64,000 nt of DNA from Haloferula luteola. GTDB taxonomy: Bacteria > Verrucomicrobiota > Verrucomicrobiia > Verrucomicrobiales > Akkermansiaceae. The stretch spans positions 1 to 64,000 of the forward strand of contig NZ_JACHFD010000015.1 of the NCBI RefSeq assembly GCF_014201715.1, written 5' to 3'. The position numbers were made by a program, and so were the translations under genes. The notes under the pieces are model-generated. The model was not told the DNA's origin. It was given only the letters and a program-made list of their open reading frames with translations, and made no database searches. Positions 1 to 64,000 of this stretch are shown piece by piece. Within the stretch, counting starts at the first letter, position 1. Each line of letters begins with the position of its first letter.

Positions 1-390
1 CTGGGTGATCCCGGCCACGCCGGGAGAGCACCCGTAGCTAGACTGAACCAAGGGAGCCACAAACGTGAACAAAGAACCTGTTGGACAGGTCCCGCGCAAG
101 CGGGGCAGCCCACGAATAGCAGCATACAAAGCCGTAGGCGAACTGCTGATTCACACTGGATCAAAACGCCCTGTCTCATCCCGGTCCCCGACGCGTTGAG
201 CCGGACGCCAGCACCTCATCACCTACGATGTAAATAGGAGAACTTTGCCCGTTGACAAAGAGGCAGCCATAGCAACGTCAGAGGAATGGCTCACCGACCC
301 TCATGGCGGCGCTCCGATTTCCATTGCCGGATGGAACCACCATGACAGCCCTGTGCCAAGGCCGCTGTGAGGGGTCGCCATCTCCGACTT
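1..390 (+). other. Probable group II intron 5' fragment (ribozyme domain I region)
   Basis: No credible protein is encoded here. The stretch from about 30 to 200 contains a run of short GC-rich complementary segments (for example GGTCCCGCGC paired with GCGGGGCAGCC) and has the general look of the 5' ribozyme part of bacterial group II introns whose reverse transcriptase would follow downstream. No reverse transcriptase follows; the similarity seems to stop before the convergent gene ending at 396. It is on the plus strand, so it is not simply the missing 5' end of the minus-strand intron at 2432-3609. Assignment rests on remembered pattern, not alignment. Confidence 0.35.
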
Positions 391-395
391 ATTCG

Positions 396-800
396 TCATT
401 CTGTTCTTGCGGGTTGCATTCTCTCGCCTCGCGGCACGAACCGCAGAAGGCCTGGCTCGATCACAAGCTTGGCATCAACAGCATCCGCAATAGCCCCCAT
501 CACCTCGATCCAAGGAACATCCTTGAGGTGCAAATCCAACTTTCGGTCGAAGCGCTCTTGAATCTTCGAAGCATCGATCTTCAGGTAGTATCCCGGCAAA
601 GTCATCGACGAGCCAAGGAGTTCAATCGCACAATCTACCCGAGTTCCCGTGAAATCAACTGTTGGCAGCCTGCGATTCGCTTGCTTAACGGTCCACGCCA
701 GTGTCTTGGGCGCAGGTGGTGCAGGGGCATCCAGTGCCGCAACCCTGCTTCCACCGAATGCAACGCCCACGAAAAGAACTATGGCTATACGCAAAAACAT
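396..800 (-). CDS. Small secreted protein with STN-like (secretin/TonB short N-terminal) domain
   Basis: 134 residues. The N-terminus is a signal peptide (MFLRIAIVLFVGVAFGGSRV followed by AALDA). Residues about 45-125 follow the pattern of secretin/TonB short N-terminal or secretin-like repeats: a short strand (PTVDFTGTRV), a helix, a second strand (YYLKIDASKI), then the characteristic stretch LDLHLKDVPWIEVMGAIADA and a final VIEPGLLRFVPR. In that fold the phrase 'l.l.dvp...vl..i....' is typical. The protein is far too short to be a secretin, so it would be a free periplasmic module; its partner is unknown. It lies between the intron fragment and the IS30 element. Confidence 0.6.
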   Translation of the reverse strand: MFLRIAIVLFVGVAFGGSRVAALDAPAPPAPKTLAWTVKQANRRLPTVDFTGTRVDCAIELLGSSMTLPGYYLKIDASKIQERFDRKLDLHLKDVPWIEVMGAIADAVDAKLVIEPGLLRFVPRGERMQPARTE

Positions 801-830
801 AATTTTTAAGACGAACGACGAAGGCCTGGC

Positions 831-911
831 ACCCGCTACCGGGAACTCCCCTCCGATTCAGGTTGGGGTTTGTCGCTACCCTCCGAATCCGACTCGGACT
901 GGGTAGCGGGT
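831..911. repeat. 10-bp perfect inverted repeat next to IS30 left end
   Basis: ACCCGCTACC at 831-840 is exactly mirrored by GGTAGCGGGT at 902-911, with about 60 bases between. It lies between the start of the small STN-like gene and the left end of the IS30 element. It may be a relic of an older insertion or a transcript structure; it does not match an integron attC core. Confidence 0.4.
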
Positions 912-942
912 TGTCCAGCGCCGCCTTGTTCGGCTTCTTGGA

Positions 943-1945
943 TTCAAGAGCGAAGTGCGACAGTTAGGTGGTGTGGAATACGTTCAAATATGCAAAGAGG
1001 AGCGTTATGCGATCGCCGCGATGCGCGGAGCTTACGTGAAGGTCGAAGAGATCGCAAGGCGGCTGGGCAGGCACCGGAGCACGATCTACTGGGAGCTGAA
1101 ACGCAACGCGTCGGCGCATGACGGTGGCTACCGTGCGATCCACGCGTGCTGGAAGGCGAGCGGCCGGCAGAAGCGATCAAGGCGCAACATGAGGTATGGA
1201 CCCGGGGACTTCGAGCCGGTGGAGGAATTGCTGAGAGAGGATCTGAGCCCGGAGCAGGTGGTCGGCCGCATGCGCTTGGAGCGGCGAGGCACGATGAGCC
1301 ATGAAACGATCTACAAGTGGATCTGGCTGGACCGTCGGCATGGCGGGACGCTGTGGCGGCACCTGCGTGGAGCGCGCAAACAGCGGCGGAAGAGGTATGG
1401 CCGCAACGACAGCCGCGTGAGGCTGGCGGGAAAGCGGATGATCGGCAAGCCTCCTGCAGTCGTGGAGAGGAGGTCGCGGATCGGGGACTGGGAGATCGAC
1501 ACGGTTCACGGGAAGGGCAAGGCGGGCGTGGTGACCATCGTCGAGCGTCGCAGCGGCCTGGTGCGGATCGGCAAGCTGGAGAGGATCTCGATGGCCCAGA
1601 CCGGATCGCGGACCGTGAAGCTTCTGAGCGGAGAGCAGAACCCGGTGCGGACGATCACGGCGGACAACGGATGCGAGTTCCACAACGACAAGCGGGTGGA
1701 GAAGTCGCTGGGGACGACGATCGACTTCGCGACTCCCCACCACTCCTGGGAACGGGGCACGAACGAGAACACCAACGGCCTGATCCGGCAGTATCTCCCG
1801 AAGGGCGAAGACCTGGCGGGGCTAACGCAGCGGGAGTGCACAAAGATCGCCGAGAAGATGAACAAACGGCCGCGAAAGCGACTGAAATTCAGGACTCCGA
1901 ACGAAATCTATGATGGCCTATCTCCTGTCGCGCTTCAAACTTGAA
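943..1945 (+). mobile_element. IS30-family insertion sequence, apparently intact
   Basis: Imperfect terminal inverted repeats are visible: TTCAAGAGCGAAGTGCGACAG at 943-963 (left) and its near-mirror at 1925-1945, whose reverse complement reads TTCAAGTTTGAAGCGCGACAG, 18 of 21 matching. They enclose a single full-length transposase gene. The left repeat contains the transposase start region and the right repeat overlaps the transposase C-terminus. No target duplication is obvious immediately outside. The right end lies one base from the stop codon of the minus-strand gene at 1947-2414. Confidence 0.85.
955..1944 (+). CDS. IS30-family transposase (DDE recombinase)
   Basis: 329 residues, usual IS30 length. 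N-terminal helix-turn-helix has the family signature: an EER motif, then IARRLGRHRSTIYWELKRN at about residues 33-51. The catalytic core follows: GDWEIDTVHG carries the first Asp, TADNGCEF the second Asp, and the ENTNGLIRQYLPKG block the final Glu. A GTG at 955 is the chosen start because it keeps the EER segment; the next ATG at 1021 would cut into the DNA-binding domain. All catalytic residues are present, so the element may be active. Confidence 0.93.
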   Translation: MRQLGGVEYVQICKEERYAIAAMRGAYVKVEEIARRLGRHRSTIYWELKRNASAHDGGYRAIHACWKASGRQKRSRRNMRYGPGDFEPVEELLREDLSPEQVVGRMRLERRGTMSHETIYKWIWLDRRHGGTLWRHLRGARKQRRKRYGRNDSRVRLAGKRMIGKPPAVVERRSRIGDWEIDTVHGKGKAGVVTIVERRSGLVRIGKLERISMAQTGSRTVKLLSGEQNPVRTITADNGCEFHNDKRVEKSLGTTIDFATPHHSWERGTNENTNGLIRQYLPKGEDLAGLTQRECTKIAEKMNKRPRKRLKFRTPNEIYDGLSPVALQT

Positions 1946-1946
1946 A

Positions 1947-2414
1947 CTATTCCTTCTGTATTTCTGCGAGGATGGTCCGGATACGTTTGAGCTCGTCAAC
2001 AAGAGGCTCGGAACCCGTCTCTCCCTCCTTGTTGACCTTGCCTCCCTCCACTCTCAGGCAATCCAACGAAGATTGAACCGTCACGAGTCTGCCCCTCTTG
2101 TCCTTCGTCAAATAAATAAGATAACACTTTCCGACTTCAAGGTAGGGATCTCGTCCAGAGATACGGCTCTCGGAACCGTCAGCTTCTTGGTGCCAATCGT
2201 CCCATACTTCAATCTTCTCACCAGCTTTCGTGCCCCGGACCTCTTCTATCACGGTTGCTTCACTCCGGCCCTTCTCATAGTCCACTTGCTTGACCTCGAT
2301 CACAGCAATCACGGTCGATTTGGCGATTCTCTGCTTGGTTGTCAAAGGCAGAAAGAAGCCCATGGCTGTTTGGCACAGCGTGAATAATACCAAGATGGCG
2401 GTTGCGATGCGCAT
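1947..2414 (-). CDS. Small secreted protein of unknown function
   Basis: 155 residues starting at the ATG at 2414. The long upstream extension of the open frame reads through group II intron sequence and is rejected. A signal peptide is clear (MRIATAILVLFTLCQTAMGF). The mature part looks like a small beta-rich domain (STVIAVIEVKQVDYEKGRSE, then EVRGTKAGEKIEVWDDW) followed by a charged helical tail ending in EIQKE. No family recognised. The IS30 element abuts its stop codon and the 3' end of a group II intron lies about 20 bases before its start, so its native promoter and downstream region have probably been replaced. Confidence 0.6.
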   Translation of the reverse strand: MRIATAILVLFTLCQTAMGFFLPLTTKQRIAKSTVIAVIEVKQVDYEKGRSEATVIEEVRGTKAGEKIEVWDDWHQEADGSESRISGRDPYLEVGKCYLIYLTKDKRGRLVTVQSSLDCLRVEGGKVNKEGETGSEPLVDELKRIRTILAEIQKE

Positions 2415-2437
2415 GGGAATTTTTTGCAGATTGAGGT

Positions 2438-2504
2438 AGGGACGCCGGTCGCCCGGCGCCCCCCCCTCGCAGATCCCGGCGTGCGGAATTACCGCACCGG
2501 GCTC
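2438..2504 (-). ncRNA. Group II intron domains V and VI
   Basis: On the minus strand 2504-2472 reads GAGCCCGGTGCGG, a TAAT-type loop, then CCGCACGCCGGGATC, the typical domain V hairpin carrying the catalytic triad position just after GAGC. It is followed by the C/G-rich domain VI hairpin (GGGGGGCGCCGGG, CGA, CCGGCGTCCC) ending near 2438. This placement directly after a reverse-transcriptase gene is standard for bacterial group II introns. Confidence 0.8.
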
Positions 2505-2562
2505 CTCGGATGAACGCGCAGCCGGTGCAGCGCTGGTCCTTGGTTTTGGTTTCTGATTTCCA

Positions 2563-3609
2563 TCATGCATTCATTGCAGTTCGCGGCAAGGCGGGAGTCG
2601 GCGGCACCTCCACCACTCGCGGTGGGGGCAGCTCCCAGCCGGGGAGACGACGACCAAACTGCTTCCAGGTCATCGAGCGCCGCTGGCTGCGGCGGTTCAA
2701 CCATTTGTAGAGCAGTCGATTGACCTCACGCTGGTCCTTCGCGGTCATCGACGAGTTGCCGATCACCCCGTAGTAGTTCCAGTAGCCGCGCAGTTTCCTG
2801 CGCAGTACCGTTAGGAAGTCGGCCAGCTTGCCGCAACGCACCTTGCGGAGCCATGCGTTCATCGCCCGCAGGCTGGAACGGAATTTCTCCTTGTTGGTGC
2901 GCCGCTTGATGAAGACCCACCGCGGATCACGCCCCGACCTCGCCCAGTAGAAGTCGAAGCCGAGGAAGGTGAACTTCCCGCTCTGGTCCGGCTCTTTCCG
3001 GTCGAAGCGCACCAGCGCACTCTTTTCCGCGGCGAGGCTGAGGCCGAATTTCTCCAGCCGCTTTGGCAACACGCGCAGGTAGGCCCGCGCGTCGTCTTCC
3101 CGCTCGAAGCACACCACGCTGTCGTCCGCATAGCGCCGGAAGAGCACACGGCCCTTGCAGTGCTTTGCCACCACTTTCTTGATCCATGGGTCCATGACAT
3201 GGTGGAGATCGATGTTGGCGAGGATCGGGGAGATGACTCCCCCTTGAGGCGTCCCCGTCGCGGGGTGCTCCACTCGTCCTTCATCCATCACACCGGCCTT
3301 GAGCCATTTCACGATGAGGCGGATCAGCGGACGATCCGCGATGCGCTCTTCGAGCATCCGCACCAGCCAGCCGTGGTCAACGTGATCGAAGAAGCTCCGG
3401 ATGTCGGCCTCCACGACCCAGCGGTAGCTGCCGCCCTGCAGGGCCTCGCGCAGCTCATACGAGCCTTGGCGGGCACCTTTCCCGGGACGGTAGCCGATGC
3501 TTTCCTCGTGGAAATCCTCCTCCCAGATCGCTTCCAGGATCCGCCGCACGGCGTGCTGCACGATCTTGTCTTGCAAGCGCTGATCTGACAAGGACTTCCC
3601 GGGACCCAT
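2563..3609 (-). pseudogene. ltrA: Group II intron reverse transcriptase/maturase, N-terminally truncated
   Basis: The remaining 348 residues begin at the block that in intact relatives reads 'RPLG-P-LEDKIVQ' (here SLSDQRLQDKIVQ) and continue through YRPGKGA, the FFDHVDH palm segment, the GTPQGGVISPILANI block, the YADD catalytic motif, a maturase X domain (KWLNRRSQRRSMTWKQF) and a short proline-rich end. No HNH endonuclease is present. The RT0/RT1 blocks are absent in all three frames upstream of 3609. The fingers domain is therefore lost, although the palm motifs are intact. Confidence 0.85.
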
Positions 3610-3883
3610 GCCCGCCTATTCCACTCTTTCCGAATGGGTTGGCGGAGCCGAACTGCGACGGCTGTATCATCGCGGAGTGACAGCAAATCGGGTTGATTTG
3701 ACGGGATTCAGACAAGTCGGGCTCCACTGAGGCTCGGAGGCTCAAATGTTCCATGGGTTCAAATGCCCTGTTCTGAGATAGCCGGAAATGATTCCAAGGA
3801 AGTAGGGCTCGGGATGATCTGGGATAAAGCGGATTGGTGTTGGAGAAAGGACTAGGCGGAATCCCACGGGTAACACCGCAGAC

Positions 3884-4091
3884 GACTCCGTTCAGGCTCT
3901 CGCCTATGGCATCCACGACTACTGCCGCGGGGAGGATCGGATCGAGCTCGACGTCCATCTCGTCACCCGTCGCCGTGTTGCCTGCCGCCTCGTCGCCTTT
4001 CGTCTCAACAAGCTGACGCCCACAAACACCGCCGTTTGCGGAAACGTGGAGCGCCCAAACCATGGGCAATCCACCGCTCACAACTTGCATG
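3884..4091 (+). pseudogene. IS4-type transposase remnant with frameshift
   Basis: In one frame 3902-4006 reads IELDVHLVTRRRVACRLVAF, which resembles the 'vrLvalRlp' segment of IS4-group transposases. At about 4006 the match moves to another frame: QQADAHKHRRLRKRGAPKPW, the expected basic 'rRrrk.r..gr.p' stretch, ending at a stop at 4089. Neither end of the gene nor terminal repeats are visible. The surrounding 3610-4265 region otherwise contains nothing I can support. Confidence 0.5.
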
Positions 4092-4265
4092 AATGCGCTG
4101 AGGCCAGGCGTGATGAGCGAGGTCTTGGTCGCTCGGCCACCCATCGGGTCGGAACTCCGATCAAGTCGCTGTCCATGTCCTGATCACTGCCTTCACTGAC
4201 AATCGTCCAGCGAGAGCACCATGAACTCAGTCGCCCAACGGCAAACCCCATCATCCACAACGATC

Positions 4266-5240
4266 CTACGACTCCGCGGGCATGCTATCCGCCGGAATTT
4301 CTTCCGCCTTCTGCACGGTCAGGAGGGAACGCAACTGCTCTGCCCATCCTTCGACCTTTGGATGGGACATGTATTTTTCGATGTGCTGGAACATCCTCAG
4401 GGCGGCGGCGCGTTCGTCACCTGCCTGGAAAACGTCCACCTCCATCTGCCACAACAAATCGGGATAGACCTCCGCGATGAACTTCTCCATTTCCGGGGTC
4501 CGCAGAGCCTCCTTCGTCCCCACTCGCTTGTCATCTTCTTCGCGATCCCGACGCTGCCGCGTCCAAATCTCCTGAGCATCACTCTCCTGTTGGATGCGCT
4601 TCATCCACGCCGCCCTCAAGTCATCCACCCGTTCCAGTTTCCGGTAGGGAGGAAGAATCACCTCGTCATACACCTGCTTGAGGTCGACAGGAGACATGGG
4701 CCAGTTTTTCACCGAGACGTTCGTCAACTTGTAAGCTTGAGCAAAAACCGTCCCCATCACCGACTGTTTGAGGGTCTGTTGCTGATCTTTGAGGTTTTTC
4801 AGATCGCCGAAAACCTCGTTCACCAGTTGAGAGGCTTCCCCCTCAAAGGAAACATCGGGTGATTCATTGGAGGCCACCTTCAATGTCAAAATCAGCCAGC
4901 GTAGCTGATGCCGAAGAGCCCGCTTGAAGCTCATGCTCTTGAGCTTTTCCGCCTCGTTGCGGCGCCATTCTCGAAAGTCCTGGCTTTTGCGGTACTGATC
5001 ATCGAACTGCACCTTCTCGATGCACTTCAAATACAAGGAGACCGCCGCTTCTTCACTCGCCGCTGCCTCCCGAAAGGCGGCGACGGCGACGGCAAAACGG
5101 CCTGCAACCCGCGCGTCCGCTGCATCTTGTAGCTTGTCGAGCTGACCCAGCAGAGTCTCCCGGTCGGAGGCCGTCAGGGGATCGGCCCACAGGCAGGGTG
5201 ATACGGTAAGGGCGAGCAGAAGAATAGGGAGCTTGCGCAT
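4266..5240 (-). CDS. Secreted protein of unknown function
   Basis: 324 residues with a clear signal peptide (MRKLPILLLALTVSPCLWAD). The mature chain is helical and highly charged. It shows an Ala-rich TPR-like segment near residues 40-75 (FAVAVAAFREAAASEEAAVS) and a second helical bundle containing WTRQRRDREEDDKRVG, finishing with a helical C-terminus. No catalytic motif or family recognised; proteins of this style are frequent in Verrucomicrobia. It stands alone, with the PhoH gene upstream in the same orientation 130 bases away. Confidence 0.7.
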   Translation of the reverse strand: MRKLPILLLALTVSPCLWADPLTASDRETLLGQLDKLQDAADARVAGRFAVAVAAFREAAASEEAAVSLYLKCIEKVQFDDQYRKSQDFREWRRNEAEKLKSMSFKRALRHQLRWLILTLKVASNESPDVSFEGEASQLVNEVFGDLKNLKDQQQTLKQSVMGTVFAQAYKLTNVSVKNWPMSPVDLKQVYDEVILPPYRKLERVDDLRAAWMKRIQQESDAQEIWTRQRRDREEDDKRVGTKEALRTPEMEKFIAEVYPDLLWQMEVDVFQAGDERAAALRMFQHIEKYMSHPKVEGWAEQLRSLLTVQKAEEIPADSMPAES

Positions 5241-5372
5241 GGGAGGAATCGAGGAGAGAACGATTTCTCCCTCAACGCACCCCCTTACGTAAAGCTTTCA
5301 TGTCGGGCTGGATTCCCCGAAATCGCGGGATGGGCCCGGGAAAGATCTCCCTTTCCCGGGGTGACCCGCTCC

Positions 5373-6893
5373 CTACATCAGAGTTGCACCCGCTTCCGCA
5401 AGCTCTGATCTCTCTCCGCGGCTCAATGGAACATGAGCGACAAAGGGCTGCCCCTTCAGGCGGTTTCGAGTGTAGACCAGACCATTGCTGCGGCTGTCGA
5501 CATACGGATTATCGATCTGCGCTGGATCCCCCACCATCACCAGCTTCGACCCTCGTGACATCCGGGTGACCACCGTTTTCGCCTCTTGAGGCGTCAACTG
5601 CTGCGCTTCATCCAGGACGAAGAACCGATTGGGGATGGACCGGCCTCGAATATAGGCGAGGGCTTCGATTTCGATCACTCCTTGCTCCAATAAGAGCTCA
5701 TAGGGCTTCTTCGCGCCATCGACCTGCTGCTTCTGCTTGCGCCGGGGCCCCGCCGGAGTCGGTGGGCACATCAAAAGCTCCAGAGCATCGTGGATCGGCT
5801 GCAACCATGGGCGCATCTTTTCCTCAAGGGTCCCGGGAAGGAACCCCAATTGCTCACCCATCGCGACCACCGGGCGACTCACGGTGAGTCCGTTGTATTT
5901 CCGATTGAACATCTCATGAAGACCCGCCGCGACGGCAACGAGAGTTTTCCCAGTTCCGGCGTGACCATAGCAGGTCACCAACGAAATATCAGGACTCAAC
6001 AAGGCATCAATAAGGCACCGTTGGCCCAAATTCATCGGTTTGAGTGCGATGCCATCCGGAATCTTTAGGGAGTCCGGAACTTGAAGCCGAACCAATCGTC
6101 CTTCACTCGCCAATCGGGCGGGCATTGTTTGTTTCTCTCCTGCGATGAGCAGCACATATTGATTGAGCACGACCTCCGGACGCCGTTCGTGGGGCAAAAT
6201 CAACTCTCCCGAACTCGCGAAACGTTGCAGTTCGCTGGGATCCACCTCAATCCTACGGATATCGTAAGTCGCCACCTCCCGCGGGTCGACCTTATCATTG
6301 AGGTAGTCCTCACAGGCGATGCCCATCGCTCGCGCCTTGAGTTGCAGATTGATATCCTTGGTCACCAGTACGACAGGTGCCGTATTGTGCTGCATCAAAA
6401 GCAAAGTTGCCGCCATGATGCGGTGGTCAACTCGCTCGCGGTCCGGAAACACTCGATGGAACCGATTCAGCATCTCCGAATTCTTCGGACAACTAAGCGG
6501 ATCGTAGATCACCATCCGCAATGTGCCGCCACCTTCCGTCGGCACTCCGGTGGTGATCGCATCAGAACTCGTAAACAGCTCAGTGAGGCGCCGATGAACT
6601 CGGCGGGCATTCGCGCCACGCTCGGATTGCTCGGACTTGAACCGATCGAGTTCGGCAAGGACATCTACCGGGATGCACAGATGGTGCTCTTTGAATCGGC
6701 TCAGGCAGCCTGGATCGTGGATGAGGACATTGGTATCGAGCACAAAGTTCTTCACCACCTGAGACGGCGCCTGGAGACCAAACTCTCGGGCTTCTTCCTG
6801 CTTAAAACCTCCCTTTCGCCGTTTGCCGCCTCCCGTTTTGCCATTCGGTTCTTCGAACAAGTGAGTTTGGGAGTCTTCGATCGGCTGGATCAT
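5373..6893 (-). CDS. PhoH-family ATPase with N-terminal PIN domain
   Basis: 506 residues from the ATG at 6893; a GTG 63 bases upstream is possible but weaker. The PIN nuclease-like domain (about 50-190) starts with FVLDTNVLIHDP and includes LAELDRFK and the VLVTKDINLQLKA segment that supplies later acidic residues. The PhoH ATPase follows: Walker A GHAGTGKT at about 310-317, a Walker B-like FVLDEAQQLTP, and GDPAQID near the end. PIN-PhoH proteins are thought to act as RNA helicase/nucleases in stress responses. The gene is monocistronic. Confidence 0.92.
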   Translation of the reverse strand: MIQPIEDSQTHLFEEPNGKTGGGKRRKGGFKQEEAREFGLQAPSQVVKNFVLDTNVLIHDPGCLSRFKEHHLCIPVDVLAELDRFKSEQSERGANARRVHRRLTELFTSSDAITTGVPTEGGGTLRMVIYDPLSCPKNSEMLNRFHRVFPDRERVDHRIMAATLLLMQHNTAPVVLVTKDINLQLKARAMGIACEDYLNDKVDPREVATYDIRRIEVDPSELQRFASSGELILPHERRPEVVLNQYVLLIAGEKQTMPARLASEGRLVRLQVPDSLKIPDGIALKPMNLGQRCLIDALLSPDISLVTCYGHAGTGKTLVAVAAGLHEMFNRKYNGLTVSRPVVAMGEQLGFLPGTLEEKMRPWLQPIHDALELLMCPPTPAGPRRKQKQQVDGAKKPYELLLEQGVIEIEALAYIRGRSIPNRFFVLDEAQQLTPQEAKTVVTRMSRGSKLVMVGDPAQIDNPYVDSRSNGLVYTRNRLKGQPFVAHVPLSRGERSELAEAGATLM

Positions 6894-7180
6894 CGGGAGC
6901 GATGGATTTGGGGATTCAACGGGTGGCGATTCGGTGAAGACGATCGCCCGGACCACCCGCGGGCTCCGTCGATCCGCATCGAGGCGGAAGATGATGGCTC
7001 AAACTAATCAAGCTGTATGAAATATGAATAGGTCTGTGCGAGACGCAACCAAAAACAAGGGTCGGAATCGTACTTCAACCCTGTTTTGAGCAGGCGGAAT
7101 GCCAGACTCACGGGGTAAGCAAATTCCTTCCAGGTCGGATGCTATTCCGACAGGCACCGTAGCAAGCTGACCACCATGGA

Positions 7181-8257
7181 TCAGCTCAGATTTTCAATCA
7201 TCCGCCGGGCTTCTCGACGATCGAGCTTCCCCAAGGGAGTCCGCGGCAAGCGGGCCACTTTCATCCAGCGCTGAATGCGCCACGGACCCGCCACCCGTGC
7301 ATTGTGCGACTCCACTCGCTGAGCGACGTTTTCGTCGATCGCCAGGAGAACCAGCTCCTGGCCTTTCCGTGCATCGGGCAATCCGACCACAAGCACGTCC
7401 GGCCCCAAAATTCGCTCCAAGTCGTCGAGATCCACCAGTTCGCCGAGGACCTTCACTTGGCGATCGGCCCGACCCAGCACCGAGATCCCCCGCTCTTCAA
7501 CGAGCACGCGGTCGGAAGTCAAAAAACTCGATCCCTTCCGTGGCTCATACTTTAAGCAACCTTCGACACGACGAATCATGCCGGAAAACAACGCGGGACC
7601 GGAAATCTCCAATCGTCCGTCGGGAGTGGGCATCACCCGCCAGTGAGCCATGACGGGAATCGGAAATGCTTGGTAATCGGTTTCCAGTTGATCGATTTTT
7701 TGAGTCGCGATCTGAGATCCCGCTTCCGTCATGCCGTAGCTGGCAAGAACAGGCCACCCAAGATTCCGAGCAGCCCGGCCCAGGGCATCCGGTAAACTTC
7801 CACCTCCCACGACGACGGTCCGCAACGCCCTAGGTGCGCGTAATTTCGCCGCGACGAGATCGTGGATCTGTGTGGGCACCATCGGGCAATGATGCACCTG
7901 TTCTTTCTCCATCCATGCGGACGCGGCTCGTGGATCCCACTTGCCGTGAAAACGACGAAACTCGCTACCCGCTTCAAATGCCCGGGCAAGAACTCCAAAG
8001 CCACCGACGTGATGAAGCGGAAGCAGCGCGCCCCAAACGTCGCTCGCAGTCACTCCAAGATGCCGATTCACCGCGGCTGCCGAGCAGAGCAGAGCTTCCC
8101 GATGCAATCCGATCCATTTCGGCTCTCCAGTCGACCCCGAGGTCCGAAAGAAAATCAAACCCGGCACCTCTCCTTCCACCACTGGCATTTCCGCTCCCGG
8201 TGCCCACGGAAGGTCCGAGAGCCAAAACCCGGGATCTCTTAGCTGAGTTTCTTCCAT
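7181..8257 (-). CDS. menE: o-Succinylbenzoate-CoA ligase, MenE
   Basis: 358 residues, somewhat short for the family because the N-terminal subdomain is reduced. ATP/AMP-binding signature FFRTSGSTGEPKW is near residues 30-45, the ASYGMTEAGSQ motif follows, then the TSDRV and GRADRQVKVLGELVDL hinge region, and the C-terminal catalytic lysine in TPLGKLDRRE. It would activate o-succinylbenzoate to its CoA thioester in menaquinone synthesis. It overlaps menC by 19 bases and is the last gene of the menC-menE pair. AMP-forming ligases are easily mis-assigned, but the neighbours make MenE the sensible call. Confidence 0.85.
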   Translation of the reverse strand: MEETQLRDPGFWLSDLPWAPGAEMPVVEGEVPGLIFFRTSGSTGEPKWIGLHREALLCSAAAVNRHLGVTASDVWGALLPLHHVGGFGVLARAFEAGSEFRRFHGKWDPRAASAWMEKEQVHHCPMVPTQIHDLVAAKLRAPRALRTVVVGGGSLPDALGRAARNLGWPVLASYGMTEAGSQIATQKIDQLETDYQAFPIPVMAHWRVMPTPDGRLEISGPALFSGMIRRVEGCLKYEPRKGSSFLTSDRVLVEERGISVLGRADRQVKVLGELVDLDDLERILGPDVLVVGLPDARKGQELVLLAIDENVAQRVESHNARVAGPWRIQRWMKVARLPRTPLGKLDRREARRMIENLS

Positions 8258-9198
8258 GGCAATCGCTCCAACAAATCGTCGAATCCCAATCCTGTTCCGC
8301 CCGGCGATTGGAATTCAGGGGACCATCGCCCAAGGCGCTCCGAAAAAGGGCAAGGCGTGAACAGATGGTGAGTTTGCAACCCGCAAACTCCCACCAATCC
8401 GGGAAACTGAACATTCAATTTGGCCGCCTCCCACGCCGCAGCACATTGCCCCAGCGGATGCTCCATCGAACTGGTGACGATGACCTGTTGTCCCATCGAC
8501 ACCGCCGCTTCCGCCAACAACCAGGGCTCATCCGAAGCCGGTTTAACGACCATCACCTGAGCCGCCGAACTCACGGGAGCCGCCTCGCGGTCAACTGCTA
8601 GAGGAACCCCGCAGCGACTTTTGAGCGCCGACCAAGTCGACTCCGCATACGGGCACGGGTCCTCCACGAAATCGATCTTCCAGCGAAACTCCTCGGGCAG
8701 TCCCAAGAGAAATGATTCCGCCTCGGCCGGCTCAAAAGTCTCGTTCGCATCCAGACGCCAACGCAGGTTGGGAAACTTCGCAGCAGCCTCGATCAAGTAA
8801 CGTTGCTCCGCGGCTCGATCCCGACCCACCTTCATCTTGATCCGGTCGAAACCTTTGCTCACTGCGCTTTCGAGAATCCGATCATCCTGCCACGGAAGCG
8901 TGGCGTGACTCTTCGGCACATCGATCTCCTCCAGCAAGGGATCCCCGATGAAACGGGCATCCGCATCTTCCTTGGCACTTCGCACCGTGCGCCTCACCAA
9001 AGACCATCGCCGCGGCCCCGCCAGATCTTCCAGACACTTCTCCAAGCTTGGATCCCCCAGCTCCGGCCACGGATGAAGGCATCCAAATCCCTCGTCGATG
9101 CGGACCAGAGCCCCTACGAACTCACGGCGCTGACTTTTCGCATTCACCGGCTGGCGCGCCGTCAGTTTGTATTTCCAATACCAAAGATCCTCGGCCAC
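8239..9198 (-). CDS. menC: o-Succinylbenzoate synthase, MenC
   Basis: 319 residues, enolase superfamily. The KxK catalytic pair is seen in RIKMKVGRD. The three metal ligands fit WRLDANETF (Asp), DFVEDP (Glu) and LAVDRE (Asp). A distal lysine appears in VVKPAS. It dehydrates SHCHC to o-succinylbenzoate in the cytoplasm. The C-terminus overlaps the start of menE, implying coupled translation. The start is separated by about 230 bases from the divergent PEP-CTERM gene. Confidence 0.88.
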   Translation of the reverse strand: MAEDLWYWKYKLTARQPVNAKSQRREFVGALVRIDEGFGCLHPWPELGDPSLEKCLEDLAGPRRWSLVRRTVRSAKEDADARFIGDPLLEEIDVPKSHATLPWQDDRILESAVSKGFDRIKMKVGRDRAAEQRYLIEAAAKFPNLRWRLDANETFEPAEAESFLLGLPEEFRWKIDFVEDPCPYAESTWSALKSRCGVPLAVDREAAPVSSAAQVMVVKPASDEPWLLAEAAVSMGQQVIVTSSMEHPLGQCAAAWEAAKLNVQFPGLVGVCGLQTHHLFTPCPFSERLGRWSPEFQSPGGTGLGFDDLLERLPWKKLS

Positions 9199-9432
9199 GC
9201 CGGGAAACTGGGCCGGATCCCCAGGATTTCCAAACGGATATTCCCTGAATCCTGATTCCCCTCTTCATGCGCCCGATTCGAAGGCACCTCGTTCAAGAAC
9301 CGTTTCCCCATGACGCCTTACCCCTCCATCGTGGGGGCTTTCCCCTTGTCGCCCCTTCGCAAAGCCGGTCACCTAGTCGGCCACCCGGTATCAACCCCCG
9401 GGTGCCCCAACTCAACCCCATATCAACCCAAG

Positions 9433-10389
9433 ATGAAAACCCATCCCTGGATGTGGTCGCTCGCATGCGGCTGCATCGCTGGTTCCTTGCAGGCCAGCAC
9501 CGTCGCCTACTGGCGTTTCGAAGAAGGCTCCGCCGGGTCAAACGTCGATCGCAATGGTCAAGCCGACGGAACCTACTACGGTGCGATCACCGACGTTTCC
9601 GGTAACGGCTACAACCTGTCCACATGGTCCGATGGTGGAAATGCAGGCTACGCCTACAATTCGAATGTTGGAGGTGCCTACGTCAATGGCGTGGCGAACA
9701 ACCTGAGCGTCCGCAACACGGGTGGAGGCCCCGCCATGTGGACGGAGACGGGAAGCGCACTGCAAACCATGACTTTTGCGACCTTCACCATTGAGGTGAG
9801 CTTCAAACTCGAGAACGGCGGCTGGCGCACCATCATCGGTCGGGATTCCCAAGGCGCCGCCACCATCAACGGCGACTTGGCGGCCCTCTATCTGCAGGCG
9901 ACTCCTGACAACGCTCTGGCCATCAAATTTGCGGACGTCACCGGCGTCTGGCACGATGCGACCTCCGCCACCAACATTTTCACCAGCTTCGACTTCGCAT
10001 CTGACAATGCCGGAGACACGGCTCCGTGGTACAGCGCTTCCGCCGTGAGTGATGGATCGACGCTTTCCCTCTACCTCCGCGATGTCGACGCGGGGGGCGG
10101 TTGGAGCCTCATCGCATCCACTGATATGACCCTGAGTGGCAGCACCGACACCACCATGACTGCCGGCACCGGCGACGGTGGCGACTGGGATGCGGGGAAC
10201 TTCTCCATTGGCCGCGGCCTCTATGGAGGTGGCCATGGCGACCGCGCCTATGGATTCATCGACGAAGTTCGCATTTCGGATGAGGCTCTGACCCCCTCGG
10301 GCTTCCTCACTCTTTCATCCGTTCCTGAGCCGAGCCTGACTCTCCTCAGTGCACTGGGAGGGCTGGCTCTCCTGCGCCGTCGGCGCTAA
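9433..10389 (+). CDS. PEP-CTERM protein with LamG/concanavalin-like domain
   Basis: 318 residues from the ATG at 9433, chosen because it gives a signal peptide (MKTHPWMWSLACGCIAGSLQ then AS). The mature part starts with STVAYWRFEEG, typical of LamG-like lectin/glucanase folds, and has the FTIEVSFKLENGGWRTIIGR core strand segment and the late FSIGRGL...GFIDEVRISDEAL segment. It ends with VPEPSLTLLSALGGLALLRR, a PEP-CTERM signal for exosortase processing and surface or extracellular-matrix delivery. It sits on the opposite strand inside the men gene set. Ligand unknown. Confidence 0.85.
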   Translation: MKTHPWMWSLACGCIAGSLQASTVAYWRFEEGSAGSNVDRNGQADGTYYGAITDVSGNGYNLSTWSDGGNAGYAYNSNVGGAYVNGVANNLSVRNTGGGPAMWTETGSALQTMTFATFTIEVSFKLENGGWRTIIGRDSQGAATINGDLAALYLQATPDNALAIKFADVTGVWHDATSATNIFTSFDFASDNAGDTAPWYSASAVSDGSTLSLYLRDVDAGGGWSLIASTDMTLSGSTDTTMTAGTGDGGDWDAGNFSIGRGLYGGGHGDRAYGFIDEVRISDEALTPSGFLTLSSVPEPSLTLLSALGGLALLRRRR

Positions 10390-10417
10390 GCCCTGATCCG
10401 GTTCGATTGGCTTCATG

Positions 10418-10453
10418 ACCCGGGGTGGAACGATCCGCCCCGGGTATTTTTTT
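10418..10453 (+). terminator. Rho-independent terminator of the LamG PEP-CTERM gene
   Basis: Stem ACCCGGGG (10418-10425) pairs with CCCCGGGT (10438-10445) and is followed by A and seven T. It lies about 30 bases after the stop codon. There is no T-run on the other side, so it serves the plus strand only. Confidence 0.85.
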
Positions 10454-10466
10454 GGGGATTGAGGAT

Positions 10467-11345
10467 CTATGGCCCGAACACTGCCGCCAAATGGAAAGCC
10501 CCGGCGAACGCCACCAACTGGAGCCCTCCCATGGCAAGTAGCCGATTCATGCCCGGGCCTTCGTCCATTGAGAGCGCTCCCCAGCTGATTCGCATTCCCA
10601 ATGTCAGCACGGGAAGCACCGCCAATAGCAACCAAGGCAACCCTATTACCAACCACAAGATTGCCAAGAGCACGGGGATTTTCACTTCTGCCCAGATCAA
10701 CAACCGCGCGACCTTCGGCCCCCATCGCACCGCCAGCGTGTGCTTGCCCGTCGTCGCGTCCTCAATTCGATCCCGCAAGTTGTTGATGGAAATCAGCACA
10801 GCGGAAAGGAAGCCTACCTGAAGGCCTAGCAAAAGGGCTTCCCAACGCCATTCCCGCAGTTGGATGAAAACGGTGCCCATGACCGCCACGATCCCAAAAA
10901 AGAGGATCACAAACACTTCTCCCATCCCCCGGTAGGCCAGGGGAAAAGGTCCGCCCGTGTATCCATACGCAAGGTAAATCGAAATCGCACCCATCGCCAG
11001 AATCGGCCACCCCGCCGCCTGATAGAGAGGCACTCCGAAGGCCACGGTGAGCAGCAGAAAAACCCCGCCGCCCATCATCACCGTACGCGGGGTCATCAGG
11101 CCACTGGCGGTCACTCGCTGCGGACCGACCCGACGTTCCGTATCGGCACCCTTGGCCGAATCGATCGCGTCGTTGAAGAAGTTCGTGGCAATTTGAATGC
11201 ACAGAGCCCCGAGCACGGTGCACACCCCGAGCAGCGGGCTCCAAGCACCACTCAATTTCCAAGCCAACACGCAGCCCGCCCACACCGGGACCACCGCAGC
11301 GGGCAAGGTTTTCGGGCGGGTCGCCAAAAGGATCGCCTTGATCAT
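10467..11345 (-). CDS. menA: 1,4-Dihydroxy-2-naphthoate polyprenyltransferase, MenA
   Basis: 292 residues from the ATG at 11345; the longer open frame reads back into menB. It is an integral membrane UbiA-type prenyltransferase with about eight hydrophobic segments. The first Asp-rich motif is NFFNDAIDSAKGAD and the second is seen in NNLRDRIEDATTGK. It attaches the isoprenoid chain to DHNA. It starts 13 bases after menB stops, so the three men genes are co-transcribed. Confidence 0.93.
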   Translation of the reverse strand: MIKAILLATRPKTLPAAVVPVWAGCVLAWKLSGAWSPLLGVCTVLGALCIQIATNFFNDAIDSAKGADTERRVGPQRVTASGLMTPRTVMMGGGVFLLLTVAFGVPLYQAAGWPILAMGAISIYLAYGYTGGPFPLAYRGMGEVFVILFFGIVAVMGTVFIQLREWRWEALLLGLQVGFLSAVLISINNLRDRIEDATTGKHTLAVRWGPKVARLLIWAEVKIPVLLAILWLVIGLPWLLLAVLPVLTLGMRISWGALSMDEGPGMNRLLAMGGLQLVAFAGAFHLAAVFGP

Positions 11346-11358
11346 CGCCAGTTGCTGC

Positions 11359-12174
11359 TCAGGGGACCCGCGGGAACTTCGAGAAGTCCGGCTTCCGCTT
11401 CTCCACAAATGCGTTTTTCCCCTCCTTGGCTTCCTCACTCATGTAGTAGAGCAGGGTGGCATTTCCGGCGAGATCGAGCAGCCCCATCTGACCATCACAG
11501 TCGGCGTTCAAGCACGCCTTCAAGCAGCGCAGCGCGAGGGGCGAGTGAGCCAACATTTCGCGGCACCATTGGAGCGTTTCTGCTTCCAAGCTTTCCAGGG
11601 GAACCACCGTGTTCACGAGGCCCATTTCGAGCGCTTGCTGCGCATCGTACTGGCGGCACAAATACCAAATCTCACGCGCCTTCTTTTGGCCCACGATGCG
11701 CGCCAAATAGCTCGATCCTAAGCCTCCATCAAAAGAGCCCACCTTGGGGCCGGTTTGGCCAAAACGGGCATTCTCGGCAGCAATCGTCAAATCGCACACC
11801 ACATGCAACACGTGCCCACCACCAATCGCATAGCCGGCAACCATCGCCACCACCGGCTTGGGCATCTGCCGGATCTTCTTTTGCACATCGAGGATATTCA
11901 GCCGGGGGACGCCATCATCTCCGACATAGCCCGCATGTCCGCGCACCTTTTGATCTCCCCCGGAACAGAAAGCCAAATCTCCTTCGCCCGTCAGGATGAC
12001 CACCCCGACCTGAGGGTCTTCGTGCGCCATCTCAAAGGCAATGAGCATCTCCTTCACCGTCTGCGGACGGAAGGCATTGCGCACTTCCGGGCGGTTGATG
12101 GTGATCTTGGCGATCTGGCCCTCATCCGTCGTTTCGTAACGAATGTCCTCAAATTCACGCACTGCGGTCCACAT
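11359..12174 (-). CDS. menB: 1,4-Dihydroxy-2-naphthoyl-CoA synthase, MenB
   Basis: 271 residues, crotonase fold. Family-specific motifs are plain: [35 protein letters not shown] (oxyanion hole Gly), and [20 protein letters not shown]. The C-terminal [11 protein letters not shown] matches MenB ends. It catalyses ring closure of OSB-CoA. It lies between menH (17-base gap) and menA. Confidence 0.96.
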
Positions 12175-12191
12175 GACGCCGCGAGTGTGAC

Positions 12192-12914
12192 CTAGGAAAC
12201 CGACCGCTCAAGGAATTCTCCCACCCGGGACGGAAACTGCGAAGATTCCCACGGCACCCGATGCCCGGATCCCGGAGCCAACCAGCCATCAAATCCCCCA
12301 CAGGCCACGGCGCGTTCGGCCAGAGCACGGAACTTTCCATCCTCCTCACCCGCCACCCATAACAACGGAACTCGAATCCCCAGCAAGCTCCCCCAAAGCG
12401 GATCTTGGGCCCCCAACGACCAGTCGACAAAGCTGCGTGCCACCGAGGCACGCCGAAGTTCCAGCTTCGATCGATCCCCCCAGCGCAATTCCGTGGCACT
12501 GGAACCTCGATCGAGCACCGCCTGCCGATTCCATGCCTCCAAGAATTCGGACCACGGACTCTTCAATGCACGGGCGGCCCACTCGGCATCCCGGGCCCGT
12601 CGAGTCGCTCTCTCTGTCAGGTCTTCAAGCCCTGGATGCGCGGAAATGACTACGGCGGCATCCCAACTTCCTCCCCCCATCAGGGCATGCAATGCCAGAC
12701 GACCTCCCATCGAATAGCCCATCAAGACCTTCCGCCCCGAGCGCGCCGCGGCCTCGTCGTTCAGCGCCCTGCCAAACTCCCTAAGCGACATTGGGCAGCA
12801 GTCGAGAAATCGCCACAGATCGACCCTTTTCACCGCCCATCCCGGGACCGAAAACCCCCGCCAATCTTCCGCCATCCCCACGCCTCCGTGGAGGCACCAG
12901 AGGGTTCCTTCCAT
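12192..12914 (-). CDS. menH: Alpha/beta hydrolase, probable MenH (SHCHC synthase)
   Basis: 240 residues. The oxyanion region [12 protein letters not shown] is near the start, the nucleophile elbow is [13 protein letters not shown] with Ser at about 88, and the catalytic His is in [10 protein letters not shown] near the end. A charged Arg-rich cap ([16 protein letters not shown]) fits MenH, which binds acidic substrates. Position as first gene of menH-menB-menA supports the role, eliminating pyruvate from SEPHCHC. A general hydrolase is the alternative. menD and menF are not in the window. Confidence 0.8.
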
Positions 12915-12970
12915 GGCCCGACCCTCCGACTTCCCAAGTCATCTGGCAAGCTTGCCGAGGCACTCACCCG

Positions 12971-15460
12971 TCAAACCTTTGCATCCCCGGCTCCACCCCA
13001 ATGCAAGCGCACGACCCGATCCAATTCCGCCGGAGTGATCGGCTTCGCCAAATAATCGTCCATCCCCGCCGCCAGGGCCACCTCCCGGTCCTCGCTGAAG
13101 GCGTGTGCCGAGAGACCGATGATCACCGCGCGATGGCGTCCTTGATGTTCCTCTTCCGCCCGAATCCGTCGAGTGACCTCCAACCCATCCATCCCCGGCA
13201 TCTCCACATCCATGAAAATCAACCGACAAGAGATCTCCGCGGACCGATGAAGAGCTTCCAAGCCTCCCCCTGCCTCCACCACTTGAAGCCCCTGCCGTTT
13301 CAGCAACGCACCCAACAAAGAACGGTTCACCTCGTTGTCATCGACGATCATCACCTCCCCTGAGCTCTCTGCTGGAGGATCGGCAGGTGGGGCCGCGGGA
13401 GATCCCTCCGTGGACGCCCCCTCCATGGCTTTGATCAACCAAGCAGCAGGATCCTTTTCAAATCGATCATCCGCGCCCGGACGAGGCCACCAGACACACG
13501 GGACGGGTGGGCTCTGCGACCTCGCCGCTGTGGCGACAGCCTCATCCCATGGGCCCTCGCCCATGCTCACCACCAAGGTCGGACGAGTAGAACGCATTTC
13601 ATGCACCGCATCCGCAGAGTCCGTCACCATCCGCAACGTGGCCCCCAGTTCATCGACCGCATGCAGCAACCTCGCATCCGGCTCGCCACCGATCCAAAGG
13701 ATTCTCCCCCCGGGTTTGACCGGTGCCGTGCCCTCTGGAACCTCAGGCAATCGAATCTCAAAGAAAAAGCCGCTGCCCTTTCCCGGCTCACTGGTGAAAT
13801 CGATCATTCCACCCATCTGGTCGACGATCCGCTTACAGATCGCCAATCCCAATCCACTCCCTTCGTAGGACCGGCTGCTCGACCGATCAATCTGGCTGAA
13901 CGGCGAAAACAACAACTCACGCTGCTCAGGATCGACGCCAATTCCCGTGTCCACCACCTCAAAGCGCAAGGTCTGCCGTTCCCCTCGTTGGACCCGGATC
14001 GAAACTCCCCCCTGCTGGGTGAATTTGATCGCATTCCCGACCAAATTGAACAGCACCTGCCGCACTCGAGGGCCATCCCCTCGAACCTGCGCGGGCACTC
14101 CCGGGTCCATTCGCTCCTCAAAAGTCAAACCCTTCCCTTGCGCAGCAGAGGACAAGAGCTCCACCACTTCAGCCACCATCGCCGCAGGTGAGAACTCGTC
14201 ATGCCGCAGCTTCAGAGCCCCCGCCTCCAGCCGCGAAAAATCCAGAATATCATTGAGCAAGGTCAACAGATGATCCCCGCACTTCAGCACGATATCAATG
14301 TGCCGTTGCTGCTCCCCATCCAGACCCGATTGTTTCAGCAATCCCGCGTAGCCCAGCACCCCGTGCAAGGGAGTGCGGATTTCATGGCTCATGGCCGCAA
14401 CGAAATCGCTCTTCACCCGTGTCGCCAATTCTGCCTCCCGCCGCGCCGTCACTTCCGCCTCCTCTGACTTGCGGATCCTTGCATACGTGATCCCAAACCA
14501 CGTCCCCATCAACACCACTGCCCCCAAAAATACTGCCAGCAAAAACCCGGACAAACGGTGCAGACTGGCCAAATGCCGTTCCTCTTCCGTCGAAAAGACC
14601 AAACCCATCGGCACCCCGGCGAGACTCACCGGATTGAATACCGAAATCACCTTCCGCGGCTCCGGAAAAAACACCTCATGAGCTCGGATACCTTCCAACC
14701 CGTCATCCAGCAACTGCCGGAAATAATCCATGCTGTCCTCCGTGACGCGAAAAGTCGATGACCGTTCAGGAGACAAGGGATGGCGAATCAAATCCGGTTT
14801 GAAATCCGGTCGGATCGACCAGATCCACAAATCCGATTGCCCCATCAAGTAACTTTCCAATCCGGATCGCAGAAACTCCCGGTGGCGCACGACCAAATGC
14901 CCGGCCGCCACCGGAGAATCCATTCCTTTGGGCAGCCATTCCGACAGCACCAGGAACTCCCCCTCGTGCCGCACGCGTGGTGTCCTCAGCCCGGACCATT
15001 GGGAGGGAATCGGACGAACCTGAGAAACACTCAAATAATTCCCAGGAAGAATCCGAATATCAAAAGACCCGCCATCCCGCAGATCCACCGTGATCCGGTC
15101 CACCCACTCCTGATGCCGGGCAAAGAAGCGCCGCACCAAGGCTTGGTTGCGACGGCTCTCCTCCGACGTGTCCCCCTTGCTCTGATAGCTGTGAAAAGCA
15201 TCCAATGACACCAGCAGCCGAAAATCGTCATGCAGCCCCTCAAACTGACTCTCCAAATGCCGTGAAGCACCCGCCGTGAAGGCCTTCAAGCGAGTCGTTG
15301 CTGCCGTCGTCTCCGCCCGCATGATTCGGCTCGAAAAGAACAACGCCACCGTCAAAAACAGCAACGAGAAGGCCAGCACATACCACAGGTTCAATGATCG
15401 CGAGAACCGAGCCACGCGACCCAGGGGCACCTCTCCACCCGATGGAGCTTTCTCCTTCAT
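12971..15460 (-). CDS. Hybrid sensor histidine kinase with two C-terminal receiver-like domains
   Basis: 829 residues from the ATG at 15460, which overlaps the upstream stop (ATGA). Transmembrane helices at about 24-42 and 304-326 bracket a periplasmic sensor region of some 260 residues. HisKA follows with the phosphoacceptor in AMSHEIRTPLHG (His near 359), then the HATPase with N, G1 and G2 boxes (NLVGNAIKF, DTGIGV, GSGLGLAI). A first receiver-like stretch (about 590-690) starts GRILWIGGEPDARLLHAV but has no phosphorylatable Asp. The last domain is canonical: VMIVDDNEVN, LIFMDVEMPGMDG, LSAHAF and a K in YLAKPI. It is the membrane kinase of the phosphorelay operon. Confidence 0.93.
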   Translation of the reverse strand: MKEKAPSGGEVPLGRVARFSRSLNLWYVLAFSLLFLTVALFFSSRIMRAETTAATTRLKAFTAGASRHLESQFEGLHDDFRLLVSLDAFHSYQSKGDTSEESRRNQALVRRFFARHQEWVDRITVDLRDGGSFDIRILPGNYLSVSQVRPIPSQWSGLRTPRVRHEGEFLVLSEWLPKGMDSPVAAGHLVVRHREFLRSGLESYLMGQSDLWIWSIRPDFKPDLIRHPLSPERSSTFRVTEDSMDYFRQLLDDGLEGIRAHEVFFPEPRKVISVFNPVSLAGVPMGLVFSTEEERHLASLHRLSGFLLAVFLGAVVLMGTWFGITYARIRKSEEAEVTARREAELATRVKSDFVAAMSHEIRTPLHGVLGYAGLLKQSGLDGEQQRHIDIVLKCGDHLLTLLNDILDFSRLEAGALKLRHDEFSPAAMVAEVVELLSSAAQGKGLTFEERMDPGVPAQVRGDGPRVRQVLFNLVGNAIKFTQQGGVSIRVQRGERQTLRFEVVDTGIGVDPEQRELLFSPFSQIDRSSSRSYEGSGLGLAICKRIVDQMGGMIDFTSEPGKGSGFFFEIRLPEVPEGTAPVKPGGRILWIGGEPDARLLHAVDELGATLRMVTDSADAVHEMRSTRPTLVVSMGEGPWDEAVATAARSQSPPVPCVWWPRPGADDRFEKDPAAWLIKAMEGASTEGSPAAPPADPPAESSGEVMIVDDNEVNRSLLGALLKRQGLQVVEAGGGLEALHRSAEISCRLIFMDVEMPGMDGLEVTRRIRAEEEHQGRHRAVIIGLSAHAFSEDREVALAAGMDDYLAKPITPAELDRVVRLHWGGAGDAKV

Positions 15461-16530
15461 TCCATCACGCTGAAGGCCAGCATCTTCCAGCGCAGGTGAC
15501 GAATGTCGCGGACATGCACCGCCCACCGCCGATCATCCAAATTCAGCTCAGCCTGCGAACATCCGGGAGCCAAGACCTCCCGGCCCATTGACCGAATCTC
15601 TGCCGAGCTGTTCTTGAGCAAATTGTAGTGCCCTGATCGAAAAATATCCGAACGCACCGTGTCCACATATCGATGGTTCTTGAGCGGGGGCAACCGCAGT
15701 ACCTGAATCATCGCCTCCCCCGTTGCCACCACCGTCCCATCCTCCGCCAAGAGGAGGAAAAACCGATTCTCCTTCTCCAAATCCAGCTCCCTCACCAGAG
15801 CCTCAATGGTGATGTCCAAGCCACAAACCCCTTCGAGTTGATCGCCTACATACACCGGTGCCACACACGACACCATCCATCCCCGTCCTGCCGGATCCAC
15901 GTAAGGCTCGTTCACCCACACGGCCGTGCGATCCGGGTTATGTCGCGCATCCGCTAGATAGTAAAAATTGTAGTCGGGAATGATCATTCCCGCCGGATAC
16001 TGAATCAACACATCGAAAGGCGGGTAGATGCGGTTGAAGCTATGCCGATCATTGTAGTAGGCCTGAACGACCGGAAGGTGCTCTTCCACCACGGATTTCA
16101 ACCCCGGGTCGACGGCCTCCGTCGCCAGCACCACCGCCTCAATCTCCGGGGACATCGGGACCGCTCCAGAAACAAAAACCGCAGGCTCTCCCGACGCGAT
16201 CGCATCCGGGCGATAAACAACTCCCTCCGCCGAAACCGCGTATTCCGACAAGTCGCGCCCCTCCGATAACTCCTGCAACCTGCCATAGGCATCGGCCACC
16301 TTCGCCACCAACTCCAGGCACTGAGCTTCCGTCTCCATCACCGAGGCCTCCAATCGGGCCGCCAACTCATCGAGCAAGGGCGGACGAGCGGCCATCGCCA
16401 CCTTGCGCCGACATCCGACCCAGATCGGAATCATGCACCCCCCGAGCCCGATGATCCAGACACGGCGGCTCAGCTTGCCCGGGGAACCATCGGGCTTCGA
16501 AGCAAAACGTCGTACCAATGGATCCTTCAT
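15457..16530 (-). CDS. Membrane-anchored sensor protein with PDC/dCache-like domain
   Basis: 357 residues. One N-terminal membrane anchor (VWIIGLGGCMIPIWVGC, possibly a lipobox-like end) is followed by an extracytoplasmic PDC/dCache-like domain: the strand-rich FNRIYPPFDVLIQYPAG segment, RTAVWVNEPYVDPAGRGWMV, then VAPVYVGDQLEGVCGLDITI, a typical Cache ending. There is no kinase or signalling domain, so it must signal through a partner. It overlaps the kinase downstream and the Hpt gene upstream by four bases each. It may be a ligand-binding subunit for the kinase. Confidence 0.75.
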   Translation of the reverse strand: MKDPLVRRFASKPDGSPGKLSRRVWIIGLGGCMIPIWVGCRRKVAMAARPPLLDELAARLEASVMETEAQCLELVAKVADAYGRLQELSEGRDLSEYAVSAEGVVYRPDAIASGEPAVFVSGAVPMSPEIEAVVLATEAVDPGLKSVVEEHLPVVQAYYNDRHSFNRIYPPFDVLIQYPAGMIIPDYNFYYLADARHNPDRTAVWVNEPYVDPAGRGWMVSCVAPVYVGDQLEGVCGLDITIEALVRELDLEKENRFFLLLAEDGTVVATGEAMIQVLRLPPLKNHRYVDTVRSDIFRSGHYNLLKNSSAEIRSMGREVLAPGCSQAELNLDDRRWAVHVRDIRHLRWKMLAFSVME

Positions 16531-16889
16531 GCAGGGTGACTCGCAAGGTTCTTCAGGAACAACTCCGCTTCGTCAAGAGAGGCCTCCATGGCCTGTCGCA
16601 CCCAAGGATCTTCCTTCCCGCCCTGCGCGATGCCGGCTTCCAACCGGGCAAATTCCGCAGCCAAACTCTTCAGGCCCACCGCCGCCACCGATCCCTTCAG
16701 CCGGTGCGCCAAGCTTCGTCGCGCATCCGCCTCCAGCACTTCTCCTCCGTCTCCACGCCACTGTCTCCACCCCTCGTTCGCCTGCCGGAGCGCACGCTCC
16801 GCCAAGGACAGGAACTCATCCACCCCCAGCGCCTCGATCAAGGCTCCAATCAAATCTCCGTCGAGACCCTTTGCAGGAGAAATCTTCAT
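16527..16889 (-). CDS. Stand-alone Hpt phosphotransfer protein
   Basis: 120 residues. The Hpt signature AHRLKGSVAAVGL gives the phosphorylatable His at about 62, within a four-helix arrangement and a C-terminal helix (ASLDEAELFLKNL). It would move phosphate from the kinase receiver to the response regulator. Start and stop overlap or abut its neighbours: 12 bases from the regulator stop and a four-base overlap with the sensor gene. Confidence 0.88.
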   Translation of the reverse strand: MKISPAKGLDGDLIGALIEALGVDEFLSLAERALRQANEGWRQWRGDGGEVLEADARRSLAHRLKGSVAAVGLKSLAAEFARLEAGIAQGGKEDPWVRQAMEASLDEAELFLKNLASHPA

Positions 16890-16901
16890 CTCACACCCTC
16901 C

Positions 16902-18287
16902 TCAAAATTTCATCTCCCGCAATTCGTGGCGGTCCAACATGTTGTAAACCGTCCGCAGACTCACCCCTAAGGCCTTCGCGGCCCGCCGCCGATTTCCCTT
17001 CACCGCCCGCAGCGCCTGAATCAGCGCTTCCTTCTCCAGATCACGCAGTCGGTCGCTGGTCTGGCCCAATCCCGGGTCACCCAAGCGATGCCGCCAATGG
17101 GGCAGTTGCTCCTCGAAGTGAGCAGCCGTGATTTCCCCATCGAGAGCCGCAGCCAACACCGCTTTCACCGAGGCACGCACTTCAAACAAATTCGCCGGCC
17201 ATCGATAGTCTGCGATCCAATTCTTGGCCGCGCGATCCAGCATCGGGCGTTTCACCTTCTGGGCCACGCATTCTCTCGCCAAACAGTATTCCCAATAGGC
17301 GACCAAATCCTGCACCCGCTCCCGCAGCGGCGGGAGCGCCAAGTGCAACACCGAGAGTCGATAGACCAGATCCTCATCGAGTTCCGCCAATCCCAACAAC
17401 TGTCTCAGTGATCGATCACTGACCGCCACCAATCGGCAACCCGGTGGCAATGCCGCCAACTTCAACCGCTCCAACAGGGCCTCCTGAACTTCAGGATCCA
17501 AATGCTCAAAACGTCGCAAAACCACCGTCGCGGGGTGAGGCGACTCCAGCACGCCCACCCTCCGCATGTGCCCTTCCAAAGCCCCCGCCCGTTCCACCTC
17601 CCCGCCAAACAACCGACTGAACAGCTCGTCAGACGTCCCCGATCCACAATCAATCTCCACCCATTTGGCTTCCTCCGCCGTGGTCAAATCATGCACCCGC
17701 CGCGCCAACCGCACCTTGTCCAGCCCCGGCTCCCCTTCGATCAACAGCGGCCGATCGCTCACCACCGCCTGCCGAAACAACTCCCGAACCCGCAGCATGG
17801 AGGGTGACCGCCAAACAAATCCTTCATCGAATCCGATCTCGGCCGGTCTGCGCAACTCCCCTTGATCGACGATGCCTCGAATCCGCTCGAAAAACACCGC
17901 CGGCACGATGGGCTTCACCACGTAATCCACCGCCCCCGCCTTCAGGGCCCGCACCGCATCCTCCGCCCGGTCCCTTGCCGTCAGCATCACACACGGCAGT
18001 CGCGGGTATCGCCCCTGAATCTTCTGCATCAGGCCGATCCCGTCACCATCCGGAAGCCCAAGATCGAGGATCATCAAATGCCACGGACACGTCTCCCCGG
18101 CATCGCCAAGGCGATCTTCAACCTCCTCGCACGAACCAAACACATCGACCTCAAACCCAGCTTTTCCCGCCAACTTCGCCACCAGTTCCGCCGAGACACA
18201 ATCGTCCTCCACCACCATCAACCGGGATCGCAACGCTCCCCCCGGTCCCGTAGGCGTTCGACAGCTTGTCTTGGGAAAATCACTCAT
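16902..18287 (-). CDS. Response regulator of NtrC architecture with degenerate AAA+ domain
   Basis: 461 residues from the ATG at 18287. The receiver (about 20-140) is canonical: LMVVEDDCVSAEL, phospho-Asp in LMILDLGLPDGDG (about 75), MLTARD and VVKPI. The central domain aligns with sigma-54 activator ATPases but its Walker A reads GEPGLDKVRLAR instead of GESGTGKE. The GAFTGA loop is absent (VERAGALEGH in its place) and the Walker B acid is lost (TVVLRRFEHL instead of FLDEI). The C-terminus is a normal Fis-type helix-turn-helix (NRRRAAKALGVSLRTVYNML). It probably regulates as a DNA-binding protein without ATP-driven sigma-54 remodelling. First gene of the operon. Confidence 0.9.
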   Translation of the reverse strand: MSDFPKTSCRTPTGPGGALRSRLMVVEDDCVSAELVAKLAGKAGFEVDVFGSCEEVEDRLGDAGETCPWHLMILDLGLPDGDGIGLMQKIQGRYPRLPCVMLTARDRAEDAVRALKAGAVDYVVKPIVPAVFFERIRGIVDQGELRRPAEIGFDEGFVWRSPSMLRVRELFRQAVVSDRPLLIEGEPGLDKVRLARRVHDLTTAEEAKWVEIDCGSGTSDELFSRLFGGEVERAGALEGHMRRVGVLESPHPATVVLRRFEHLDPEVQEALLERLKLAALPPGCRLVAVSDRSLRQLLGLAELDEDLVYRLSVLHLALPPLRERVQDLVAYWEYCLARECVAQKVKRPMLDRAAKNWIADYRWPANLFEVRASVKAVLAAALDGEITAAHFEEQLPHWRHRLGDPGLGQTSDRLRDLEKEALIQALRAVKGNRRRAAKALGVSLRTVYNMLDRHELREMKF

Positions 18288-18560
18288 GAATCCACTGCGA
18301 CCCTCCGTCTCAAGGCCCTCCGGGGGTCGATCCTCCCTCGAAAGCCGCGGAACCTCAAATCGAAATGAGATATCGACCGAGATTGCACCCTCATCCGCCG
18401 ATGCTCGGAGTGCAAAACCTGCATGGATTCCCCCCTGCAATCCTTGGACCCTCAGGCACCTTCCCCCTCATACTCCCTCCCGCCGTCTGGGGGGACGGCC
18501 ACCAACTCGCTCCGGTCCCTCGGGACGAGAGGGCCCATCAAAAAGGCCCACCGATCGGAG

Positions 18561-18624
18561 TGGTCGGGCGGAATCAGAGTGTGGACACCCTTGGCTGTCC
18601 ACTCCTGGGGGAGCCGCCCGACCA
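18561..18624. ncRNA. Candidate structured RNA or regulatory stem-loop
   Basis: TGGTCGGGCGG (18561-18571) pairs perfectly with CCGCCCGACCA (18614-18624). A second stem is nested inside: GTGGACA (18581-18587) with TGTCCAC (18596-18602). Two coaxial perfect stems in an untranslated stretch suggest a folded transcript; strand is unknown because the structure is symmetric. No T-run follows, so it is not a standard terminator. Confidence 0.4.
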
Positions 18625-18664
18625 CCGGTCAACCACTGCCTTCCGAGGCTTCGAGCCAACAAAC

Positions 18665-18679
18665 GTGCAACACTTGCAC
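18665..18679. promoter_or_regulatory. Operator-like palindrome
   Basis: GTGCAACACTTGCAC is a perfect 6-3-6 palindrome located between the divergent operons, a size and symmetry typical of dimeric regulator sites. The binding protein is unknown. Confidence 0.3.
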
Positions 18680-18796
18680 ATCACGAGACCGCCCGCCGGT
18701 TCTCGCCCCGCCCTTCACCCGCCAACATGGCACCGGGAAATGACGTCACCACGCTGAGAGGAAGTTTCCCTGACTTCACTGTAGAGAGGTTATCGT

Positions 18797-18842
18797 AAGC
18801 CCCGGGAGGAGCCCGCCCAGAAGAGCTTCCTTCCCGGGGCTT
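18797..18842 (+). promoter_or_regulatory. GC-rich stem-loop upstream of PEP-CTERM gene
   Basis: AAGCCCCGGGA (18797-18807) pairs perfectly with TCCCGGGGCTT (18832-18842) around a 24-base loop, about 150 bases before the gene at 18990. There is no T-run. It may be a leader structure or attenuator of the operon. Confidence 0.35.
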
Positions 18843-18989
18843 CTCGATTCGGTGGTCACGCCCCTCTCCTTTTGGGCAATCTACCGTCGATCGTTGGCAA
18901 CCCACCGTTAGCCCGATCCCAGCACGTCGGAGCATCTTCCCGCCCCCTCCCCCACATCTCATCATCCGGGGGGGCGAACTCCGACTAAC

Positions 18990-19622
18990 ATGAAATACCT
19001 CATCGCCCTAGCCTCCGTCCTCGGACTGTCCCACGGCGCCGTCCTGCTCGATACCATCGACCTCTCCAGCAGTGAGCAGTCGACCACCGTTTGGACCGAC
19101 CTTACTTCCTCCAACACCGGCCTTGCTGCGGATTCCGGAAGCGGCTCCCTCAGCGTCGTTTCCCCAGGCTTTCAAGCCTCCTCGGGCCTCTACAGCTTCA
19201 TGGCCGACTACGGAACCTCCGTCACCCAGACCACGAGCTTCGATATCCAATCGGTGGTGTTCCAAATCGAGCTCTCTCCCAACGGAGAATTCCCTTACTC
19301 CGGGGGTCCCCTCCTGACTCTTACCACCACCTCTGGAACGCTCCAATTGGCCGCCACGGCCTTTGCTGCAGGTGCTACTGAATGGCGCACCACCGGAATG
19401 GGAGAAACCGCCTACTCCTCCTACGCCTGGCAATGGGACCTCTCCGCATACGGAGACACCATCACCTCCGTCACCGTCGATACGCCACTCGCCGTTCACA
19501 GCTCGGTGACCGGAGCCCGCATTGATGTTGGCGACTCCTTCCAGGCGGTCGTCGTGCCCGAGCCCTCCGCGCTCCTCCTCTCACTCGCAGGGGCCGGCTT
19601 CCTGTTCCGCCGCCGTCGCTGA
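18990..19622 (+). CDS. PEP-CTERM protein, first gene of heme-type uptake operon
   Basis: 210 residues. Signal peptide MKYLIALASVLGLSHGAVLL. The body is beta-rich, with a core SFDIQSVVFQIELSPNGEF and a later YAWQWDLSAYGDTITSVTV. The C-terminus is VVPEPSALLLSLAGAGFLFR plus RRRR, an exosortase sorting signal. It is clearly homologous to the protein at 35930-36763 (QTLVFQIQIG, YALQWDLSG), defining a paralogous family. Being first in an operon with a heme-type receptor suggests a surface ligand-binding or capture role, which is inference. Confidence 0.85.
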   Translation: MKYLIALASVLGLSHGAVLLDTIDLSSSEQSTTVWTDLTSSNTGLAADSGSGSLSVVSPGFQASSGLYSFMADYGTSVTQTTSFDIQSVVFQIELSPNGEFPYSGGPLLTLTTTSGTLQLAATAFAAGATEWRTTGMGETAYSSYAWQWDLSAYGDTITSVTVDTPLAVHSSVTGARIDVGDSFQAVVVPEPSALLLSLAGAGFLFRRRR

Positions 19623-19647
19623 ATTCCAACACCTCCATCGCACCGCC

Positions 19648-20577
19648 ATGAACCCTTCCCATTCGGCTCTCGCCGGACTCCTCGTCGTTATCGCCCCCCT
19701 GACCGCAGCGGAACCGACTTCCTTTGAAAAAGATCGCGCCGCCATCCTCGCAATGGCGGGCGAATTCCAGGTCTCATTCCACTTCCAGGAAACCGTTCCT
19801 CTTCAAAAGGACTACACCCCGACGGAAAAGCCCTACGACGAGTCCGCCTTCGAAACCGTCAAGCTCGTCGAAGACGAGGGCACCCGCATCACCCTCCAGC
19901 ACCTCCTTCAGGTCGGCCCCACCGTCGTCAAACATTGGGCGCAAACTTGGACCTACGAAGACTCCAGTATCCTCGAATTCGAAGGACACCACCACTGGAC
20001 CGTCCGGCAACTTGATCCCGAGACCGTCCGCGGAACCTGGACTCAAAAGGTCACCCAGATCGACGATGCTCCCCGCTACGAAGGCTTCGCCGCCTGGGTT
20101 CATCAAGGAGACTCCAGCACCTGGACAGCCACTGCCCACCGTCCGAAACCACGACGTGAAAAAGATCGTGACGACTACGACATTCTCTTCGTCACCAACC
20201 GTCACACCGTCACCACCAACGGCTGGTTCCACGAACAAGATAATGCCAAATGGCGGGTCCGCGATGGTCGCCAGGCCCCCCTCTGCCGTGAGGCGGGACT
20301 CAACACCTATCGCCGCATCGAAGGACACGACTTCGCCAAGGCGAATACCTACTGGCAGAAAACCGAGAATTTCTGGAAGCAAGTTCGCGACACCTGGGAT
20401 CAACTGGTTCCCCCCAGCGGCACCATCGAAGTCAGCCCCTCGTCCGATCTAGGACGTCGCTTTGACGTGATCGGCAGCCTCTCCGAAGAAGCCGAGGACG
20501 GTGAAATGCCCGCTGCCGAGGAAATCCGCAAGTCGGTCGCCTCCTTCCTCAAGATCACCTCAGAACCCTCTCCGTGA
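19648..20577 (+). CDS. DUF6607-like secreted protein
   Basis: 309 residues from the ATG at 19648, which gives a signal peptide (MNPSHSALAGLLVVIAPLTA then AEP). The mature protein has the beta-strand and aromatic pattern I associate with DUF6607: FQVSFHFQETVPL, LQHLLQVG, VKHWAQTWTYEDSSILEF, WTQKVTQIDDAPRYEG, and ALCREA-type APLCREAGLNTYRRIEGHD. The biochemical role is unknown to me; it probably acts in the periplasm. It starts 25 bases after the PEP-CTERM gene and its stop overlaps the GTG start of the receptor gene. Confidence 0.75.
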   Translation: MNPSHSALAGLLVVIAPLTAAEPTSFEKDRAAILAMAGEFQVSFHFQETVPLQKDYTPTEKPYDESAFETVKLVEDEGTRITLQHLLQVGPTVVKHWAQTWTYEDSSILEFEGHHHWTVRQLDPETVRGTWTQKVTQIDDAPRYEGFAAWVHQGDSSTWTATAHRPKPRREKDRDDYDILFVTNRHTVTTNGWFHEQDNAKWRVRDGRQAPLCREAGLNTYRRIEGHDFAKANTYWQKTENFWKQVRDTWDQLVPPSGTIEVSPSSDLGRRFDVIGSLSEEAEDGEMPAAEEIRKSVASFLKITSEPSP

Positions 20578-22868
20578 ACGTCCCGCGCATCACGTTCACG
20601 ATGGCGGTGCTCGCGCTTCCCACCGCGGCGGAGGAATCCTCCGCCGCGGTGCCGGAAGGCAGCATCCTGACTGGAGAGATCGATCCTCTCGTGATCACTG
20701 TGGCAACTCGCCAACAGACGGCATGGATCGATTCACCCGGGTCCGTACTCCAGGCCTCCGCCGAAGATCTCATCCGCCAAGGCACTTTCGACCTCGCTGG
20801 ATTCGCCAAGTACGATCCCACCGTCAGCTTGCCCTTTGATTTCACCAGCGGCGATGGAGCCTTCGCCTACGGCCAGAGTGGCTACGGGTCCATCAACATC
20901 CGCGGGGTGGAGGGAAATCGCATCGCCGTCGAACTCGACGGCGTGCGCCAACCTCCGCAATACGTCTCCACCTCCTTCGACCTCGGGGCCTCCGATGGAG
21001 CGGGCGGCATTGGACGCGACTATTTCGATCCCGCCATGTTCGAAATGATCGAAGTTCTCAAAGGGGGAGGCAGCGCCCTCTACGGCAGCGACGCTCTCGG
21101 CGGAGTGGTTGCCTTCCGCACCCCCGACCCAGAGACCTTCCTCAAAGGGCAATCCTCCGGAGGACTTCTCCGCACCCAGTATTTTTCGACGAATCAAAGC
21201 TTTGCCACGCAGGTTGGCGGAGCCCTTCGGCAGGGTGATTCCGCCGTCATGCTTCTCTATGGTGGTCGCTGGGGAGAGGAAACCGCCAACCATGGCGAAG
21301 TTTCGCCCAATCCCTCTGACTTCCATTCGCTTTCAGCCCTGCTCAAGGCCGAGCACCGCTGGAACGATCACACCTTCCGCCTCGCCATCGAACTCTTCGA
21401 TCGGGAGACCTTCACCGACGCGCGCAGCGCGGTGACCTCGGCATTTCCTGTATTCACCGATTTCGTTTACAACAAGCAGTACCTCGATCGCCAACGCGTC
21501 AGCCTGCGCTGGGAGTTCGAACCCGCCTCTCCCTGGCTCGACCGCCTCGACACTCACCTTTACTGGCAGCACGCAGGTTCCCTCAGTGAAAATCAGGCTG
21601 CCTCACTTCCCCTGGTGATTCTCGGCACCCCCATTCCCGGAACCGAACGCTTCCGACGGCAACGCATCACCTTCGATACTGACATCGCTGGCTTCACCAC
21701 GACCACCCGTCACCAATTCGAAGATCCCCTCGGTGGTGAGCATCGACTCACCAGTGGCATCGATCTCTCACTGGAGTCCGGGGAAAACTCCTTCGTTCGG
21801 TTCGACTCTGGCGCGACAACCGATGTCAACCGCACCGCGTTCGCGCCCACCGACACCCTCCGTGCCGGCTTTTTCACCCAGGATGAAATCCAAATCGGCG
21901 ACCGCTGGACTCTCACCCCCGGCCTCCGTCTCGATTGGCAATCCATCGACCCTCAACCCAACGCGGCCTACTTGGCCCGACTCAATGAACTCGGTCGCTT
22001 CAGCCAGGAACCACCGACCGATTTCCAAAATCTGGCCCTCTCACCCCGGCTCTCTCTCACCTGGCGTCCCGTCGAACCGATCAGCGCCTATTTCAACTAT
22101 GCCCACGGCGTCCGGAACCCCTCAGCGGAAGAACTCTCCATGGTGTTTGACCATCCTCCGTCAGGTGGCAGTCCGGCCGGATCCATGACGGTCCCCAATC
22201 CCGATCTGGAAGAAGAAACCAGCGACGCATTCGAAATCGGAATCAAGTCCGAAGGCGCCATCGGCCGCATCCAAGCCGCCGCCTTCTACACCCATTATCG
22301 GAATTTCATTGAAAACGGAATCCCCACAGGCGCCACCACCACCGACGGCCGGGACATCCTCACCACGATGAACCGCAGCGAGGCGGAGATCTACGGGCTC
22401 GAACTTGCAGGACAACTCGAACTCGGATCCCTGCACAGCGCTGCCGATGGCTGGCAACTCGGCCTCGCCGCCGCTTCGACCCGTGGCACCAACCTGACCG
22501 ATCACCTTCCTCTCAACTCGATCGAGCCAGTTCAGGCCATCGCCCACATCGGCTACGAGAACCCCAGTGGAACCTTCGGAACCCGGCTCACCGGCACCTG
22601 GACGGCAGCCGTCGATCGTGTCGACAACACCACCAACCAGGGAAACTACTTCCTCCCGCCATCCTGGTTCACGCTCGACTTGGGCATGTGGTGGCAGCCG
22701 GTCGAGGACTTCCAGGTCCACCTTGGCCTGAACAACCTGCTCGACGAAAAATATTGGTCCTGGGGGAGCGTCCGCCGCGGCAATGGCCACCTCGGGGGCA
22801 ATACCATCGACGACCGCACGACCGCTCCAGGCCGCAACTTCAGTCTCTCCGTTACCAAGACTTTCTAA
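20574..22868 (+). CDS. TonB-dependent outer-membrane receptor, heme type
   Basis: 764 residues from a GTG that overlaps the previous stop. Signal peptide, TonB-box-like DPLVITVATR, plug domain (YGSINIRGVEGNRIAVELDG and IEVLKGGGSALYGSDALGG) and a 22-strand barrel ending in aromatic TKTF. In the barrel a FRAP-like RNPSAEELS box, a His in VFDHPP and the NPDL box (VPNPDLEEETS) appear in the order that defines heme/hemoglobin receptors, where the His between the boxes helps bind heme. Substrate is therefore probably heme; another metal-porphyrin is possible. Confidence 0.85.
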   Translation: MNVPRITFTMAVLALPTAAEESSAAVPEGSILTGEIDPLVITVATRQQTAWIDSPGSVLQASAEDLIRQGTFDLAGFAKYDPTVSLPFDFTSGDGAFAYGQSGYGSINIRGVEGNRIAVELDGVRQPPQYVSTSFDLGASDGAGGIGRDYFDPAMFEMIEVLKGGGSALYGSDALGGVVAFRTPDPETFLKGQSSGGLLRTQYFSTNQSFATQVGGALRQGDSAVMLLYGGRWGEETANHGEVSPNPSDFHSLSALLKAEHRWNDHTFRLAIELFDRETFTDARSAVTSAFPVFTDFVYNKQYLDRQRVSLRWEFEPASPWLDRLDTHLYWQHAGSLSENQAASLPLVILGTPIPGTERFRRQRITFDTDIAGFTTTTRHQFEDPLGGEHRLTSGIDLSLESGENSFVRFDSGATTDVNRTAFAPTDTLRAGFFTQDEIQIGDRWTLTPGLRLDWQSIDPQPNAAYLARLNELGRFSQEPPTDFQNLALSPRLSLTWRPVEPISAYFNYAHGVRNPSAEELSMVFDHPPSGGSPAGSMTVPNPDLEEETSDAFEIGIKSEGAIGRIQAAAFYTHYRNFIENGIPTGATTTDGRDILTTMNRSEAEIYGLELAGQLELGSLHSAADGWQLGLAAASTRGTNLTDHLPLNSIEPVQAIAHIGYENPSGTFGTRLTGTWTAAVDRVDNTTNQGNYFLPPSWFTLDLGMWWQPVEDFQVHLGLNNLLDEKYWSWGSVRRGNGHLGGNTIDDRTTAPGRNFSLSVTKTF

Positions 22869-22870
22869 CC

Positions 22871-23659
22871 GTGAAATCCCTCGCCATCCTGGCCCTCGCC
22901 ACCTCTTTCCAGGCCCAGACTCTGACACCGCTTCAGGACAGCGACGTCTACGCCTACCTTGATCGCCCGACCAGTTCCATCGCCACCCTCGGCGTCAACG
23001 CCAGTGGCACTGGTGCCCCTCACTCGCAACGGTCGCTCATCCAATTCGATCTCAGCTCCCTTCCCCTCGGTCCAGAGCAGCTTGGCTCTGCAAAACTCCG
23101 GCTCTTCGTCATCAAACCTGATCCCACTTACGGTAACCTTGGTACAGGGGACGTCGAAATATTCCGACAAGGAGGGACATGGGCAGTAGCCACACTTCGC
23201 TGGAGCCAACTGCAACCCGCGGAATCGCACGGCCTGTTCGCCATCACCGACGACTCCGCCGACCAGTGGATCGAAATCGACGTCACCACCCTGGTTCGCG
23301 AGTGGCTCGACGGAACCTATCCCAACTATGGGTTTCTCCTGCAAGCCGCGGTGGAGGACCCCGCCTCCCTCAATGTCACCTTTGCCTCGATGGAAGTCCC
23401 CGGCTATCGCCCACAACTCGTTCTCACCGAAGCCGAGGTTCAGCCAACCCTTTTCATCGATCGGCAGGACCACCAGACCGTCCTCCGCTGGCCAGCGAGC
23501 ACCTCCTGGACTCTAGAACAAAGTCCATCGCTTGCTCCCGGATCCTGGTCCCCCGTCGAAGCGTCCCCGACCATCCTCGACGGAGAAGCCGTCCTCGAAC
23601 TGGATCCCCCATCATCGAAGTCGTTTTTCCGGCTCAACTCTGATCCCAGCGCCGATTGA
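22871..23659 (+). CDS. Secreted protein with DNRLRE-like domain
   Basis: 262 residues starting at a GTG two bases after the receptor stop. A short signal peptide (KSLAILALATSFQAQ) is followed by a domain of the DNRLRE/CBM96 type: LTPLQDSDVYAYLDRP, RSLIQFDLSSLPLG, AKLRLFVIK, and WIEIDVTTLVREWLDGTYPN then YGFLLQA. The last 70 residues form a small beta domain common in Verrucomicrobia (LRWPASTSWTLEQSPSLAPG ... FFRLN). It probably binds at the cell surface as an accessory to the receptor. No C-terminal sorting tail. Confidence 0.75.
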   Translation: MKSLAILALATSFQAQTLTPLQDSDVYAYLDRPTSSIATLGVNASGTGAPHSQRSLIQFDLSSLPLGPEQLGSAKLRLFVIKPDPTYGNLGTGDVEIFRQGGTWAVATLRWSQLQPAESHGLFAITDDSADQWIEIDVTTLVREWLDGTYPNYGFLLQAAVEDPASLNVTFASMEVPGYRPQLVLTEAEVQPTLFIDRQDHQTVLRWPASTSWTLEQSPSLAPGSWSPVEASPTILDGEAVLELDPPSSKSFFRLNSDPSAD

Positions 23660-23812
23660 CTGGCAGGGCTCCCCTGTCAGGATGGATCCTCCCGCGTTGC
23701 CTGATTGTCCATGGACGTCGGCACGCAAAGCAAAATATGCGCAATCCACCATCCACCTCTCGCAAGCATCCGTTAGCCGACCTCCCCACGCCCTCCTAAA
23801 AACGGGGCCGAC

Positions 23813-24739
23813 ATGAAAGCTTCCACGCTCGTCGGCCTTCTAGCCGGCACTCTTTTTCTCTCGGCCTGTCGCAAACCCATCTCCGAAACCACCCCTCCCT
23901 CCTCCCATACGGAAAAAACTGCCGTGCTCATCGTCAGCCACGGCTCCCATTCCGAAAGCTGGCGGTCGATGCTCCTCGACATCGAAAGCCAGGCTGAGCC
24001 CGACCTCCTGGCCAGCCCCCACATCGACGATGTCCGCTCGGCTTTCATGGAATACACAGAACCCTCCATCGCCACTCGCCTGAAGGAGTTCGACTCCGAA
24101 GGCTTCACCCATGTCATCCTCGTCCCCGTGCTCCTCACGGTGAGCGACCATTCATTCGACGACATTCCTGTCATCGCTGGGATGCGCGAGGATCCCTCCA
24201 CACAGTCCAGATTGCAGCTCGAGGGCATCGAAACCTACCAGGCAAATGCCGCCGTAACCCTCACCCCACTTCTCGATTTTCCGGACCTCCTCCACGAAAA
24301 CATCGCACGCCGAGCTGCGGCGATGAGTTCCGACCCCACTCAAGAAGGGCTCGTTCTGGTCGCCTACGGAAGTGAGCCCTACAACGCAGAGTGGACTCAA
24401 CTGGTCACCGAGCTCGGACAAAGCACCTGCCAGAAACTCGGCTTCCCCGAGTTCTCATTCGCTTGGTGCGGCCACATCGCCCACTACCAGTCCGAACCGA
24501 CTCAGCAAGCCATCGAACAGATCCTCACCCATCAAAAAAGAGCTCTGGTCGTCCCGCTCCTTGTCGCCATTGATGAGAACTTTCAGGGGCGGATCATTGG
24601 CGGAGCTGTCGATGCGGTCGCACAGCCGGACCGAGTTGCCTATCGCCACGATGCTGTTCTTCCGGACGCGCGGATCCCGAAATGGGTAGTGGAAACCAGC
24701 CTACAACACGCTGCCCAACGGTCATCCGGTCAGCCATGA
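23813..24739 (+). CDS. Lipoprotein class II chelatase (CbiX/CbiK-like), extracytoplasmic
   Basis: 308 residues. The lipobox LSAC at about residues 16-19 predicts a lipidated protein outside the cytoplasm. Two CbiX-like halves are present. The first has AVLIVSHGSHSESW (HGS metal-site motif) and the diagnostic VPVLLTVSDHSFDDIPVIAG. The second has GLVLVAYGSEPYN and VVPLLVAIDENFQGRIIGG, where the His is replaced, so only one half looks catalytic. Cytoplasmic relatives insert Co or Fe into sirohydrochlorin; periplasmic relatives have been linked to heme handling. With a heme-type receptor upstream, metal insertion/removal or holding of an imported tetrapyrrole is plausible. Confidence 0.8.
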   Translation: MKASTLVGLLAGTLFLSACRKPISETTPPSSHTEKTAVLIVSHGSHSESWRSMLLDIESQAEPDLLASPHIDDVRSAFMEYTEPSIATRLKEFDSEGFTHVILVPVLLTVSDHSFDDIPVIAGMREDPSTQSRLQLEGIETYQANAAVTLTPLLDFPDLLHENIARRAAAMSSDPTQEGLVLVAYGSEPYNAEWTQLVTELGQSTCQKLGFPEFSFAWCGHIAHYQSEPTQQAIEQILTHQKRALVVPLLVAIDENFQGRIIGGAVDAVAQPDRVAYRHDAVLPDARIPKWVVETSLQHAAQRSSGQP

Positions 24740-25278
24740 AACGCGGAAGTCGCTACTGGTTGCTCACGGTTCATCGCGATGGTGGATACTTCTTCGCGGG
24801 CATGGTCCTCATCTTTGCCCTTTCCGGCATCGCTCTGAATCATCGAGACGATTGGGATCCGAATTTCGTCATCGAACGCCAGGAAATCCATCGTGCTCCC
24901 GCGGCCTACGACCGCGAAACCCTCCAAGCTTGGCTCGTCCAGGCTGGCATCTCCGATCCCTATCGCGCGCACGACTTCCCCTCTCCGCGGAAAATCAAAG
25001 TCTTCACCCGTTCCGGTTCCCTGCTCTTCGACCTCGAAGCAGGAGACGGCGACTATGAAGCGATTCGACGGCGCCCTCTCTTCTACCAGCTCAACTCTCT
25101 CCACCGACGATCCGGGACCGCGTGGAAACTGTATTCGGACTGCTTCTCGATGGCCCTCATTGCCATTTCTCTGAGCGGCCTTTTCCTGGCCCGCGGTCGC
25201 TATGGATTTCGCTGGCGGGGAGCCGCCCTCACCGCTCTCGGACTGCTGGCTCCCTTGGCGTTCCTTTGGGCTGGCTGA
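24736..25278 (+). CDS. PepSY-associated membrane protein
   Basis: 180 residues from an ATG that overlaps the chelatase stop (ATGA). One membrane helix near the N-terminus (YFFAGMVLIFALSGIALNHR) carries the GIALNH signature of PepSY-associated TM proteins; a periplasmic domain of about 85 residues follows, then two C-terminal helices (FSMALIAISLSGLFLARGR, ALTALGLLAPLAFLWAG). A related protein is at 47518-48168. Such proteins accompany iron/heme uptake genes and are suspected to serve in electron transfer across the inner membrane. Last gene of the operon. Confidence 0.78.
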   Translation: MKRGSRYWLLTVHRDGGYFFAGMVLIFALSGIALNHRDDWDPNFVIERQEIHRAPAAYDRETLQAWLVQAGISDPYRAHDFPSPRKIKVFTRSGSLLFDLEAGDGDYEAIRRRPLFYQLNSLHRRSGTAWKLYSDCFSMALIAISLSGLFLARGRYGFRWRGAALTALGLLAPLAFLWAG

Positions 25279-25292
25279 TGGCTGGCTACGCC

Positions 25293-28200
25293 TCAGGCGA
25301 GCTGCCATCGACGTGCGATCGCTTCCAGAACTTCTCGATCAGATGGGGATTCTTCCCGGCCAAAGTGGGTCGCTTCCAAGCTGGTGATCTCCTCTTCAAT
25401 CTCTGCTTTCGCCGTCGCAGAGAGATGGCCCCGCTCTTGGATCCTGCGCAGGTATCCAATCACGCTCACGGCATGAATCCTCGACGGCAATGGGAGCTGA
25501 TCCACCACCTCGACCTCGGGCCGCCTGCGACGTTTGGCCATCGCCGTTCCACCCAAGGCAACCACTGCGAGCAGACCGCCTCCAATCCAGGCCCAGACCG
25601 GTTGCCGTTCCGAGACACCTAACATCACCTCCTCGCCCACCGGCTGGAGATCCACATCCACATAGCGTTGTCGCAACAGCCCGTCCTCCTTCGCCACCTC
25701 CGCCTTCACCGCAGGAAAGTGAAAGCTTGCAGGCAAGACTCCGTCTTGAGGCTTCAACTCAATCCGCCATTCATGTTCCGACAGGGGCGCCAGATCTTCC
25801 TCCGCAGCATCAAGCTCCACCACTCGTAGACCGCGATCCTCAATGGCCCCTTTTTCAAAACCCTCCATCGCTCCGAGTAGCCCCTCCAAATCCGGCACCA
25901 ACCCATGAGCGCTTGCCTTCACTTCCAAATACAAACTTCCTTTCTCTGCATGGCTACGCTCATCCAGGGTCTGCACCACCTTGAGATCTCGGAAGGGTCG
26001 GGGTTCCGCTTCACCCGCATCGATCGGAACCTCAGATGAAGCGATAGGAAGCACCACGTACCCCGACGTATCATTGAAATCGAGGTCGATCTTCAACGGC
26101 GGGACCCGGTCCACCTGCGGACCCTTTGGCTTCAGAAGAAAATAGGCGTAAGGCGTACGCCTCCATCCGAACTCGGCATCCGTGTGTGACTCGATCTTCT
26201 CACTGTGAAAGGTCAACGAGACGACCTCAAAGTGTTCCTCCAACACCGCCCGCGCTGCTTTCTCAAACTTATCTCGATAGTCCTCAGTCGGGCGACCGAA
26301 GTTCCAGGCGTAGGGCGAGTTGTTTTGATTCTGAAGATACCGCTGAAATCCACCCGCCTCTCTCTCAATCTCCTGAGTGTGCCGTAGATCCACCCGAAGT
26401 CCAAACGGATCATCCGTGCCGACACGATCGGAGCCGTCAATCTCCGCGCGCAGCTCAATCTCGGTGATGAGATCCCGATAGTAGGCCAGCACCTCATCCG
26501 CATCGCGCAGGGCCTCATGCCCCCCCGCAATTTCTGACGCCGCCTCCAGATATCGGAGTTTGAGATCCGGCGCGACGTTGGCGAGGCGGTTGTTGAGCGT
26601 GGTGGCAAAAGCTTTGCGATGCCGCTCGCCCAACTCACCAGGAAGAGCATCCAGCGCCGATTTGATCTTTGGAAACTCAGCCGGCGTGGCCACGTGATGG
26701 CTTTTCAATGCTTCCAGAGTCGGTGAACCGAGGGCGGCAAAGAACCAAGTTTCGAAAGGCTCACTGGATTCCTGAGTCAGGTCCTCGACCGGCAGGGTCT
26801 TCACATAGCTCGCAGCGGCAGCACCGAGGTGATCGAGCGCGGCCCGCTTCTCAGCGGCATGCTGGTTCTCCGGCCCCAGGCTGCTACGGTAATTGCTGTG
26901 TTCAAACTGCAAGGCCGCTAGCTGTTCCTCCAATCGCCAGGCCCCCTCTGGGTCATGAGTCAGAGCCTTCTCCAAGACAGCTTCGGCAGCGACATACCCC
27001 TCAAGGATTTGCTCTTGCAGCTCCTTATCCTTACGCTTGGTCTGATAGGCCTGTTGCAACTTGGGATTGGGCCAGAGACCTGCGAGATTCAGGCGCATTT
27101 TCCCAACGAGTGCCGCTAAAGTCTTCGAGTCCAAGGTCTCCGTGTTGCCAAATACCGAATCGACGGCTTCCACCCGCCACACCTCCGCCTGACTGTGACA
27201 GGAAATGAAGGCGTTCGCCAATTCCGCGTAGAAGCTCTCCCCCAGATCGAGGGCCGCAATCCCTTTCACCAGCCCTGCCAATTCGACCAAATTCCTTTCC
27301 TGCTTCGATCGCGTCAGCGGGATCGAACCCGACTGGTTGTTGAACCCATAGAAATACATGTAGCGCGAACGGTAGTCCTGTTCCTCGTTCGGATTGTGGT
27401 TCTGTGTCCAGACGCGGATCAACTCGCGCACCAATTCTTTCGCCTGCTTTGGATCGGTGGCGGCAATGGACTTGATCCAAGGAAGGGCCGCATTTTCCTC
27501 CTTCACCTTCAGCAGCAGATGGGCCGTTGCCAGCATGCAAGCATCCCGCGTGGAAGCATCAACCGCCTTCAGCCACCTTTCATCCGGGCGGTAATCGAGA
27601 AGTTGACCCGCCGGGATCGGTCGAGCTCCCGATCCTTGATAGCCCGTATCCGGCCGTTCAAAGAATAAATTACCCCAATCATCGTATCTCGGAACCATTC
27701 TCCGAGAATTACTCTGATCTTTCAATTGAGTCACCTCTGCCTCGTGCTCCCACTGTTGGGCAAACAAAGCAAAGATCCCCGACCACTCAGAAGCGTCGAA
27801 TTGCTCTCCGGCGAGCAGAGTGGTCACAGCGGCATGCTGCAGCTTCAGTTGCTCGAGCCGGACCGCTTCATTAGGATTCTCCTGACTTTGCGCGGTCAGA
27901 CTCCCCAAAGACGCCAGGAGCTCCACGCCTTCTCCTTGAGCATCGGCAAAGGTTCTTTCCAGCCACTTGCGACCCGTTTCATCTCCGAGTTCTGGAATGA
28001 TCGACAAAGCTCGAAACAATGCCTCGGCTTTGGCATCGGTGGGAGCTTTTGAATCCGAAAGGAAGGAAGTGGAAATTTCCCAAGCCAAGGGCATCGCATC
28101 CTTACCAGCAGCAGAAGGATCGGTGCGAAACCACTCCACCCAGTACCGGGCAATCAAATTCAGAGCAGCATAGTCGTTCTTCTCCCTGGAAGCCTCCAAC

Positions 28201-28982
28201 GAGGGCAAAAACTTTCCAGCTTCCACCACAAAACCGGAATCGAGAAGAAACTCGGCAGCGCGATTCCGATCAGCGAGATCTTTCCCCCCAAATTGAGAAA
28301 TCCCAGAATCCAAGGTGTCGAAAAACGCCTGAGGTGGCCGAGGATGAGTCGGCAGCAACTTGACCACCTTTGCCATCGCCTCCTTATCGGGTGGCTTCGG
28401 TGCAGCAGCGATCAATCCCAAGACATCATCCGGAGACATCACGGCCGACTGTTGGTACGGTTTCGCCCCTTGCAGTGCCAGGGCCGGGGCCGGCTGCACT
28501 TGCAAGACTGACGATAATTTTTCAAGCAGCGATTGATAGGCCTCCATCGCCATCGACTCCGGCAACTCGCCGAGGAAGACCTTCACCTGATCCCACCTCC
28601 CGAGCGCGACGTCGCGACGATAGGCATTCGCCCGGTTCCCGAAATCGGCCAGCGCGCGATCGTCCTCAGAGGATTCGGCGGGTTCCACCTTCGCTTCACC
28701 CTCCTCTGCAGTCGCGCCACTTTTCTCCCCCTCTTCCGCAGCCTCATTCCCTTGAGCTTCTTCCAACCTCACCGCCAAGATTCCCTGCGGAGTGCGGTCG
28801 ATCTTCAACTCGTTCAGCACCGCCATCTGGCGTTGTTCGGGAGTGACCTTCGGCTTCTTGCGGCTCTGCTCAATGAGCTGGCGCAGTTGGTTAAAATCCA
28901 GCCCCTGCTCCGCCACCCCTTCTTGGGCCATCAAGGGCATGGTGATCAGAGCGAGAGAAAGCGTGGCCAATCGGGCATTCAT
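25293..28982 (-). CDS. Very large membrane-anchored protein of the MoxR/Bat operon
   Basis: 1,229 residues from the ATG at 28982. Signal peptide MNARLATLSLALITMPLMAQ. A long extracytoplasmic part of alpha-helical repeats (about 50-880, TPR/armadillo-like by eye) is followed by a beta-rich region (about 900-1140), one transmembrane helix (VWAWIGGGLLAVVALGGTAM) and a cytoplasmic helical tail of about 80 residues. No enzyme motif was found. It is the last gene of the operon and fills the position that BatD/BatE-like proteins occupy elsewhere. It converges with the PepSY gene, 14 bases apart. Confidence 0.75.
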   Translation of the reverse strand: MNARLATLSLALITMPLMAQEGVAEQGLDFNQLRQLIEQSRKKPKVTPEQRQMAVLNELKIDRTPQGILAVRLEEAQGNEAAEEGEKSGATAEEGEAKVEPAESSEDDRALADFGNRANAYRRDVALGRWDQVKVFLGELPESMAMEAYQSLLEKLSSVLQVQPAPALALQGAKPYQQSAVMSPDDVLGLIAAAPKPPDKEAMAKVVKLLPTHPRPPQAFFDTLDSGISQFGGKDLADRNRAAEFLLDSGFVVEAGKFLPSLEASREKNDYAALNLIARYWVEWFRTDPSAAGKDAMPLAWEISTSFLSDSKAPTDAKAEALFRALSIIPELGDETGRKWLERTFADAQGEGVELLASLGSLTAQSQENPNEAVRLEQLKLQHAAVTTLLAGEQFDASEWSGIFALFAQQWEHEAEVTQLKDQSNSRRMVPRYDDWGNLFFERPDTGYQGSGARPIPAGQLLDYRPDERWLKAVDASTRDACMLATAHLLLKVKEENAALPWIKSIAATDPKQAKELVRELIRVWTQNHNPNEEQDYRSRYMYFYGFNNQSGSIPLTRSKQERNLVELAGLVKGIAALDLGESFYAELANAFISCHSQAEVWRVEAVDSVFGNTETLDSKTLAALVGKMRLNLAGLWPNPKLQQAYQTKRKDKELQEQILEGYVAAEAVLEKALTHDPEGAWRLEEQLAALQFEHSNYRSSLGPENQHAAEKRAALDHLGAAAASYVKTLPVEDLTQESSEPFETWFFAALGSPTLEALKSHHVATPAEFPKIKSALDALPGELGERHRKAFATTLNNRLANVAPDLKLRYLEAASEIAGGHEALRDADEVLAYYRDLITEIELRAEIDGSDRVGTDDPFGLRVDLRHTQEIEREAGGFQRYLQNQNNSPYAWNFGRPTEDYRDKFEKAARAVLEEHFEVVSLTFHSEKIESHTDAEFGWRRTPYAYFLLKPKGPQVDRVPPLKIDLDFNDTSGYVVLPIASSEVPIDAGEAEPRPFRDLKVVQTLDERSHAEKGSLYLEVKASAHGLVPDLEGLLGAMEGFEKGAIEDRGLRVVELDAAEEDLAPLSEHEWRIELKPQDGVLPASFHFPAVKAEVAKEDGLLRQRYVDVDLQPVGEEVMLGVSERQPVWAWIGGGLLAVVALGGTAMAKRRRRPEVEVVDQLPLPSRIHAVSVIGYLRRIQERGHLSATAKAEIEEEITSLEATHFGREESPSDREVLEAIARRWQLA

Positions 28983-29084
28983 AGCATCAGAGATCAGGAA
29001 ACAGAGGTGGAAAATGGGAGTCAAAGACGTGGCTCTCCCGCCCGGGGTCTCGGCGGGACGCCAACAATGAAATTCAGAGCGAGA

Positions 29085-29786
29085 TTAGGATCCGCTTCCA
29101 TCCACAGGAGGACCGGCACTCGCACCCCGAGCATCTTCGGTCTTCTTCTTGCCGACTTTGTTGTTCGGCTTGCACTTGCCCGACTTGCAATTGCAGGGCT
29201 TCGGGATCGCTTTGCCGTAGAGCTCTTCCGGCTCGGTCCGGGCCAGCCGGATCGCCGACTCCAAATCGTCCGAATGGCGTGCCACCGCTTGGGCATCACC
29301 GGCAGCCTCAGCCCGCTCGACCAACAGCTTGCGCTCCTGCCGGGCTGCTTCAATTTCCGGTTCCCAGTCCGTATCGGGCAACCCCTCAAGTTTCATGAGG
29401 TAGGTCATGTAGTACCGGGAGGTCGCGAGCGTCGCGAGTGCCTCATCTCGCACCAGCGGATCGGCATCGGGATCTTTCTCCATTTCTTCCGCAAGCACCA
29501 CCAACTCTTCGCGGGCTTTGGGCAATTCGGAGGACTCCATGCGGGCTTTTGCCAGCTCGAGACGGATCCTCCGCGCCTCGGCAACACGGTCCTTCGGGAG
29601 TTTGGCAAGGCTGGCTTCAAATGCAGCCACTGCCGCTTTCGGATCCCCGGACTGAGTCGAGGCTTGAGCTTGGTCCAGCAACGCATCGGCCGCGTCAAGA
29701 CGCAGACCTTCGCGACCTGGACCATAGTGATAGGCCAGCAGGCCCAACGGGCAGAGACACCATAAGGTAAGAATGAGAATCTTCAT
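29085..29786 (-). CDS. Membrane-anchored helical-repeat protein with cysteine-rich tail (BatC-like)
   Basis: 233 residues. N-terminal signal/anchor MKILILTLWCLCPLGLLAYH. TPR-type helices follow (LLDQAQASTQSGDPKAAVAA, LAKLPKDRVAEARRIRLELA). The C-terminal 45 residues are low-complexity and include CNCKSGKCK, three closely spaced Cys in a Lys-rich setting, which could bind metal or form a disulfide. It starts 12 bases from the VWA gene stop. Confidence 0.7.
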   Translation of the reverse strand: MKILILTLWCLCPLGLLAYHYGPGREGLRLDAADALLDQAQASTQSGDPKAAVAAFEASLAKLPKDRVAEARRIRLELAKARMESSELPKAREELVVLAEEMEKDPDADPLVRDEALATLATSRYYMTYLMKLEGLPDTDWEPEIEAARQERKLLVERAEAAGDAQAVARHSDDLESAIRLARTEPEELYGKAIPKPCNCKSGKCKPNNKVGKKKTEDARGASAGPPVDGSGS

Positions 29787-29798
29787 GGCAGGTTTCGA

Positions 29799-30836
29799 TC
29801 ATGGAACAGTTTGACGGAGACTCCCTGAGAACGGAAGTCGGGAGTTGCCGGATTGTCTTCTCCGGTTCGGCCCGGGATCCCAGGCCGAACCGAAGAAGTC
29901 CAGCAGCAGTGGAAGGCCGGCCAGCAGACCGGCACCGAGGCAGGAAAGAAGAAGGGCAAGCTCTCGCCGCCCAGGAAGACGGGAATCGCCATCCATCGCA
30001 ACGGTTCCCAAACGGTGCAACACGGCCGTCGGCACCAACTTGGCATTGCCGTCGAAATACTCGCCTCCCAATCGGGTCGCGATCTGGCGCAAGGTGGTGC
30101 CGTCCTGGCGGGAGTTCCGTCCGTCGATGAAGCTCCCTTTCAAGGGGTCACCCACACCGGCAACCAGGACACCGCCGATCGAGGGCGGCATTTTAGGCAT
30201 CCCTGTTGCAGGCACAGTGTCGCCATCGCTGATCAACATCAAAGTCGCCGAACCCGCCGGCCATTTCGCGGCAATCCGAGCCGCTTCCGCCAAGCCGTCG
30301 AAAATCCGCGTTTGCCCGGAAGGAAACGCCTGATGCATCGGCAAATCATTCATGAGGTTTTCGACCACTTCCAGATCGCGGGTTTCCTCCACCACCGGTT
30401 TGGCTCCATTGTATACCGCCACCACCGTCGTGTGGAGTTTGTCATGGGCGGTGCGGGCGATCACCGATTCCAGCACGGCCCGTGCCCGCGCCATGCGACT
30501 TTCCTTACCCGTCGCGCCCGCATCTTGCAGCCTCATGCTCGGAGACACGTCCAATACCAAGAGCAAATGCTGGCGCTCCTTTGGATCCACCACCCCTTCG
30601 CGATTCGACCGGTGCGCCGCAGGCGGCAAAGTCCACAAAGTCGCCAACCCCCACACCAGAGCGGCCATCCCGATCACCCTCAGCAACGGCGAACCCCTCC
30701 CCAGCCACGACGGCTTCCCGCCAGGGCCAAAAGCCAGCATCGACACCTGGCGCACCCGCCGAAAATGCAAGGCCTCCGCTCCGGTGACGAGCACCAAAGT
30801 GGCCAGAGTCAGCAGCATGGGGAGTGGCATCGTCAT
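29799..30836 (-). CDS. batB: VWA-domain membrane protein (BatB-like)
   Basis: 345 residues from the ATG at 30836. Two N-terminal hydrophobic segments (PMLLTLATLVLVTGAEAL; VIGMAALVWGLATLWTL), then a von Willebrand A domain with the metal-ion site LLLVLDVSPSMRLQD (DxSxS), FDGLAEAARIAAKWPAG and LMLISDGDTVPATG. A C-terminal helix (LALLLSCLGAGLLAGLPLLL) returns to the membrane. It is separated by four bases from the second VWA gene, as in bat operons. Confidence 0.85.
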   Translation of the reverse strand: MTMPLPMLLTLATLVLVTGAEALHFRRVRQVSMLAFGPGGKPSWLGRGSPLLRVIGMAALVWGLATLWTLPPAAHRSNREGVVDPKERQHLLLVLDVSPSMRLQDAGATGKESRMARARAVLESVIARTAHDKLHTTVVAVYNGAKPVVEETRDLEVVENLMNDLPMHQAFPSGQTRIFDGLAEAARIAAKWPAGSATLMLISDGDTVPATGMPKMPPSIGGVLVAGVGDPLKGSFIDGRNSRQDGTTLRQIATRLGGEYFDGNAKLVPTAVLHRLGTVAMDGDSRLPGRRELALLLSCLGAGLLAGLPLLLDFFGSAWDPGPNRRRQSGNSRLPFSGSLRQTVP

Positions 30837-30840
30837 TCCA

Positions 30841-31755
30841 TCACCAAGGGGTATGTCGCCAACCAAACAAGGTTCCGAGATAAAGGGTCCCGATCCCCAA
30901 GCCCGCGAGCGCAAACGGCTGGAAGAAATCCACGGGATCGGGAACGACCCGCTTTAGAGGTGCCTTCTCCATCTCATCAATGTGCGCAAAAATCGCCTTC
31001 AACGCAGCGGGATCGCCTGCAGAAAAGACCTCTCCTCCCGTCACCGAAGCAATCACTCCCACCTCATCCGGTGCCCCTCCTTCAGCGACGTGAATGCCGT
31101 AAAGCTTGATTCCATTCTCTTTCAGGCTTTGAGCGATCACGAGGTCCTGCCCGTTCATCAGGTCATAACTCATGCCATCCGTGAACAACACGATCATCCG
31201 GTCACCGGACTCGCCGGCGAGGAGGGTTTTTTCCGCCGAGCGCAGTGCCATGCCGATGCTCGTTCCTCCAAACCAGGGCGGCAGGGTACTGGGATTGAGA
31301 AACGGAGGAGCACACCGAAATGCCGAAACATCCGTGGTGAGGGGTACCCAATTCAACACCGCACTGCCGAATACCGTCAGCCCAAAGGCATCTCCTTTGC
31401 GGAACGAAATGAAATCGTTCACCGCCTCCATCGCGGCATCGTAGCGAGTCCCCGAGCCAAACGTCGCCGTCATCGAACCCGACACGTCGAGACAGAAAAG
31501 AATGTTGGTCATTTCCCGTTCCGATCGCGGCTGCTCGAACCTCCGAGGACCTGCGAGGATCACCACGACCAGCGACAGCAAGATGGCCGGCAACATGTCA
31601 GCAGACTTCAGCAGAAAGCCCATCCAGCGAACCCTCCGGAATGGTTGATGATCGAATGGCAGCGGAATCCGTCGACCTCCCCGTTTCCAGAGAATCACCG
31701 CCAACGCCGCCGGCACAACGAGCAACACCAACATCCATGGATGGGCGAAAGTCAT
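30841..31755 (-). CDS. batA: VWA-domain membrane protein (BatA-like)
   Basis: 304 residues from the ATG at 31755, which overlaps the preceding stop. Layout typical of BatA: helix (MLVLLVVPAALAVILWK), a short link, second helix (ADMLPAILLSLVVVILAGP), VWA domain with NILFCLDVSGSMTATFG (DxSxS), a Thr-containing FGGTSIGMAL, MIVLFTDGM, and a C-terminal helix (FALAGLGIGTLYLGTLFG). It would display a metal-dependent protein-binding domain in the periplasm for assembly with the MoxR ATPase system. Confidence 0.88.
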   Translation of the reverse strand: MTFAHPWMLVLLVVPAALAVILWKRGGRRIPLPFDHQPFRRVRWMGFLLKSADMLPAILLSLVVVILAGPRRFEQPRSEREMTNILFCLDVSGSMTATFGSGTRYDAAMEAVNDFISFRKGDAFGLTVFGSAVLNWVPLTTDVSAFRCAPPFLNPSTLPPWFGGTSIGMALRSAEKTLLAGESGDRMIVLFTDGMSYDLMNGQDLVIAQSLKENGIKLYGIHVAEGGAPDEVGVIASVTGGEVFSAGDPAALKAIFAHIDEMEKAPLKRVVPDPVDFFQPFALAGLGIGTLYLGTLFGWRHTPW

Positions 31756-32513
31756 GCGCGATAAGGGGCCAACAAAGATTCGATCTCCACCGCTGAGGTC
31801 TCCTGAGTGGGCGCGTGCAGCCACCTCTCCAGGGCCAGCAAAAGGGGTGCAGCTTCCGCATCGCGACGCAAAGCCGGCAGCAATTCGGCCGGAGGCAACT
31901 GGGCCCACTCAGGGCGGCGCTCCCGCCAATGAGCAAGGATGAGTCGCTCCAGTTGGGCTCGATCCTCCGCCGAGCCATCTCCCTTGGCCGCCCGGTCCAA
32001 TATCGGGCGAAGCCGCTCTGCCAAGCTTGCCGGTACCTGGGCTGCTTCCACCACTTCACCCGCGCGCCGCCTCTTCCACAAAAGAATCGCCACCAAACCC
32101 ACCAACCATAGAGCCGCGAGGAGAGCCATGCGCGTGCGGTATCCCCCCACCTCGGGCATCTCAATGACCCGACCTTCATGGGGAGGCTTCAGTCCCGGGG
32201 GCATCCCGCTGGTCACCCGAAAGGGAATCGCTTCGATCGCCACAGACGTCTCCAGAAAATCGGCGAGATGGTAGTCACCCGGCTCGAATCCCTGAATCTC
32301 GAAATCATAGCGGAAACCCTCTTTCGCCGGTCGCACATCCAAAATCCGAATCGAGACCGGCTGCTCGCGATCTCTGCGCGGCAGGGGCTTCACCTCGCCG
32401 CCGGGAAGATACACTTCTCGAAGAACCAAGGGCAATCCTACGCGCTGGCTTGGCAGCTCCGCCCAAGCGGAGAGCCCGAACGCCAGCATGGCGATGACAA
32501 GGCGAAGGATCAC
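31752..32513 (-). CDS. Single-pass membrane protein of the MoxR operon, DUF4381-like
   Basis: 253 residues. The chosen start is the GTG at 32513: it overlaps the DUF58 stop (GTGA), and it is followed by a signal peptide (ILRLVIAMLAFGLSAWAE). An Ig-like periplasmic domain spans about 20-130, one transmembrane helix follows (MALLAALWLVGLVAILLWK) and then a cytoplasmic helical domain (LERLILAHWRERRPEWAQLP). This arrangement is seen for DUF4381-type proteins between DUF58 and VWA genes. Confidence 0.7.
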   Translation of the reverse strand: MILRLVIAMLAFGLSAWAELPSQRVGLPLVLREVYLPGGEVKPLPRRDREQPVSIRILDVRPAKEGFRYDFEIQGFEPGDYHLADFLETSVAIEAIPFRVTSGMPPGLKPPHEGRVIEMPEVGGYRTRMALLAALWLVGLVAILLWKRRRAGEVVEAAQVPASLAERLRPILDRAAKGDGSAEDRAQLERLILAHWRERRPEWAQLPPAELLPALRRDAEAAPLLLALERWLHAPTQETSAVEIESLLAPYRA

Positions 32514-33376
32514 GATCGGCTGCGGCGGGTGAGCCCCCCGCGAGCGCGGAGGAAGTGACGAAGGGACCCGAGGAACGGCTCCCCCGGGCGAATCAGAAAA
32601 TGGTCCAAGGAAGCCTGTTTCATCGCTGTCGTCAGATCGGCGGTGGTCGAGAGCAGCTTCGTCCCATGCGAAAGCACCTCCCGTCCCGACTCCACCTCCC
32701 GTCCACGAAACCAACCGGCTCCTTCCAATTGATCCTCTGCCCGATCACGAAAAATCAGACAGAGGCAGTCATGGCGAGAGCCCACCAGCTTCATCGCCGC
32801 CAATGCATCCGGATCGTGGAAATCACTCAGCACGATCAGTAACGATCGCTGCGTCAACGACGGTTCCAGACCCAGCAATCGCTGCCCCAGCGTGGTCGGT
32901 TCATCAAATCGGTAGTGCCGCAAGGCGTGCAGCCACTGCAGCAATACATCGCGCGACAGACTGGGCTGCACCACCAGATCGCGGCCGCCCACTCCTAGCA
33001 CACCCACGGGGTTGATCTGATCCAAACAGGCCATCGCAAGCCCCCCCGCCACCTGAACGGCCAACCCGTATTTCCCGGGTGGGGTCGAAGCCAGGGCCAT
33101 CGATGCTGAGGTATCGACCACCAGCCAAACCGGCATCTGCTTGGGAGTCTCGAACTGCTTGACGTGATGTTTTCCCGTCCGTGCGGTGACTCTCCAGTCG
33201 ATGGCCTTCACTGGATCTCCCGCTTCATAACGCCGTGATTGCACATACTCGATCCCCTGCCCGAGGAACGGGCTCCGGTCCGTCCCGTAACTCAGGCTGT
33301 CCGCGAGCCGTTTCACCGCCACCAAAAACTGGCGATGGTCCAGCGGATCTGAAGAAGTGAGCGTCGCATCCATCAT
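32510..33376 (-). CDS. DUF58 protein
   Basis: About 288 residues; ATGs at 33376 and 33373 are preferred to the upstream TTG. The DUF58 signature GIEYVQSRRYEAGDPVKAID followed by WRVTARTGKHHVKQFE is at about 40-75. Downstream is a VWA-like fold with WLVVDTSASMALAS (DxSxS retained). DUF58 proteins always travel with MoxR ATPases and are regarded as their cofactors or substrates' adaptors. It starts just after moxR stops. Confidence 0.93.
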   Translation of the reverse strand: MMDATLTSSDPLDHRQFLVAVKRLADSLSYGTDRSPFLGQGIEYVQSRRYEAGDPVKAIDWRVTARTGKHHVKQFETPKQMPVWLVVDTSASMALASTPPGKYGLAVQVAGGLAMACLDQINPVGVLGVGGRDLVVQPSLSRDVLLQWLHALRHYRFDEPTTLGQRLLGLEPSLTQRSLLIVLSDFHDPDALAAMKLVGSRHDCLCLIFRDRAEDQLEGAGWFRGREVESGREVLSHGTKLLSTTADLTTAMKQASLDHFLIRPGEPFLGSLRHFLRARGGLTRRSRS

Positions 33377-33382
33377 GCCCAA

Positions 33383-34375
33383 TCAGGATACAGAGGCTTC
33401 CAAGATCTCCCGCAGAACTCCTGCGGCCGTCTTCCCCTCAGCCAACGCCTCATACGTCAGCCGGATCCGATGCAGCATCACATCCTCTGCCAAGGCGAAG
33501 AGATCCTCCGGAACCACATAGTCACGACCATGCAGCAATGCCCGCGCCCGTGACGCCTTCAGCAACGAAATCCCCGCACGCGGAGAACATCCCAATTCCA
33601 GATCCGGGTGATGGCGTGTGCGCTCAATGACGTCGACCACATGCTTCAAAAAGACATCGCTGACATGAATGCCATTGGCCGCCTCCATGGCATCCACCAA
33701 ATCGGCCTCCGTCCCGATCGCCTCCTCACGGATCATGTCAAACTCGGTCCTCGCTACCGCGCCAGCTCCGTCACGCTTGACGCCCAGCTTCAGGTTGCGG
33801 CGGAGGATCTCCTCTTCATCCTCCGGGGTCGGATATCCGAGCCGATGGCAGAGCATGAACCGGTCGAGCTGAGCCTCCGGCAACTCGAATGTTCCGCTCT
33901 GCTCAATCGGATTCTGGGTGGCAATCACCAGAAATGGAACGGGCAGCGCATACGATTGATTGCCGATGGTCACCCGGCGCTCCTGCATCGCCTCCAACAA
34001 CGCGCCCTGCACCTTGGGCGCGGCGCGATTGATCTCATCCGCCAGCAAAAGATTGGTGAACACCGGGCCGTGATGCGTTCGAAACTGGCCACTTCGTTCA
34101 TCCAAAATCTCCGATCCCAGAATGTCCGACGGCAGCAAATCGATGGTGAACTGAATCCGCCGAAACGCCAAATGCATCGCTCGTGCCAGCGTGTTCACCA
34201 ACAAGGTTTTCGCCAATCCCGGCATCCCTTCCAACAGCAAGTGACCACTGGTTAGCAACGCAATCAGCATCCGCTCCACCACCACATCCTGACCCACCAC
34301 AATCGTTCCCACCCGTTCCCGGATTTCTTGCAGATACGTCGTTGGATCCAAAACCGGGGAGGGGGCCATGCTCAT
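33383..34375 (-). CDS. moxR: MoxR-family AAA+ ATPase
   Basis: 330 residues. Walker A is LEGMPGLAKTLLV (about 48-60, the GxPGxAKT variant typical of MoxR), Walker B is LLADEINRAAPKVQ, sensor 1 is IATQNPIEQSGTFELPEAQL, arginine finger region LDRFM, and the lid carries SPRAGISLLKASRARALL. It is a chaperone-like ATPase that works with the VWA proteins encoded downstream. First gene of the seven-gene operon; about 130 bases separate it from the araC-type gene. Confidence 0.95.
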   Translation of the reverse strand: MSMAPSPVLDPTTYLQEIRERVGTIVVGQDVVVERMLIALLTSGHLLLEGMPGLAKTLLVNTLARAMHLAFRRIQFTIDLLPSDILGSEILDERSGQFRTHHGPVFTNLLLADEINRAAPKVQGALLEAMQERRVTIGNQSYALPVPFLVIATQNPIEQSGTFELPEAQLDRFMLCHRLGYPTPEDEEEILRRNLKLGVKRDGAGAVARTEFDMIREEAIGTEADLVDAMEAANGIHVSDVFLKHVVDVIERTRHHPDLELGCSPRAGISLLKASRARALLHGRDYVVPEDLFALAEDVMLHRIRLTYEALAEGKTAAGVLREILEASVS

Positions 34376-34503
34376 GAATATTCCAAGGTTGCCCTATGTC
34401 ATTGCCGCATTCGTGGGGATTTGTCTGTAAAAAGCTGCGTAAAATCCTCCACCGAGACCGATATTTTCTAACATCCGCCCCAGATGATAAAAGGAAGCGA
34501 TCC

Positions 34504-35361
34504 CTAACTCATTTTCGCCCATTCCCCTGGCGACTTGCCCGTCTCCTCACGGAACGCCTTCGCAAAGTGACTGAGGCTCTGATAGCCCACCTCGAGAGCC
34601 ACCTCCGTGACCGTCGACCCGCTCGCAGAAAGCAACTCACAAGCATGCGCAATGCGGATCTTTCTCAGGTGTTCCCGTAAATTCAGACCGGTTCGCTGTT
34701 TCACCATCCGGCTGAGATGGGTCGGCGACACTCCGCATTCTTTTCCCAAACGCTGCAAATCCATCGGCTCGGAAAGCCTCGCTTCAAGGACTCCCAAGGC
34801 CCTCGCCACCGGATCACTGCGCTTGCGGATGGCGTGACAAAATCCCGCACCCGCATCCGATCGCCCCGTGCGAAACAATCGCACCGCCGCCCATTCCAAG
34901 ACCCGCGCCTCCACCCGCAAGCTCTCGCCGGGATCGCGGCCCGTCATCCCCTGCAGACCTTCCAACAGCTCCCTCTCCGGGCCACTCATCAAGCCCGCAA
35001 ATGCCATCTTTCCTCCCCCCTGCAACCACTCAGCAAAGCGCGGGTGCACCAGCCGACTGCTCTCGCCAAGCTTGCGTGCCATCCATGCCCGAGAAATCAC
35101 CACCACCTCCGCCACATGATCGCCCGGAAGTCGCGTCCACCGCCACTTCTCCTCCGAATCCTCCCCAAAGATCGCATACATCCCCGGCCGCAAAAACATC
35201 CGATCCTCCGCACCCCAAATCACTCCTTCACCCGAGTGATTCAACCACAACCACACCTCCCCCGACACTCGGGTTTGCCACGTGCTCCCCGCATGCACAG
35301 ACCTCCCACCAAGGCGCCAACACGACACCCCGCCAAGGTCCATCCATCGATCCAATCGCAT
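34504..35361 (-). CDS. AraC-family transcription regulator
   Basis: 285 residues. The N-terminal 180 residues form a variable ligand domain with a cupin-like strand pattern (TRVSGEVWLWLNHSGEGVIW, FLRPGMYAIFGEDSEEKW). The C-terminal 100 residues are the double helix-turn-helix: MDLQRLGKECGVSPTHLSRM, TGLNLREHLRKIRIAHA, then VTEVALEVGYQSLSHFAKAF and the FREETGKSPGEW signature. Regulators of this type often neighbour iron or heme uptake genes; the PEP-CTERM gene at 35930 is a candidate target. Upstream of moxR in the same direction. Confidence 0.9.
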   Translation of the reverse strand: MRLDRWMDLGGVSCWRLGGRSVHAGSTWQTRVSGEVWLWLNHSGEGVIWGAEDRMFLRPGMYAIFGEDSEEKWRWTRLPGDHVAEVVVISRAWMARKLGESSRLVHPRFAEWLQGGGKMAFAGLMSGPERELLEGLQGMTGRDPGESLRVEARVLEWAAVRLFRTGRSDAGAGFCHAIRKRSDPVARALGVLEARLSEPMDLQRLGKECGVSPTHLSRMVKQRTGLNLREHLRKIRIAHACELLSASGSTVTEVALEVGYQSLSHFAKAFREETGKSPGEWAKMS

Positions 35362-35425
35362 CCCGCCCGCTTCATTCCATACTCCGCGAACCCACGCAAA
35401 AGTTTTTATTGAGATTCATTCGCAT

Positions 35426-35776
35426 TTAAATCAGATTTCCTGGGTGACCTCCATAGAACTGCAGAATCTGCTGTCGAGGGTGACCCCGACCACCGCTGAA
35501 GGTGCCGACTTGCTGTTGGATCTGCGCGAGCTGCTCCTTTCCCACGGGCATCCCGGGAAATGCGTGCGATGCTTCTTTGATCTGCTGGGTGACCTCGACC
35601 AGCCAGGCGTCCTGCAACCTTTGCGGCATTGGCTGGAACAGCACTTGGAGGTCGAGGTGACCGCTGCCGGCACCCACTTGGAGCGCCTTCCGGTCAAGCT
35701 TCATGGAACCGGATCTCTCGAAGACCTCTGCCTTCGTGCCATCGGCACTCTTCGCGAAGATCGGGCTTATGCCCAC
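35426..35776 (-). CDS. Short protein of unknown function, possibly a 5'-truncated remnant
   Basis: 116 residues if it starts at the GTG at 35776. Coding character continues upstream to about 35835 (SDSYRVFIAKTQADV) but no ATG, GTG or TTG precedes before an in-frame stop, so the original start may be lost. Third-position GC is higher in this frame than in the overlapping plus-strand frame (my hand count on 30 codons: about 77% against 53%). The C-terminal half is Gln-rich helical (EVTQQIKEASHAF, LAQIQQQVGTF). No signal peptide or family seen. Confidence 0.35.
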   Translation of the reverse strand: MGISPIFAKSADGTKAEVFERSGSMKLDRKALQVGAGSGHLDLQVLFQPMPQRLQDAWLVEVTQQIKEASHAFPGMPVGKEQLAQIQQQVGTFSGGRGHPRQQILQFYGGHPGNLI

Positions 35777-35929
35777 CCTGACATCCGCCTGCGTTTTTGC
35801 TATAAAGACGCGGTAGGAGTCTGAGAGGGAAAGCTTCGCAAACCATCGCCGTGTTGCAGCAAGGCATCGTTAGCGGCACCGCGGCAAAGTCGGGAATCCT
35901 CAGGCAACCTCCACCGGAGGAACCTGAAT

Positions 35930-36763
35930 ATGAAACCAATGATTCCCATCATCCTTGCGCCTCGTCGACCGAAACCCCTGGCCGTCATTTCGACCTTCGC
36001 CTGCATCTCTTTCATCAGCCTGCTGGCAGGGCCGCGGGCGGAAGCAGTCACGACCCTCACCGCACCTGGCACCACAGGCGATCCCTTCCTCGATCCGGCA
36101 GTCACCGGGAGCTCAGTGTCCAGCTCGGTTTGGAACGAACTCAGTCAATCCACACTCAGTGGCTACGGCACCTACCCTGGCGCCACCGCCTGGCCGGCAC
36201 CCATCTCACCCCAGTCAGGCGATGCCACACCTGAATTCGACAAGGTCTCGGGAAATGCCTATCCCGCGAGTTCTTCCATCTACCTTGGCGGGTTCTCCAG
36301 CACCCCAAACGCAGACGGCGCCTCCTTCGCGATTTCCGAGAGCAGCCCGGTCAGTGGGCTCCAAACCCTCGTCTTCCAAATCCAGATCGGAGAAGCCTTC
36401 GGATACGATTTCAAGGACGGCATCGAGCCCGTGCTGAGCTACACCACAGCTTCCGGCACCGTGACAGGATTGGCCGCCGATTTCTCGGTGGTTTACGATG
36501 CATTCCAGAATGGGGAAATGTCCGGTGAGCCGGTCTACGTCAACACCTACGCGCTGCAATGGGATCTCTCCGGAGTCTCCGAGGCCATCAGCGGATTCAG
36601 CATCACCTTCGATGGCGTTCAACATGCCACCCTCTACGGCATGCGCTTGGATCAGGGCAGCGACGCCGCCAACAGCCTCCTCCCCGTTACGGTCCCTGAG
36701 CCCGCCGCAGCCCTGCTCTCCGGCTTGGGCATGCTCGCCTGGCTGAGAAGGCGCCGTATCTGA
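35930..36763 (+). CDS. PEP-CTERM protein, paralogue of the one at 18990-19622
   Basis: 277 residues. A long signal peptide (residues about 1-40, hydrophobic core FACISFISLLAGPRAEA). The region LQTLVFQIQIGEAFGYDF then SYTTASGTVTGLAADF and YALQWDLSGVSEAISGFSIT matches the protein at 18990 block by block. The C-terminus VPEPAAALLSGLGMLAWLRR plus RRI is the exosortase signal. There is no receptor gene next to it; the araC-type gene and the HemS-like pair are the nearest. A role in tetrapyrrole or metal capture is suggested only by the paralogue's operon. Confidence 0.82.
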   Translation: MKPMIPIILAPRRPKPLAVISTFACISFISLLAGPRAEAVTTLTAPGTTGDPFLDPAVTGSSVSSSVWNELSQSTLSGYGTYPGATAWPAPISPQSGDATPEFDKVSGNAYPASSSIYLGGFSSTPNADGASFAISESSPVSGLQTLVFQIQIGEAFGYDFKDGIEPVLSYTTASGTVTGLAADFSVVYDAFQNGEMSGEPVYVNTYALQWDLSGVSEAISGFSITFDGVQHATLYGMRLDQGSDAANSLLPVTVPEPAAALLSGLGMLAWLRRRRI

Positions 36764-36843
36764 ACGATGACAACTTTTCGTCGCCTCGCGCTCAAGGAAG
36801 TGTTATGAGTATTCTGTTCGTCCAACATCATCTTGATCGATCC

Positions 36844-37038
36844 ATGAAGACTCTTACTTCCACCAAAGCCTGTGCCGATTGCATCCACTGGAACTCAAGC
36901 GATGAGGGGGAAGGCGAATGCCGCCGTCATGCCCCTCAAATGATTGCGTTTGAAGTTGATGACGAAGTCGTCCTCGAATCCCGGTTCCCGATGACGGCGG
37001 CAGAAGATTGGTGCGGGGACTTTGAACCTGGCACGTGA
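36844..37038 (+). CDS. 64-residue four-cysteine protein
   Basis: Starts at the ATG at 36844 (a second ATG at 36805 would add 13 residues). It contains CADCIHWN, then CRRHAPQM and a final WCGDFEPGT: a C-x2-C ... C ... C arrangement suggestive of a zinc or iron-sulfur site. The chain between is acidic. No signal peptide, so cytoplasmic. A strong terminator follows 40 bases after the stop, supporting a real expressed gene. Function unknown. Confidence 0.7.
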   Translation: MKTLTSTKACADCIHWNSSDEGEGECRRHAPQMIAFEVDDEVVLESRFPMTAAEDWCGDFEPGT

Positions 37039-37078
37039 GTTCCTTCCTCATCGGGCACTCACTTCCCTGAATGATCCA

Positions 37079-37112
37079 CCTCTGCCGCGGACTTCGGCGG
37101 CAGAGGTTTTTT
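37079..37112 (+). terminator. Rho-independent terminator
   Basis: CCTCTGCCGC (37079-37088) pairs perfectly with GCGGCAGAGG (37097-37106), followed by six T. It ends the transcript of the four-cysteine gene and so separates it from the next pair. Confidence 0.92.
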
Positions 37113-37196
37113 GTGGCCGCGAAACTCAAGCTGCCATCGCAAGCCCGCAATCCAACGCGCGTCAATATCTCCAGATTGCAGGCACATTGCTGCACC

Positions 37197-37880
37197 ATGC
37201 GAAGCTTCCCGCGCAGCAAACCGCTCCAACCCCTCGCCACGGTCTACCGCACCGATCTCCCGATGGGCGAGTTATGCCGACACCTCCCCGGCGTCACCCG
37301 GATGATTCTGCGGTCCGATGGACTCACCGTGGCCAAAATCACTCGGATCTCCGCCCTCGGCACGGCCACGCGCGATCCAGAAAGTGGGCTCCACCTTCAC
37401 CATCCTGAACAGCTCACTCCCCATCTCGTGCGCTGCCCGGCAGATGCCACCCTGACCTGCGTCCTCCGCTCCAGTACCGGAGAAACGCCCCTCTCCCTGC
37501 ATTTCCCTAGCACCCCATGGGAATCGCGGTCCACTCGCCGCCTCCTTGACGAAACCCACGCCCACCCGGTCGAAGTCCCCGGAATCTGGTCAGAAGGCGC
37601 CGGGGCCTGGCTCGATGAGGGACTCCACCAATCCCTCCGCTTTCAGGCCGAGATGCTCCATCTCCTCTCGCTCCTCGACGAATTTCGCACCGTGACCCTG
37701 CACGTCCAACACGCCTCTTGCTCCCTAGAAACCACTCTGCGCCCCACCTTCATCGATCTCGATGGCGATCTGCTTCGGTTGTCCGATCGCCATGGTCACC
37801 ACGCCGTTCACCTCCACCCGCACCGCGTCCGCGCCGCCATGGACCACCGACATCTTCACCTCCATTCCCTCACCGCATGA
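37197..37880 (+). CDS. Unknown cytoplasmic protein, first of a coupled pair
   Basis: 227 residues from the ATG at 37197 (an alternative ATG lies at 37263). No signal peptide or membrane segment. Visible features: MILRSDGLTVAKITRISALG near 65-85, a strand-rich TCVLRSSTGETPLSLHFPST, and a His-rich end (HGHHAVHLHPHRVRAAMDHR, then HLHLHSLTA) with over ten His in the last 35 residues. The stop overlaps the start of the next gene. I do not recognise the family. The His-rich tail could bind metal or heme, which is inference. Confidence 0.6.
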   Translation: MRSFPRSKPLQPLATVYRTDLPMGELCRHLPGVTRMILRSDGLTVAKITRISALGTATRDPESGLHLHHPEQLTPHLVRCPADATLTCVLRSSTGETPLSLHFPSTPWESRSTRRLLDETHAHPVEVPGIWSEGAGAWLDEGLHQSLRFQAEMLHLLSLLDEFRTVTLHVQHASCSLETTLRPTFIDLDGDLLRLSDRHGHHAVHLHPHRVRAAMDHRHLHLHSLTA

Positions 37881-38698
37881 ATCCACCTGCCCTCGAAAAG
37901 CCCGTGCGACTCGATCCTCGGTCCCCCGAATTCTGGACCGGCCTCTCTTGCTTGGGCCCCCTGAACCTGCAAACCCGCACTCGCAGTCTCGAACTCATCC
38001 AATCCGCCGATCCCTCTGATACGGTCTTTGTCGATTCGGAGCACGCCTGGTTCCCCTCCTTGGGATGGAAAATCCGGCGCGATTCCGTGGTCGCCGCCCA
38101 CGCCTGTCCGCTCCCTTCGCTACCCGAACACGTTGGCATCATCGAAATCGACATCGATCAGGGCCACGAACGGGTCGGCCTCGCCCCGTTTTCTCGATCA
38201 TCCACCAGCGGAACCTTCCATCAATTGATCGGAAACTTCGGCATCCATGAACTTGAGCCCACAGAACTCGCCCGATGGCGAAAGTCCCAGCAAGCCCCGC
38301 TTGAGATGTGCCCCTGTTGCCAATCAGCAGCAGTCGAACGACGGGCCTTCCCCGACCTCCATCCCTTGTGCAGCATCCTCGCCGAAGTCGCTCTGAATAA
38401 GCTCGAAATTCTCATCGAAACCGCTTCACCTTCCCTTTCCGTTTCTCAGTTTTTGCGCCCGGATCAGATCGATACCTGCGATGGCATCATCGCCCGCTCC
38501 CTTCTTCCTCCCTCTCTTTTCCGGGTCGATCCCCTGCTCCTTCATGCTCTCTGGATTTTCCCTCAAGCCGTCGATGGAGAACGGCGGACGGTCCTTCACG
38601 CCTATGACCCCCTCGGTCAGCGCATCCTGGCGATTTCCTGCCCCAACCCCGATCAACTGGCGACCTGGCAAGGACTCGCCAAAGCCTACTATGGTTGA
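37877..38698 (+). CDS. Cytoplasmic protein with HemS/ChuS-like C-terminal segment
   Basis: 273 residues; ATG overlaps the previous stop (ATGA), so it is translationally coupled. A CPCC pair occurs at about residues 140-143 (EMCPCCQSAAVERR). The C-terminal segment FRVDPLLLHALWIFPQAVDG then RRTVLHAYDPLGQRILAIS resembles by eye the HemS/ChuS/HmuS pattern 'IDpaaIaeaWvVrKPt.dG.vtSLElFdadG..Ia'. If the resemblance is real it is a heme-handling protein. Without alignment it remains weak. No signal peptide. Confidence 0.5.
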   Translation: MNPPALEKPVRLDPRSPEFWTGLSCLGPLNLQTRTRSLELIQSADPSDTVFVDSEHAWFPSLGWKIRRDSVVAAHACPLPSLPEHVGIIEIDIDQGHERVGLAPFSRSSTSGTFHQLIGNFGIHELEPTELARWRKSQQAPLEMCPCCQSAAVERRAFPDLHPLCSILAEVALNKLEILIETASPSLSVSQFLRPDQIDTCDGIIARSLLPPSLFRVDPLLLHALWIFPQAVDGERRTVLHAYDPLGQRILAISCPNPDQLATWQGLAKAYYG

Positions 38699-38708
38699 TG
38701 CCCATGGC

Positions 38709-39935
38709 TCATCGGCCATCGAGACGTGCCTGCCATAAAGCGGCCGCCTCTGGATCGGCGGATTCCAAATATCGAACCATCCCGGCGATGGCAGATCGGG
38801 TCACCTCGGAATCGGGTGCCGTCGCCAACCATGCCGATGTCGCCGCCGGGTCTTGGGCACTCCATTCCTCGAATCGATCGCGGATTCCGTCGGAGGACCA
38901 GTGCGTGCCCAGCACTTCCAAGAACCCGGCTTGCCCCGTCGTCGCCGTCCGCGACGCGCCCGCAACGTCGCAGAATTTCGTGAAATCATCGAACTGGATC
39001 CACCGTTCGCCTGCCACCTGAGACCAAACCCCTGCCGCCGTTTCGTAGGGCAATTCCGTCAACGGCCACTGGCTGGATCTCCAGGCAAACGCTGCCATCG
39101 AATCGTCCTCGTCTGGCAACCCGGCAATCCACTCGACCGCATTCTGCACATCGACATTCGGACCCTCGATTTGCTCCAAAAAAGCCGCCCTCGTGCCTTG
39201 GAAGAGTTCGTTTCCAGTAAGGCCCAAGGAAGAGTTCGACAACCATTCTCGTGCTGCCACCGGATCCTGCCGGATCCAACCTTCGATGACAGCGGTGCGC
39301 CCCCCCAATGAGGCCAACTCTGGATGTTCGTCGAACCACTGCATCGCGCCTTCCGGATCGACCGTTCCCCACCCTCGAGCCACCGACTGCAGGTCCTGGG
39401 GAGGCAATCGAGGAGGATCTTGATTCGATAAATACGCCAAGGCTCCCTGAGGATCGATCTCCCCCCACCGCGTCGCAAAATCCCCATACTCGTGAAAAGT
39501 CCGGCCCAATTGATGGATCTCCAAGAACATTTCGTGCAATGCCGGACCATCCTCCGCGCGCATCAATTCAATGAGCAGTCCGTAATTCCGGGTCCTGCGT
39601 CGGAAGTTGGGATCGTTCATCACCGTGCGGCAGGCAGAAAGCAGTTTCTCATTCACCTGCCCTGGCACTGCCGCCGCCTCAATTTCGACCAATTGGTTAA
39701 GCAATCGCGCCGTTTCGGCATCCGGCATGGCTGCCGCGGGGGAGGCATCCCGGATCTCTCCACCGCGCTGAGTCCACTTGTTCGACCTCTCCGCCCCGTC
39801 ACCCTCGCCCCTCTCTCCCGCCTTCACCACCTCTTGATGTTGATTCCAACCGTAGATCCATCCCCCGGCGGCAAGCAGGCCTAGCAACCAGGTGCTCCAA
39901 GATTTCGACCGACCAGAGGATGGATTTTCATTCAT
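38709..39935 (-). CDS. Membrane-anchored alpha-helical repeat protein of unknown function
   Basis: 408 residues from the ATG at 39935. One N-terminal anchor (SWSTWLLGLLAAGGWIYGW) and a large outside part of helical repeats, each with the pattern 'W...DP..A..WL' (RWGEIDPQGALAYLSNQ, GWGTVDPEGAMQWFDEH, GWIRQDPVAAREWLSN, EWSAQDPAATSAWLAT). This repeat type is common in secreted proteins of Verrucomicrobia. It ends close to the coupled pair, facing it, and is divergent from the cobalamin riboswitch operon. Confidence 0.72.
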   Translation of the reverse strand: MNENPSSGRSKSWSTWLLGLLAAGGWIYGWNQHQEVVKAGERGEGDGAERSNKWTQRGGEIRDASPAAAMPDAETARLLNQLVEIEAAAVPGQVNEKLLSACRTVMNDPNFRRRTRNYGLLIELMRAEDGPALHEMFLEIHQLGRTFHEYGDFATRWGEIDPQGALAYLSNQDPPRLPPQDLQSVARGWGTVDPEGAMQWFDEHPELASLGGRTAVIEGWIRQDPVAAREWLSNSSLGLTGNELFQGTRAAFLEQIEGPNVDVQNAVEWIAGLPDEDDSMAAFAWRSSQWPLTELPYETAAGVWSQVAGERWIQFDDFTKFCDVAGASRTATTGQAGFLEVLGTHWSSDGIRDRFEEWSAQDPAATSAWLATAPDSEVTRSAIAGMVRYLESADPEAAALWQARLDGR

Positions 39936-40084
39936 GATGGAAGAGCTGACATAAGTCATGAAAGGCCAACCCATCACAAGCAAAAGCCAATCAATTTCCC
40001 GAACCTCGGAGAATCATGCCCGCGAATCGATGCCGGAAAATTGAGCGATCGTGCCTTGCCGGACCCAGCATGCTCCGCTTTTCT

Positions 40085-40240
40085 CGGTCCGACGCTGACG
40101 CCGGGATGCATGGAATCCGGTGAAAATCCGGAACAGACGCGCTGCGGTAACTGGTCACGAATTCCCAAATTGCCAATCTTTGCTCGAGCGGAGGTGAAGG
40201 CGGGAAGGAGGTTTGGCACCAGGAGTCCGAAAACTTCGTC
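40085..40240 (+). promoter_or_regulatory. Cobalamin riboswitch
   Basis: The conserved core reads GGAATCCGGTGAAAATCCGG (40112-40131) and continues AACAGACGCGCTGCGGTAAC; this matches the cobalamin (adenosylcobalamin class) consensus 'GGaA..cGGTGAAAaTCCgg.aC.G.cCcGC.aCTGt'. About 70 bases on, CACCAGGAGTCCGAAAAC matches the 3' conserved 'CaGgAGtC.GAagAC' block. The boundaries given are approximate. It lies in the 5' leader of the DUF4465/BtuB-type operon and should lower its expression when B12 is plentiful. Confidence 0.85.
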
Positions 40241-40260
40241 CCGCAGGTCGCCGTTCGTTT

Positions 40261-40376
40261 CCGTGGAATCCGAGCCACGGAAATTGACCCACTCCTTCGC
40301 GACCCAAGGAGTGACGGGAAGCCGTCGTCGGGGCCTTGGCTCCCGACGCGTTCTCGCTCGGCCATCAACGAGAACT
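40261..40376 (+). promoter_or_regulatory. Chain of stem-loops between riboswitch and start codon
   Basis: Four small perfect stems follow the aptamer: CCGTGG/CCACGG (40261-40280), ACTCCTT/AAGGAGT (40291-40312), CGTCGGG/CCCGACG (about 40327-40349) and GTTCTCG/CGAGAAC (about 40350-40375). The second hides an AAGGAG sequence and the last ends just before the ATG at 40383, so this looks like a translation-control expression platform. No T-run is seen. Confidence 0.5.
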
Positions 40377-40382
40377 CCAATC

Positions 40383-41153
40383 ATGATTCCACGTATTGTC
40401 GCCGCAGCTGCCCTCTTGGCCAGCCTGCCTGCCCTCGCCGTTACCGTCACTTTCGAAGACCTGACTCCGTCCACCGCCTACGCTGGCGGAGGAGCCTACG
40501 AAAATGGAAGTGCCCTTGCCGGTTCCTTCACCTCCGGCCCTCTCACCCTCACCAACAACTACAACTCCAGTTGGGGTTCCTGGTCCGGCTGGGCATTTTC
40601 CACCACCACCGACATCACCACTCCCGGTTACGACAACCAATTCAGCGCTTTCGCCGGGTCCGGAGCTGCGGGCAGTGCCACTTATGCCATTGCTTACAAC
40701 GACAGCACCATCGCCATTCCCAGCGGCTATCAGATTGCCTCGCTGAATCTCACCAATACTACCTACGCCGCTCTCTCCATGCGAGATGGTGATGCCTTCG
40801 CCAAACAATTCGGCGGCACTTCGGGCGACGACCCCGACCTCTTCCAAGTCGTTTTCACCGGTTACCTGAGCGGATCCAGCATTGGCACCGTTACCTTCGA
40901 CCTCGCCAACTACACCTTCAGCGACCCCTCGCTCGACTACCTCGTCGCCGACTGGATGGAAGTCGACCTCTCCTCTCTGGCGGCCGCCGATGAAATCAGC
41001 ATCACCTTCACCTCCACCGACGTCGGGGCCTGGGGCATCAACACCCCCACCTATCTCGCCGTCGACAACATCGTGCTCAACGCCGTGCCCGAACCCAGCA
41101 TCCTCCTCCTCGGTGCGCTGGCTCCCGTGGCGTTGCTTCGCCGCCGTCGCTGA
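40383..41153 (+). CDS. DUF4465-like PEP-CTERM surface protein, B12-regulated
   Basis: 256 residues from the ATG at 40383. Signal peptide MIPRIVAAAALLASLPALA. The body follows the DUF4465 pattern: VTFEDLTPSTAYAGGGAYEN, SGPLTLTNNYNSSWGSWSGW, AFAGSGAAGSATYAIAYND, LTNTTYAALSMRDGDAFAKQ then FGG, ending near WGINTPTYLAVDNIVL. The C-terminus VPEPSILLLGALAPVALL plus RRRR is the exosortase signal. DUF4465 proteins neighbour BtuB-type receptors in Bacteroidetes; here the riboswitch upstream ties this one to cobalamin. Probably a surface corrinoid-capture protein. Confidence 0.87.
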   Translation: MIPRIVAAAALLASLPALAVTVTFEDLTPSTAYAGGGAYENGSALAGSFTSGPLTLTNNYNSSWGSWSGWAFSTTTDITTPGYDNQFSAFAGSGAAGSATYAIAYNDSTIAIPSGYQIASLNLTNTTYAALSMRDGDAFAKQFGGTSGDDPDLFQVVFTGYLSGSSIGTVTFDLANYTFSDPSLDYLVADWMEVDLSSLAAADEISITFTSTDVGAWGINTPTYLAVDNIVLNAVPEPSILLLGALAPVALLRRRR

Positions 41154-41174
41154 CGTCGACCCGTCGTCACTCTC

Positions 41175-43145
41175 GTGAACGCGAAATGGGCCTGCTTGTT
41201 GCTCCTCGCCCCCCTCTTCGGGGCTGAGGAAGAACAGGACGTGTTGCCGACCTTGGTCGTCGATGCCGATCAGCCCAACTCAGTGCTGCCAGCCCATTTC
41301 GCGGGCAACGCCACGGTGATCGACGCCGAAACCATCGCCCTCTCCGGATCGCGCTCCGTCGCCGACCTGCTCGCGGCAGAAGGTGGTGTCCGTTTCACCA
41401 GCACCTCAGGCAATGCCGCCGATGGCACCGCCCACCTGCGGGGGTTTGGGGAAAACGCCGCTTCACGAGTTCTGATCCTCGTCGATGGCCGTCCCATCAA
41501 TCGCGCCGACATGGCTTCCGCCTCATGGCTGGAAGTCCCCATCGCCCGGTTGGAGCGTGTTGAAATCCTCCGCGGCAGTCAGACCGCACGTTTTGGAGAT
41601 CATGCCGTCGGCGGCGTCATCCATCTCATAACCAAACAACCCGGCTCCCCCCATACCTCCATCGAAGCCGCCGCCGGCAACGATGGCACCTCGATCCAAC
41701 GCCTCTCCCACCAACAACCCATCGGCCAACACGGACTCACCTTCGACTTCGAGCGCAACCTCACCGACGGCTGGAGAGAAAACGCTGGCCATGAACTCGA
41801 ATCCGCCTCTCTCCGGTGGACCACTCCCCTTCTCCCCGCTCTCGAAGCCGACTTCGGCCTCCAATGGGCGGATGAACGAGGGGGGTTCCCCGGGCCTTTG
41901 ACCAAGGACCGCCTTCTCGCAGACCCTCGACAATCGATCTACGCCCTCTATGGCCAGGCCGATCAGTATTTCACCGAACAAACTCGCTGGAGTGGTGATG
42001 CGACTTTCACCGCCCGACGGGATGCCTGGACATTGGAGCTGCCAATCTCCCTCCACCAGCGCGACCTCGCCTGGAATTTCGGCCCCGGCTTCCACACCGA
42101 CAACCTCCTCGCAACCTACCGGCTTGCTCCGCACCTCGCGTGGGACACCGAGCGAATCTCCCTCCACGCAGGAATCGAAGCCCAGCAGGACACGCTCGAT
42201 CTCGCCCAGTTCGCAGAAATCGAGAGGATTCACCGCACCTCCACCTCCTCCCTCGAACGACAGGTATTCTCGCTTCATGCGGGTGGCGAGGCGGAGCCCT
42301 GGGATGGGCTCCACCTGACGGGCGATTTTCGTTGGACGCGGGCCACCACCGACGCCCGCTCAAAGAGCCTCATTGCCCCCAAGGATGCTTCCCTGAACTT
42401 TCAACGAGGCAATCAAGAGTCGAACACCGCCATGCAGCTCGGCCTCCGCTGGGAACCGACCTCCAACACGGCCACTTGGCTTCGCTACGATCGTCTCTAC
42501 CGGCTCCCTTCCACAGATGAGATTGCCTCTTACCAAGGCTTCCCTCTCACCCAACCGTTCAACGATCAACTCCGCGCCGAAACGGGTCGCCAATTCGAAA
42601 TCGGAGCCGAATGGCAACCCGGTGCATGGACTTTCCGAACCAACGGATTTGTCCAATGGTTAGAAGGAGAAATCCTCTACGACTACCATCAAAACCTGAA
42701 CGTCAATCTCGCGGACACTCGCCGCGCCGGATGGGAAACCTTCATCGGCTACCAATCCCGCCACTGGGACGCATCCATTCAAGGCACCACCCTCAAGGCT
42801 GAATTCGAAAATGGCCCCTACTCGGGCAAGGAAATCTACTTGGTGCCCCGGCATGAGCTCACCGCCACACTCACCTGCCGCCCCATCGACACTTTTACTC
42901 TGCAGGGAGAATTCCAGCACGTCAGCTCTTCCTACGAAGGCAATGATTTCCTCAACACCCAAGAGAAACTCCCTGGATACAACATCTTCAACCTTCTCAT
43001 CAGCTACCAAGCGCGACCCGGATTATCTCTCTACTGCCGGATCAACAACCTCCTCGACGAACGCTACTCCACTCTCAAATACAGCGGACTTTGGTATCCT
43101 GCCGCCGGCCGCCAATTTCTCCTCGGATTCCGCCTTGAACGATGA
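41175..43145 (+). CDS. btuB: TonB-dependent vitamin B12 receptor, BtuB-like
   Basis: 656 residues from a GTG; signal peptide NAKWACLLLLAPLFGAEE. TonB box region LPTLVVDADQ, plug with VADLLAAEGGVRF, HLRGFGENAASRVLILVDGR and RVEILRGSQTARFGDHAVGG, and a barrel ending in FLLGFRLER. Plug motifs and size (BtuB of E. coli is about 614 residues) suit a vitamin B12 receptor, and control by the cobalamin riboswitch makes that assignment strong. It starts 21 bases after the DUF4465 protein. Confidence 0.88.
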   Translation: MNAKWACLLLLAPLFGAEEEQDVLPTLVVDADQPNSVLPAHFAGNATVIDAETIALSGSRSVADLLAAEGGVRFTSTSGNAADGTAHLRGFGENAASRVLILVDGRPINRADMASASWLEVPIARLERVEILRGSQTARFGDHAVGGVIHLITKQPGSPHTSIEAAAGNDGTSIQRLSHQQPIGQHGLTFDFERNLTDGWRENAGHELESASLRWTTPLLPALEADFGLQWADERGGFPGPLTKDRLLADPRQSIYALYGQADQYFTEQTRWSGDATFTARRDAWTLELPISLHQRDLAWNFGPGFHTDNLLATYRLAPHLAWDTERISLHAGIEAQQDTLDLAQFAEIERIHRTSTSSLERQVFSLHAGGEAEPWDGLHLTGDFRWTRATTDARSKSLIAPKDASLNFQRGNQESNTAMQLGLRWEPTSNTATWLRYDRLYRLPSTDEIASYQGFPLTQPFNDQLRAETGRQFEIGAEWQPGAWTFRTNGFVQWLEGEILYDYHQNLNVNLADTRRAGWETFIGYQSRHWDASIQGTTLKAEFENGPYSGKEIYLVPRHELTATLTCRPIDTFTLQGEFQHVSSSYEGNDFLNTQEKLPGYNIFNLLISYQARPGLSLYCRINNLLDERYSTLKYSGLWYPAAGRQFLLGFRLER

Positions 43146-44053
43146 ATGCCCTCGCCTGTCTCTTCCTCGCCACCGCGCCCATCATTGCACTCGCTGGTCC
43201 CTATTCGGGAGCCGCAGGCACCACGGGCAGTGAAGCCATTGCCATGGGCGACAGCCGCTTTCTTGGCTGGGCATCCGGCCACAGCGCGCTCACCTACGGC
43301 AGCGATGTCGACAGCACCTGGCGCACTCCGGCAAAAGCCACAGGACCAGCCACCGGCGATTCTTTCGACATCGTATGTCTCGGTAATGGGGGCCGCATCA
43401 CCCTGATCTTCCCCCTTCCCGTCTGTGATGGCGATGGACCTGACTTCGCCGTCTTCGAAAATGCTTTCAGCAATACCTTCCTCGAACTCGCCTTCGTCGA
43501 GGTCTCCAGCGATGGAGAGAATTTCCACCGCTTCCCGACCGCCTCCCTCACCGCTTCCCTCGTAGGGGCCTTTGGCACCGTTGATCCCACCCAGATCGAT
43601 GGTTTTGCCGGCAAGCATCGACTCGGGTACGGCACCCCCTTCGACCTCGCCGACCTCCCTGACGATCCGACCTTAGACAAGCAGTCCATCCGCTTCATCC
43701 GCATCGTTGACATCATCGGTGACGGCAAAACCAAAGACAGCAGCAACCGCCCCATCTACGATCCGACTCCCACTGTGGGCAGCGGGGGCTTCGACCTGGA
43801 AGCCGTTGGCATCCTCCACGCCAATGACGGCCCGATTGCGACCCTCGATCTCGCCAAGATCGAGGATGGCATCCGGCTCCATTGGGAAAGCAACCCCGGT
43901 AGCACCTATCAGGTCGAGACCAGCTCGACCCTCGTCGATTGGGAAATCGCTGAAACGATTGCCGGCAGCCCGACGGGAAGCCTCACTGAATGGATCTCAC
44001 CGCCGACCACCGAAACTCACCGCTACTGGCGCATCGTACGTCTTACCCAGTAG
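43142..44053 (+). CDS. Secreted protein of the B12 uptake operon
   Basis: 303 residues; ATG overlaps the receptor stop (ATGA). Signal peptide MNALACLFLATAPIIALAG. The body has a conserved-looking core: GSEAIAMGDSRFLGWASGH, TWRTPAKATGPATGDSFDIV, GDGPDFAVFENAFSNTFLEL, FVEVSSDGENFHRF and SIRFIRIVDIIGDG, a beta-sandwich 'cell surface protein' type that I have seen beside corrinoid receptors. The C-terminal 75 residues form the small Verrucomicrobial beta domain (GSTYQVETSSTLVDWEIAET). No PEP-CTERM tail. It overlaps the convergent metE by 11 bases. Confidence 0.75.
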   Translation: MNALACLFLATAPIIALAGPYSGAAGTTGSEAIAMGDSRFLGWASGHSALTYGSDVDSTWRTPAKATGPATGDSFDIVCLGNGGRITLIFPLPVCDGDGPDFAVFENAFSNTFLELAFVEVSSDGENFHRFPTASLTASLVGAFGTVDPTQIDGFAGKHRLGYGTPFDLADLPDDPTLDKQSIRFIRIVDIIGDGKTKDSSNRPIYDPTPTVGSGGFDLEAVGILHANDGPIATLDLAKIEDGIRLHWESNPGSTYQVETSSTLVDWEIAETIAGSPTGSLTEWISPPTTETHRYWRIVRLTQ

Positions 44054-46340
44054 TCAGTAGTTCCCGCTCTTTCACTTCGGCCGCCACCCGCTCAGCGGCC
44101 TCCACAAGGTGCGCCAGGGCCGCACGAGTTTCCTCCCACCCACGCGTCTTGAGGCCACAGTCAGGATTGACCCACAATCTCTCTGCTGGCAGCACCTTTA
44201 GACCCTGCCGCAGCGCTTCCGCCATTTCCTCGACCGAGGGCACACGAGGCGAGTGGATGTCCCAAACCCCCGGGCCCACCGCGGACCCCAGACCGGCTTC
44301 AACCAATCCACCCCACCCGCTGGAGCCACTTCTTGCAGCTTCCAGCGTGATGACATCCGCATCCAGCGCCGCGATTTCTGCCGCCACGTCCTCGAACTCA
44401 GCGTAGCACATGTGCGTGTGAATCTGAGTCGTCCCCGCCACCCCTGAAGTGGCAAGGCGGAACGCTCTCACAGCCCCATCAAGATAAGCCCGGCGTTCCT
44501 TCGGCGCCAAGGGCAGCCCCTCCCGCAATCCGGGCTCATCCACCTGGATGATTTTCAGCCCTGCTCGCTCCAAATCCACCACCTCGGCGCGGATCGCCCA
44601 CGCCAACTGCAGGGCCACCTGGGACCGCGACAGGTCATCCCTCACAAAGCTCCACTGCAAGATCGTCACCGGGCCCGTCAGCATCCCCTTGAGCGGCTTG
44701 CTCGTCTTCGCCTGCGCACGCCGCAACCGATCGACGGTCATTGCTTGAGACCGGAAAATATCTCCCCAGATCACCGGAGGCTTCACACAACGGGACCCAT
44801 AGCTCTGCACCCACCCCTGTGCCGTGACCACCATTCCCTCCAGCAGCTCCCCAAAAAACTCCACCATGTCGGTGCGTTCGAACTCACCATGGACGAGAAC
44901 GTCCAAACCCAAATCCTCCTGAATGCGGATCGCCTCAGCCGTCGCTACGTCCAATCCCGCTTCGTAAGCAGCATCTCCAAACAAGCCCCTTCGGTACCGG
45001 GATCGCAGCGTGCGGATATCGTCGGTTTGAGGAAACGAGCCGATCGTCGTCGTCGGGAAAAGCGGCAATCCGAGGGCTTCCGACTGAAGCGCCCGGCGTC
45101 TCTCGACGGGCTCCGATCGCGAGAAACTTTCTGCGGAAAGATTCGCCAACTCTGTTCGCAATCCGGAATCTTCCACCCCGGCATGTTGCCGCCTCCTCCT
45201 CGCCGCCTCCGCAGCGGCGGTGCAGGCATCCACCGGCCGCTCAGCAGCTGCTACCGCTCCGATTTCGGCCACCTTCTCTCGCGCAAACGCCATCCAACTC
45301 CGCAACTCCGGATCGAGGGTTTTCTCCCTATCCACCGAGTGTGGCACATGCAGTAGCGAGCACGACGACCCGATCCACAAGTGATTCCCCCGATCCCGAA
45401 ACCCTGCCACCCGATTCCTCAACGCATCGAGGTCTGCTCGCCAAATTTGCCGACCATCGATCACGCCCAGAGACAACACCTTGTGCCGTGGCCACTCCTT
45501 CCGCAAAGCGTCCACCTCCGCCCCTGCACGGGTCACATCGACATGAACTCCATCGACTGCCGATGTGGCCAAAATGGACCGCGCGGGTCCCAAGCCTCCG
45601 AACGGCACGGCCAATAGAATCTTTGGCCCATCGGTCAGCGCCTCGCTCCAACAAGTCTTCAACGCCCCCAACAGGACTCCATCCTGACGCTCTGCCAAAA
45701 TCGGCTCACTCACCTCCACCCACTCCGCTCCTGCCCGTCGCAAATCTCTCAACAGCTCACGATAGACCGGCAACAGCCGACCCAATGCCTCCAGGGGATC
45801 GCCCCCATCACGGCGCTTCGACAGGGCCAAAAACGTCAACGGACCGACCATCACGGGCTTCGCACGAAATCCCGCTGCGATCGCTTCACGAGTTTCTCGA
45901 ATCGGCTTGTCCCAACCGCGTTGAAACTCCGTGTCTTTCTCAAGCTCAGGCACGAGATAATGATAGTTCGTGTCGAACCATTTCGTCATCTCAAGTGCCG
46001 GCACATCCGGGGCACCGCCCACCCGAGATCGCCCTCGAGCCATCCGGAAATATCGCTCCAATGTCAATGGCACCCCCGATGGGCCAAAACGCTCGGGAAC
46101 CACCCCCAAGACGCAGGCGAGATCGAGCATCGAATCATACAGGCTGAAATCATTGACCGCGACAAAGTCGAGCTCCGCCTGCTCCTGCCAGTGCCGATGT
46201 CGCAATTCCGTCGCCACCCTGTCCAACTCTGCAGCACCATGCTGCCCGCGCCAGAATGCCTCCAGTGCCTTCTTCAACTCCCGGTCCTCCCCGATCCGGG
46301 GATACCCCGATACATGCGTGGTCAAATTCATCTCGACCAT
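44043..46340 (-). CDS. metE: Cobalamin-independent methionine synthase, MetE
   Basis: 765 residues, full length. The N-terminal half starts THVSGYPRIGEDRELKKALE. In the C-terminal catalytic half, FPTTTIGSFPQTDDIR opens the barrel, KGMLTGPVTILQWSFVRDD and IQVDEPGLREGLPL follow, and the zinc ligands sit in IHTHMCYAEF (His, Cys), the Glu of TLEAARSG and the Cys of WVNPDCGLKTR. It transfers the methyl group of methyl-tetrahydrofolate polyglutamate to homocysteine without B12. It lies tail-to-tail with the B12 uptake operon and divergent from metR. Confidence 0.97.
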   Translation of the reverse strand: MVEMNLTTHVSGYPRIGEDRELKKALEAFWRGQHGAAELDRVATELRHRHWQEQAELDFVAVNDFSLYDSMLDLACVLGVVPERFGPSGVPLTLERYFRMARGRSRVGGAPDVPALEMTKWFDTNYHYLVPELEKDTEFQRGWDKPIRETREAIAAGFRAKPVMVGPLTFLALSKRRDGGDPLEALGRLLPVYRELLRDLRRAGAEWVEVSEPILAERQDGVLLGALKTCWSEALTDGPKILLAVPFGGLGPARSILATSAVDGVHVDVTRAGAEVDALRKEWPRHKVLSLGVIDGRQIWRADLDALRNRVAGFRDRGNHLWIGSSCSLLHVPHSVDREKTLDPELRSWMAFAREKVAEIGAVAAAERPVDACTAAAEAARRRRQHAGVEDSGLRTELANLSAESFSRSEPVERRRALQSEALGLPLFPTTTIGSFPQTDDIRTLRSRYRRGLFGDAAYEAGLDVATAEAIRIQEDLGLDVLVHGEFERTDMVEFFGELLEGMVVTAQGWVQSYGSRCVKPPVIWGDIFRSQAMTVDRLRRAQAKTSKPLKGMLTGPVTILQWSFVRDDLSRSQVALQLAWAIRAEVVDLERAGLKIIQVDEPGLREGLPLAPKERRAYLDGAVRAFRLATSGVAGTTQIHTHMCYAEFEDVAAEIAALDADVITLEAARSGSSGWGGLVEAGLGSAVGPGVWDIHSPRVPSVEEMAEALRQGLKVLPAERLWVNPDCGLKTRGWEETRAALAHLVEAAERVAAEVKERELLTTG

Positions 46341-46359
46341 CCTTCACCGACACCCCACA

Positions 46360-46409
46360 TGAACCAAACGCAGGTTCCTCATCATGATCCACCATTGCAT
46401 TCATGATCC
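46360..46409. promoter_or_regulatory. Candidate MetR operator and repeats in metE-metR intergenic region
   Basis: TGAACC(46360-46365)-N7-GGTTC(46373-46377) is an inverted repeat of the TGAA...TTCA type bound by MetR. Next to it TCATGATCC occurs twice as direct repeats (46382-46390 and 46401-46409). The whole divergent spacer is only about 93 bases, so both promoters must share it. Confidence 0.5.
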
Positions 46410-46433
46410 CTTTTCCACAGGGTGGTCTCCTCC

Positions 46434-47348
46434 GTGATCGAAATTCGCCACCTCCAATCGCTCATCGCCCTCGCAGAAACCGGCAACCTTACCCGCGCCG
46501 GTGAACGCCTCCACCTCAGCCAAAGCGCCCTCTCTCACCAGGTCCGTGCCCTCGAGGAGCACTACAGTCTCGAACTCTTCGAACGCAAAACCAGCCCCCT
46601 CCGCTGGACCCGAGCAGGCGAGCGTCTCGTCGCCCTCGCCTACGATACCCGTCGTCTCCTCCAAGACGCCGAACGCGACCTTGCTCGCATCCACGAAGGT
46701 ACAGCCGGCAGCTTGCGCATCGCGGTCGAATGCCACTCGTGCTTCGACTGGCTCATGCCCGCCATGGATCAACTCCGTGACGGCTGGCCGGACGTCGAAA
46801 TGGACCTCGTCTCTGGATTCCATCCCGATCCTCTCGGCCTCCTTGAGGAAAACCGTGCCGATTTGGTCATCGTTTCCTCAGGTTCCCCGCGGAAGGGCCT
46901 GCTTCACCATCCCTTGTTCGAATACGACATGCCCCTACTGCTCGCCGCCGACCACCCGCTCACCCGCAAATCCCACGTCACGGCCCGCGACTTCGAACGC
47001 GAAACGCTCATCACCTATCCCATTCCCGATGCGCGCATGGACCTCTTTCGAAAAGTTCTCGATCCAGCCGGTATCCAACCCGGGGAACGCAGGACGACCG
47101 AACTCACCGTCGCCATTCTTCAACTCGTGAAAAGCCGTCGCGGCGTCGCCGCCCTTCCCCGTTGGGCGGTCCAACCCTACCTCGATCGCGGCTACGTCGC
47201 CGAACGCCCCATCACCACCAACGGCCTCCGCGCTTCCCTATGGGCTGCCACCACCCGCAGCGCCGCCCACCAAACCTTCATGCGTGAGTTCCTCGAAACC
47301 CTCCGCCTCACCGCCGCCCGCGAATTCCACAGCATCTCGCTGCTCTGA
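46434..47348 (+). CDS. metR: LysR-family regulator, MetR
   Basis: 304 residues from the GTG at 46434 (VIEIRHL, the usual MetR beginning 'MIEIKHL'); a GTG at 46422 would add four residues. The winged helix is LIALAETGNLTRAGERLHLS then QSALSHQVRALEEHYSLELF. The effector domain runs from SLRIAVECHSCFDWLMPAMD, a MetR-typical start, through FEYDMPLLLAADHPL. Divergent placement from metE is the classic MetR arrangement, with homocysteine as coactivator. Confidence 0.93.
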   Translation: MIEIRHLQSLIALAETGNLTRAGERLHLSQSALSHQVRALEEHYSLELFERKTSPLRWTRAGERLVALAYDTRRLLQDAERDLARIHEGTAGSLRIAVECHSCFDWLMPAMDQLRDGWPDVEMDLVSGFHPDPLGLLEENRADLVIVSSGSPRKGLLHHPLFEYDMPLLLAADHPLTRKSHVTARDFERETLITYPIPDARMDLFRKVLDPAGIQPGERRTTELTVAILQLVKSRRGVAALPRWAVQPYLDRGYVAERPITTNGLRASLWAATTRSAAHQTFMREFLETLRLTAAREFHSISLL

Positions 47349-47395
47349 GTTTTCCCAAAAATCCGATTGCCAAAGCCCGACTCATCGCCTTTTCT

Positions 47396-47427
47396 TCCTG
47401 CGACCGCGTCTCAATAACATCGCAGGA
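47396..47427. promoter_or_regulatory. Inverted repeat in leader of PepSY-ApbE operon
   Basis: TCCTGCGA (47396-47403) is perfectly mirrored by TCGCAGGA (47420-47427), about 90 bases before the PepSY start at 47518. It could be an operator or a leader stem. No T-run follows directly. Confidence 0.3.
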
Positions 47428-47517
47428 GGATCGAGGCGCTTCGGATTTCACACTTTTTGATCGGATGCTGTGTTCCCCTGTGGGGCTTTCGGGCCCTGCA
47501 GGGGGCAATTCGCCGCC

Positions 47518-48168
47518 ATGAAGCCCGCCCCCACTGCCGAGGAAAGAAAGCAAAAGAACCGGCGCAAGGCGTTTTGGACGAAACAGTTCTACGCTTGGCA
47601 CTGGATCAGTAGTGCCCTCAGCCTAGCTGGCATTCTTTTATTCGCGGTAACCGGCATCACGCTCAACCACGCCGGCCAGATCCCAGCCACCCCACAGATT
47701 CAAGAGCACTCCCTCGTGCTTCCGGAAACCTGGATGGGAACCCTCGCCTACTCCGAAACAGAACCCGCGGAAGCCCCGCTCCCACGCGATCTCGCCCGCT
47801 GGCTTCACCGTGAGCTCGACGCTCCCATCCAATCCCAGACCGCCGAATGGTCCGAAGACGAAATCTATCTCGGCCTTCCACGCCCCGGAGGTGACGCATG
47901 GTTGGCCATCGACCGGGCCAGCGGTGAGGTGACCTACGAACGAACGGATCGCGGCGCCATTTCCTTTCTCAACGACCTCCACAAAGGCCGCCACACCGGC
48001 CCGCTATGGTCGCTCTTCATCGACGTCTTCTCCGTCGCCACTGTCCTTTTCTCCCTCACCGGTCTCGCGCTGCTTTGGGTCCACAGTCGGCGCCGACCTT
48101 CCACTTGGCCCTTGGTCGCCGCCGGCGTCCTGATGCCCATCGTTCTCATCATTTTCTTCATCCATTGA
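47518..48168 (+). CDS. PepSY-associated membrane protein
   Basis: 216 residues from the ATG at 47518. First helix YAWHWISSALSLAGILLFAV then TGITLNHAGQ carries the conserved 'TGitLNH' motif; a periplasmic PepSY-like domain (WLAIDRASGEVTYERTDRGA) follows, with NDLHKGRHTGPLWSLFIDVF leading into a second helix, and a third helix ends the chain (PLVAAGVLMPIVLIIFFIH). It resembles the protein at 24736-25278. First gene of the PepSY-DUF2271-DUF4198-ApbE operon. Confidence 0.85.
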   Translation: MKPAPTAEERKQKNRRKAFWTKQFYAWHWISSALSLAGILLFAVTGITLNHAGQIPATPQIQEHSLVLPETWMGTLAYSETEPAEAPLPRDLARWLHRELDAPIQSQTAEWSEDEIYLGLPRPGGDAWLAIDRASGEVTYERTDRGAISFLNDLHKGRHTGPLWSLFIDVFSVATVLFSLTGLALLWVHSRRRPSTWPLVAAGVLMPIVLIIFFIH

Positions 48169-48175
48169 TTTTCCC

Positions 48176-48673
48176 ATGAAACGCCTGCTTCTCCTTCTAC
48201 CTGCCGCCGCAGGTGCCGCCGACCTCGAGATCTCCATCGAGATTCCCCGGCTACAGGTGGCCGAATACCACCGCCCCTACGTCGCCGCTTGGATCGAAAA
48301 GCCAGACCGCTCTGTCGCTGCCAATCTCACCGTATGGTACGACACTGGCATGAAGGATCAGGAGGGCGAAAAATGGCTCAAAGACCTTCGCCAATGGTGG
48401 CGCAAAAGCGGTCGCAAACTCGACCTCCCTATCGATGGCTTGAGCAGCCCCACCCGGCCTGCTGGCAAGCATCCTGTCCCACTCGACACTCTGGAACTCC
48501 CCGCCTTGTCCGAGGGGCAATACACCCTGGTGGTCGAAGCATCGCGCGAAGTGGGCGGCCGCGAGATGGTTCGCATCCCCTTCGCCTGGGACGGTGCCCA
48601 AGCCGTCGAACAAAAATCCACCGGGAAATCGGAACTCGGTGAGGTGACCTTCGCCCTCCGCCCCACACCTTGA
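48176..48673 (+). CDS. DUF2271 secreted protein
   Basis: 165 residues. Signal peptide MKRLLLLLPAAAGAADL. DUF2271 hallmarks: the EISIEIPRLQVAEYHRPYVA start then WIEK, AANLTVWYDTGMKDQEGEKW then LKDLRQWWRKSG, and the late YTLVVEASREVGGREMVRIP. It is a periplasmic beta-sandwich of unknown activity, known to travel with PepSY and ApbE genes. Seven bases separate it from the PepSY gene. Confidence 0.9.
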   Translation: MKRLLLLLPAAAGAADLEISIEIPRLQVAEYHRPYVAAWIEKPDRSVAANLTVWYDTGMKDQEGEKWLKDLRQWWRKSGRKLDLPIDGLSSPTRPAGKHPVPLDTLELPALSEGQYTLVVEASREVGGREMVRIPFAWDGAQAVEQKSTGKSELGEVTFALRPTP

Positions 48674-48681
48674 TCCCTCTC

Positions 48682-49476
48682 ATGAAAGTCCACACCATCC
48701 TCCTCGCCGCCGCCCTCGCGCTGCCCACCGCTTCTGCCCACCGCTTTTGGATCGTGCCCTCCAGCACCGTCCTATCGGGGGAAGAACCATGGGTCTGCTT
48801 CGACGCTGCCGTCTCCAACAACTTGTTTTTCCCCAACCACCACGCTCCTGAGCTGGAGGCCTTCTCCGCGACGGGCCCCGATGGGAAAATCGTCGAACTT
48901 CAAAACGGTCAGGTCGGAAAATACCGCACCACCTTTGACCTGCCATTGGCCACCCCCGGCACCTACCGCGTTGGCACCGTTCGGGCTCTGCTCTTTGCCC
49001 GCTGGGAAGAAAATGGCGAACGTCAAAGCTGGAGAGGCCCCGCAGACCGCCTCGACGAAGTCAAAGACAAGCCCGGCGTGACTCTCATGGACAACTCCTC
49101 ACGAGTCGAAACCTTCGTGACCGCCGGGGAACCCACGACTCCCGCAGTTCTCGGCAAGGGGCTCGAGATCGATTTTACCGAAACCCATCCCAACGATCTT
49201 TTCGCAGGCGAAACCGCCTCCTTCACTCTTCTCCAGGACGGCAAGCCCGCCTCAGGTGTCGAAGTGACCGTCATCCGCGGCGATGATCGCTACCGCAATG
49301 AAGTCGGGGAAATCCAAGTCACCACCGACGAAACCGGCAGCTTCCAAATCACCTGGCCTGAAGCCGGTCGCTATTGGCTCAATACTTCCGTCGAAGGTGG
49401 CACCCGCGAAATCTCCGGCATCCCTGCCAGCGTTCGCTCGGCCTACACCGCCACCTTCGAGGTGCTCCCCGAGTGA
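48682..49476 (+). CDS. DUF4198 secreted protein
   Basis: 264 residues from the ATG at 48682. Signal peptide MKVHTILLAAALALPTASA directly followed by HRFWIVPSSTVLSG, the His-start typical of DUF4198 mature proteins. Later segments WVCFDAAVSNNLFF, VGKYRTTFDLPLATPGTYRV and an Ig-like domain (FTLLQDGKPASGVEVTVI) complete the fold. DUF4198 proteins are linked to uptake or handling of Ni/Co/Fe ions. The stop overlaps the GTG of apbE. Confidence 0.9.
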   Translation: MKVHTILLAAALALPTASAHRFWIVPSSTVLSGEEPWVCFDAAVSNNLFFPNHHAPELEAFSATGPDGKIVELQNGQVGKYRTTFDLPLATPGTYRVGTVRALLFARWEENGERQSWRGPADRLDEVKDKPGVTLMDNSSRVETFVTAGEPTTPAVLGKGLEIDFTETHPNDLFAGETASFTLLQDGKPASGVEVTVIRGDDRYRNEVGEIQVTTDETGSFQITWPEAGRYWLNTSVEGGTREISGIPASVRSAYTATFEVLPE

Positions 49477-50489
49477 TCCGGGAGCGACAAGTTTTCATTT
49501 CACCCGCAGCCGTCCCGCGCGAGGCGCTCCACGGAGCCGAATCCGGTTTCGCGGTGCGCCAGGCGGAGGGGGAGGCGATGGGAACCAACTGGAAGTTACG
49601 CTTCCAGGCGGAAGCCCGCGTCTCCCTCTCTGCCGTTCGGACGACCGTGGAAGCCGCGATCCATCAGGTCGTGGAAACCATGAGCCACTGGGACCCCGAT
49701 TCGGCGTTGAGTCGCTTCAACCGAGCTCCAGCTGCCACCTGGCATGCCCTACCCGAAGGCTTCTTCCACGTACTTCAGCGAGCTGTCGAAATCGCCGACC
49801 TGAGCGACGGTGCTTTTGACCCCACTCTGGGACGACTCGTGGATCTCCATGGCTTCGGTCCGTCTGGTCCCGTAGAGACCCTTCCCCATCCCACGCACCA
49901 CGCCCGCGCCAAGGCTGAAGCCGGATACCAACGCCTCTTCCTGGATCCACCTTCCCGCTCCGTCCTCCAACCCGGTGGCTGCCAGCTCGACCTCTCTTCG
50001 ATTGCCAAAGGATACGCCGTCGACCTCGCCTCCCAGGCACTCCTCCACTCAGGGATCCATGACTTTGCCTTAGAAATCGGTGGGGAACTCCGCGGCCACG
50101 GCTGCAAACCCGACGGTCAACCTTGGTGGATCGGCCTCGAGGCTCCCGACGAACTGCCTTCGTCCCTCTTCGCGCTCTGTGGACTTTCCATCGCTACCTC
50201 CGGTGACACCTACTTGAGACGACCTCTCCACCGTGAGAAGGATGCCACCGTCTGTCACCTCATCGATCCTGGCACTGGGAAACCCACCTGCCACCCCATC
50301 CTCAGCGTCACCGTGGCCGCTTCCCTGTGCATGGAGGCGGACGCCTGGGCGACCGCCCTCTATGTCGCAGGCCCTAAGAACGGGCCAGCATTGGCAGAAA
50401 AGCACCAATTGGCCGCTCTCTTTTTCCTGCGCTCGGAACATGGCTACCGCCAATGGCTCTCTCCTCAAATGAAGGACTTTCTCTCCTGA
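49473..50489 (+). CDS. apbE: FAD:protein FMN transferase, ApbE
   Basis: 338 residues from a GTG overlapping the DUF4198 stop. Family motifs: AMGTNWKLRF, HWDPDSALSRFN, the FAD-binding LDLSSIAKGYAVDLA, FALEIGGELRGHG, CHLIDPGTGKPTCHP and SVTVAASLCMEADAWATALY with the Mg-binding Asp. It transfers FMN from FAD to a Thr/Ser of target proteins. Unusually no signal peptide or lipobox precedes the domain from any start, whereas most ApbE proteins are exported. No clear S/T-G-A-S/T acceptor motif was found in its operon partners. Confidence 0.92.
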   Translation: MIRERQVFISPAAVPREALHGAESGFAVRQAEGEAMGTNWKLRFQAEARVSLSAVRTTVEAAIHQVVETMSHWDPDSALSRFNRAPAATWHALPEGFFHVLQRAVEIADLSDGAFDPTLGRLVDLHGFGPSGPVETLPHPTHHARAKAEAGYQRLFLDPPSRSVLQPGGCQLDLSSIAKGYAVDLASQALLHSGIHDFALEIGGELRGHGCKPDGQPWWIGLEAPDELPSSLFALCGLSIATSGDTYLRRPLHREKDATVCHLIDPGTGKPTCHPILSVTVAASLCMEADAWATALYVAGPKNGPALAEKHQLAALFFLRSEHGYRQWLSPQMKDFLS

Positions 50490-50593
50490 GGAGCACGAGA
50501 CTCCCCACCACGAGGCCATCCCTGCATACCCCGCCTCGCGAACATTCAGGCGTGGCTCCCATGGCTCACCTCGACCTCTTTCCATCCATGAAA

Positions 50594-50627
50594 AGGCCCG
50601 CCCTGGAACCCATACCAGAACGGGCCT
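50594..50627 (-). terminator. Rho-independent terminator of the large discoidin-type gene
   Basis: AGGCCCG (50594-50600) pairs with CGGGCCT (50621-50627). Read on the minus strand the stem is followed by TTTTC. It lies 18 bases after the stop of the gene ending at 50645 and also between it and apbE. Confidence 0.7.
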
Positions 50628-50644
50628 CACCCAGGACCCGAGGG

Positions 50645-53488
50645 TCACGGAGTGGTTTCTACCACGGTCACCCTCAAGAAACCTGTCGCGGGTGCCTCAG
50701 CAAAGCCGAAGCTTCTCAGCTCCCACGCCGCATCTGGATCCGCCATGTCAGTCGTCACCGCAGGCGTCCGCTCGATCACTTCAAGGGACCAATCGGAGAG
50801 ATTCATCGAACCCTCGATGCGATAGGTGATGCCATCGATCGCCGATATCAGCGCTCCCCCATCTGCGCTGAACACCGCGCCCTTTCGAATGGCCGCCGTC
50901 AACACCGTTCCCCCTCCGTTCGCGTCCGATAGAAGGCGCAGAATTCCCCGCGAACTCGTCGCTGCAGGATTCCCGTTCAACCCGAACTCGACGATATTGG
51001 CAACGCCATCGCCGTCAGGATCCCCTTCGGCGCTGCCACTTCCCATGCCGAACGATTCGGCCCATACCGTAAACGGGTTGCTGGAGCCATCACCCACGAC
51101 GAAGGTCGTCGTATTTGTCGTCGAATCGTAGTTCGCCTCGGTTCCAGAAATCGCCTCGAACCAAGACTCCGACAACAGGGAGGTGCGATCTCCATCCAGC
51201 ACCATCACCCCACCTTGAAACTGGAATACTCCGAGCTCGGTACTGGTAAGGTCAGCGGCTTGCAAGTGACCGCCGGTCATCGTGAAGACCCCTTGGCTGC
51301 TCCCCACACCGAGGGCAATGGTTTGGTCCGTCGTCAGCTCTCCACTTTCCAAAAGGACCGAACCCTCTGCACCGCCCCCGACCTGCAACGCAGTCCCGGG
51401 AAGATGGAGTTCACCTCCAGCGACGTGCAGGAAGTTCCCCCCCGTGCCATCGTAGCCAACGATGAAAGTCGTGTAATCCGTGAAGGTAGCCGATCCCCCA
51501 GATACCTCGACAAGCACACCCTTAGAAAGGCGCACATGATTGTCTGCAGTGCTGGTGAAAGTGGCCGTGCCCCCTGAGACTTCGAACGAATCCCCCTCGC
51601 CCCCTCGGCCGAGATGGACATTGTAGAGAGCATTGGAGCTGCCATTTCCGGTGGAAGTGACCTCCAGCACTGCCGTGCCCGACATCAGGTAGCGCGATCC
51701 ACCATCGGATGAACCATCCGAAAGAAACCAACCGCGGTCATGCGTCGAATGCACAGTGCCTCCGGTATGCACGAAGGTGCCAACACCGCTGCTCCCCACC
51801 AGGAAGTAGTTCCCGGACTGATACAGTTCTCCGCCAGACATCACGAACAACCCACGATTGATCAGGCGACCGTTCACAGACAGCACCCCGGTATCGTGCA
51901 CCATGGTCCTGGCAGAGCGTGTCAAGTTGCCACTGGTACTGGCCTCCCCAGCACCAATCTCAACGGCATCGTATTCTCCAGGAACGGATCCGGTGCTCCA
52001 ATTCACTGCCGTTCCATACTCACCGAGCTCGGTTCCGGTCCACACCACGGCAGGCACCGCATCCACACTCGGCTTCAAAGAAGCCCCCGGCAGGGGAAAC
52101 TCTTGCGTGTCGGCATCCCGGTCTTCCGTCGTCGGATAATCGAAGGCCGTCACGTTATCGACCAGAGTCCACTCACTCCCATCGACGCTTCCTTCCAAAA
52201 CCCAACGCACTGGGTCCGTGTTCGTATTTCCATCGGTCGTCGCGAATTGATACCCGTCAATCGTCACCGCACTCTCGAACGCAAAAACAACGGCGCCCCC
52301 ACTCGCATCCATGAATCGGCTGGTCGTCACCCCGTCGCCGGTTGGCTTGTCGTTGGTGAAACCATCCACCAATCGCACCGCTCCCAGGGTTTCGTTAGGC
52401 TCGAATGTCCCTCCCGGATTCGTCACCACCACCGAGATCAAATCGATATCAGACCCGTTGCTTCCCGTCTCTTGCGCCGGAACAGCATTGGAGGCGGAAA
52501 GATTCAGTGCGCTTCCTTCATGGAAAAATCGGAACTCGGACAGCTCCATTCGGCTCCCTCCAGAGCGCGTAGCCATCGGAGTGAAACGGAAATACGGATA
52601 GCTCGCCGATCCACCCGCTACCGACCGCACCGTCAAGGTCTTCGAGGTGCTCCCTCCCGAATTGCTCGCGGTCAGCGTGTACACCGTGTCCTCACCTGCC
52701 GGAGGAACGATCTCAAAATCGGACTCATACGGCTCCAGAGTGCCGGAGGACACCGCAGGTTCGATTTCCACCAAATCCGGATCACCTAGGTCTTCATCAT
52801 AAGTATCCCAGAATAGGCGCACTTTCTCCCCATCGCGCACGATCATCGCCTGATCCGTCTCCAACTCGAAGGCCCAGATGGATGGAGGGAAGGTTCCACT
52901 CGCCGTGAAACCTGCTTCAAAGGTCGAATTCTCCGTCGTGGTCGGATAGTCAATCCGACGATCCAAGATGGTCCACTCACTGGCGTCGTTGCTACCTTCG
53001 AGCTTCCAACTCACTGGATTTCGATTCGGGTACGTCAAGGTATCGCCACCGGTCGCGAAATTGTAGCCATCGATCTCAATCGGAGTACCAAAGTCGAAGT
53101 AAAGATACCGCGCATCACCGTCGTTCGCCGTGATGCTGGTCAGCCATTTCGTGCTCACCAATCCATCCACGATCTTAACGGCGCCTTCATTGCTAGTCGC
53201 CGAGTTCTGTCCGCCCGTCACAGTGACAGGAACCAAATCCACATCACTACCATCTTGCCCGTAGGTGGGCTTCGGTGACAGGTCGACGTTATCGGCGATG
53301 AGGTTGAGAGCTTGACCATCACGAACAAATTGGAACTCGGAGAGCTGGATCGTCGTGCCAGCAAGGTTGAGCTCCATCGGCTCGAAACGGTAGTATCGAT
53401 AGCTGGTTTGAGCCTGCGCCGAGGCCATCCCAAGCAAGGGAGCGATTACGGGAACCGCTCGTCGGGTCATGCAAATGATTCGTTTCAT
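50645..53488 (-). CDS. Large secreted protein with two discoidin-like domains and passenger-type repeats
   Basis: 947 residues. Signal peptide within the first 27 residues (VPVIAPLLGMASAQAQ). Two F5/8 type C-like modules (about 30-210 and 290-465) share the phrases IQLSEFQFVRDGQALNLIAD / MELSEFRFFHEGSALNLSAS and WKLEGSNDASEWTILD / WVLEGSVDGSEWTLVD. A beta-helix-like part follows, with repeated gly-rich rungs (VLSVNGRLINRGLFVMSGGE, GVGTFVHTGGTVH, GGNFLHVAGGELHLPG) as in autotransporter passengers. No barrel or PEP-CTERM tail is present. Probably a carbohydrate-binding surface or secreted protein. Confidence 0.8.
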   Translation of the reverse strand: MKRIICMTRRAVPVIAPLLGMASAQAQTSYRYYRFEPMELNLAGTTIQLSEFQFVRDGQALNLIADNVDLSPKPTYGQDGSDVDLVPVTVTGGQNSATSNEGAVKIVDGLVSTKWLTSITANDGDARYLYFDFGTPIEIDGYNFATGGDTLTYPNRNPVSWKLEGSNDASEWTILDRRIDYPTTTENSTFEAGFTASGTFPPSIWAFELETDQAMIVRDGEKVRLFWDTYDEDLGDPDLVEIEPAVSSGTLEPYESDFEIVPPAGEDTVYTLTASNSGGSTSKTLTVRSVAGGSASYPYFRFTPMATRSGGSRMELSEFRFFHEGSALNLSASNAVPAQETGSNGSDIDLISVVVTNPGGTFEPNETLGAVRLVDGFTNDKPTGDGVTTSRFMDASGGAVVFAFESAVTIDGYQFATTDGNTNTDPVRWVLEGSVDGSEWTLVDNVTAFDYPTTEDRDADTQEFPLPGASLKPSVDAVPAVVWTGTELGEYGTAVNWSTGSVPGEYDAVEIGAGEASTSGNLTRSARTMVHDTGVLSVNGRLINRGLFVMSGGELYQSGNYFLVGSSGVGTFVHTGGTVHSTHDRGWFLSDGSSDGGSRYLMSGTAVLEVTSTGNGSSNALYNVHLGRGGEGDSFEVSGGTATFTSTADNHVRLSKGVLVEVSGGSATFTDYTTFIVGYDGTGGNFLHVAGGELHLPGTALQVGGGAEGSVLLESGELTTDQTIALGVGSSQGVFTMTGGHLQAADLTSTELGVFQFQGGVMVLDGDRTSLLSESWFEAISGTEANYDSTTNTTTFVVGDGSSNPFTVWAESFGMGSGSAEGDPDGDGVANIVEFGLNGNPAATSSRGILRLLSDANGGGTVLTAAIRKGAVFSADGGALISAIDGITYRIEGSMNLSDWSLEVIERTPAVTTDMADPDAAWELRSFGFAEAPATGFLRVTVVETTP

Positions 53489-53737
53489 AATGGGCTGATC
53501 GAGCCCCGATATGCCTCCTCCTCCCCCCGTCCCGACAACCCGTCCAGCGACACAATATTGGCACCCAATCGCGCTAAACCCTGCGGGAATTTCGGGAGTG
53601 TTTCAGAGGCTTCGAACGCGCATTCCACGGAGGATTCCGCAACCGAAAACCCCCGCCCGAACGCCCCGATCACTCACCACGCAGCCGGATGTTTCTGCTT
53701 GTCAGCAGCGGCCATCCGCGCTGGCTAGGTCCCGCCC

Positions 53738-54349
53738 ATGGATCCAGCGCCCCGACGCCCCGAACCTCACGAGTATCTCCCCGCCGATTACTTCCGCCGC
53801 GCGGAGCGATCCGAGATCTTTTCCCACCAAGCCCCCCTCGAAGTGGACCTTGGATGTGGTGATGGCTCTTTCCTCCTCGGCATGGCCCGCGAATTTCCCG
53901 AGCGCAACTTCCTCGGCGTCGAACGGCTTCTCGGCCGCGTCCGTAAAGTTTGCAAACGCGCTTCGAACGCCGGATTGGAGAACGTGCGCCTCCTTCGGCT
54001 TGAGAGCCGATATACGATCGAGTGGCTGCTTCCGGAAGCTTCCGTCAGCCGGCTTCATTTGCTCTGCCCTGATCCGTGGCCAAAGGTTCGACACCATCGG
54101 CGACGCCTGTTTCAGCCCCCATTTCTGGACGCCGTGCGCAAAGTCCTCGTTCCCGGAGGTGAATTTCTCTTCATGACCGACCACCCCGAATACTTTGAGT
54201 GGGCGGAAGAGATCATGACCCACTACACCGGCTTGCAGAAGCTACCCTGGCAGGATGGAGATTTCTTTTATCCGAAAACCGACTTTCAAGTTCAGTGGGA
54301 ATCCGAGGGCAAATCCATGCACCGCATGCGCCTCGCTCAGCCACTCTGA
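53738..54349 (+). CDS. trmB: tRNA (guanine-N7-)-methyltransferase, TrmB
   Basis: 203 residues. SAM-binding LEVDLGCGDGSFLLGMAREF is at about 35-54; NFLGVERLLGRVRKVCKRA, then the TrmB-specific LLCPDPWPKVRHHRRRL motif, and the ending FQVQWESEGKSMHRM. It methylates G46 of tRNAs. It stands alone and overlaps nothing; comEC ends two bases after it on the other strand. Confidence 0.95.
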   Translation: MDPAPRRPEPHEYLPADYFRRAERSEIFSHQAPLEVDLGCGDGSFLLGMAREFPERNFLGVERLLGRVRKVCKRASNAGLENVRLLRLESRYTIEWLLPEASVSRLHLLCPDPWPKVRHHRRRLFQPPFLDAVRKVLVPGGEFLFMTDHPEYFEWAEEIMTHYTGLQKLPWQDGDFFYPKTDFQVQWESEGKSMHRMRLAQPL

Positions 54350-54350
54350 G

Positions 54351-56576
54351 TCATCGCTCCAGAGTTTCCACCCGACCTCCAAGCCACGCCTTGGCGGTGA
54401 GCCTTTGCTCCGTCGCCGTCACGATGACCGCTCCGCAAGCTCCCTGATGGAACACCGCGATCCCGCGGCCTTCACAAGCACGCCGCCAATCGTCCGGAAT
54501 CCTTTCCGACTTGGGAAACTCTTCGTGGCCGGCGATGATGATCTTTGCCCCTGTCGCAGCGAGGAAATCATCGCCCAAGGAATTATCGTGGAGATGCCGC
54601 CCAGCCACGATCACATCAGCCTTCAGATCCACTCCTGCCGCCATCAGTTCCTGCTCTCCGGACCAGCCTTGGTCCGCCACAAAAAGAATCTTCCAACCCC
54701 TCCAAATCAATCTCACCGGCATCACCCTTTCATCCGCGAGGCGATGCCAATCCCGTGGATCCGGCACTCGCAGTACTTCCAATTCCGCACCTTCTCCCAC
54801 CGGATAGCGAACGCCGATTTGGCCGATCACGCGCCTCACCCCCCGGTCCTCGGTCACCTTAAGCCAATCCCGGTAAGTCGATCCCAGCGCCCGAGAAACC
54901 GGCAACAACGCCTGCTGGACCGGGAAGGCATCCACGGCCTCGATCAATCCGCCAATGTGCCGCCCATCCGGATGGGTCGCCACCACCCCATTCGGCCGCA
55001 TCCCCATCCGTCTCATGGCAGGCAGCACCTGGCTCTCAAATCGATACCCGGAGGCTCCGTCGATCATCACTCCCCCCGACTTTCCGGACCAACACGCCGC
55101 ACCATCGCGTCCCAAGTCAAAGACGCATAAGAACTCGTCCGCCGGCCGATCTCGAGGGATTTCAAAATAAGCGCCCGGTAGTGCGGCAGCTCCCTCTGCC
55201 ACCCGGAGACCGACTTTCGCCAGCCAGCCGCTGCCCTGATTGAGGCGCTCGCTCCATCCGGGAATCCATCCACCAGCCGCTGACAACAGCGCCAGCCCCA
55301 ATAACGGGAGAACCACCAAAGACAGGCCCAAGCTGGCCACCACGGAGATGGGCGTCACGATCCCGAAATACCCTGCCGTCAAGGGCGCCGAACCGAGCCA
55401 CGCCGAACTCGAAACCGCCAGCCCATCCGCCAGCCACCGCCGCCATTGCAGCCACCGCTCGCGAAGCGGGCCATACAGAGATCTCGGCAAATACGGCTCC
55501 TCCCGTCGGATCCACGCCCAGCACCTCGCCATCGCCCGGTGCAAAACCAGAATGGCCAGCACCACTCCAAACGAAAGCTGCACCCCCACGGAGAACACGC
55601 GATCGGCATTCCCCAGCAACACCAGCAAAGCCGCGAGGCCCAAGGCATTGCCAGCATCCGGACGCCGCCGAAACGCAAAGGCGCCCATCACCACCGCCGC
55701 CATCCAGGCAGCGCGAACCGCAGGTGGCTTCATTCCCGTCACCCACGCATAGCCAAACACCAGCACGAGGATGGGAATCAACGCCGCCCGATGGGGCACC
55801 CCAAGAAATCGCAGAAGCCCCCACCCCAAAAGCCCCACCATCGCCACATGCAGACCACTCACCGCAAACACGTGCAAAGTCCCTGTCAGCCGAAAGGGCT
55901 CAATCAGAATCTCGTCGCGCGGCAACTCACCCAAGACCACCGCACGAATCACCATCGCCTCCCGTGAAGTCGGTTCCAATCCTCGCGTCACCGCCTGCCG
56001 AAACCCCGCTTTGATGCGTTGCCCCAGTCGCGACTCTGAGGGGGCCGCCGCCACCACCACCACCGGCCCCGTATAGCGGAAAACCAGTGCCATGTCTTGC
56101 CGGAACAGCCACTCAGCCCGGTCGAATCCCCCTGGATTTTCAGGCGGGCGAGGCCGCCGAAACTCTCCCCGCCCCTGCACCACCGCACCCTTTTCCGGGG
56201 ATCTTCCCACCCCCTCCAACCAAACCTTCACGCCATTCCCACAGTCGCGCCCCGGGCTCGACCACCCTGACATCCCTCGCCGATTCGGCACTTCCAGCAC
56301 CTCCATCTCCCGCATTCCGGATACCCCGATCCATTCAAGCGCCCGCTCCCGCTCCCGCAATGAACGGTCATGCAAAACTCCCGCGGCCAAAGCCACCACC
56401 AGCGAGGCAACCAGCACCTGCCCCACCCGCGCGATCGTCAACGCGCCCACCAAACCGAACGCCAAAATGCCTCCCACCAGCTCGTTCCCATCCACCACCA
56501 GCACCGCCGCCAAGGCGGTGCCTGCCATCCAGAGGAGCGGACGCCGCTCCACCCATCGGCGGAGCCTGGAGTTCAT
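54351..56576 (-). CDS. comEC: ComEC/Rec2 DNA-uptake channel
   Basis: 741 residues from the ATG at 56576. Order: N-terminal helices and an OB-like DUF4131 region (about 30-200), the competence domain with many membrane helices (LTGTLHVFAVSGLHVAMVGL is the diagnostic motif), and a C-terminal metallo-beta-lactamase-like domain with VVATHPDGRHIGGLIEAVDA (HxDxxH) and a late AGHEEF. It would carry single-stranded DNA across the inner membrane in natural transformation. Other com genes are outside the window. Confidence 0.93.
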   Translation of the reverse strand: MNSRLRRWVERRPLLWMAGTALAAVLVVDGNELVGGILAFGLVGALTIARVGQVLVASLVVALAAGVLHDRSLRERERALEWIGVSGMREMEVLEVPNRRGMSGWSSPGRDCGNGVKVWLEGVGRSPEKGAVVQGRGEFRRPRPPENPGGFDRAEWLFRQDMALVFRYTGPVVVVAAAPSESRLGQRIKAGFRQAVTRGLEPTSREAMVIRAVVLGELPRDEILIEPFRLTGTLHVFAVSGLHVAMVGLLGWGLLRFLGVPHRAALIPILVLVFGYAWVTGMKPPAVRAAWMAAVVMGAFAFRRRPDAGNALGLAALLVLLGNADRVFSVGVQLSFGVVLAILVLHRAMARCWAWIRREEPYLPRSLYGPLRERWLQWRRWLADGLAVSSSAWLGSAPLTAGYFGIVTPISVVASLGLSLVVLPLLGLALLSAAGGWIPGWSERLNQGSGWLAKVGLRVAEGAAALPGAYFEIPRDRPADEFLCVFDLGRDGAACWSGKSGGVMIDGASGYRFESQVLPAMRRMGMRPNGVVATHPDGRHIGGLIEAVDAFPVQQALLPVSRALGSTYRDWLKVTEDRGVRRVIGQIGVRYPVGEGAELEVLRVPDPRDWHRLADERVMPVRLIWRGWKILFVADQGWSGEQELMAAGVDLKADVIVAGRHLHDNSLGDDFLAATGAKIIIAGHEEFPKSERIPDDWRRACEGRGIAVFHQGACGAVIVTATEQRLTAKAWLGGRVETLER

Positions 56577-56596
56577 AGGGGGGAGGAAAAAAGAGA

Positions 56597-57289
56597 TCAG
56601 GCCACACCCCACTCGTGGAGTTTGTGGCGGGCATTCGCCGAGTGGCGGGACTCTGGAAATTGCTCAATCACCTGCTGCATCAATCCGACAGCCGCCATCC
56701 GTTCCGCCAAATCTTCATCATACACCTCGGCCAATCGGAACATCAGGAAGGCCGCGTCATTCTCTTGCCATTCCTGACCCTCAATGGCTTCCCGCAGAGT
56801 TTCCACAGCTGCATGAGGCTGTTTGAGCTGCTCGCGTTGAACCTTCGCGATTTCCACGTAAGGCAGCCGATTCATCGGATCCATCGCCGCCGCATCTCGG
56901 AAGGCAGCAATCGCCCCATCAAAGTCTCCTTGCGCCAACTTCGCATGCGCATCGTGCATCGGATCCTCCTCCACTTCCTCGCCGCTGTCATACACCGCAT
57001 GGGTGAACTTGTGCGCCAGCAGAGGCAGCAAATCCACCACGACCACCACCCCCACCAAACCCGCCGTCACAAAGGCTAACAAGATGCCCGTCAGGGTCTT
57101 GCTCGATTTGATATTCTCGATCTTATCCTTCAGCGTCGGAATCTGCTCCAGCTCCTCCACGCTGCCCGTCTCGTAGTAGCGGGAAATCGTCTCTTCAATC
57201 TGGTGGATTTCTCCTTTCCCACTCGTCATGAACGAAATCCATCCGATCACCACAGCCAACCCCAAGACGATGTAGATACCGAGCTTCAT
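56597..57289 (-). CDS. Membrane protein with C-terminal TPR repeats
   Basis: 230 residues. Helix 1 is LGIYIVLGLAVVIGWISFM, helix 2 is TLTGILLAFVTAGLVGVVVV then VDLLPLL, with a charged loop between. The C-terminal half is TPR: HAKLAQGDFDGAIAAFRDAA, PYVEIAKVQREQLKQPHAAV, AERMAAVGLMQQVIEQFPES. Function unknown; a protein-interaction role is likely. It lies 20 bases upstream of comEC in the same direction, so it may be co-transcribed with it. Confidence 0.75.
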   Translation of the reverse strand: MKLGIYIVLGLAVVIGWISFMTSGKGEIHQIEETISRYYETGSVEELEQIPTLKDKIENIKSSKTLTGILLAFVTAGLVGVVVVVDLLPLLAHKFTHAVYDSGEEVEEDPMHDAHAKLAQGDFDGAIAAFRDAAAMDPMNRLPYVEIAKVQREQLKQPHAAVETLREAIEGQEWQENDAAFLMFRLAEVYDEDLAERMAAVGLMQQVIEQFPESRHSANARHKLHEWGVA

Positions 57290-57344
57290 CTTGCCCTCAC
57301 TCTACCCACGCCCCCTCACCCTTCGGAAAGGAAAAAGCTTGGAA

Positions 57345-57707
57345 TCAAACTCTTCGCGCAGCCCGACCTTCGTCGATCAACTTCCAAAAGTGCTTCGATT
57401 TCGCCAGTTCCTCATCCTCGGCCAACGGAATCTTCGAGCGGAAAACGAAATCAGAAAACGTCCCGCGATGCAGCACCCGGTGCACCACCACCGCTCCATC
57501 CTTCACCTCAAAGTAGATCCGCCAATCCTTCGTCCTAAAACGATAGAGCACCTTAGCATCCCGCTCGATCTTGCCAAATCGCTCGCCGTCCAGCTGCTCG
57601 AGGTCCTCACGAGAAACCTTGAACTCATCGAGCAAGTCCAACTGCTCAAGAGTATCGAGCTGGGAAATCTCCGCCGCACTGATTTCATTGAAAACGATTT
57701 GGAACAC
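57345..57707 (-). CDS. Small RelE/ParE-like fold protein
   Basis: 120 residues. The middle follows the RelE/ParE toxin-like pattern: a long helical lead (EEISAAEISQL-type), FGKIERDAKVLYRFRTKDWR, then IYFEVKDGAVVVHRVLHRGT and a C-terminal acidic helix (AEDEELAKSKHFWKLIDEG). No antitoxin gene accompanies it and the end is extended, so it is probably a housekeeping member of the fold rather than a toxin. Cytoplasmic. Confidence 0.6.
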   Translation of the reverse strand: MFQIVFNEISAAEISQLDTLEQLDLLDEFKVSREDLEQLDGERFGKIERDAKVLYRFRTKDWRIYFEVKDGAVVVHRVLHRGTFSDFVFRSKIPLAEDEELAKSKHFWKLIDEGRAARRV

Positions 57708-57861
57708 AGCCCGGATTTAAATGCAGCCGTCCGCACCTTCCAAGCGCCAAGTCACCCGGTTCTCGCTCCCCAATTGCCGGCATTTTCATGCCCATGCTTC
57801 ATACATGGGAGCTCTTTGAGTGAGTTCTTTTCATCGCTGATAATCCCGCGCAATTTCCTTT

Positions 57862-57877
57862 TGGCTCAGTTCATGCG
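57862..57877 (+). promoter_or_regulatory. Candidate sigma-54 promoter for the barrel-urt operon
   Basis: TGGCTCAGTTCATGCG fits the -24/-12 consensus TGGCAC-N5-TTGCA: GG at 57863-57864 and GC at 57875-57876 with the exact 12-base spacing, two to three mismatches outside the invariant dinucleotides. Transcription would start near 57888, about 70 bases before the ATG at 57956. Nitrogen-regulated urea transport would be a fitting use. Confidence 0.5.
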
Positions 57878-57955
57878 GTCTTGATCGGTTAGCCCCCTTT
57901 GTCGTTAGACGGCAAAGTTTTGGGGCGATGCCAACCAACTGACAACGCTACACCA

Positions 57956-58792
57956 ATGAATAGCCAACCCACCCAGATCCGAACCCTACTCCTCCAAACT
58001 GCTCTTATTTGCGGTTGCGGTTCCTTCGCCTTCGCTGGAGAGCCGATGATGCCCCCCGCACCCGCTCCAGTCGCCGCTCCAGAGGAGTCGGTCGTCTCGG
58101 GCACCCTGTCCCTCGATTACAATACCCACTTCATTTCTTACGGCTTTGATGTGTGGGGCTCCGGCGAAAACTTCGGCGGCAGCTCGACTTTCAACCCTTC
58201 GCTCGACCTTTCTTGGCAGCTCACCGACGCCTTTTCCGTCAACGCCGGCACCTGGTGGGACGTGAATGACAACGTCACTTCCGCCATCGGCGGCGACCTC
58301 CAAGAAGTCGATGTCTGGTTCGGAATGACTTACGACACCGGCCTGGTTTCCATCAGCGGCACCTACCAAGCCTGGATCTACGGCTCCGATACCGAGCACG
58401 TCTTCGATCTTGGCCTCGGATTCGACACCATGCTCAGCCCGTCGCTGACCATCCACCACCGCTTCGATGAAGGTGCCTCCGGCGGCAACACCGGCACCGT
58501 CATCGTGCTCGGCATCGAGCAAGGATTCGAGCTCGGTCCCGTTTCCTTCGGCATCCCCGTCAACGTCGGCTACTTCGTCGAAGACGACTTCCACCCGACT
58601 TCCACCGACGAAGGCTTCGGCTTTGGCTCGATCGGCCTCACCGCCTCCGTGCCCCTCCCCGTGGCCGAGAAATTCGGCTCCTGGGACGTCCACGCCGGAC
58701 TGACCTACTACCTCACCGACAGTGGTGTGATTGGCAACGCCAAGGACGACGACTTCCTGACCGGAAACATCGGTATCGGTTGCTCGTTCTAA
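57956..58792 (+). CDS. Outer-membrane beta-barrel protein preceding the urea transporter
   Basis: 278 residues from the ATG at 57956. Signal peptide (TLLLQTALICGCGSFAFA), a short Pro/Ala linker (MMPPAPAPVAAPEES), then alternating strands: VSGTLSLDYNTHFISYGFDV, FNPSLDLSWQLTDAFSVNAG, VDVWFGMTYDTGLVSISGTY, HVFDLGLGFDTMLSPSLTIH, and a final NIGIGCSF ending in Phe, the barrel-insertion signal. The size suggests 12-14 strands. Position before urtA suggests a pore for urea or related solutes, which is inference. Confidence 0.75.
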   Translation: MNSQPTQIRTLLLQTALICGCGSFAFAGEPMMPPAPAPVAAPEESVVSGTLSLDYNTHFISYGFDVWGSGENFGGSSTFNPSLDLSWQLTDAFSVNAGTWWDVNDNVTSAIGGDLQEVDVWFGMTYDTGLVSISGTYQAWIYGSDTEHVFDLGLGFDTMLSPSLTIHHRFDEGASGGNTGTVIVLGIEQGFELGPVSFGIPVNVGYFVEDDFHPTSTDEGFGFGSIGLTASVPLPVAEKFGSWDVHAGLTYYLTDSGVIGNAKDDDFLTGNIGIGCSF

Positions 58793-58820
58793 TTCACGGC
58801 CAGGTTCCAGCCTAATTCGT

Positions 58821-58855
58821 GCCGCTCCACCCTCCCCAGCATTGGGTGGGGCGGC
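58821..58855 (+). repeat. Long stem-loop between barrel gene and urtA
   Basis: GCCGCTCCACCC (58821-58832) pairs with GGGTGGGGCGGC (58844-58855), 12 pairs with one G-U, loop of 11. No T-run follows. It may stabilise the upstream transcript or attenuate read-through into urtA, letting the barrel and the transporter be made at different levels. Confidence 0.5.
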
Positions 58856-58917
58856 CATTCCCTGGCCCATTCCGGGCGGATCCCCTTCCGCCTCCATTCC
58901 CAGACCTACTCGCATTC

Positions 58918-60174
58918 ATGAATCGCAAACAATTTCTTACCAGTACCCTTGCCGCCACTTCGCTCGCCCTCGTCTCCGCCGCCCACGCGGCCGACGACAC
59001 CGTCAAGGTCGGCGTGCTCCACTCGCTGAGCGGCACCATGGCCATCTCCGAGACTTCGCTCCGCGACATCCTTCTCTTCACCTTCGATGAGATCAACGCG
59101 GCCGGAGGCGTGATGGGCAAAAAGATCGAACCTGTCGTGGTCGACGGAGCGTCTGACTGGCCACTGTTCGCAGAAAAAGCCGAACAACTCCTCGTTCAGG
59201 ACAAAGTCGCCGTCACCTTCGGCTGCTGGACCTCGGTGAGCCGCAAATCAGTCCTCCCCGTGTTCGAGAAATACAACGGCATGCTCTTCTACCCCGTTCA
59301 ATATGAGGGTGAGGAAATGTCGAAGAACATCTTCTACACCGCCGAGGCCGTGAACCAACAGGCCATCCCTGCGGTCGACTACATGCTCGAGGAGGGCATC
59401 AAGAAATTCTACCTCGTTGGAACCGACTACGTTTATCCCCAGACTACCAACCTCATCCTCTTCGAATATCTCCAATCCAAGGGAGTTCCGGTCGAAAACA
59501 TCGGCGGTGGTCTCCGCAAGGATAGCGATGGCAATGTGATTTCCGCAGGGAAATATGTCCCGTTCAGCCACACCGACTTCCAGCAGATTGTCTCAGAGAT
59601 CAAGAGCTTCGCTGCATCCGGTGATGCCTGCGTGATCAACACCATCAACGGAGACTCCAACGTGCCCTTCTTCAAGGAATTCGCCGCTGCCGGCCTCACC
59701 TCCGAAGACTGCCCGGTCGTCTCCTTCTCCATCTCAGAAGATGAGTTCCGCAGCCTTCCAGCCAAGGATTTGGTCGGCCACCTCGGTTGCTGGAACTACT
59801 TCATGTCCATCGACTCACCGGCGAACAAGAAGTTCATCGGCGACTTCATGGCCTGGCTCAAAACCACCGACGTGCCCGGCATCGTGAAGGAAAATCGTGT
59901 CACCTGCTCCCCAATGGTTCTTTCCTATGACGGCGTCTACCTCTGGAAGGCCGCCGTCGAAAAGGCCGGCTCATTCGATGTGGATAAGGTGCGCGAAGCT
60001 CTCGAAAGCGGCATCACCTTCGAAGGCCCGAATGGCAAGATCACCTCGATGAAGAATCACCACTTCATTAAGAACGTCTACATTGGCGAAACCCTCGAAG
60101 ACGGTCAGTTCCAAATCATCAAGACCTTCGATCAGGTTCCCGCCGAACCGTTCCTCAAGGGCACCTTCGAATAA
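58918..60174 (+). CDS. urtA: Urea ABC transporter substrate-binding protein, UrtA
   Basis: 418 residues from the ATG at 58918. Signal peptide [20 protein letters not shown] then AAHAAD. Type I periplasmic-binding fold of the amide/urea branch: [80 protein letters not shown] then YTAEAVNQQ, and [15 protein letters not shown]. These motifs are specific for UrtA/FmdD. It binds urea in the periplasm. First of the transporter genes. Confidence 0.96.
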
Positions 60175-60212
60175 GGTTCCCCGCTCCCTCTCCTCGGTTG
60201 CTCAGAGGTCCT

Positions 60213-60256
60213 TGCCGGCACACCGCCTTCCCTCCATGGGATGGAGTGTGCCGGCA
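60213..60256. repeat. REP-like palindrome between urtA and urtB
   Basis: TGCCGGCACAC (60213-60223) is mirrored by GTGTGCCGGCA (60246-60256), with an inner stem CTCCAT-GGG-ATGGAG (60232-60246). A second GC-rich palindrome fragment (GCCGCCGGCC...GCCGCGACGGC) follows at about 60260-60285. This looks like a repetitive extragenic palindrome, as seen in many Verrucomicrobial genomes, and may adjust the UrtA to UrtB ratio. Confidence 0.55.
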
Positions 60257-60321
60257 TCCTGCCGCCGGCCTTTTGCCGCGACGGCCCGTGCCCGCATCCT
60301 TCGCCCAAGGCCTCATTCTGC

Positions 60322-61971
60322 ATGATCGCCCTACGTACCCTTCTGCTCACCTTCCTGGTCGTCCTCGTTTCTGGCTCCAGAAGCTTCGCCCAAGCCACGG
60401 AAGCTCCAACCGACGACGTCCGCTCGGTGCTTACCGATCTCATCACCGGCAACGGAACTGAGGAAGACAACCTCGCCCGACTTTCCGAGTTCGGAGACCC
60501 CGTCATCAAAGACATCGTCGAAGCTTGGCGCGTCGGAAAAGTCTTCGTTTCCCCGGGAACGGAGCCCGATACTCAGGTCGCCCTCCTCAAAACCGACGAC
60601 GGCTTCGTCAACATCGCCAACGGTCAAGCCTGGCAAGGCGATCCATCCGTGGCCTCCGTCAATCGAGCCTCACGCGGCCTGAGAAAGCAACTCAGTCGCC
60701 TCGTCGATGTCCTCGATCTCGCCTCGCCCGACCTCTCCAAACGCGCCGACTCCGCCATGAAACTAGGCAGTGGCCAGTCCCCCGATTTCCTCGCAGAGCT
60801 TCAGACGCGCCTCCCGAAACAAACCGATCGCAAAACGCGCCGCGCCTTTGAAGAAGCCATCGCCATCTCCCAACTCGCCAATGGCTCCACGGCGGAAAAG
60901 ATCGCCAGCCTCGAACTCCTCGGTGAGCGCCACCTGATCGCCGCACGCGACTTCATCAAGCGCATGCGCGAGGGTTACACCACCGACGAAACCCCCGATG
61001 GACAGCTCATCCTCGTGAAAGCGGATGCCGCCCTCGCTTCCATCGCCTCTTTCGAAAAGAAGGTCGAGTTCTACGGCACTCTCTTCCGCGGCCTCAGCCT
61101 CGGATCCGTCCTCCTCATCGTCGCCTACGGCCTCGCCATCACCTTCGGGCTCATGGGGGTCATCAACATGGCCCATGGCGAATTCATCGCCATCGGAGCT
61201 TATACGGTCTACGTCGTACAGAACTTCTTCGCGGCCCACTTCGGAGAGGCCTCCTCCGGCTACGAAAGCTACTTTTTGGTCTCCCTCCCACTCGCCTTCC
61301 TGGTTGCTGCCTTCTTCGGAGCCGTTCTCGAGCGCACCGTGATCCGCTTTCTCTACAAACGCCCCTTGGAGTCTCTCCTCGCCACCTGGGGCATCTCGAT
61401 GATCATCCAACAGGCTCTGCGACTCAAATTCGGGGCCGCCAACGTTTCCGTCGCCTCCCCGCAGTGGCTCTCCGGAAGCTTTGATGCCAATGGCGTGACG
61501 ATGACCTACAACCGCATCTTCGTCATCATCTTCGCTCTCGTCGTCGTCCTCTTCACTTGGCTTCTGCTGCGCCGCACCCGTATCGGCCTCCACATGCGGG
61601 CGACGATGCAGAACCGAGCCATGGCTTCCGGCCTCGGCATTCCCGCCAATCGCATCAATGTCTTTACCTTTGCCTTTGGGTCCGGGCTGGCCGGACTCGC
61701 CGGCGCCTTCCTTTCGCAAATCGGAAACGTCGGCCCGTCCATGGGGCAGGCCTACATCGTCGATAGCTTCATGGTCGTCGTCATCGGCGGAGTCGGCAAC
61801 CTCTTCGGAGCCGCCGTGTCCTCGCTTGGGATCGGCATGATCGATCAAAGCCTGCAACCCATCCTCGGGCCGGTCATGGGCAAAATCACCGTGCTCATCG
61901 GCATCATCCTCTTCCTTCAGTGGCGTCCCGGCGGGTTGTTCCCATCGCGCTCCCGCAGCCTCGACGATTGA
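60322..61971 (+). CDS. urtB: Urea ABC transporter permease, UrtB
   Basis: 549 residues from the ATG at 60322. Signal sequence (LLLTFLVVLVSGSRSFAQ), then a helical extracytoplasmic extension of about 225 residues (ERHLIAARDFIKRMREGYTT near its end), as in other UrtB proteins. The LivH-type permease begins with GLSLGSVLLIVAYGLAITFG then LMGVINMAHGEFIAIGAY. The later FLLYKRPLESLLATWG-type and GLGIPANRINVFTFAFGSGL segments and FMVVVIGGVGNLFGAAV are typical. Transports urea with UrtC. Confidence 0.95.
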   Translation: MIALRTLLLTFLVVLVSGSRSFAQATEAPTDDVRSVLTDLITGNGTEEDNLARLSEFGDPVIKDIVEAWRVGKVFVSPGTEPDTQVALLKTDDGFVNIANGQAWQGDPSVASVNRASRGLRKQLSRLVDVLDLASPDLSKRADSAMKLGSGQSPDFLAELQTRLPKQTDRKTRRAFEEAIAISQLANGSTAEKIASLELLGERHLIAARDFIKRMREGYTTDETPDGQLILVKADAALASIASFEKKVEFYGTLFRGLSLGSVLLIVAYGLAITFGLMGVINMAHGEFIAIGAYTVYVVQNFFAAHFGEASSGYESYFLVSLPLAFLVAAFFGAVLERTVIRFLYKRPLESLLATWGISMIIQQALRLKFGAANVSVASPQWLSGSFDANGVTMTYNRIFVIIFALVVVLFTWLLLRRTRIGLHMRATMQNRAMASGLGIPANRINVFTFAFGSGLAGLAGAFLSQIGNVGPSMGQAYIVDSFMVVVIGGVGNLFGAAVSSLGIGMIDQSLQPILGPVMGKITVLIGIILFLQWRPGGLFPSRSRSLDD

Positions 61972-61997
61972 TCGAACGCCCCTAACACCCCTTTGCC

Positions 61998-63113
61998 ATG
62001 CCACCTCGCAAAAATCTCGTCGAAACGATCCTGTTTGCGATCGCGACCCTCGTCTTCCTCGTTGTCATGCCAGCACTCAACCTGCTGCCTGAGGACTCCA
62101 CCTTTCACCTCTCCAGCTTCACTCTCGGAGTATGGGGAAAATACCTGTGCTTCGCCGTCCTCGCCATGAGCCTCAACTTCCTTTGGGGCTACACCGGGTT
62201 GCTCTGCCTCGGCCAGAACCTCTTCTTCGCCCTCGGAGGCTATGCCCTTGGGATGTATCTCATGCTCATGATCGGCCCCGACCCGGTCTACAAAAGTGCT
62301 CTTCCAGACTTCATGGATTTCCTCGGCTACAAGGAACTTCCTCCCCACTGGAAACCCTTCCATTCGTTCCCCTTCGCGGTTGCTGCCGTCATGTGGGTTC
62401 CCGGCTTACTCGCATTCATCTTTGGCATCCTCGCCTTCCGATCGCGCATCAAGGGCGTCTATTTCTCCATCCTCACCCAAGCCCTCACCTACGCCGCTTC
62501 GCTGCTCTTCTTCCGCAACGACTTTACCTTCGGCGGCAACAACGGCTTCACCGACTTCAAAACCATCCTTGGCCATGACCTGCGCGATCCCGCCACCCTG
62601 CGCGGCATTTTCATCGCCAGCGGAGTCCTCCTCCTCCTGACCTGGATGCTCATCAGCTGGCTGCTCTCAACGAAGTTCGGAAAAGTCCAACAGGCCATCC
62701 GGGACAGCGAGAATCGAGTTCGCTTCTCCGGTTACTCCACCACCTCATTCAAACTGTTTGTCTTCACCCTCTCGGGAGTCCTCGCAGGTCTCGCAGGCGC
62801 CCTCTACGTCCCTCAGGCCGGGATCATCAACCCCTCAGAAATGGTCGCCGCCAAGGGCCTCGACGTCGTCGTCTGGGTCGCCGTCGGTGGCCGAGGAACC
62901 AAGATCGGCCCCATCATCGGAGCGATCGTCGTCAACCTCCTGAAAAGCTGGGCAACACGCGAATTCGCCGAAAGTTGGCCACTGATCCTCGGCGGACTCT
63001 TTGTCTTCGTCGTGGTTTTCATGCCTCAAGGCATCGTCGGGCTTCCCGCCCAACTGCGCGACATCAAGACCAAGCTCGCCACTCGCAAAGCCGCTACCAC
63101 CCAACCCGCCTGA
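61998..63113 (+). CDS. urtC: Urea ABC transporter permease, UrtC
   Basis: 371 residues, LivM type. About nine membrane helices; diagnostic segments are [20 protein letters not shown] then [73 protein letters not shown], and [20 protein letters not shown]. It begins 26 bases after urtB and ends 11 bases before urtD. Confidence 0.96.
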
Positions 63114-63124
63114 TTGACCCCGCC

Positions 63125-63919
63125 ATGAGCCAAGCCCCACTTCACCGCGGCACCGACCTCGTCCTCTCCGTCGAAGGCGTCAACAAAACCTTCGACGGCT
63201 TCAAGGCCATCTCCGATCTCAACTTCTACCTAGCCGAGGGCGAACTCCGCACCATCATCGGTCCCAACGGTGCCGGCAAGTCCACCTTCATGGACATGAT
63301 CACCGGCCGCACTCGACCCGATACCGGATCGCTGACCCTGCACAAGCCCGACGGCCACGACATCGACCTCACCAAGCAAGCAGAATACAAAATCACCCGC
63401 CTCGGCATCGCGCGCAAATTCCAGACGCCCAGCGTCTACACTCAGCACACGGTCTACGATAACCTGCTGCTCTCGTTGCCGCGAGCCCGTGGGCTGTTTT
63501 CCTCGCTCTTCTACCGGGAATCCAAGGAGGACCGCGAACGCATCGATGAAGTGCTCGAGACCATCCGCCTCACCGAACTTCGCCACAGCATCGCCGGCGC
63601 CCTTTCCCACGGCCAGAAACAATGGCTCGAGATCGGCATGCTGCTCTCCCAACAGCCCGCGGTCCTCCTGGTCGACGAACCTGCTGCCGGCATGTCTGAC
63701 GACGAGACCCATCGTACCGGCGAGCTCCTCATCTCCCTCGCAGGAAAACACAGCCTCATCGTCATCGAGCACGACATGACCTTCGTGAAGCAAATCGCCC
63801 GCGATGGCAAAGTCACCGTGCTCCATCAGGGAACCGTCCTCTGCGAGGGCAAGTTCGACGAAGTCCAATCCAACCCGAAAGTCCGCGAAGTCTACCTCGG
63901 CCGCGGAAAAGCAGCCTGA
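63125..63919 (+). CDS. urtD: Urea ABC transporter ATP-binding protein, UrtD
   Basis: 264 residues from the ATG at 63125. LivG-type ATPase: Walker A IIGPNGAGKSTFMDMITG, Q-loop region IARKFQTPSVYTQHTVYDNL, signature LSHGQKQWLEIGM, Walker B AVLLVDEPAAGMSDDE and the switch His in IVIEHDMTF. The LSHGQKQWLEIGM form is specific for UrtD. Confidence 0.97.
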   Translation: MSQAPLHRGTDLVLSVEGVNKTFDGFKAISDLNFYLAEGELRTIIGPNGAGKSTFMDMITGRTRPDTGSLTLHKPDGHDIDLTKQAEYKITRLGIARKFQTPSVYTQHTVYDNLLLSLPRARGLFSSLFYRESKEDRERIDEVLETIRLTELRHSIAGALSHGQKQWLEIGMLLSQQPAVLLVDEPAAGMSDDETHRTGELLISLAGKHSLIVIEHDMTFVKQIARDGKVTVLHQGTVLCEGKFDEVQSNPKVREVYLGRGKAA

Positions 63920-63926
63920 TCCCGCC

Positions 63927-64000
63927 ATGTCCGCGCTTCCCATCCTCGAACTTGATTCCATCGAAGCCGATATCGCCGGCTCTCGCATCCTTCGCGGTGT
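63927..64000 (+). CDS. urtE: Urea ABC transporter ATP-binding protein, UrtE (partial, runs off the window)
   Basis: Only the first 24 codons are present (MSALPILELDSIEADIAGSR then ILRGV). The 'L.l..i.a..a.S.IL.gv' pattern and the position seven bases after urtD fit the LivF-type second ATPase UrtE. Confidence 0.85.
   Translation, partial: MSALPILELDSIEADIAGSRILRG

Follow-up and report, generated by a model that had tools for sequence, protein, structure and literature searches.

An exported lipoprotein of the CbiX type, a class II chelatase, is encoded in Haloferula luteola immediately ahead of a short PepSY membrane protein, and relatives of this lipoprotein are nearly always encoded next to a membrane protein of redox type. 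The label CbiXlp is used here for the lipoprotein at 23813..24739 and its relatives, and "the window" denotes the whole stretch of 64,000 nucleotides that was analyzed. Judged from the sequences, the best reading is that iron is removed reductively from heme after its import, and the chances are about even that the locus serves heme-iron acquisition with a redox-coupled dechelatase acting outside the cytoplasm. At stake is a ring-sparing removal of iron from imported heme in bacteria that lack HmuS.

The Six-Gene Locus

All six of the co-directional genes that a preliminary description placed at 18990-25278 are present, on the (+) strand throughout:

18990..19622, + strand: PEP-CTERM surface protein, 210 aa (TIGR02595, 23.4 bits versus a cut-off of 16)
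19648..20577, + strand: DUF6607 protein, 309 aa (PF20311, E 1.8e-62)
20574..22868, + strand: heme/hemoglobin-type TonB-dependent receptor, 764 aa, GTG start (TIGR01786)
22871..23659, + strand: DNRLRE/CBM96 protein, GTG start, signal-peptide-like N-terminus (NF033679, 97.6 versus 34 bits; PF24517, E 5.3e-16)
23813..24739, + strand: CbiXlp, exported CbiX-type class II chelatase lipoprotein, 308 aa (PF01903, AF2 model)
24736..25278, + strand: short PepSY membrane protein, PepSY_TM_like_2 (PF16357)

Three overlaps of stop and start codons had been claimed. Two gene pairs do overlap, at GTGA 20574-20577 (DUF6607 stop, receptor start) and at ATGA 24736-24739 (chelatase stop, PepSY start), but the receptor and DNRLRE genes are spaced by 2 nt, the receptor stop TAA lying at 22866-22868 and the DNRLRE start GTG at 22871. 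The DNRLRE and chelatase genes are separated by a 153-nt gap, and a single transcript across all six genes is therefore possible at most. A scan for one type of promoter, sigma-70, found none. Among the six gene products, a Pfam scan detected no ABC transporter family, and none matched HmuY (PF14064) at E values up to 1.

An Exported Class II Chelatase with an Invariant Metal Triad

A set of 82 loci was compared, made up of the window, L022 and the 80 best among 145 relatives that peptide patterns had retrieved. It includes near-identical strains of Flammeovirga, Runella and Nitrospira; start codons in locus measurements are the first in frame. The CbiXlp of the window passes the CbiX family PF01903 (43.5 bits versus a cut-off of 22) and falls below the cut-off of the CbiK family PF06180 (21.9 versus 26.2 bits). 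The LSAC lipobox noticed earlier is indeed there. A strict lipobox pattern is found in 33 of the 82 loci, and many of the remaining CbiXlp have, as judged by eye, a Bacteroidota-style cysteine or a plain signal peptide; those of L041 and L095 start too late for their export signals to be judged. The AF2 model (pLDDT 88.7, pTM 0.82) has the predicted two-domain fold of class II chelatases, with SirB (5zt7_A) as its best match (Z 20.7, rmsd 3.3, 242 aligned); absence from structure match lists was not counted as evidence. The residues concerned are:

23867..23869, + strand: lipobox cysteine Cys19 (LSAC), read from the sequence
23939..23941, + strand: His43, metal triad, pairs with SirB His10
24050..24052, + strand: Glu80, metal triad, pairs with SirB Glu43
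24149..24151, + strand: His113, metal triad, pairs with SirB His76
24464..24475, + strand: W218-C219-G220-H221, C-terminal half, invariant (82/82)

With regard to the metal site proposed earlier for this protein, the triad pairs by sequence with H10/E43/H76 of SirB, and H43, E80 and H113 are invariant in the alignment of all 82 loci. From the SirB match we infer that this triad would lie in the tetrapyrrole cleft. A comparison between the two chelatase halves reached a probability of 5%, insufficient for assigning a position to the W-C-G-H stretch.

Such invariance is not expected of a mere carrier, and the redox partner is nearly constant beside CbiXlp. It is thus unlikely that CbiXlp is a heme carrier, that is, a periplasmic or surface hemophore that passes heme on for transport while the PepSY protein serves another step. 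In favor of this alternative, the available part of the literature on Porphyromonas gingivalis describes IhtB as a putative heme-binding lipoprotein, and none of the 18 genus genomes has a ferrochelatase, so that intact heme may be wanted. Nitrospira loci also contain larger chelatase-like paralogs, apparently without the triad, beside or near a receptor, which suggests that the fold may have non-catalytic uses.

A Putative Membrane Redox Partner Beside the Chelatase

The protein at 24736..25278 matches PepSY_TM_like_2 with 51.2 bits (cut-off 27) and stays under the cut-off of the FoxB-type family PF03929 (27.2 versus 28.8 bits). It has one PepSY domain and three long helices that are read as membrane helices, and its conserved histidines in an alignment of 52 rows are His31, His54 and His141 (numbered from 24682). 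Its AF2 model (pLDDT 79.7, pTM 0.57) matches FoxB (7abw_B) weakly (Z 4.7, rmsd 3.8, 74 aligned), at rank 16 behind unrelated folds, and its alignment profile found no match among PDB sequences. PepSY-receptor pairs are also used for siderophores, and perhaps copper.

A short PepSY gene adjoins CbiXlp on the same strand in 66 of the 82 loci, and a NosR-like FMN_bind/Fer4_5 gene does so in 15. No locus has both and one has neither, so that a redox-type membrane protein adjoins the chelatase in 81 of 82, lending support to the earlier hint that the PepSY protein supplies electrons. In 74 of the 80 loci measured, no more than 30 nt separate the chelatase and partner genes. All 15 FMN_bind/Fer4_5 partners contain an [ST]GAT motif, and they are probably flavinylated. 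The swap between PepSY and NosR-like partner is one event on the tree, and these 15 loci are therefore not independent. The near-constant presence of a membrane redox-type gene beside the chelatase gene suggests that reduction is part of the reaction.

Receptors and Heme-Uptake Neighbors

Heme/hemoglobin TonB receptors have a FRAP-His-NPxL motif. The window receptor, described earlier as having a FRAP-His-NPDL arrangement, reads GVRNP...FDHPP...NPDL, its "FRAP" being a VRNP variant. A simple FRAP/NPxL pattern occurs in 16 of 55 strong nearby receptors, including that of the window, and 14 of these 16 have a His. The window receptor scores above the cut-off of TIGR01786 (356.9 versus 323.75 bits) and narrowly misses TIGR01785 (315.5 versus 316.85 bits).

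In searches with our own profiles, for which the HmuY seeds were checked by Pfam, 54 of the 82 loci have a TonB receptor within 4 kb of CbiXlp and 40 have an HmuY gene at a distance of up to 6 kb. Receptor density is 0.096 per kb within 4 kb versus 0.019 at 4-8 kb, and six closely related loci contain a ChaN-type heme-binding protein. Neither receptor nor HmuY is nearby in 26 of 82 loci, some because contigs end, and these 26 include L024 and L025, the nearest relatives of the window.

Ten further receptors, nine from CbiXlp loci as well as L116, were scanned against receptor families. Those of L085 (the one among the nine) and L116 exceed a heme-receptor cut-off, those of L090 and L082 score best with heme-receptor families but below cut-off, and that of L068 scores best with another family, also below cut-off; the receptors of L026, L040, L046 and L093 have no family match at 1e-40. 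Where a scanned receptor lacks a heme-receptor match, the "heme" label rests on HmuY. The heme-type score of the window receptor, along with the HmuY and, in one group, ChaN neighbors in relatives, strengthens the idea, put forward in the preliminary description, that the imported ligand is heme.

The ligand could instead be a corrinoid or a cobalt/nickel or copper complex, the metal of which would be handled by CbiXlp. Enzymes of the CbiX type work on sirohydrochlorin with Co and Ni, the L049 receptor scores best with B12 receptors (albeit far below cut-off, 194 versus 600 bits), and the available portions of two reports connect copper with a TonB receptor family that accompanies PepSY_TM proteins (PMC13038864, PMC12914433). 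This is nevertheless improbable, since the receptors of the window, L085 and L116 score above heme-receptor cut-offs, HmuY and ChaN are neighbors, and no cobalamin riboswitch reached the gathering score in window positions 14000-30000 and 18 loci. The sole Rfam match in that scan was a SAM riboswitch in L052, and regulation by cobalamin was rejected.

Iron and Tetrapyrrole Genes of the Host

The genome of the window (95.5% complete) has no match to HmuS/CobN (PF02514). Two FeoB_C matches are present, and a protein that scores 46.5 bits as heme oxygenase (cut-off 23) makes cytoplasmic breakdown of heme possible. Ferrochelatase was found neither in the window's genome nor in its 17 congeners, and these 17 show no high-scoring CbiXlp. 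A ferrochelatase match is present in 39 of 50 CbiXlp-carrying genomes tested, and the notion that the exported chelatase is a general ferrochelatase substitute was rejected on this count. The same numbers make it quite unlikely that CbiXlp inserts or exchanges metal, producing a metalloporphyrin from imported porphyrin outside the cytoplasm with Fe(II) delivered via the redox partner. The absence of ferrochelatase from the window's genome and the 17 other genus genomes would fit this alternative; class II chelatases normally insert metal, and a review, in the part available, reports that FetB makes Mn-PPIX (PMC13402209).

Distribution and a Mosaic Operon

Conservation of the whole gene order across Verrucomicrobiota, the lack of which had been named earlier as a refuting outcome, was not found: a search of 57 genomes (own included) gave a high-scoring match only in the own genome and G053, and a draw of 387 from the phylum, with up to five first-look candidates scored per genome, gave one only in the own genome. 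CbiXlp is rare in Verrucomicrobiota. The pair of chelatase and redox partner is conserved in other phyla, and CbiXlp records come from at least eight (Bacteroidota, Planctomycetota, Verrucomicrobiota, Nitrospirota, Chlorobiota, Ignavibacteriota, Pseudomonadota and Myxococcota), the majority being metagenome assemblies. As the DUF6607-receptor-DNRLRE trio occurs without the chelatase in the congener G003 (L116), and the chelatase is rare in the phylum, the complete six-gene operon is a mosaic.

In a draw of 141 genomes from the class, the window's own among them, 11 have DUF6607, and among 11 DUF6607 neighborhoods from other genomes only L116 has a receptor match. DUF6607 occurs in 1 of 82 CbiXlp loci, and the PEP-CTERM protein of the window has no homolog in the 82; both were rejected as core parts, and the earlier assignment of the surface PEP-CTERM protein, with DUF6607, to the chelatase system is not upheld. 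The window's PEP-CTERM protein narrowly misses the Pfam PEP-CTERM family (20.1 versus 20.7 bits). PEP-CTERM-like tails are encoded upstream on the same strand in the window, L024, L025, L083 and L085, that of L085 being under Pfam's cut-off and that of L083 found by pattern only.

Proposed Mechanism

In the redox-coupled dechelatase reading, the TonB receptor would, judging by its family, import heme, and CbiXlp would bind that tetrapyrrole in the cleft typical of class II chelatases, placing the H43/E80/H113 triad at its metal. The PepSY protein, probably a heme-carrying electron conduit, would convert ferric to ferrous heme, on which the chelatase would run in reverse, releasing Fe(II) for FeoB. 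In one lineage, the probably flavinylated NosR-like protein would take the PepSY role. More weakly, the PEP-CTERM and DNRLRE proteins may act as helpers at the surface, in the place that HmuY holds elsewhere. Counting against this reading are the three conserved PepSY histidines rather than four, the weak FoxB match, the 26 loci with neither receptor nor HmuY, the single score above a heme-receptor cut-off among the nine relatives' receptors, the heme oxygenase match, the single origin of the partner swap, and the service of PepSY-receptor pairs to other ligands.

More broadly, CbiXlp and its PepSY or NosR-like partner may form a dechelatase widespread in several phyla that takes electrons through the inner membrane and frees Fe(II) while leaving the ring intact, a tentative proposal to which we give somewhat less than even chances. 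No description of such a two-part machine was found in the literature. As a two-gene system, the pair is open to direct testing. If correct, the proposal would assign a function to one group of short PepSY proteins and to one of NosR-like flavoproteins, and CbiXlp, across at least eight phyla, could carry a more fitting family label than "sirohydrochlorin chelatase".

Comparison with Known Systems

An exported chelatase wired to a receptor and an exosortase-sorted surface protein had been suggested to be a distinct system; an exported chelatase beside a receptor has a precedent in P. gingivalis FetB/IhtB, which we take to be one protein. The FetB structure (9b86) matches the CbiXlp model with Z 17.0 (rmsd 3.4, 230 aligned). 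In the P. gingivalis Iht locus, too, a TonB receptor adjoins an exported lipoprotein that resembles a chelatase, and IhtB is thought to strip iron from heme, according to the available part of that source (PMC10913741). However, IhtB is CbiK-like, whereas CbiXlp is CbiX/SirB-like, and Iht includes the ABC transporter IhtCDE with no PepSY protein named in that part, whereas the six genes of the window include a PepSY protein and no ABC transporter. The periplasmic CbiK of Desulfovibrio vulgaris (2xvx; Z 17.7, rmsd 3.0, 232 aligned) is also an exported class II chelatase, but of the CbiK type, the family cut-off that CbiXlp does not reach.

HmuS, in the portions of the sources available, frees Fe(II) and PPIX from heme, is encoded with HmuY/HmuR and needs reduction; it is NADH-dependent, the route by which its heme becomes reduced being not yet understood (PMC12583661). 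In contrast to CbiXlp, it is a membrane-bound, class I CobN-like protein with another fold. The SirB/CbiX sirohydrochlorin chelatases share the fold and metal triad of CbiXlp, but they act in siroheme/B12 synthesis, whereas CbiXlp is, by its predicted signals, exported and often found in heme-uptake loci, and its W-C-G-H stretch in the C-terminal half does not vary among the 82 rows.

FoxB/HiuB are PepSY membrane proteins beside a TonB receptor, with conserved histidines and a proposed role in reductive iron release. As far as the accessible text describes it, FoxB has two PepSY domains, at least four membrane helices and four His ligands, compared to one, three and three in the window protein, and FoxB/HiuB serve a siderophore whereas the window locus putatively serves heme. 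Similarly, BT2063-2065 of Bacteroides thetaiotaomicron combine PepSY, DUF4374 and an iron-regulated TonB receptor, but form, in the part of the report at hand, a xenosiderophore system without a chelatase, unlike the window (PMC10434189). What is new here is a CbiX-type branch of exported chelatases tied to a dedicated redox partner.

The chelatase and its metal site

The preliminary description had proposed comparing a predicted structure of CbiXlp, the 308-residue exported CbiX-type chelatase lipoprotein, with CbiK. The protein, which carries the lipobox LSAC and matches CbiX over residues 43-123, is predicted to adopt a chelatase fold (AlphaFold2, pLDDT 88.7, pTM 0.82, alignment of 69 rows). 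Among known structures it is closest to SirB (5zt7_A, Z 20.7, rmsd 3.3, 242 aligned); ferrochelatases, S. typhimurium CbiK, periplasmic D. vulgaris CbiK (2xvx, Z 17.7) and FetB of P. gingivalis (9b86, Z 17.0) rank below it. His10, Glu43 and His76 form the metal site of SirB, according to a portion of PMC11301274. H43, E80 and H113 of CbiXlp align with these residues and are kept in 82/82 loci (the window, L022 and the best 80 of 145 relatives that peptide patterns picked out of the genome collection), as is the stretch W218-C219-G220-H221.

A redox partner and heme-uptake neighbours

The chelatase and a redox-type partner are a real, conserved pair, frequent in heme-uptake surroundings. In 66/82 loci a short PepSY gene adjoins the chelatase gene and shares its strand; in 15 others the same is true of an FMN_bind plus Fer4_5 membrane protein gene. 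The two types never occur together, and one locus (L095) has neither. The downstream gap is at most 30 nt in 74 of the 80 loci measured, and partner families were verified on L026, L034 and L090. All 15 FMN_bind proteins contain [ST]GAT, the usual site of covalent flavin; their loci form a single tree group (support 100/99), and the partner swap is therefore counted once. Within the short PepSY family (alignment of 52 rows), which weakly resembles FoxB in structure comparison, His54 and His141 are invariant and His31 occurs in at least 90%; judged from this alignment, the three histidines would suffice for one bis-His heme. At L034:8917-12588, a single 1223-aa open frame joins the FMN_bind/Fer4_5 protein to a TonB receptor, representing either a fusion or a sequencing error.

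Of the 82 loci, 54 have a TonB receptor at most 4 kb from the chelatase and 40 have the hemophore HmuY at most 6 kb away; a ChaN-type protein is found in six, all within the FMN_bind group. Receptors number 0.096 per kb up to a distance of 4 kb and 0.019 per kb at 4-8 kb, and 50 of 58 nearby receptor genes share the chelatase gene's strand. The order common in Bacteroidota (as in L040) is HmuY with a T9SS tail, CbiXlp, PepSY, receptor, HmuY. Neither receptor nor HmuY is close by in 26/82 loci, some of which are on short contigs.

Two kinds of paralog accompany these loci. Those in Nitrospira are chelatase-like but larger (504-664 aa), apparently lack the metal triad (in a loose alignment), have a TonB receptor adjacent or one gene off, and are perhaps tetrapyrrole carriers derived from a dead chelatase. 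Those in Chlorobi keep the triad and directly follow the PepSY gene.

Chelatase-like paralogs
L082:1547-3235, larger, Nitrospira
L094:1227-3221, larger, Nitrospira
L100:40-1980, larger, Nitrospira
L086:4045-5793, larger, Nitrospira
L102:3889-5658, larger, Nitrospira
L074:12798-14312, larger, Nitrospira
L088:9535-10497, second CbiXlp, Chlorobi
L077:9445-10551, second CbiXlp, Chlorobi
L089:2503-3138, second CbiXlp, Chlorobi

The locus in the window

The six genes are co-directional, as described earlier, and match a PEP-CTERM tail, DUF6607, TonB receptor (above the TIGR01786 cut-off), DNRLRE/CBM96, CbiX and PepSY_TM_like_2. The stop/start overlaps claimed for three genes hold for two pairs, DUF6607/receptor and chelatase/PepSY (4 nt each), but the DNRLRE gene starts after a gap of 2 nt behind the receptor gene; the gap from DNRLRE to the chelatase gene is 153 nt. 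DUF6607 finds no mention in the open-access literature searched.

Features of the window
12971-18440, - strand, divergent genes upstream of the locus: hybrid sensor kinase (by eye) and sigma-54 type response regulator, possible regulators
18797-18842, 5' of the first gene: perfect 11-bp inverted repeat, AAGCCCCGGGA / TCCCGGGGCTT
18990-25278, + strand: the six genes
41175-44053, + strand: second TonB receptor, then directly a 303-aa protein without Pfam match; a cobalamin-independent methionine synthase gene adjoins on the opposite strand

This version of the locus is a mosaic. The closest relatives of its CbiXlp among the 82 loci, L024 (Verrucomicrobiota, 60%) and L025 (Planctomycetota, 56%), have PEP-CTERM genes upstream and no receptor nearby. 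In a congener (G003, locus L116), DUF6607, receptor and DNRLRE stand in identical order without the chelatase, and in L085 the genes upstream of receptor and CbiXlp encode an HmuY-PKD protein and a CBM96 protein whose tail is PEP-CTERM-like. A right-handed beta-helix protein follows the trio in the congener, in place of the chelatase pair (L116:1678-5946).

The remaining Verrucomicrobiota rows, L083 and L022 (genome G053), sit elsewhere in the CbiXlp tree, where the window's branch is long and its exact placement unsure; this separation suggests that the gene moved between lineages. The operon conservation across Verrucomicrobia that the preliminary description had looked to was not borne out for the operon as a whole. 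CbiXlp itself is rare near the window, with high-score matches in 2/57 genomes (its own and G053) and a match in 1/387 of a phylum draw (its own). Fifteen further genomes have weak matches only, none better than E 2e-5; three of these were examined, and each encodes a different, two-HGS CbiX.

Profile searches found no CobN/HmuS match in the window's genome, which has two FeoB_C matches and one heme oxygenase match. Ferrochelatase is matched neither there nor in the 17 other genomes of the genus (completeness at least 90% in 16 of the 18), which may import heme or make it by another route; 39 of 50 other CbiXlp carriers have a match.

Proposed mechanism

Families, predicted fold, triad, conservation and gene pairing are computational results; ligand, reaction direction and electron flow are inferred, as follows. 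The receptor would import heme, and CbiXlp would hold it so that the triad meets the iron; electrons would come from the PepSY or flavin protein, and Fe(II) would be released and pass to FeoB. We consider this full mechanism about as likely to be right as wrong. The CobN-like dechelatase HmuS depends on NADH to convert heme to PPIX and Fe(II), and its bound heme is seen to be reduced, by a route not yet known (part of PMC12583661), making a redox partner for a dechelatase chemically sensible. Some PepSY_TM proteins adjoining receptors are described as ferrisiderophore reductases in passages of PMC13038864 and PMC13001220.

Comparison with known systems

Chelatase, heme, PepSY and TonB-dependent do not occur together in any of the open-access papers searched. 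A Porphyromonas figure legend names PepSY genes close to hmu genes (PMC12106395), and a PepSY-DUF4374-receptor locus of B. thetaiotaomicron is under iron regulation (PMC10434189); these two papers mention neither CbiK nor a chelatase, nor does the latter mention CbiX. FetB is reported to make Mn-PPIX (excerpt of PMC13402209). The preliminary description envisaged a distinct acquisition system. For a CbiX-type branch whose redox partner is constant, the open-access literature searched holds no description. An exported chelatase beside a receptor has a precedent, since P. gingivalis IhtB, a lipoprotein with CbiK homology, adjoins a receptor and is thought to strip iron from heme (PMC10913741, in part).
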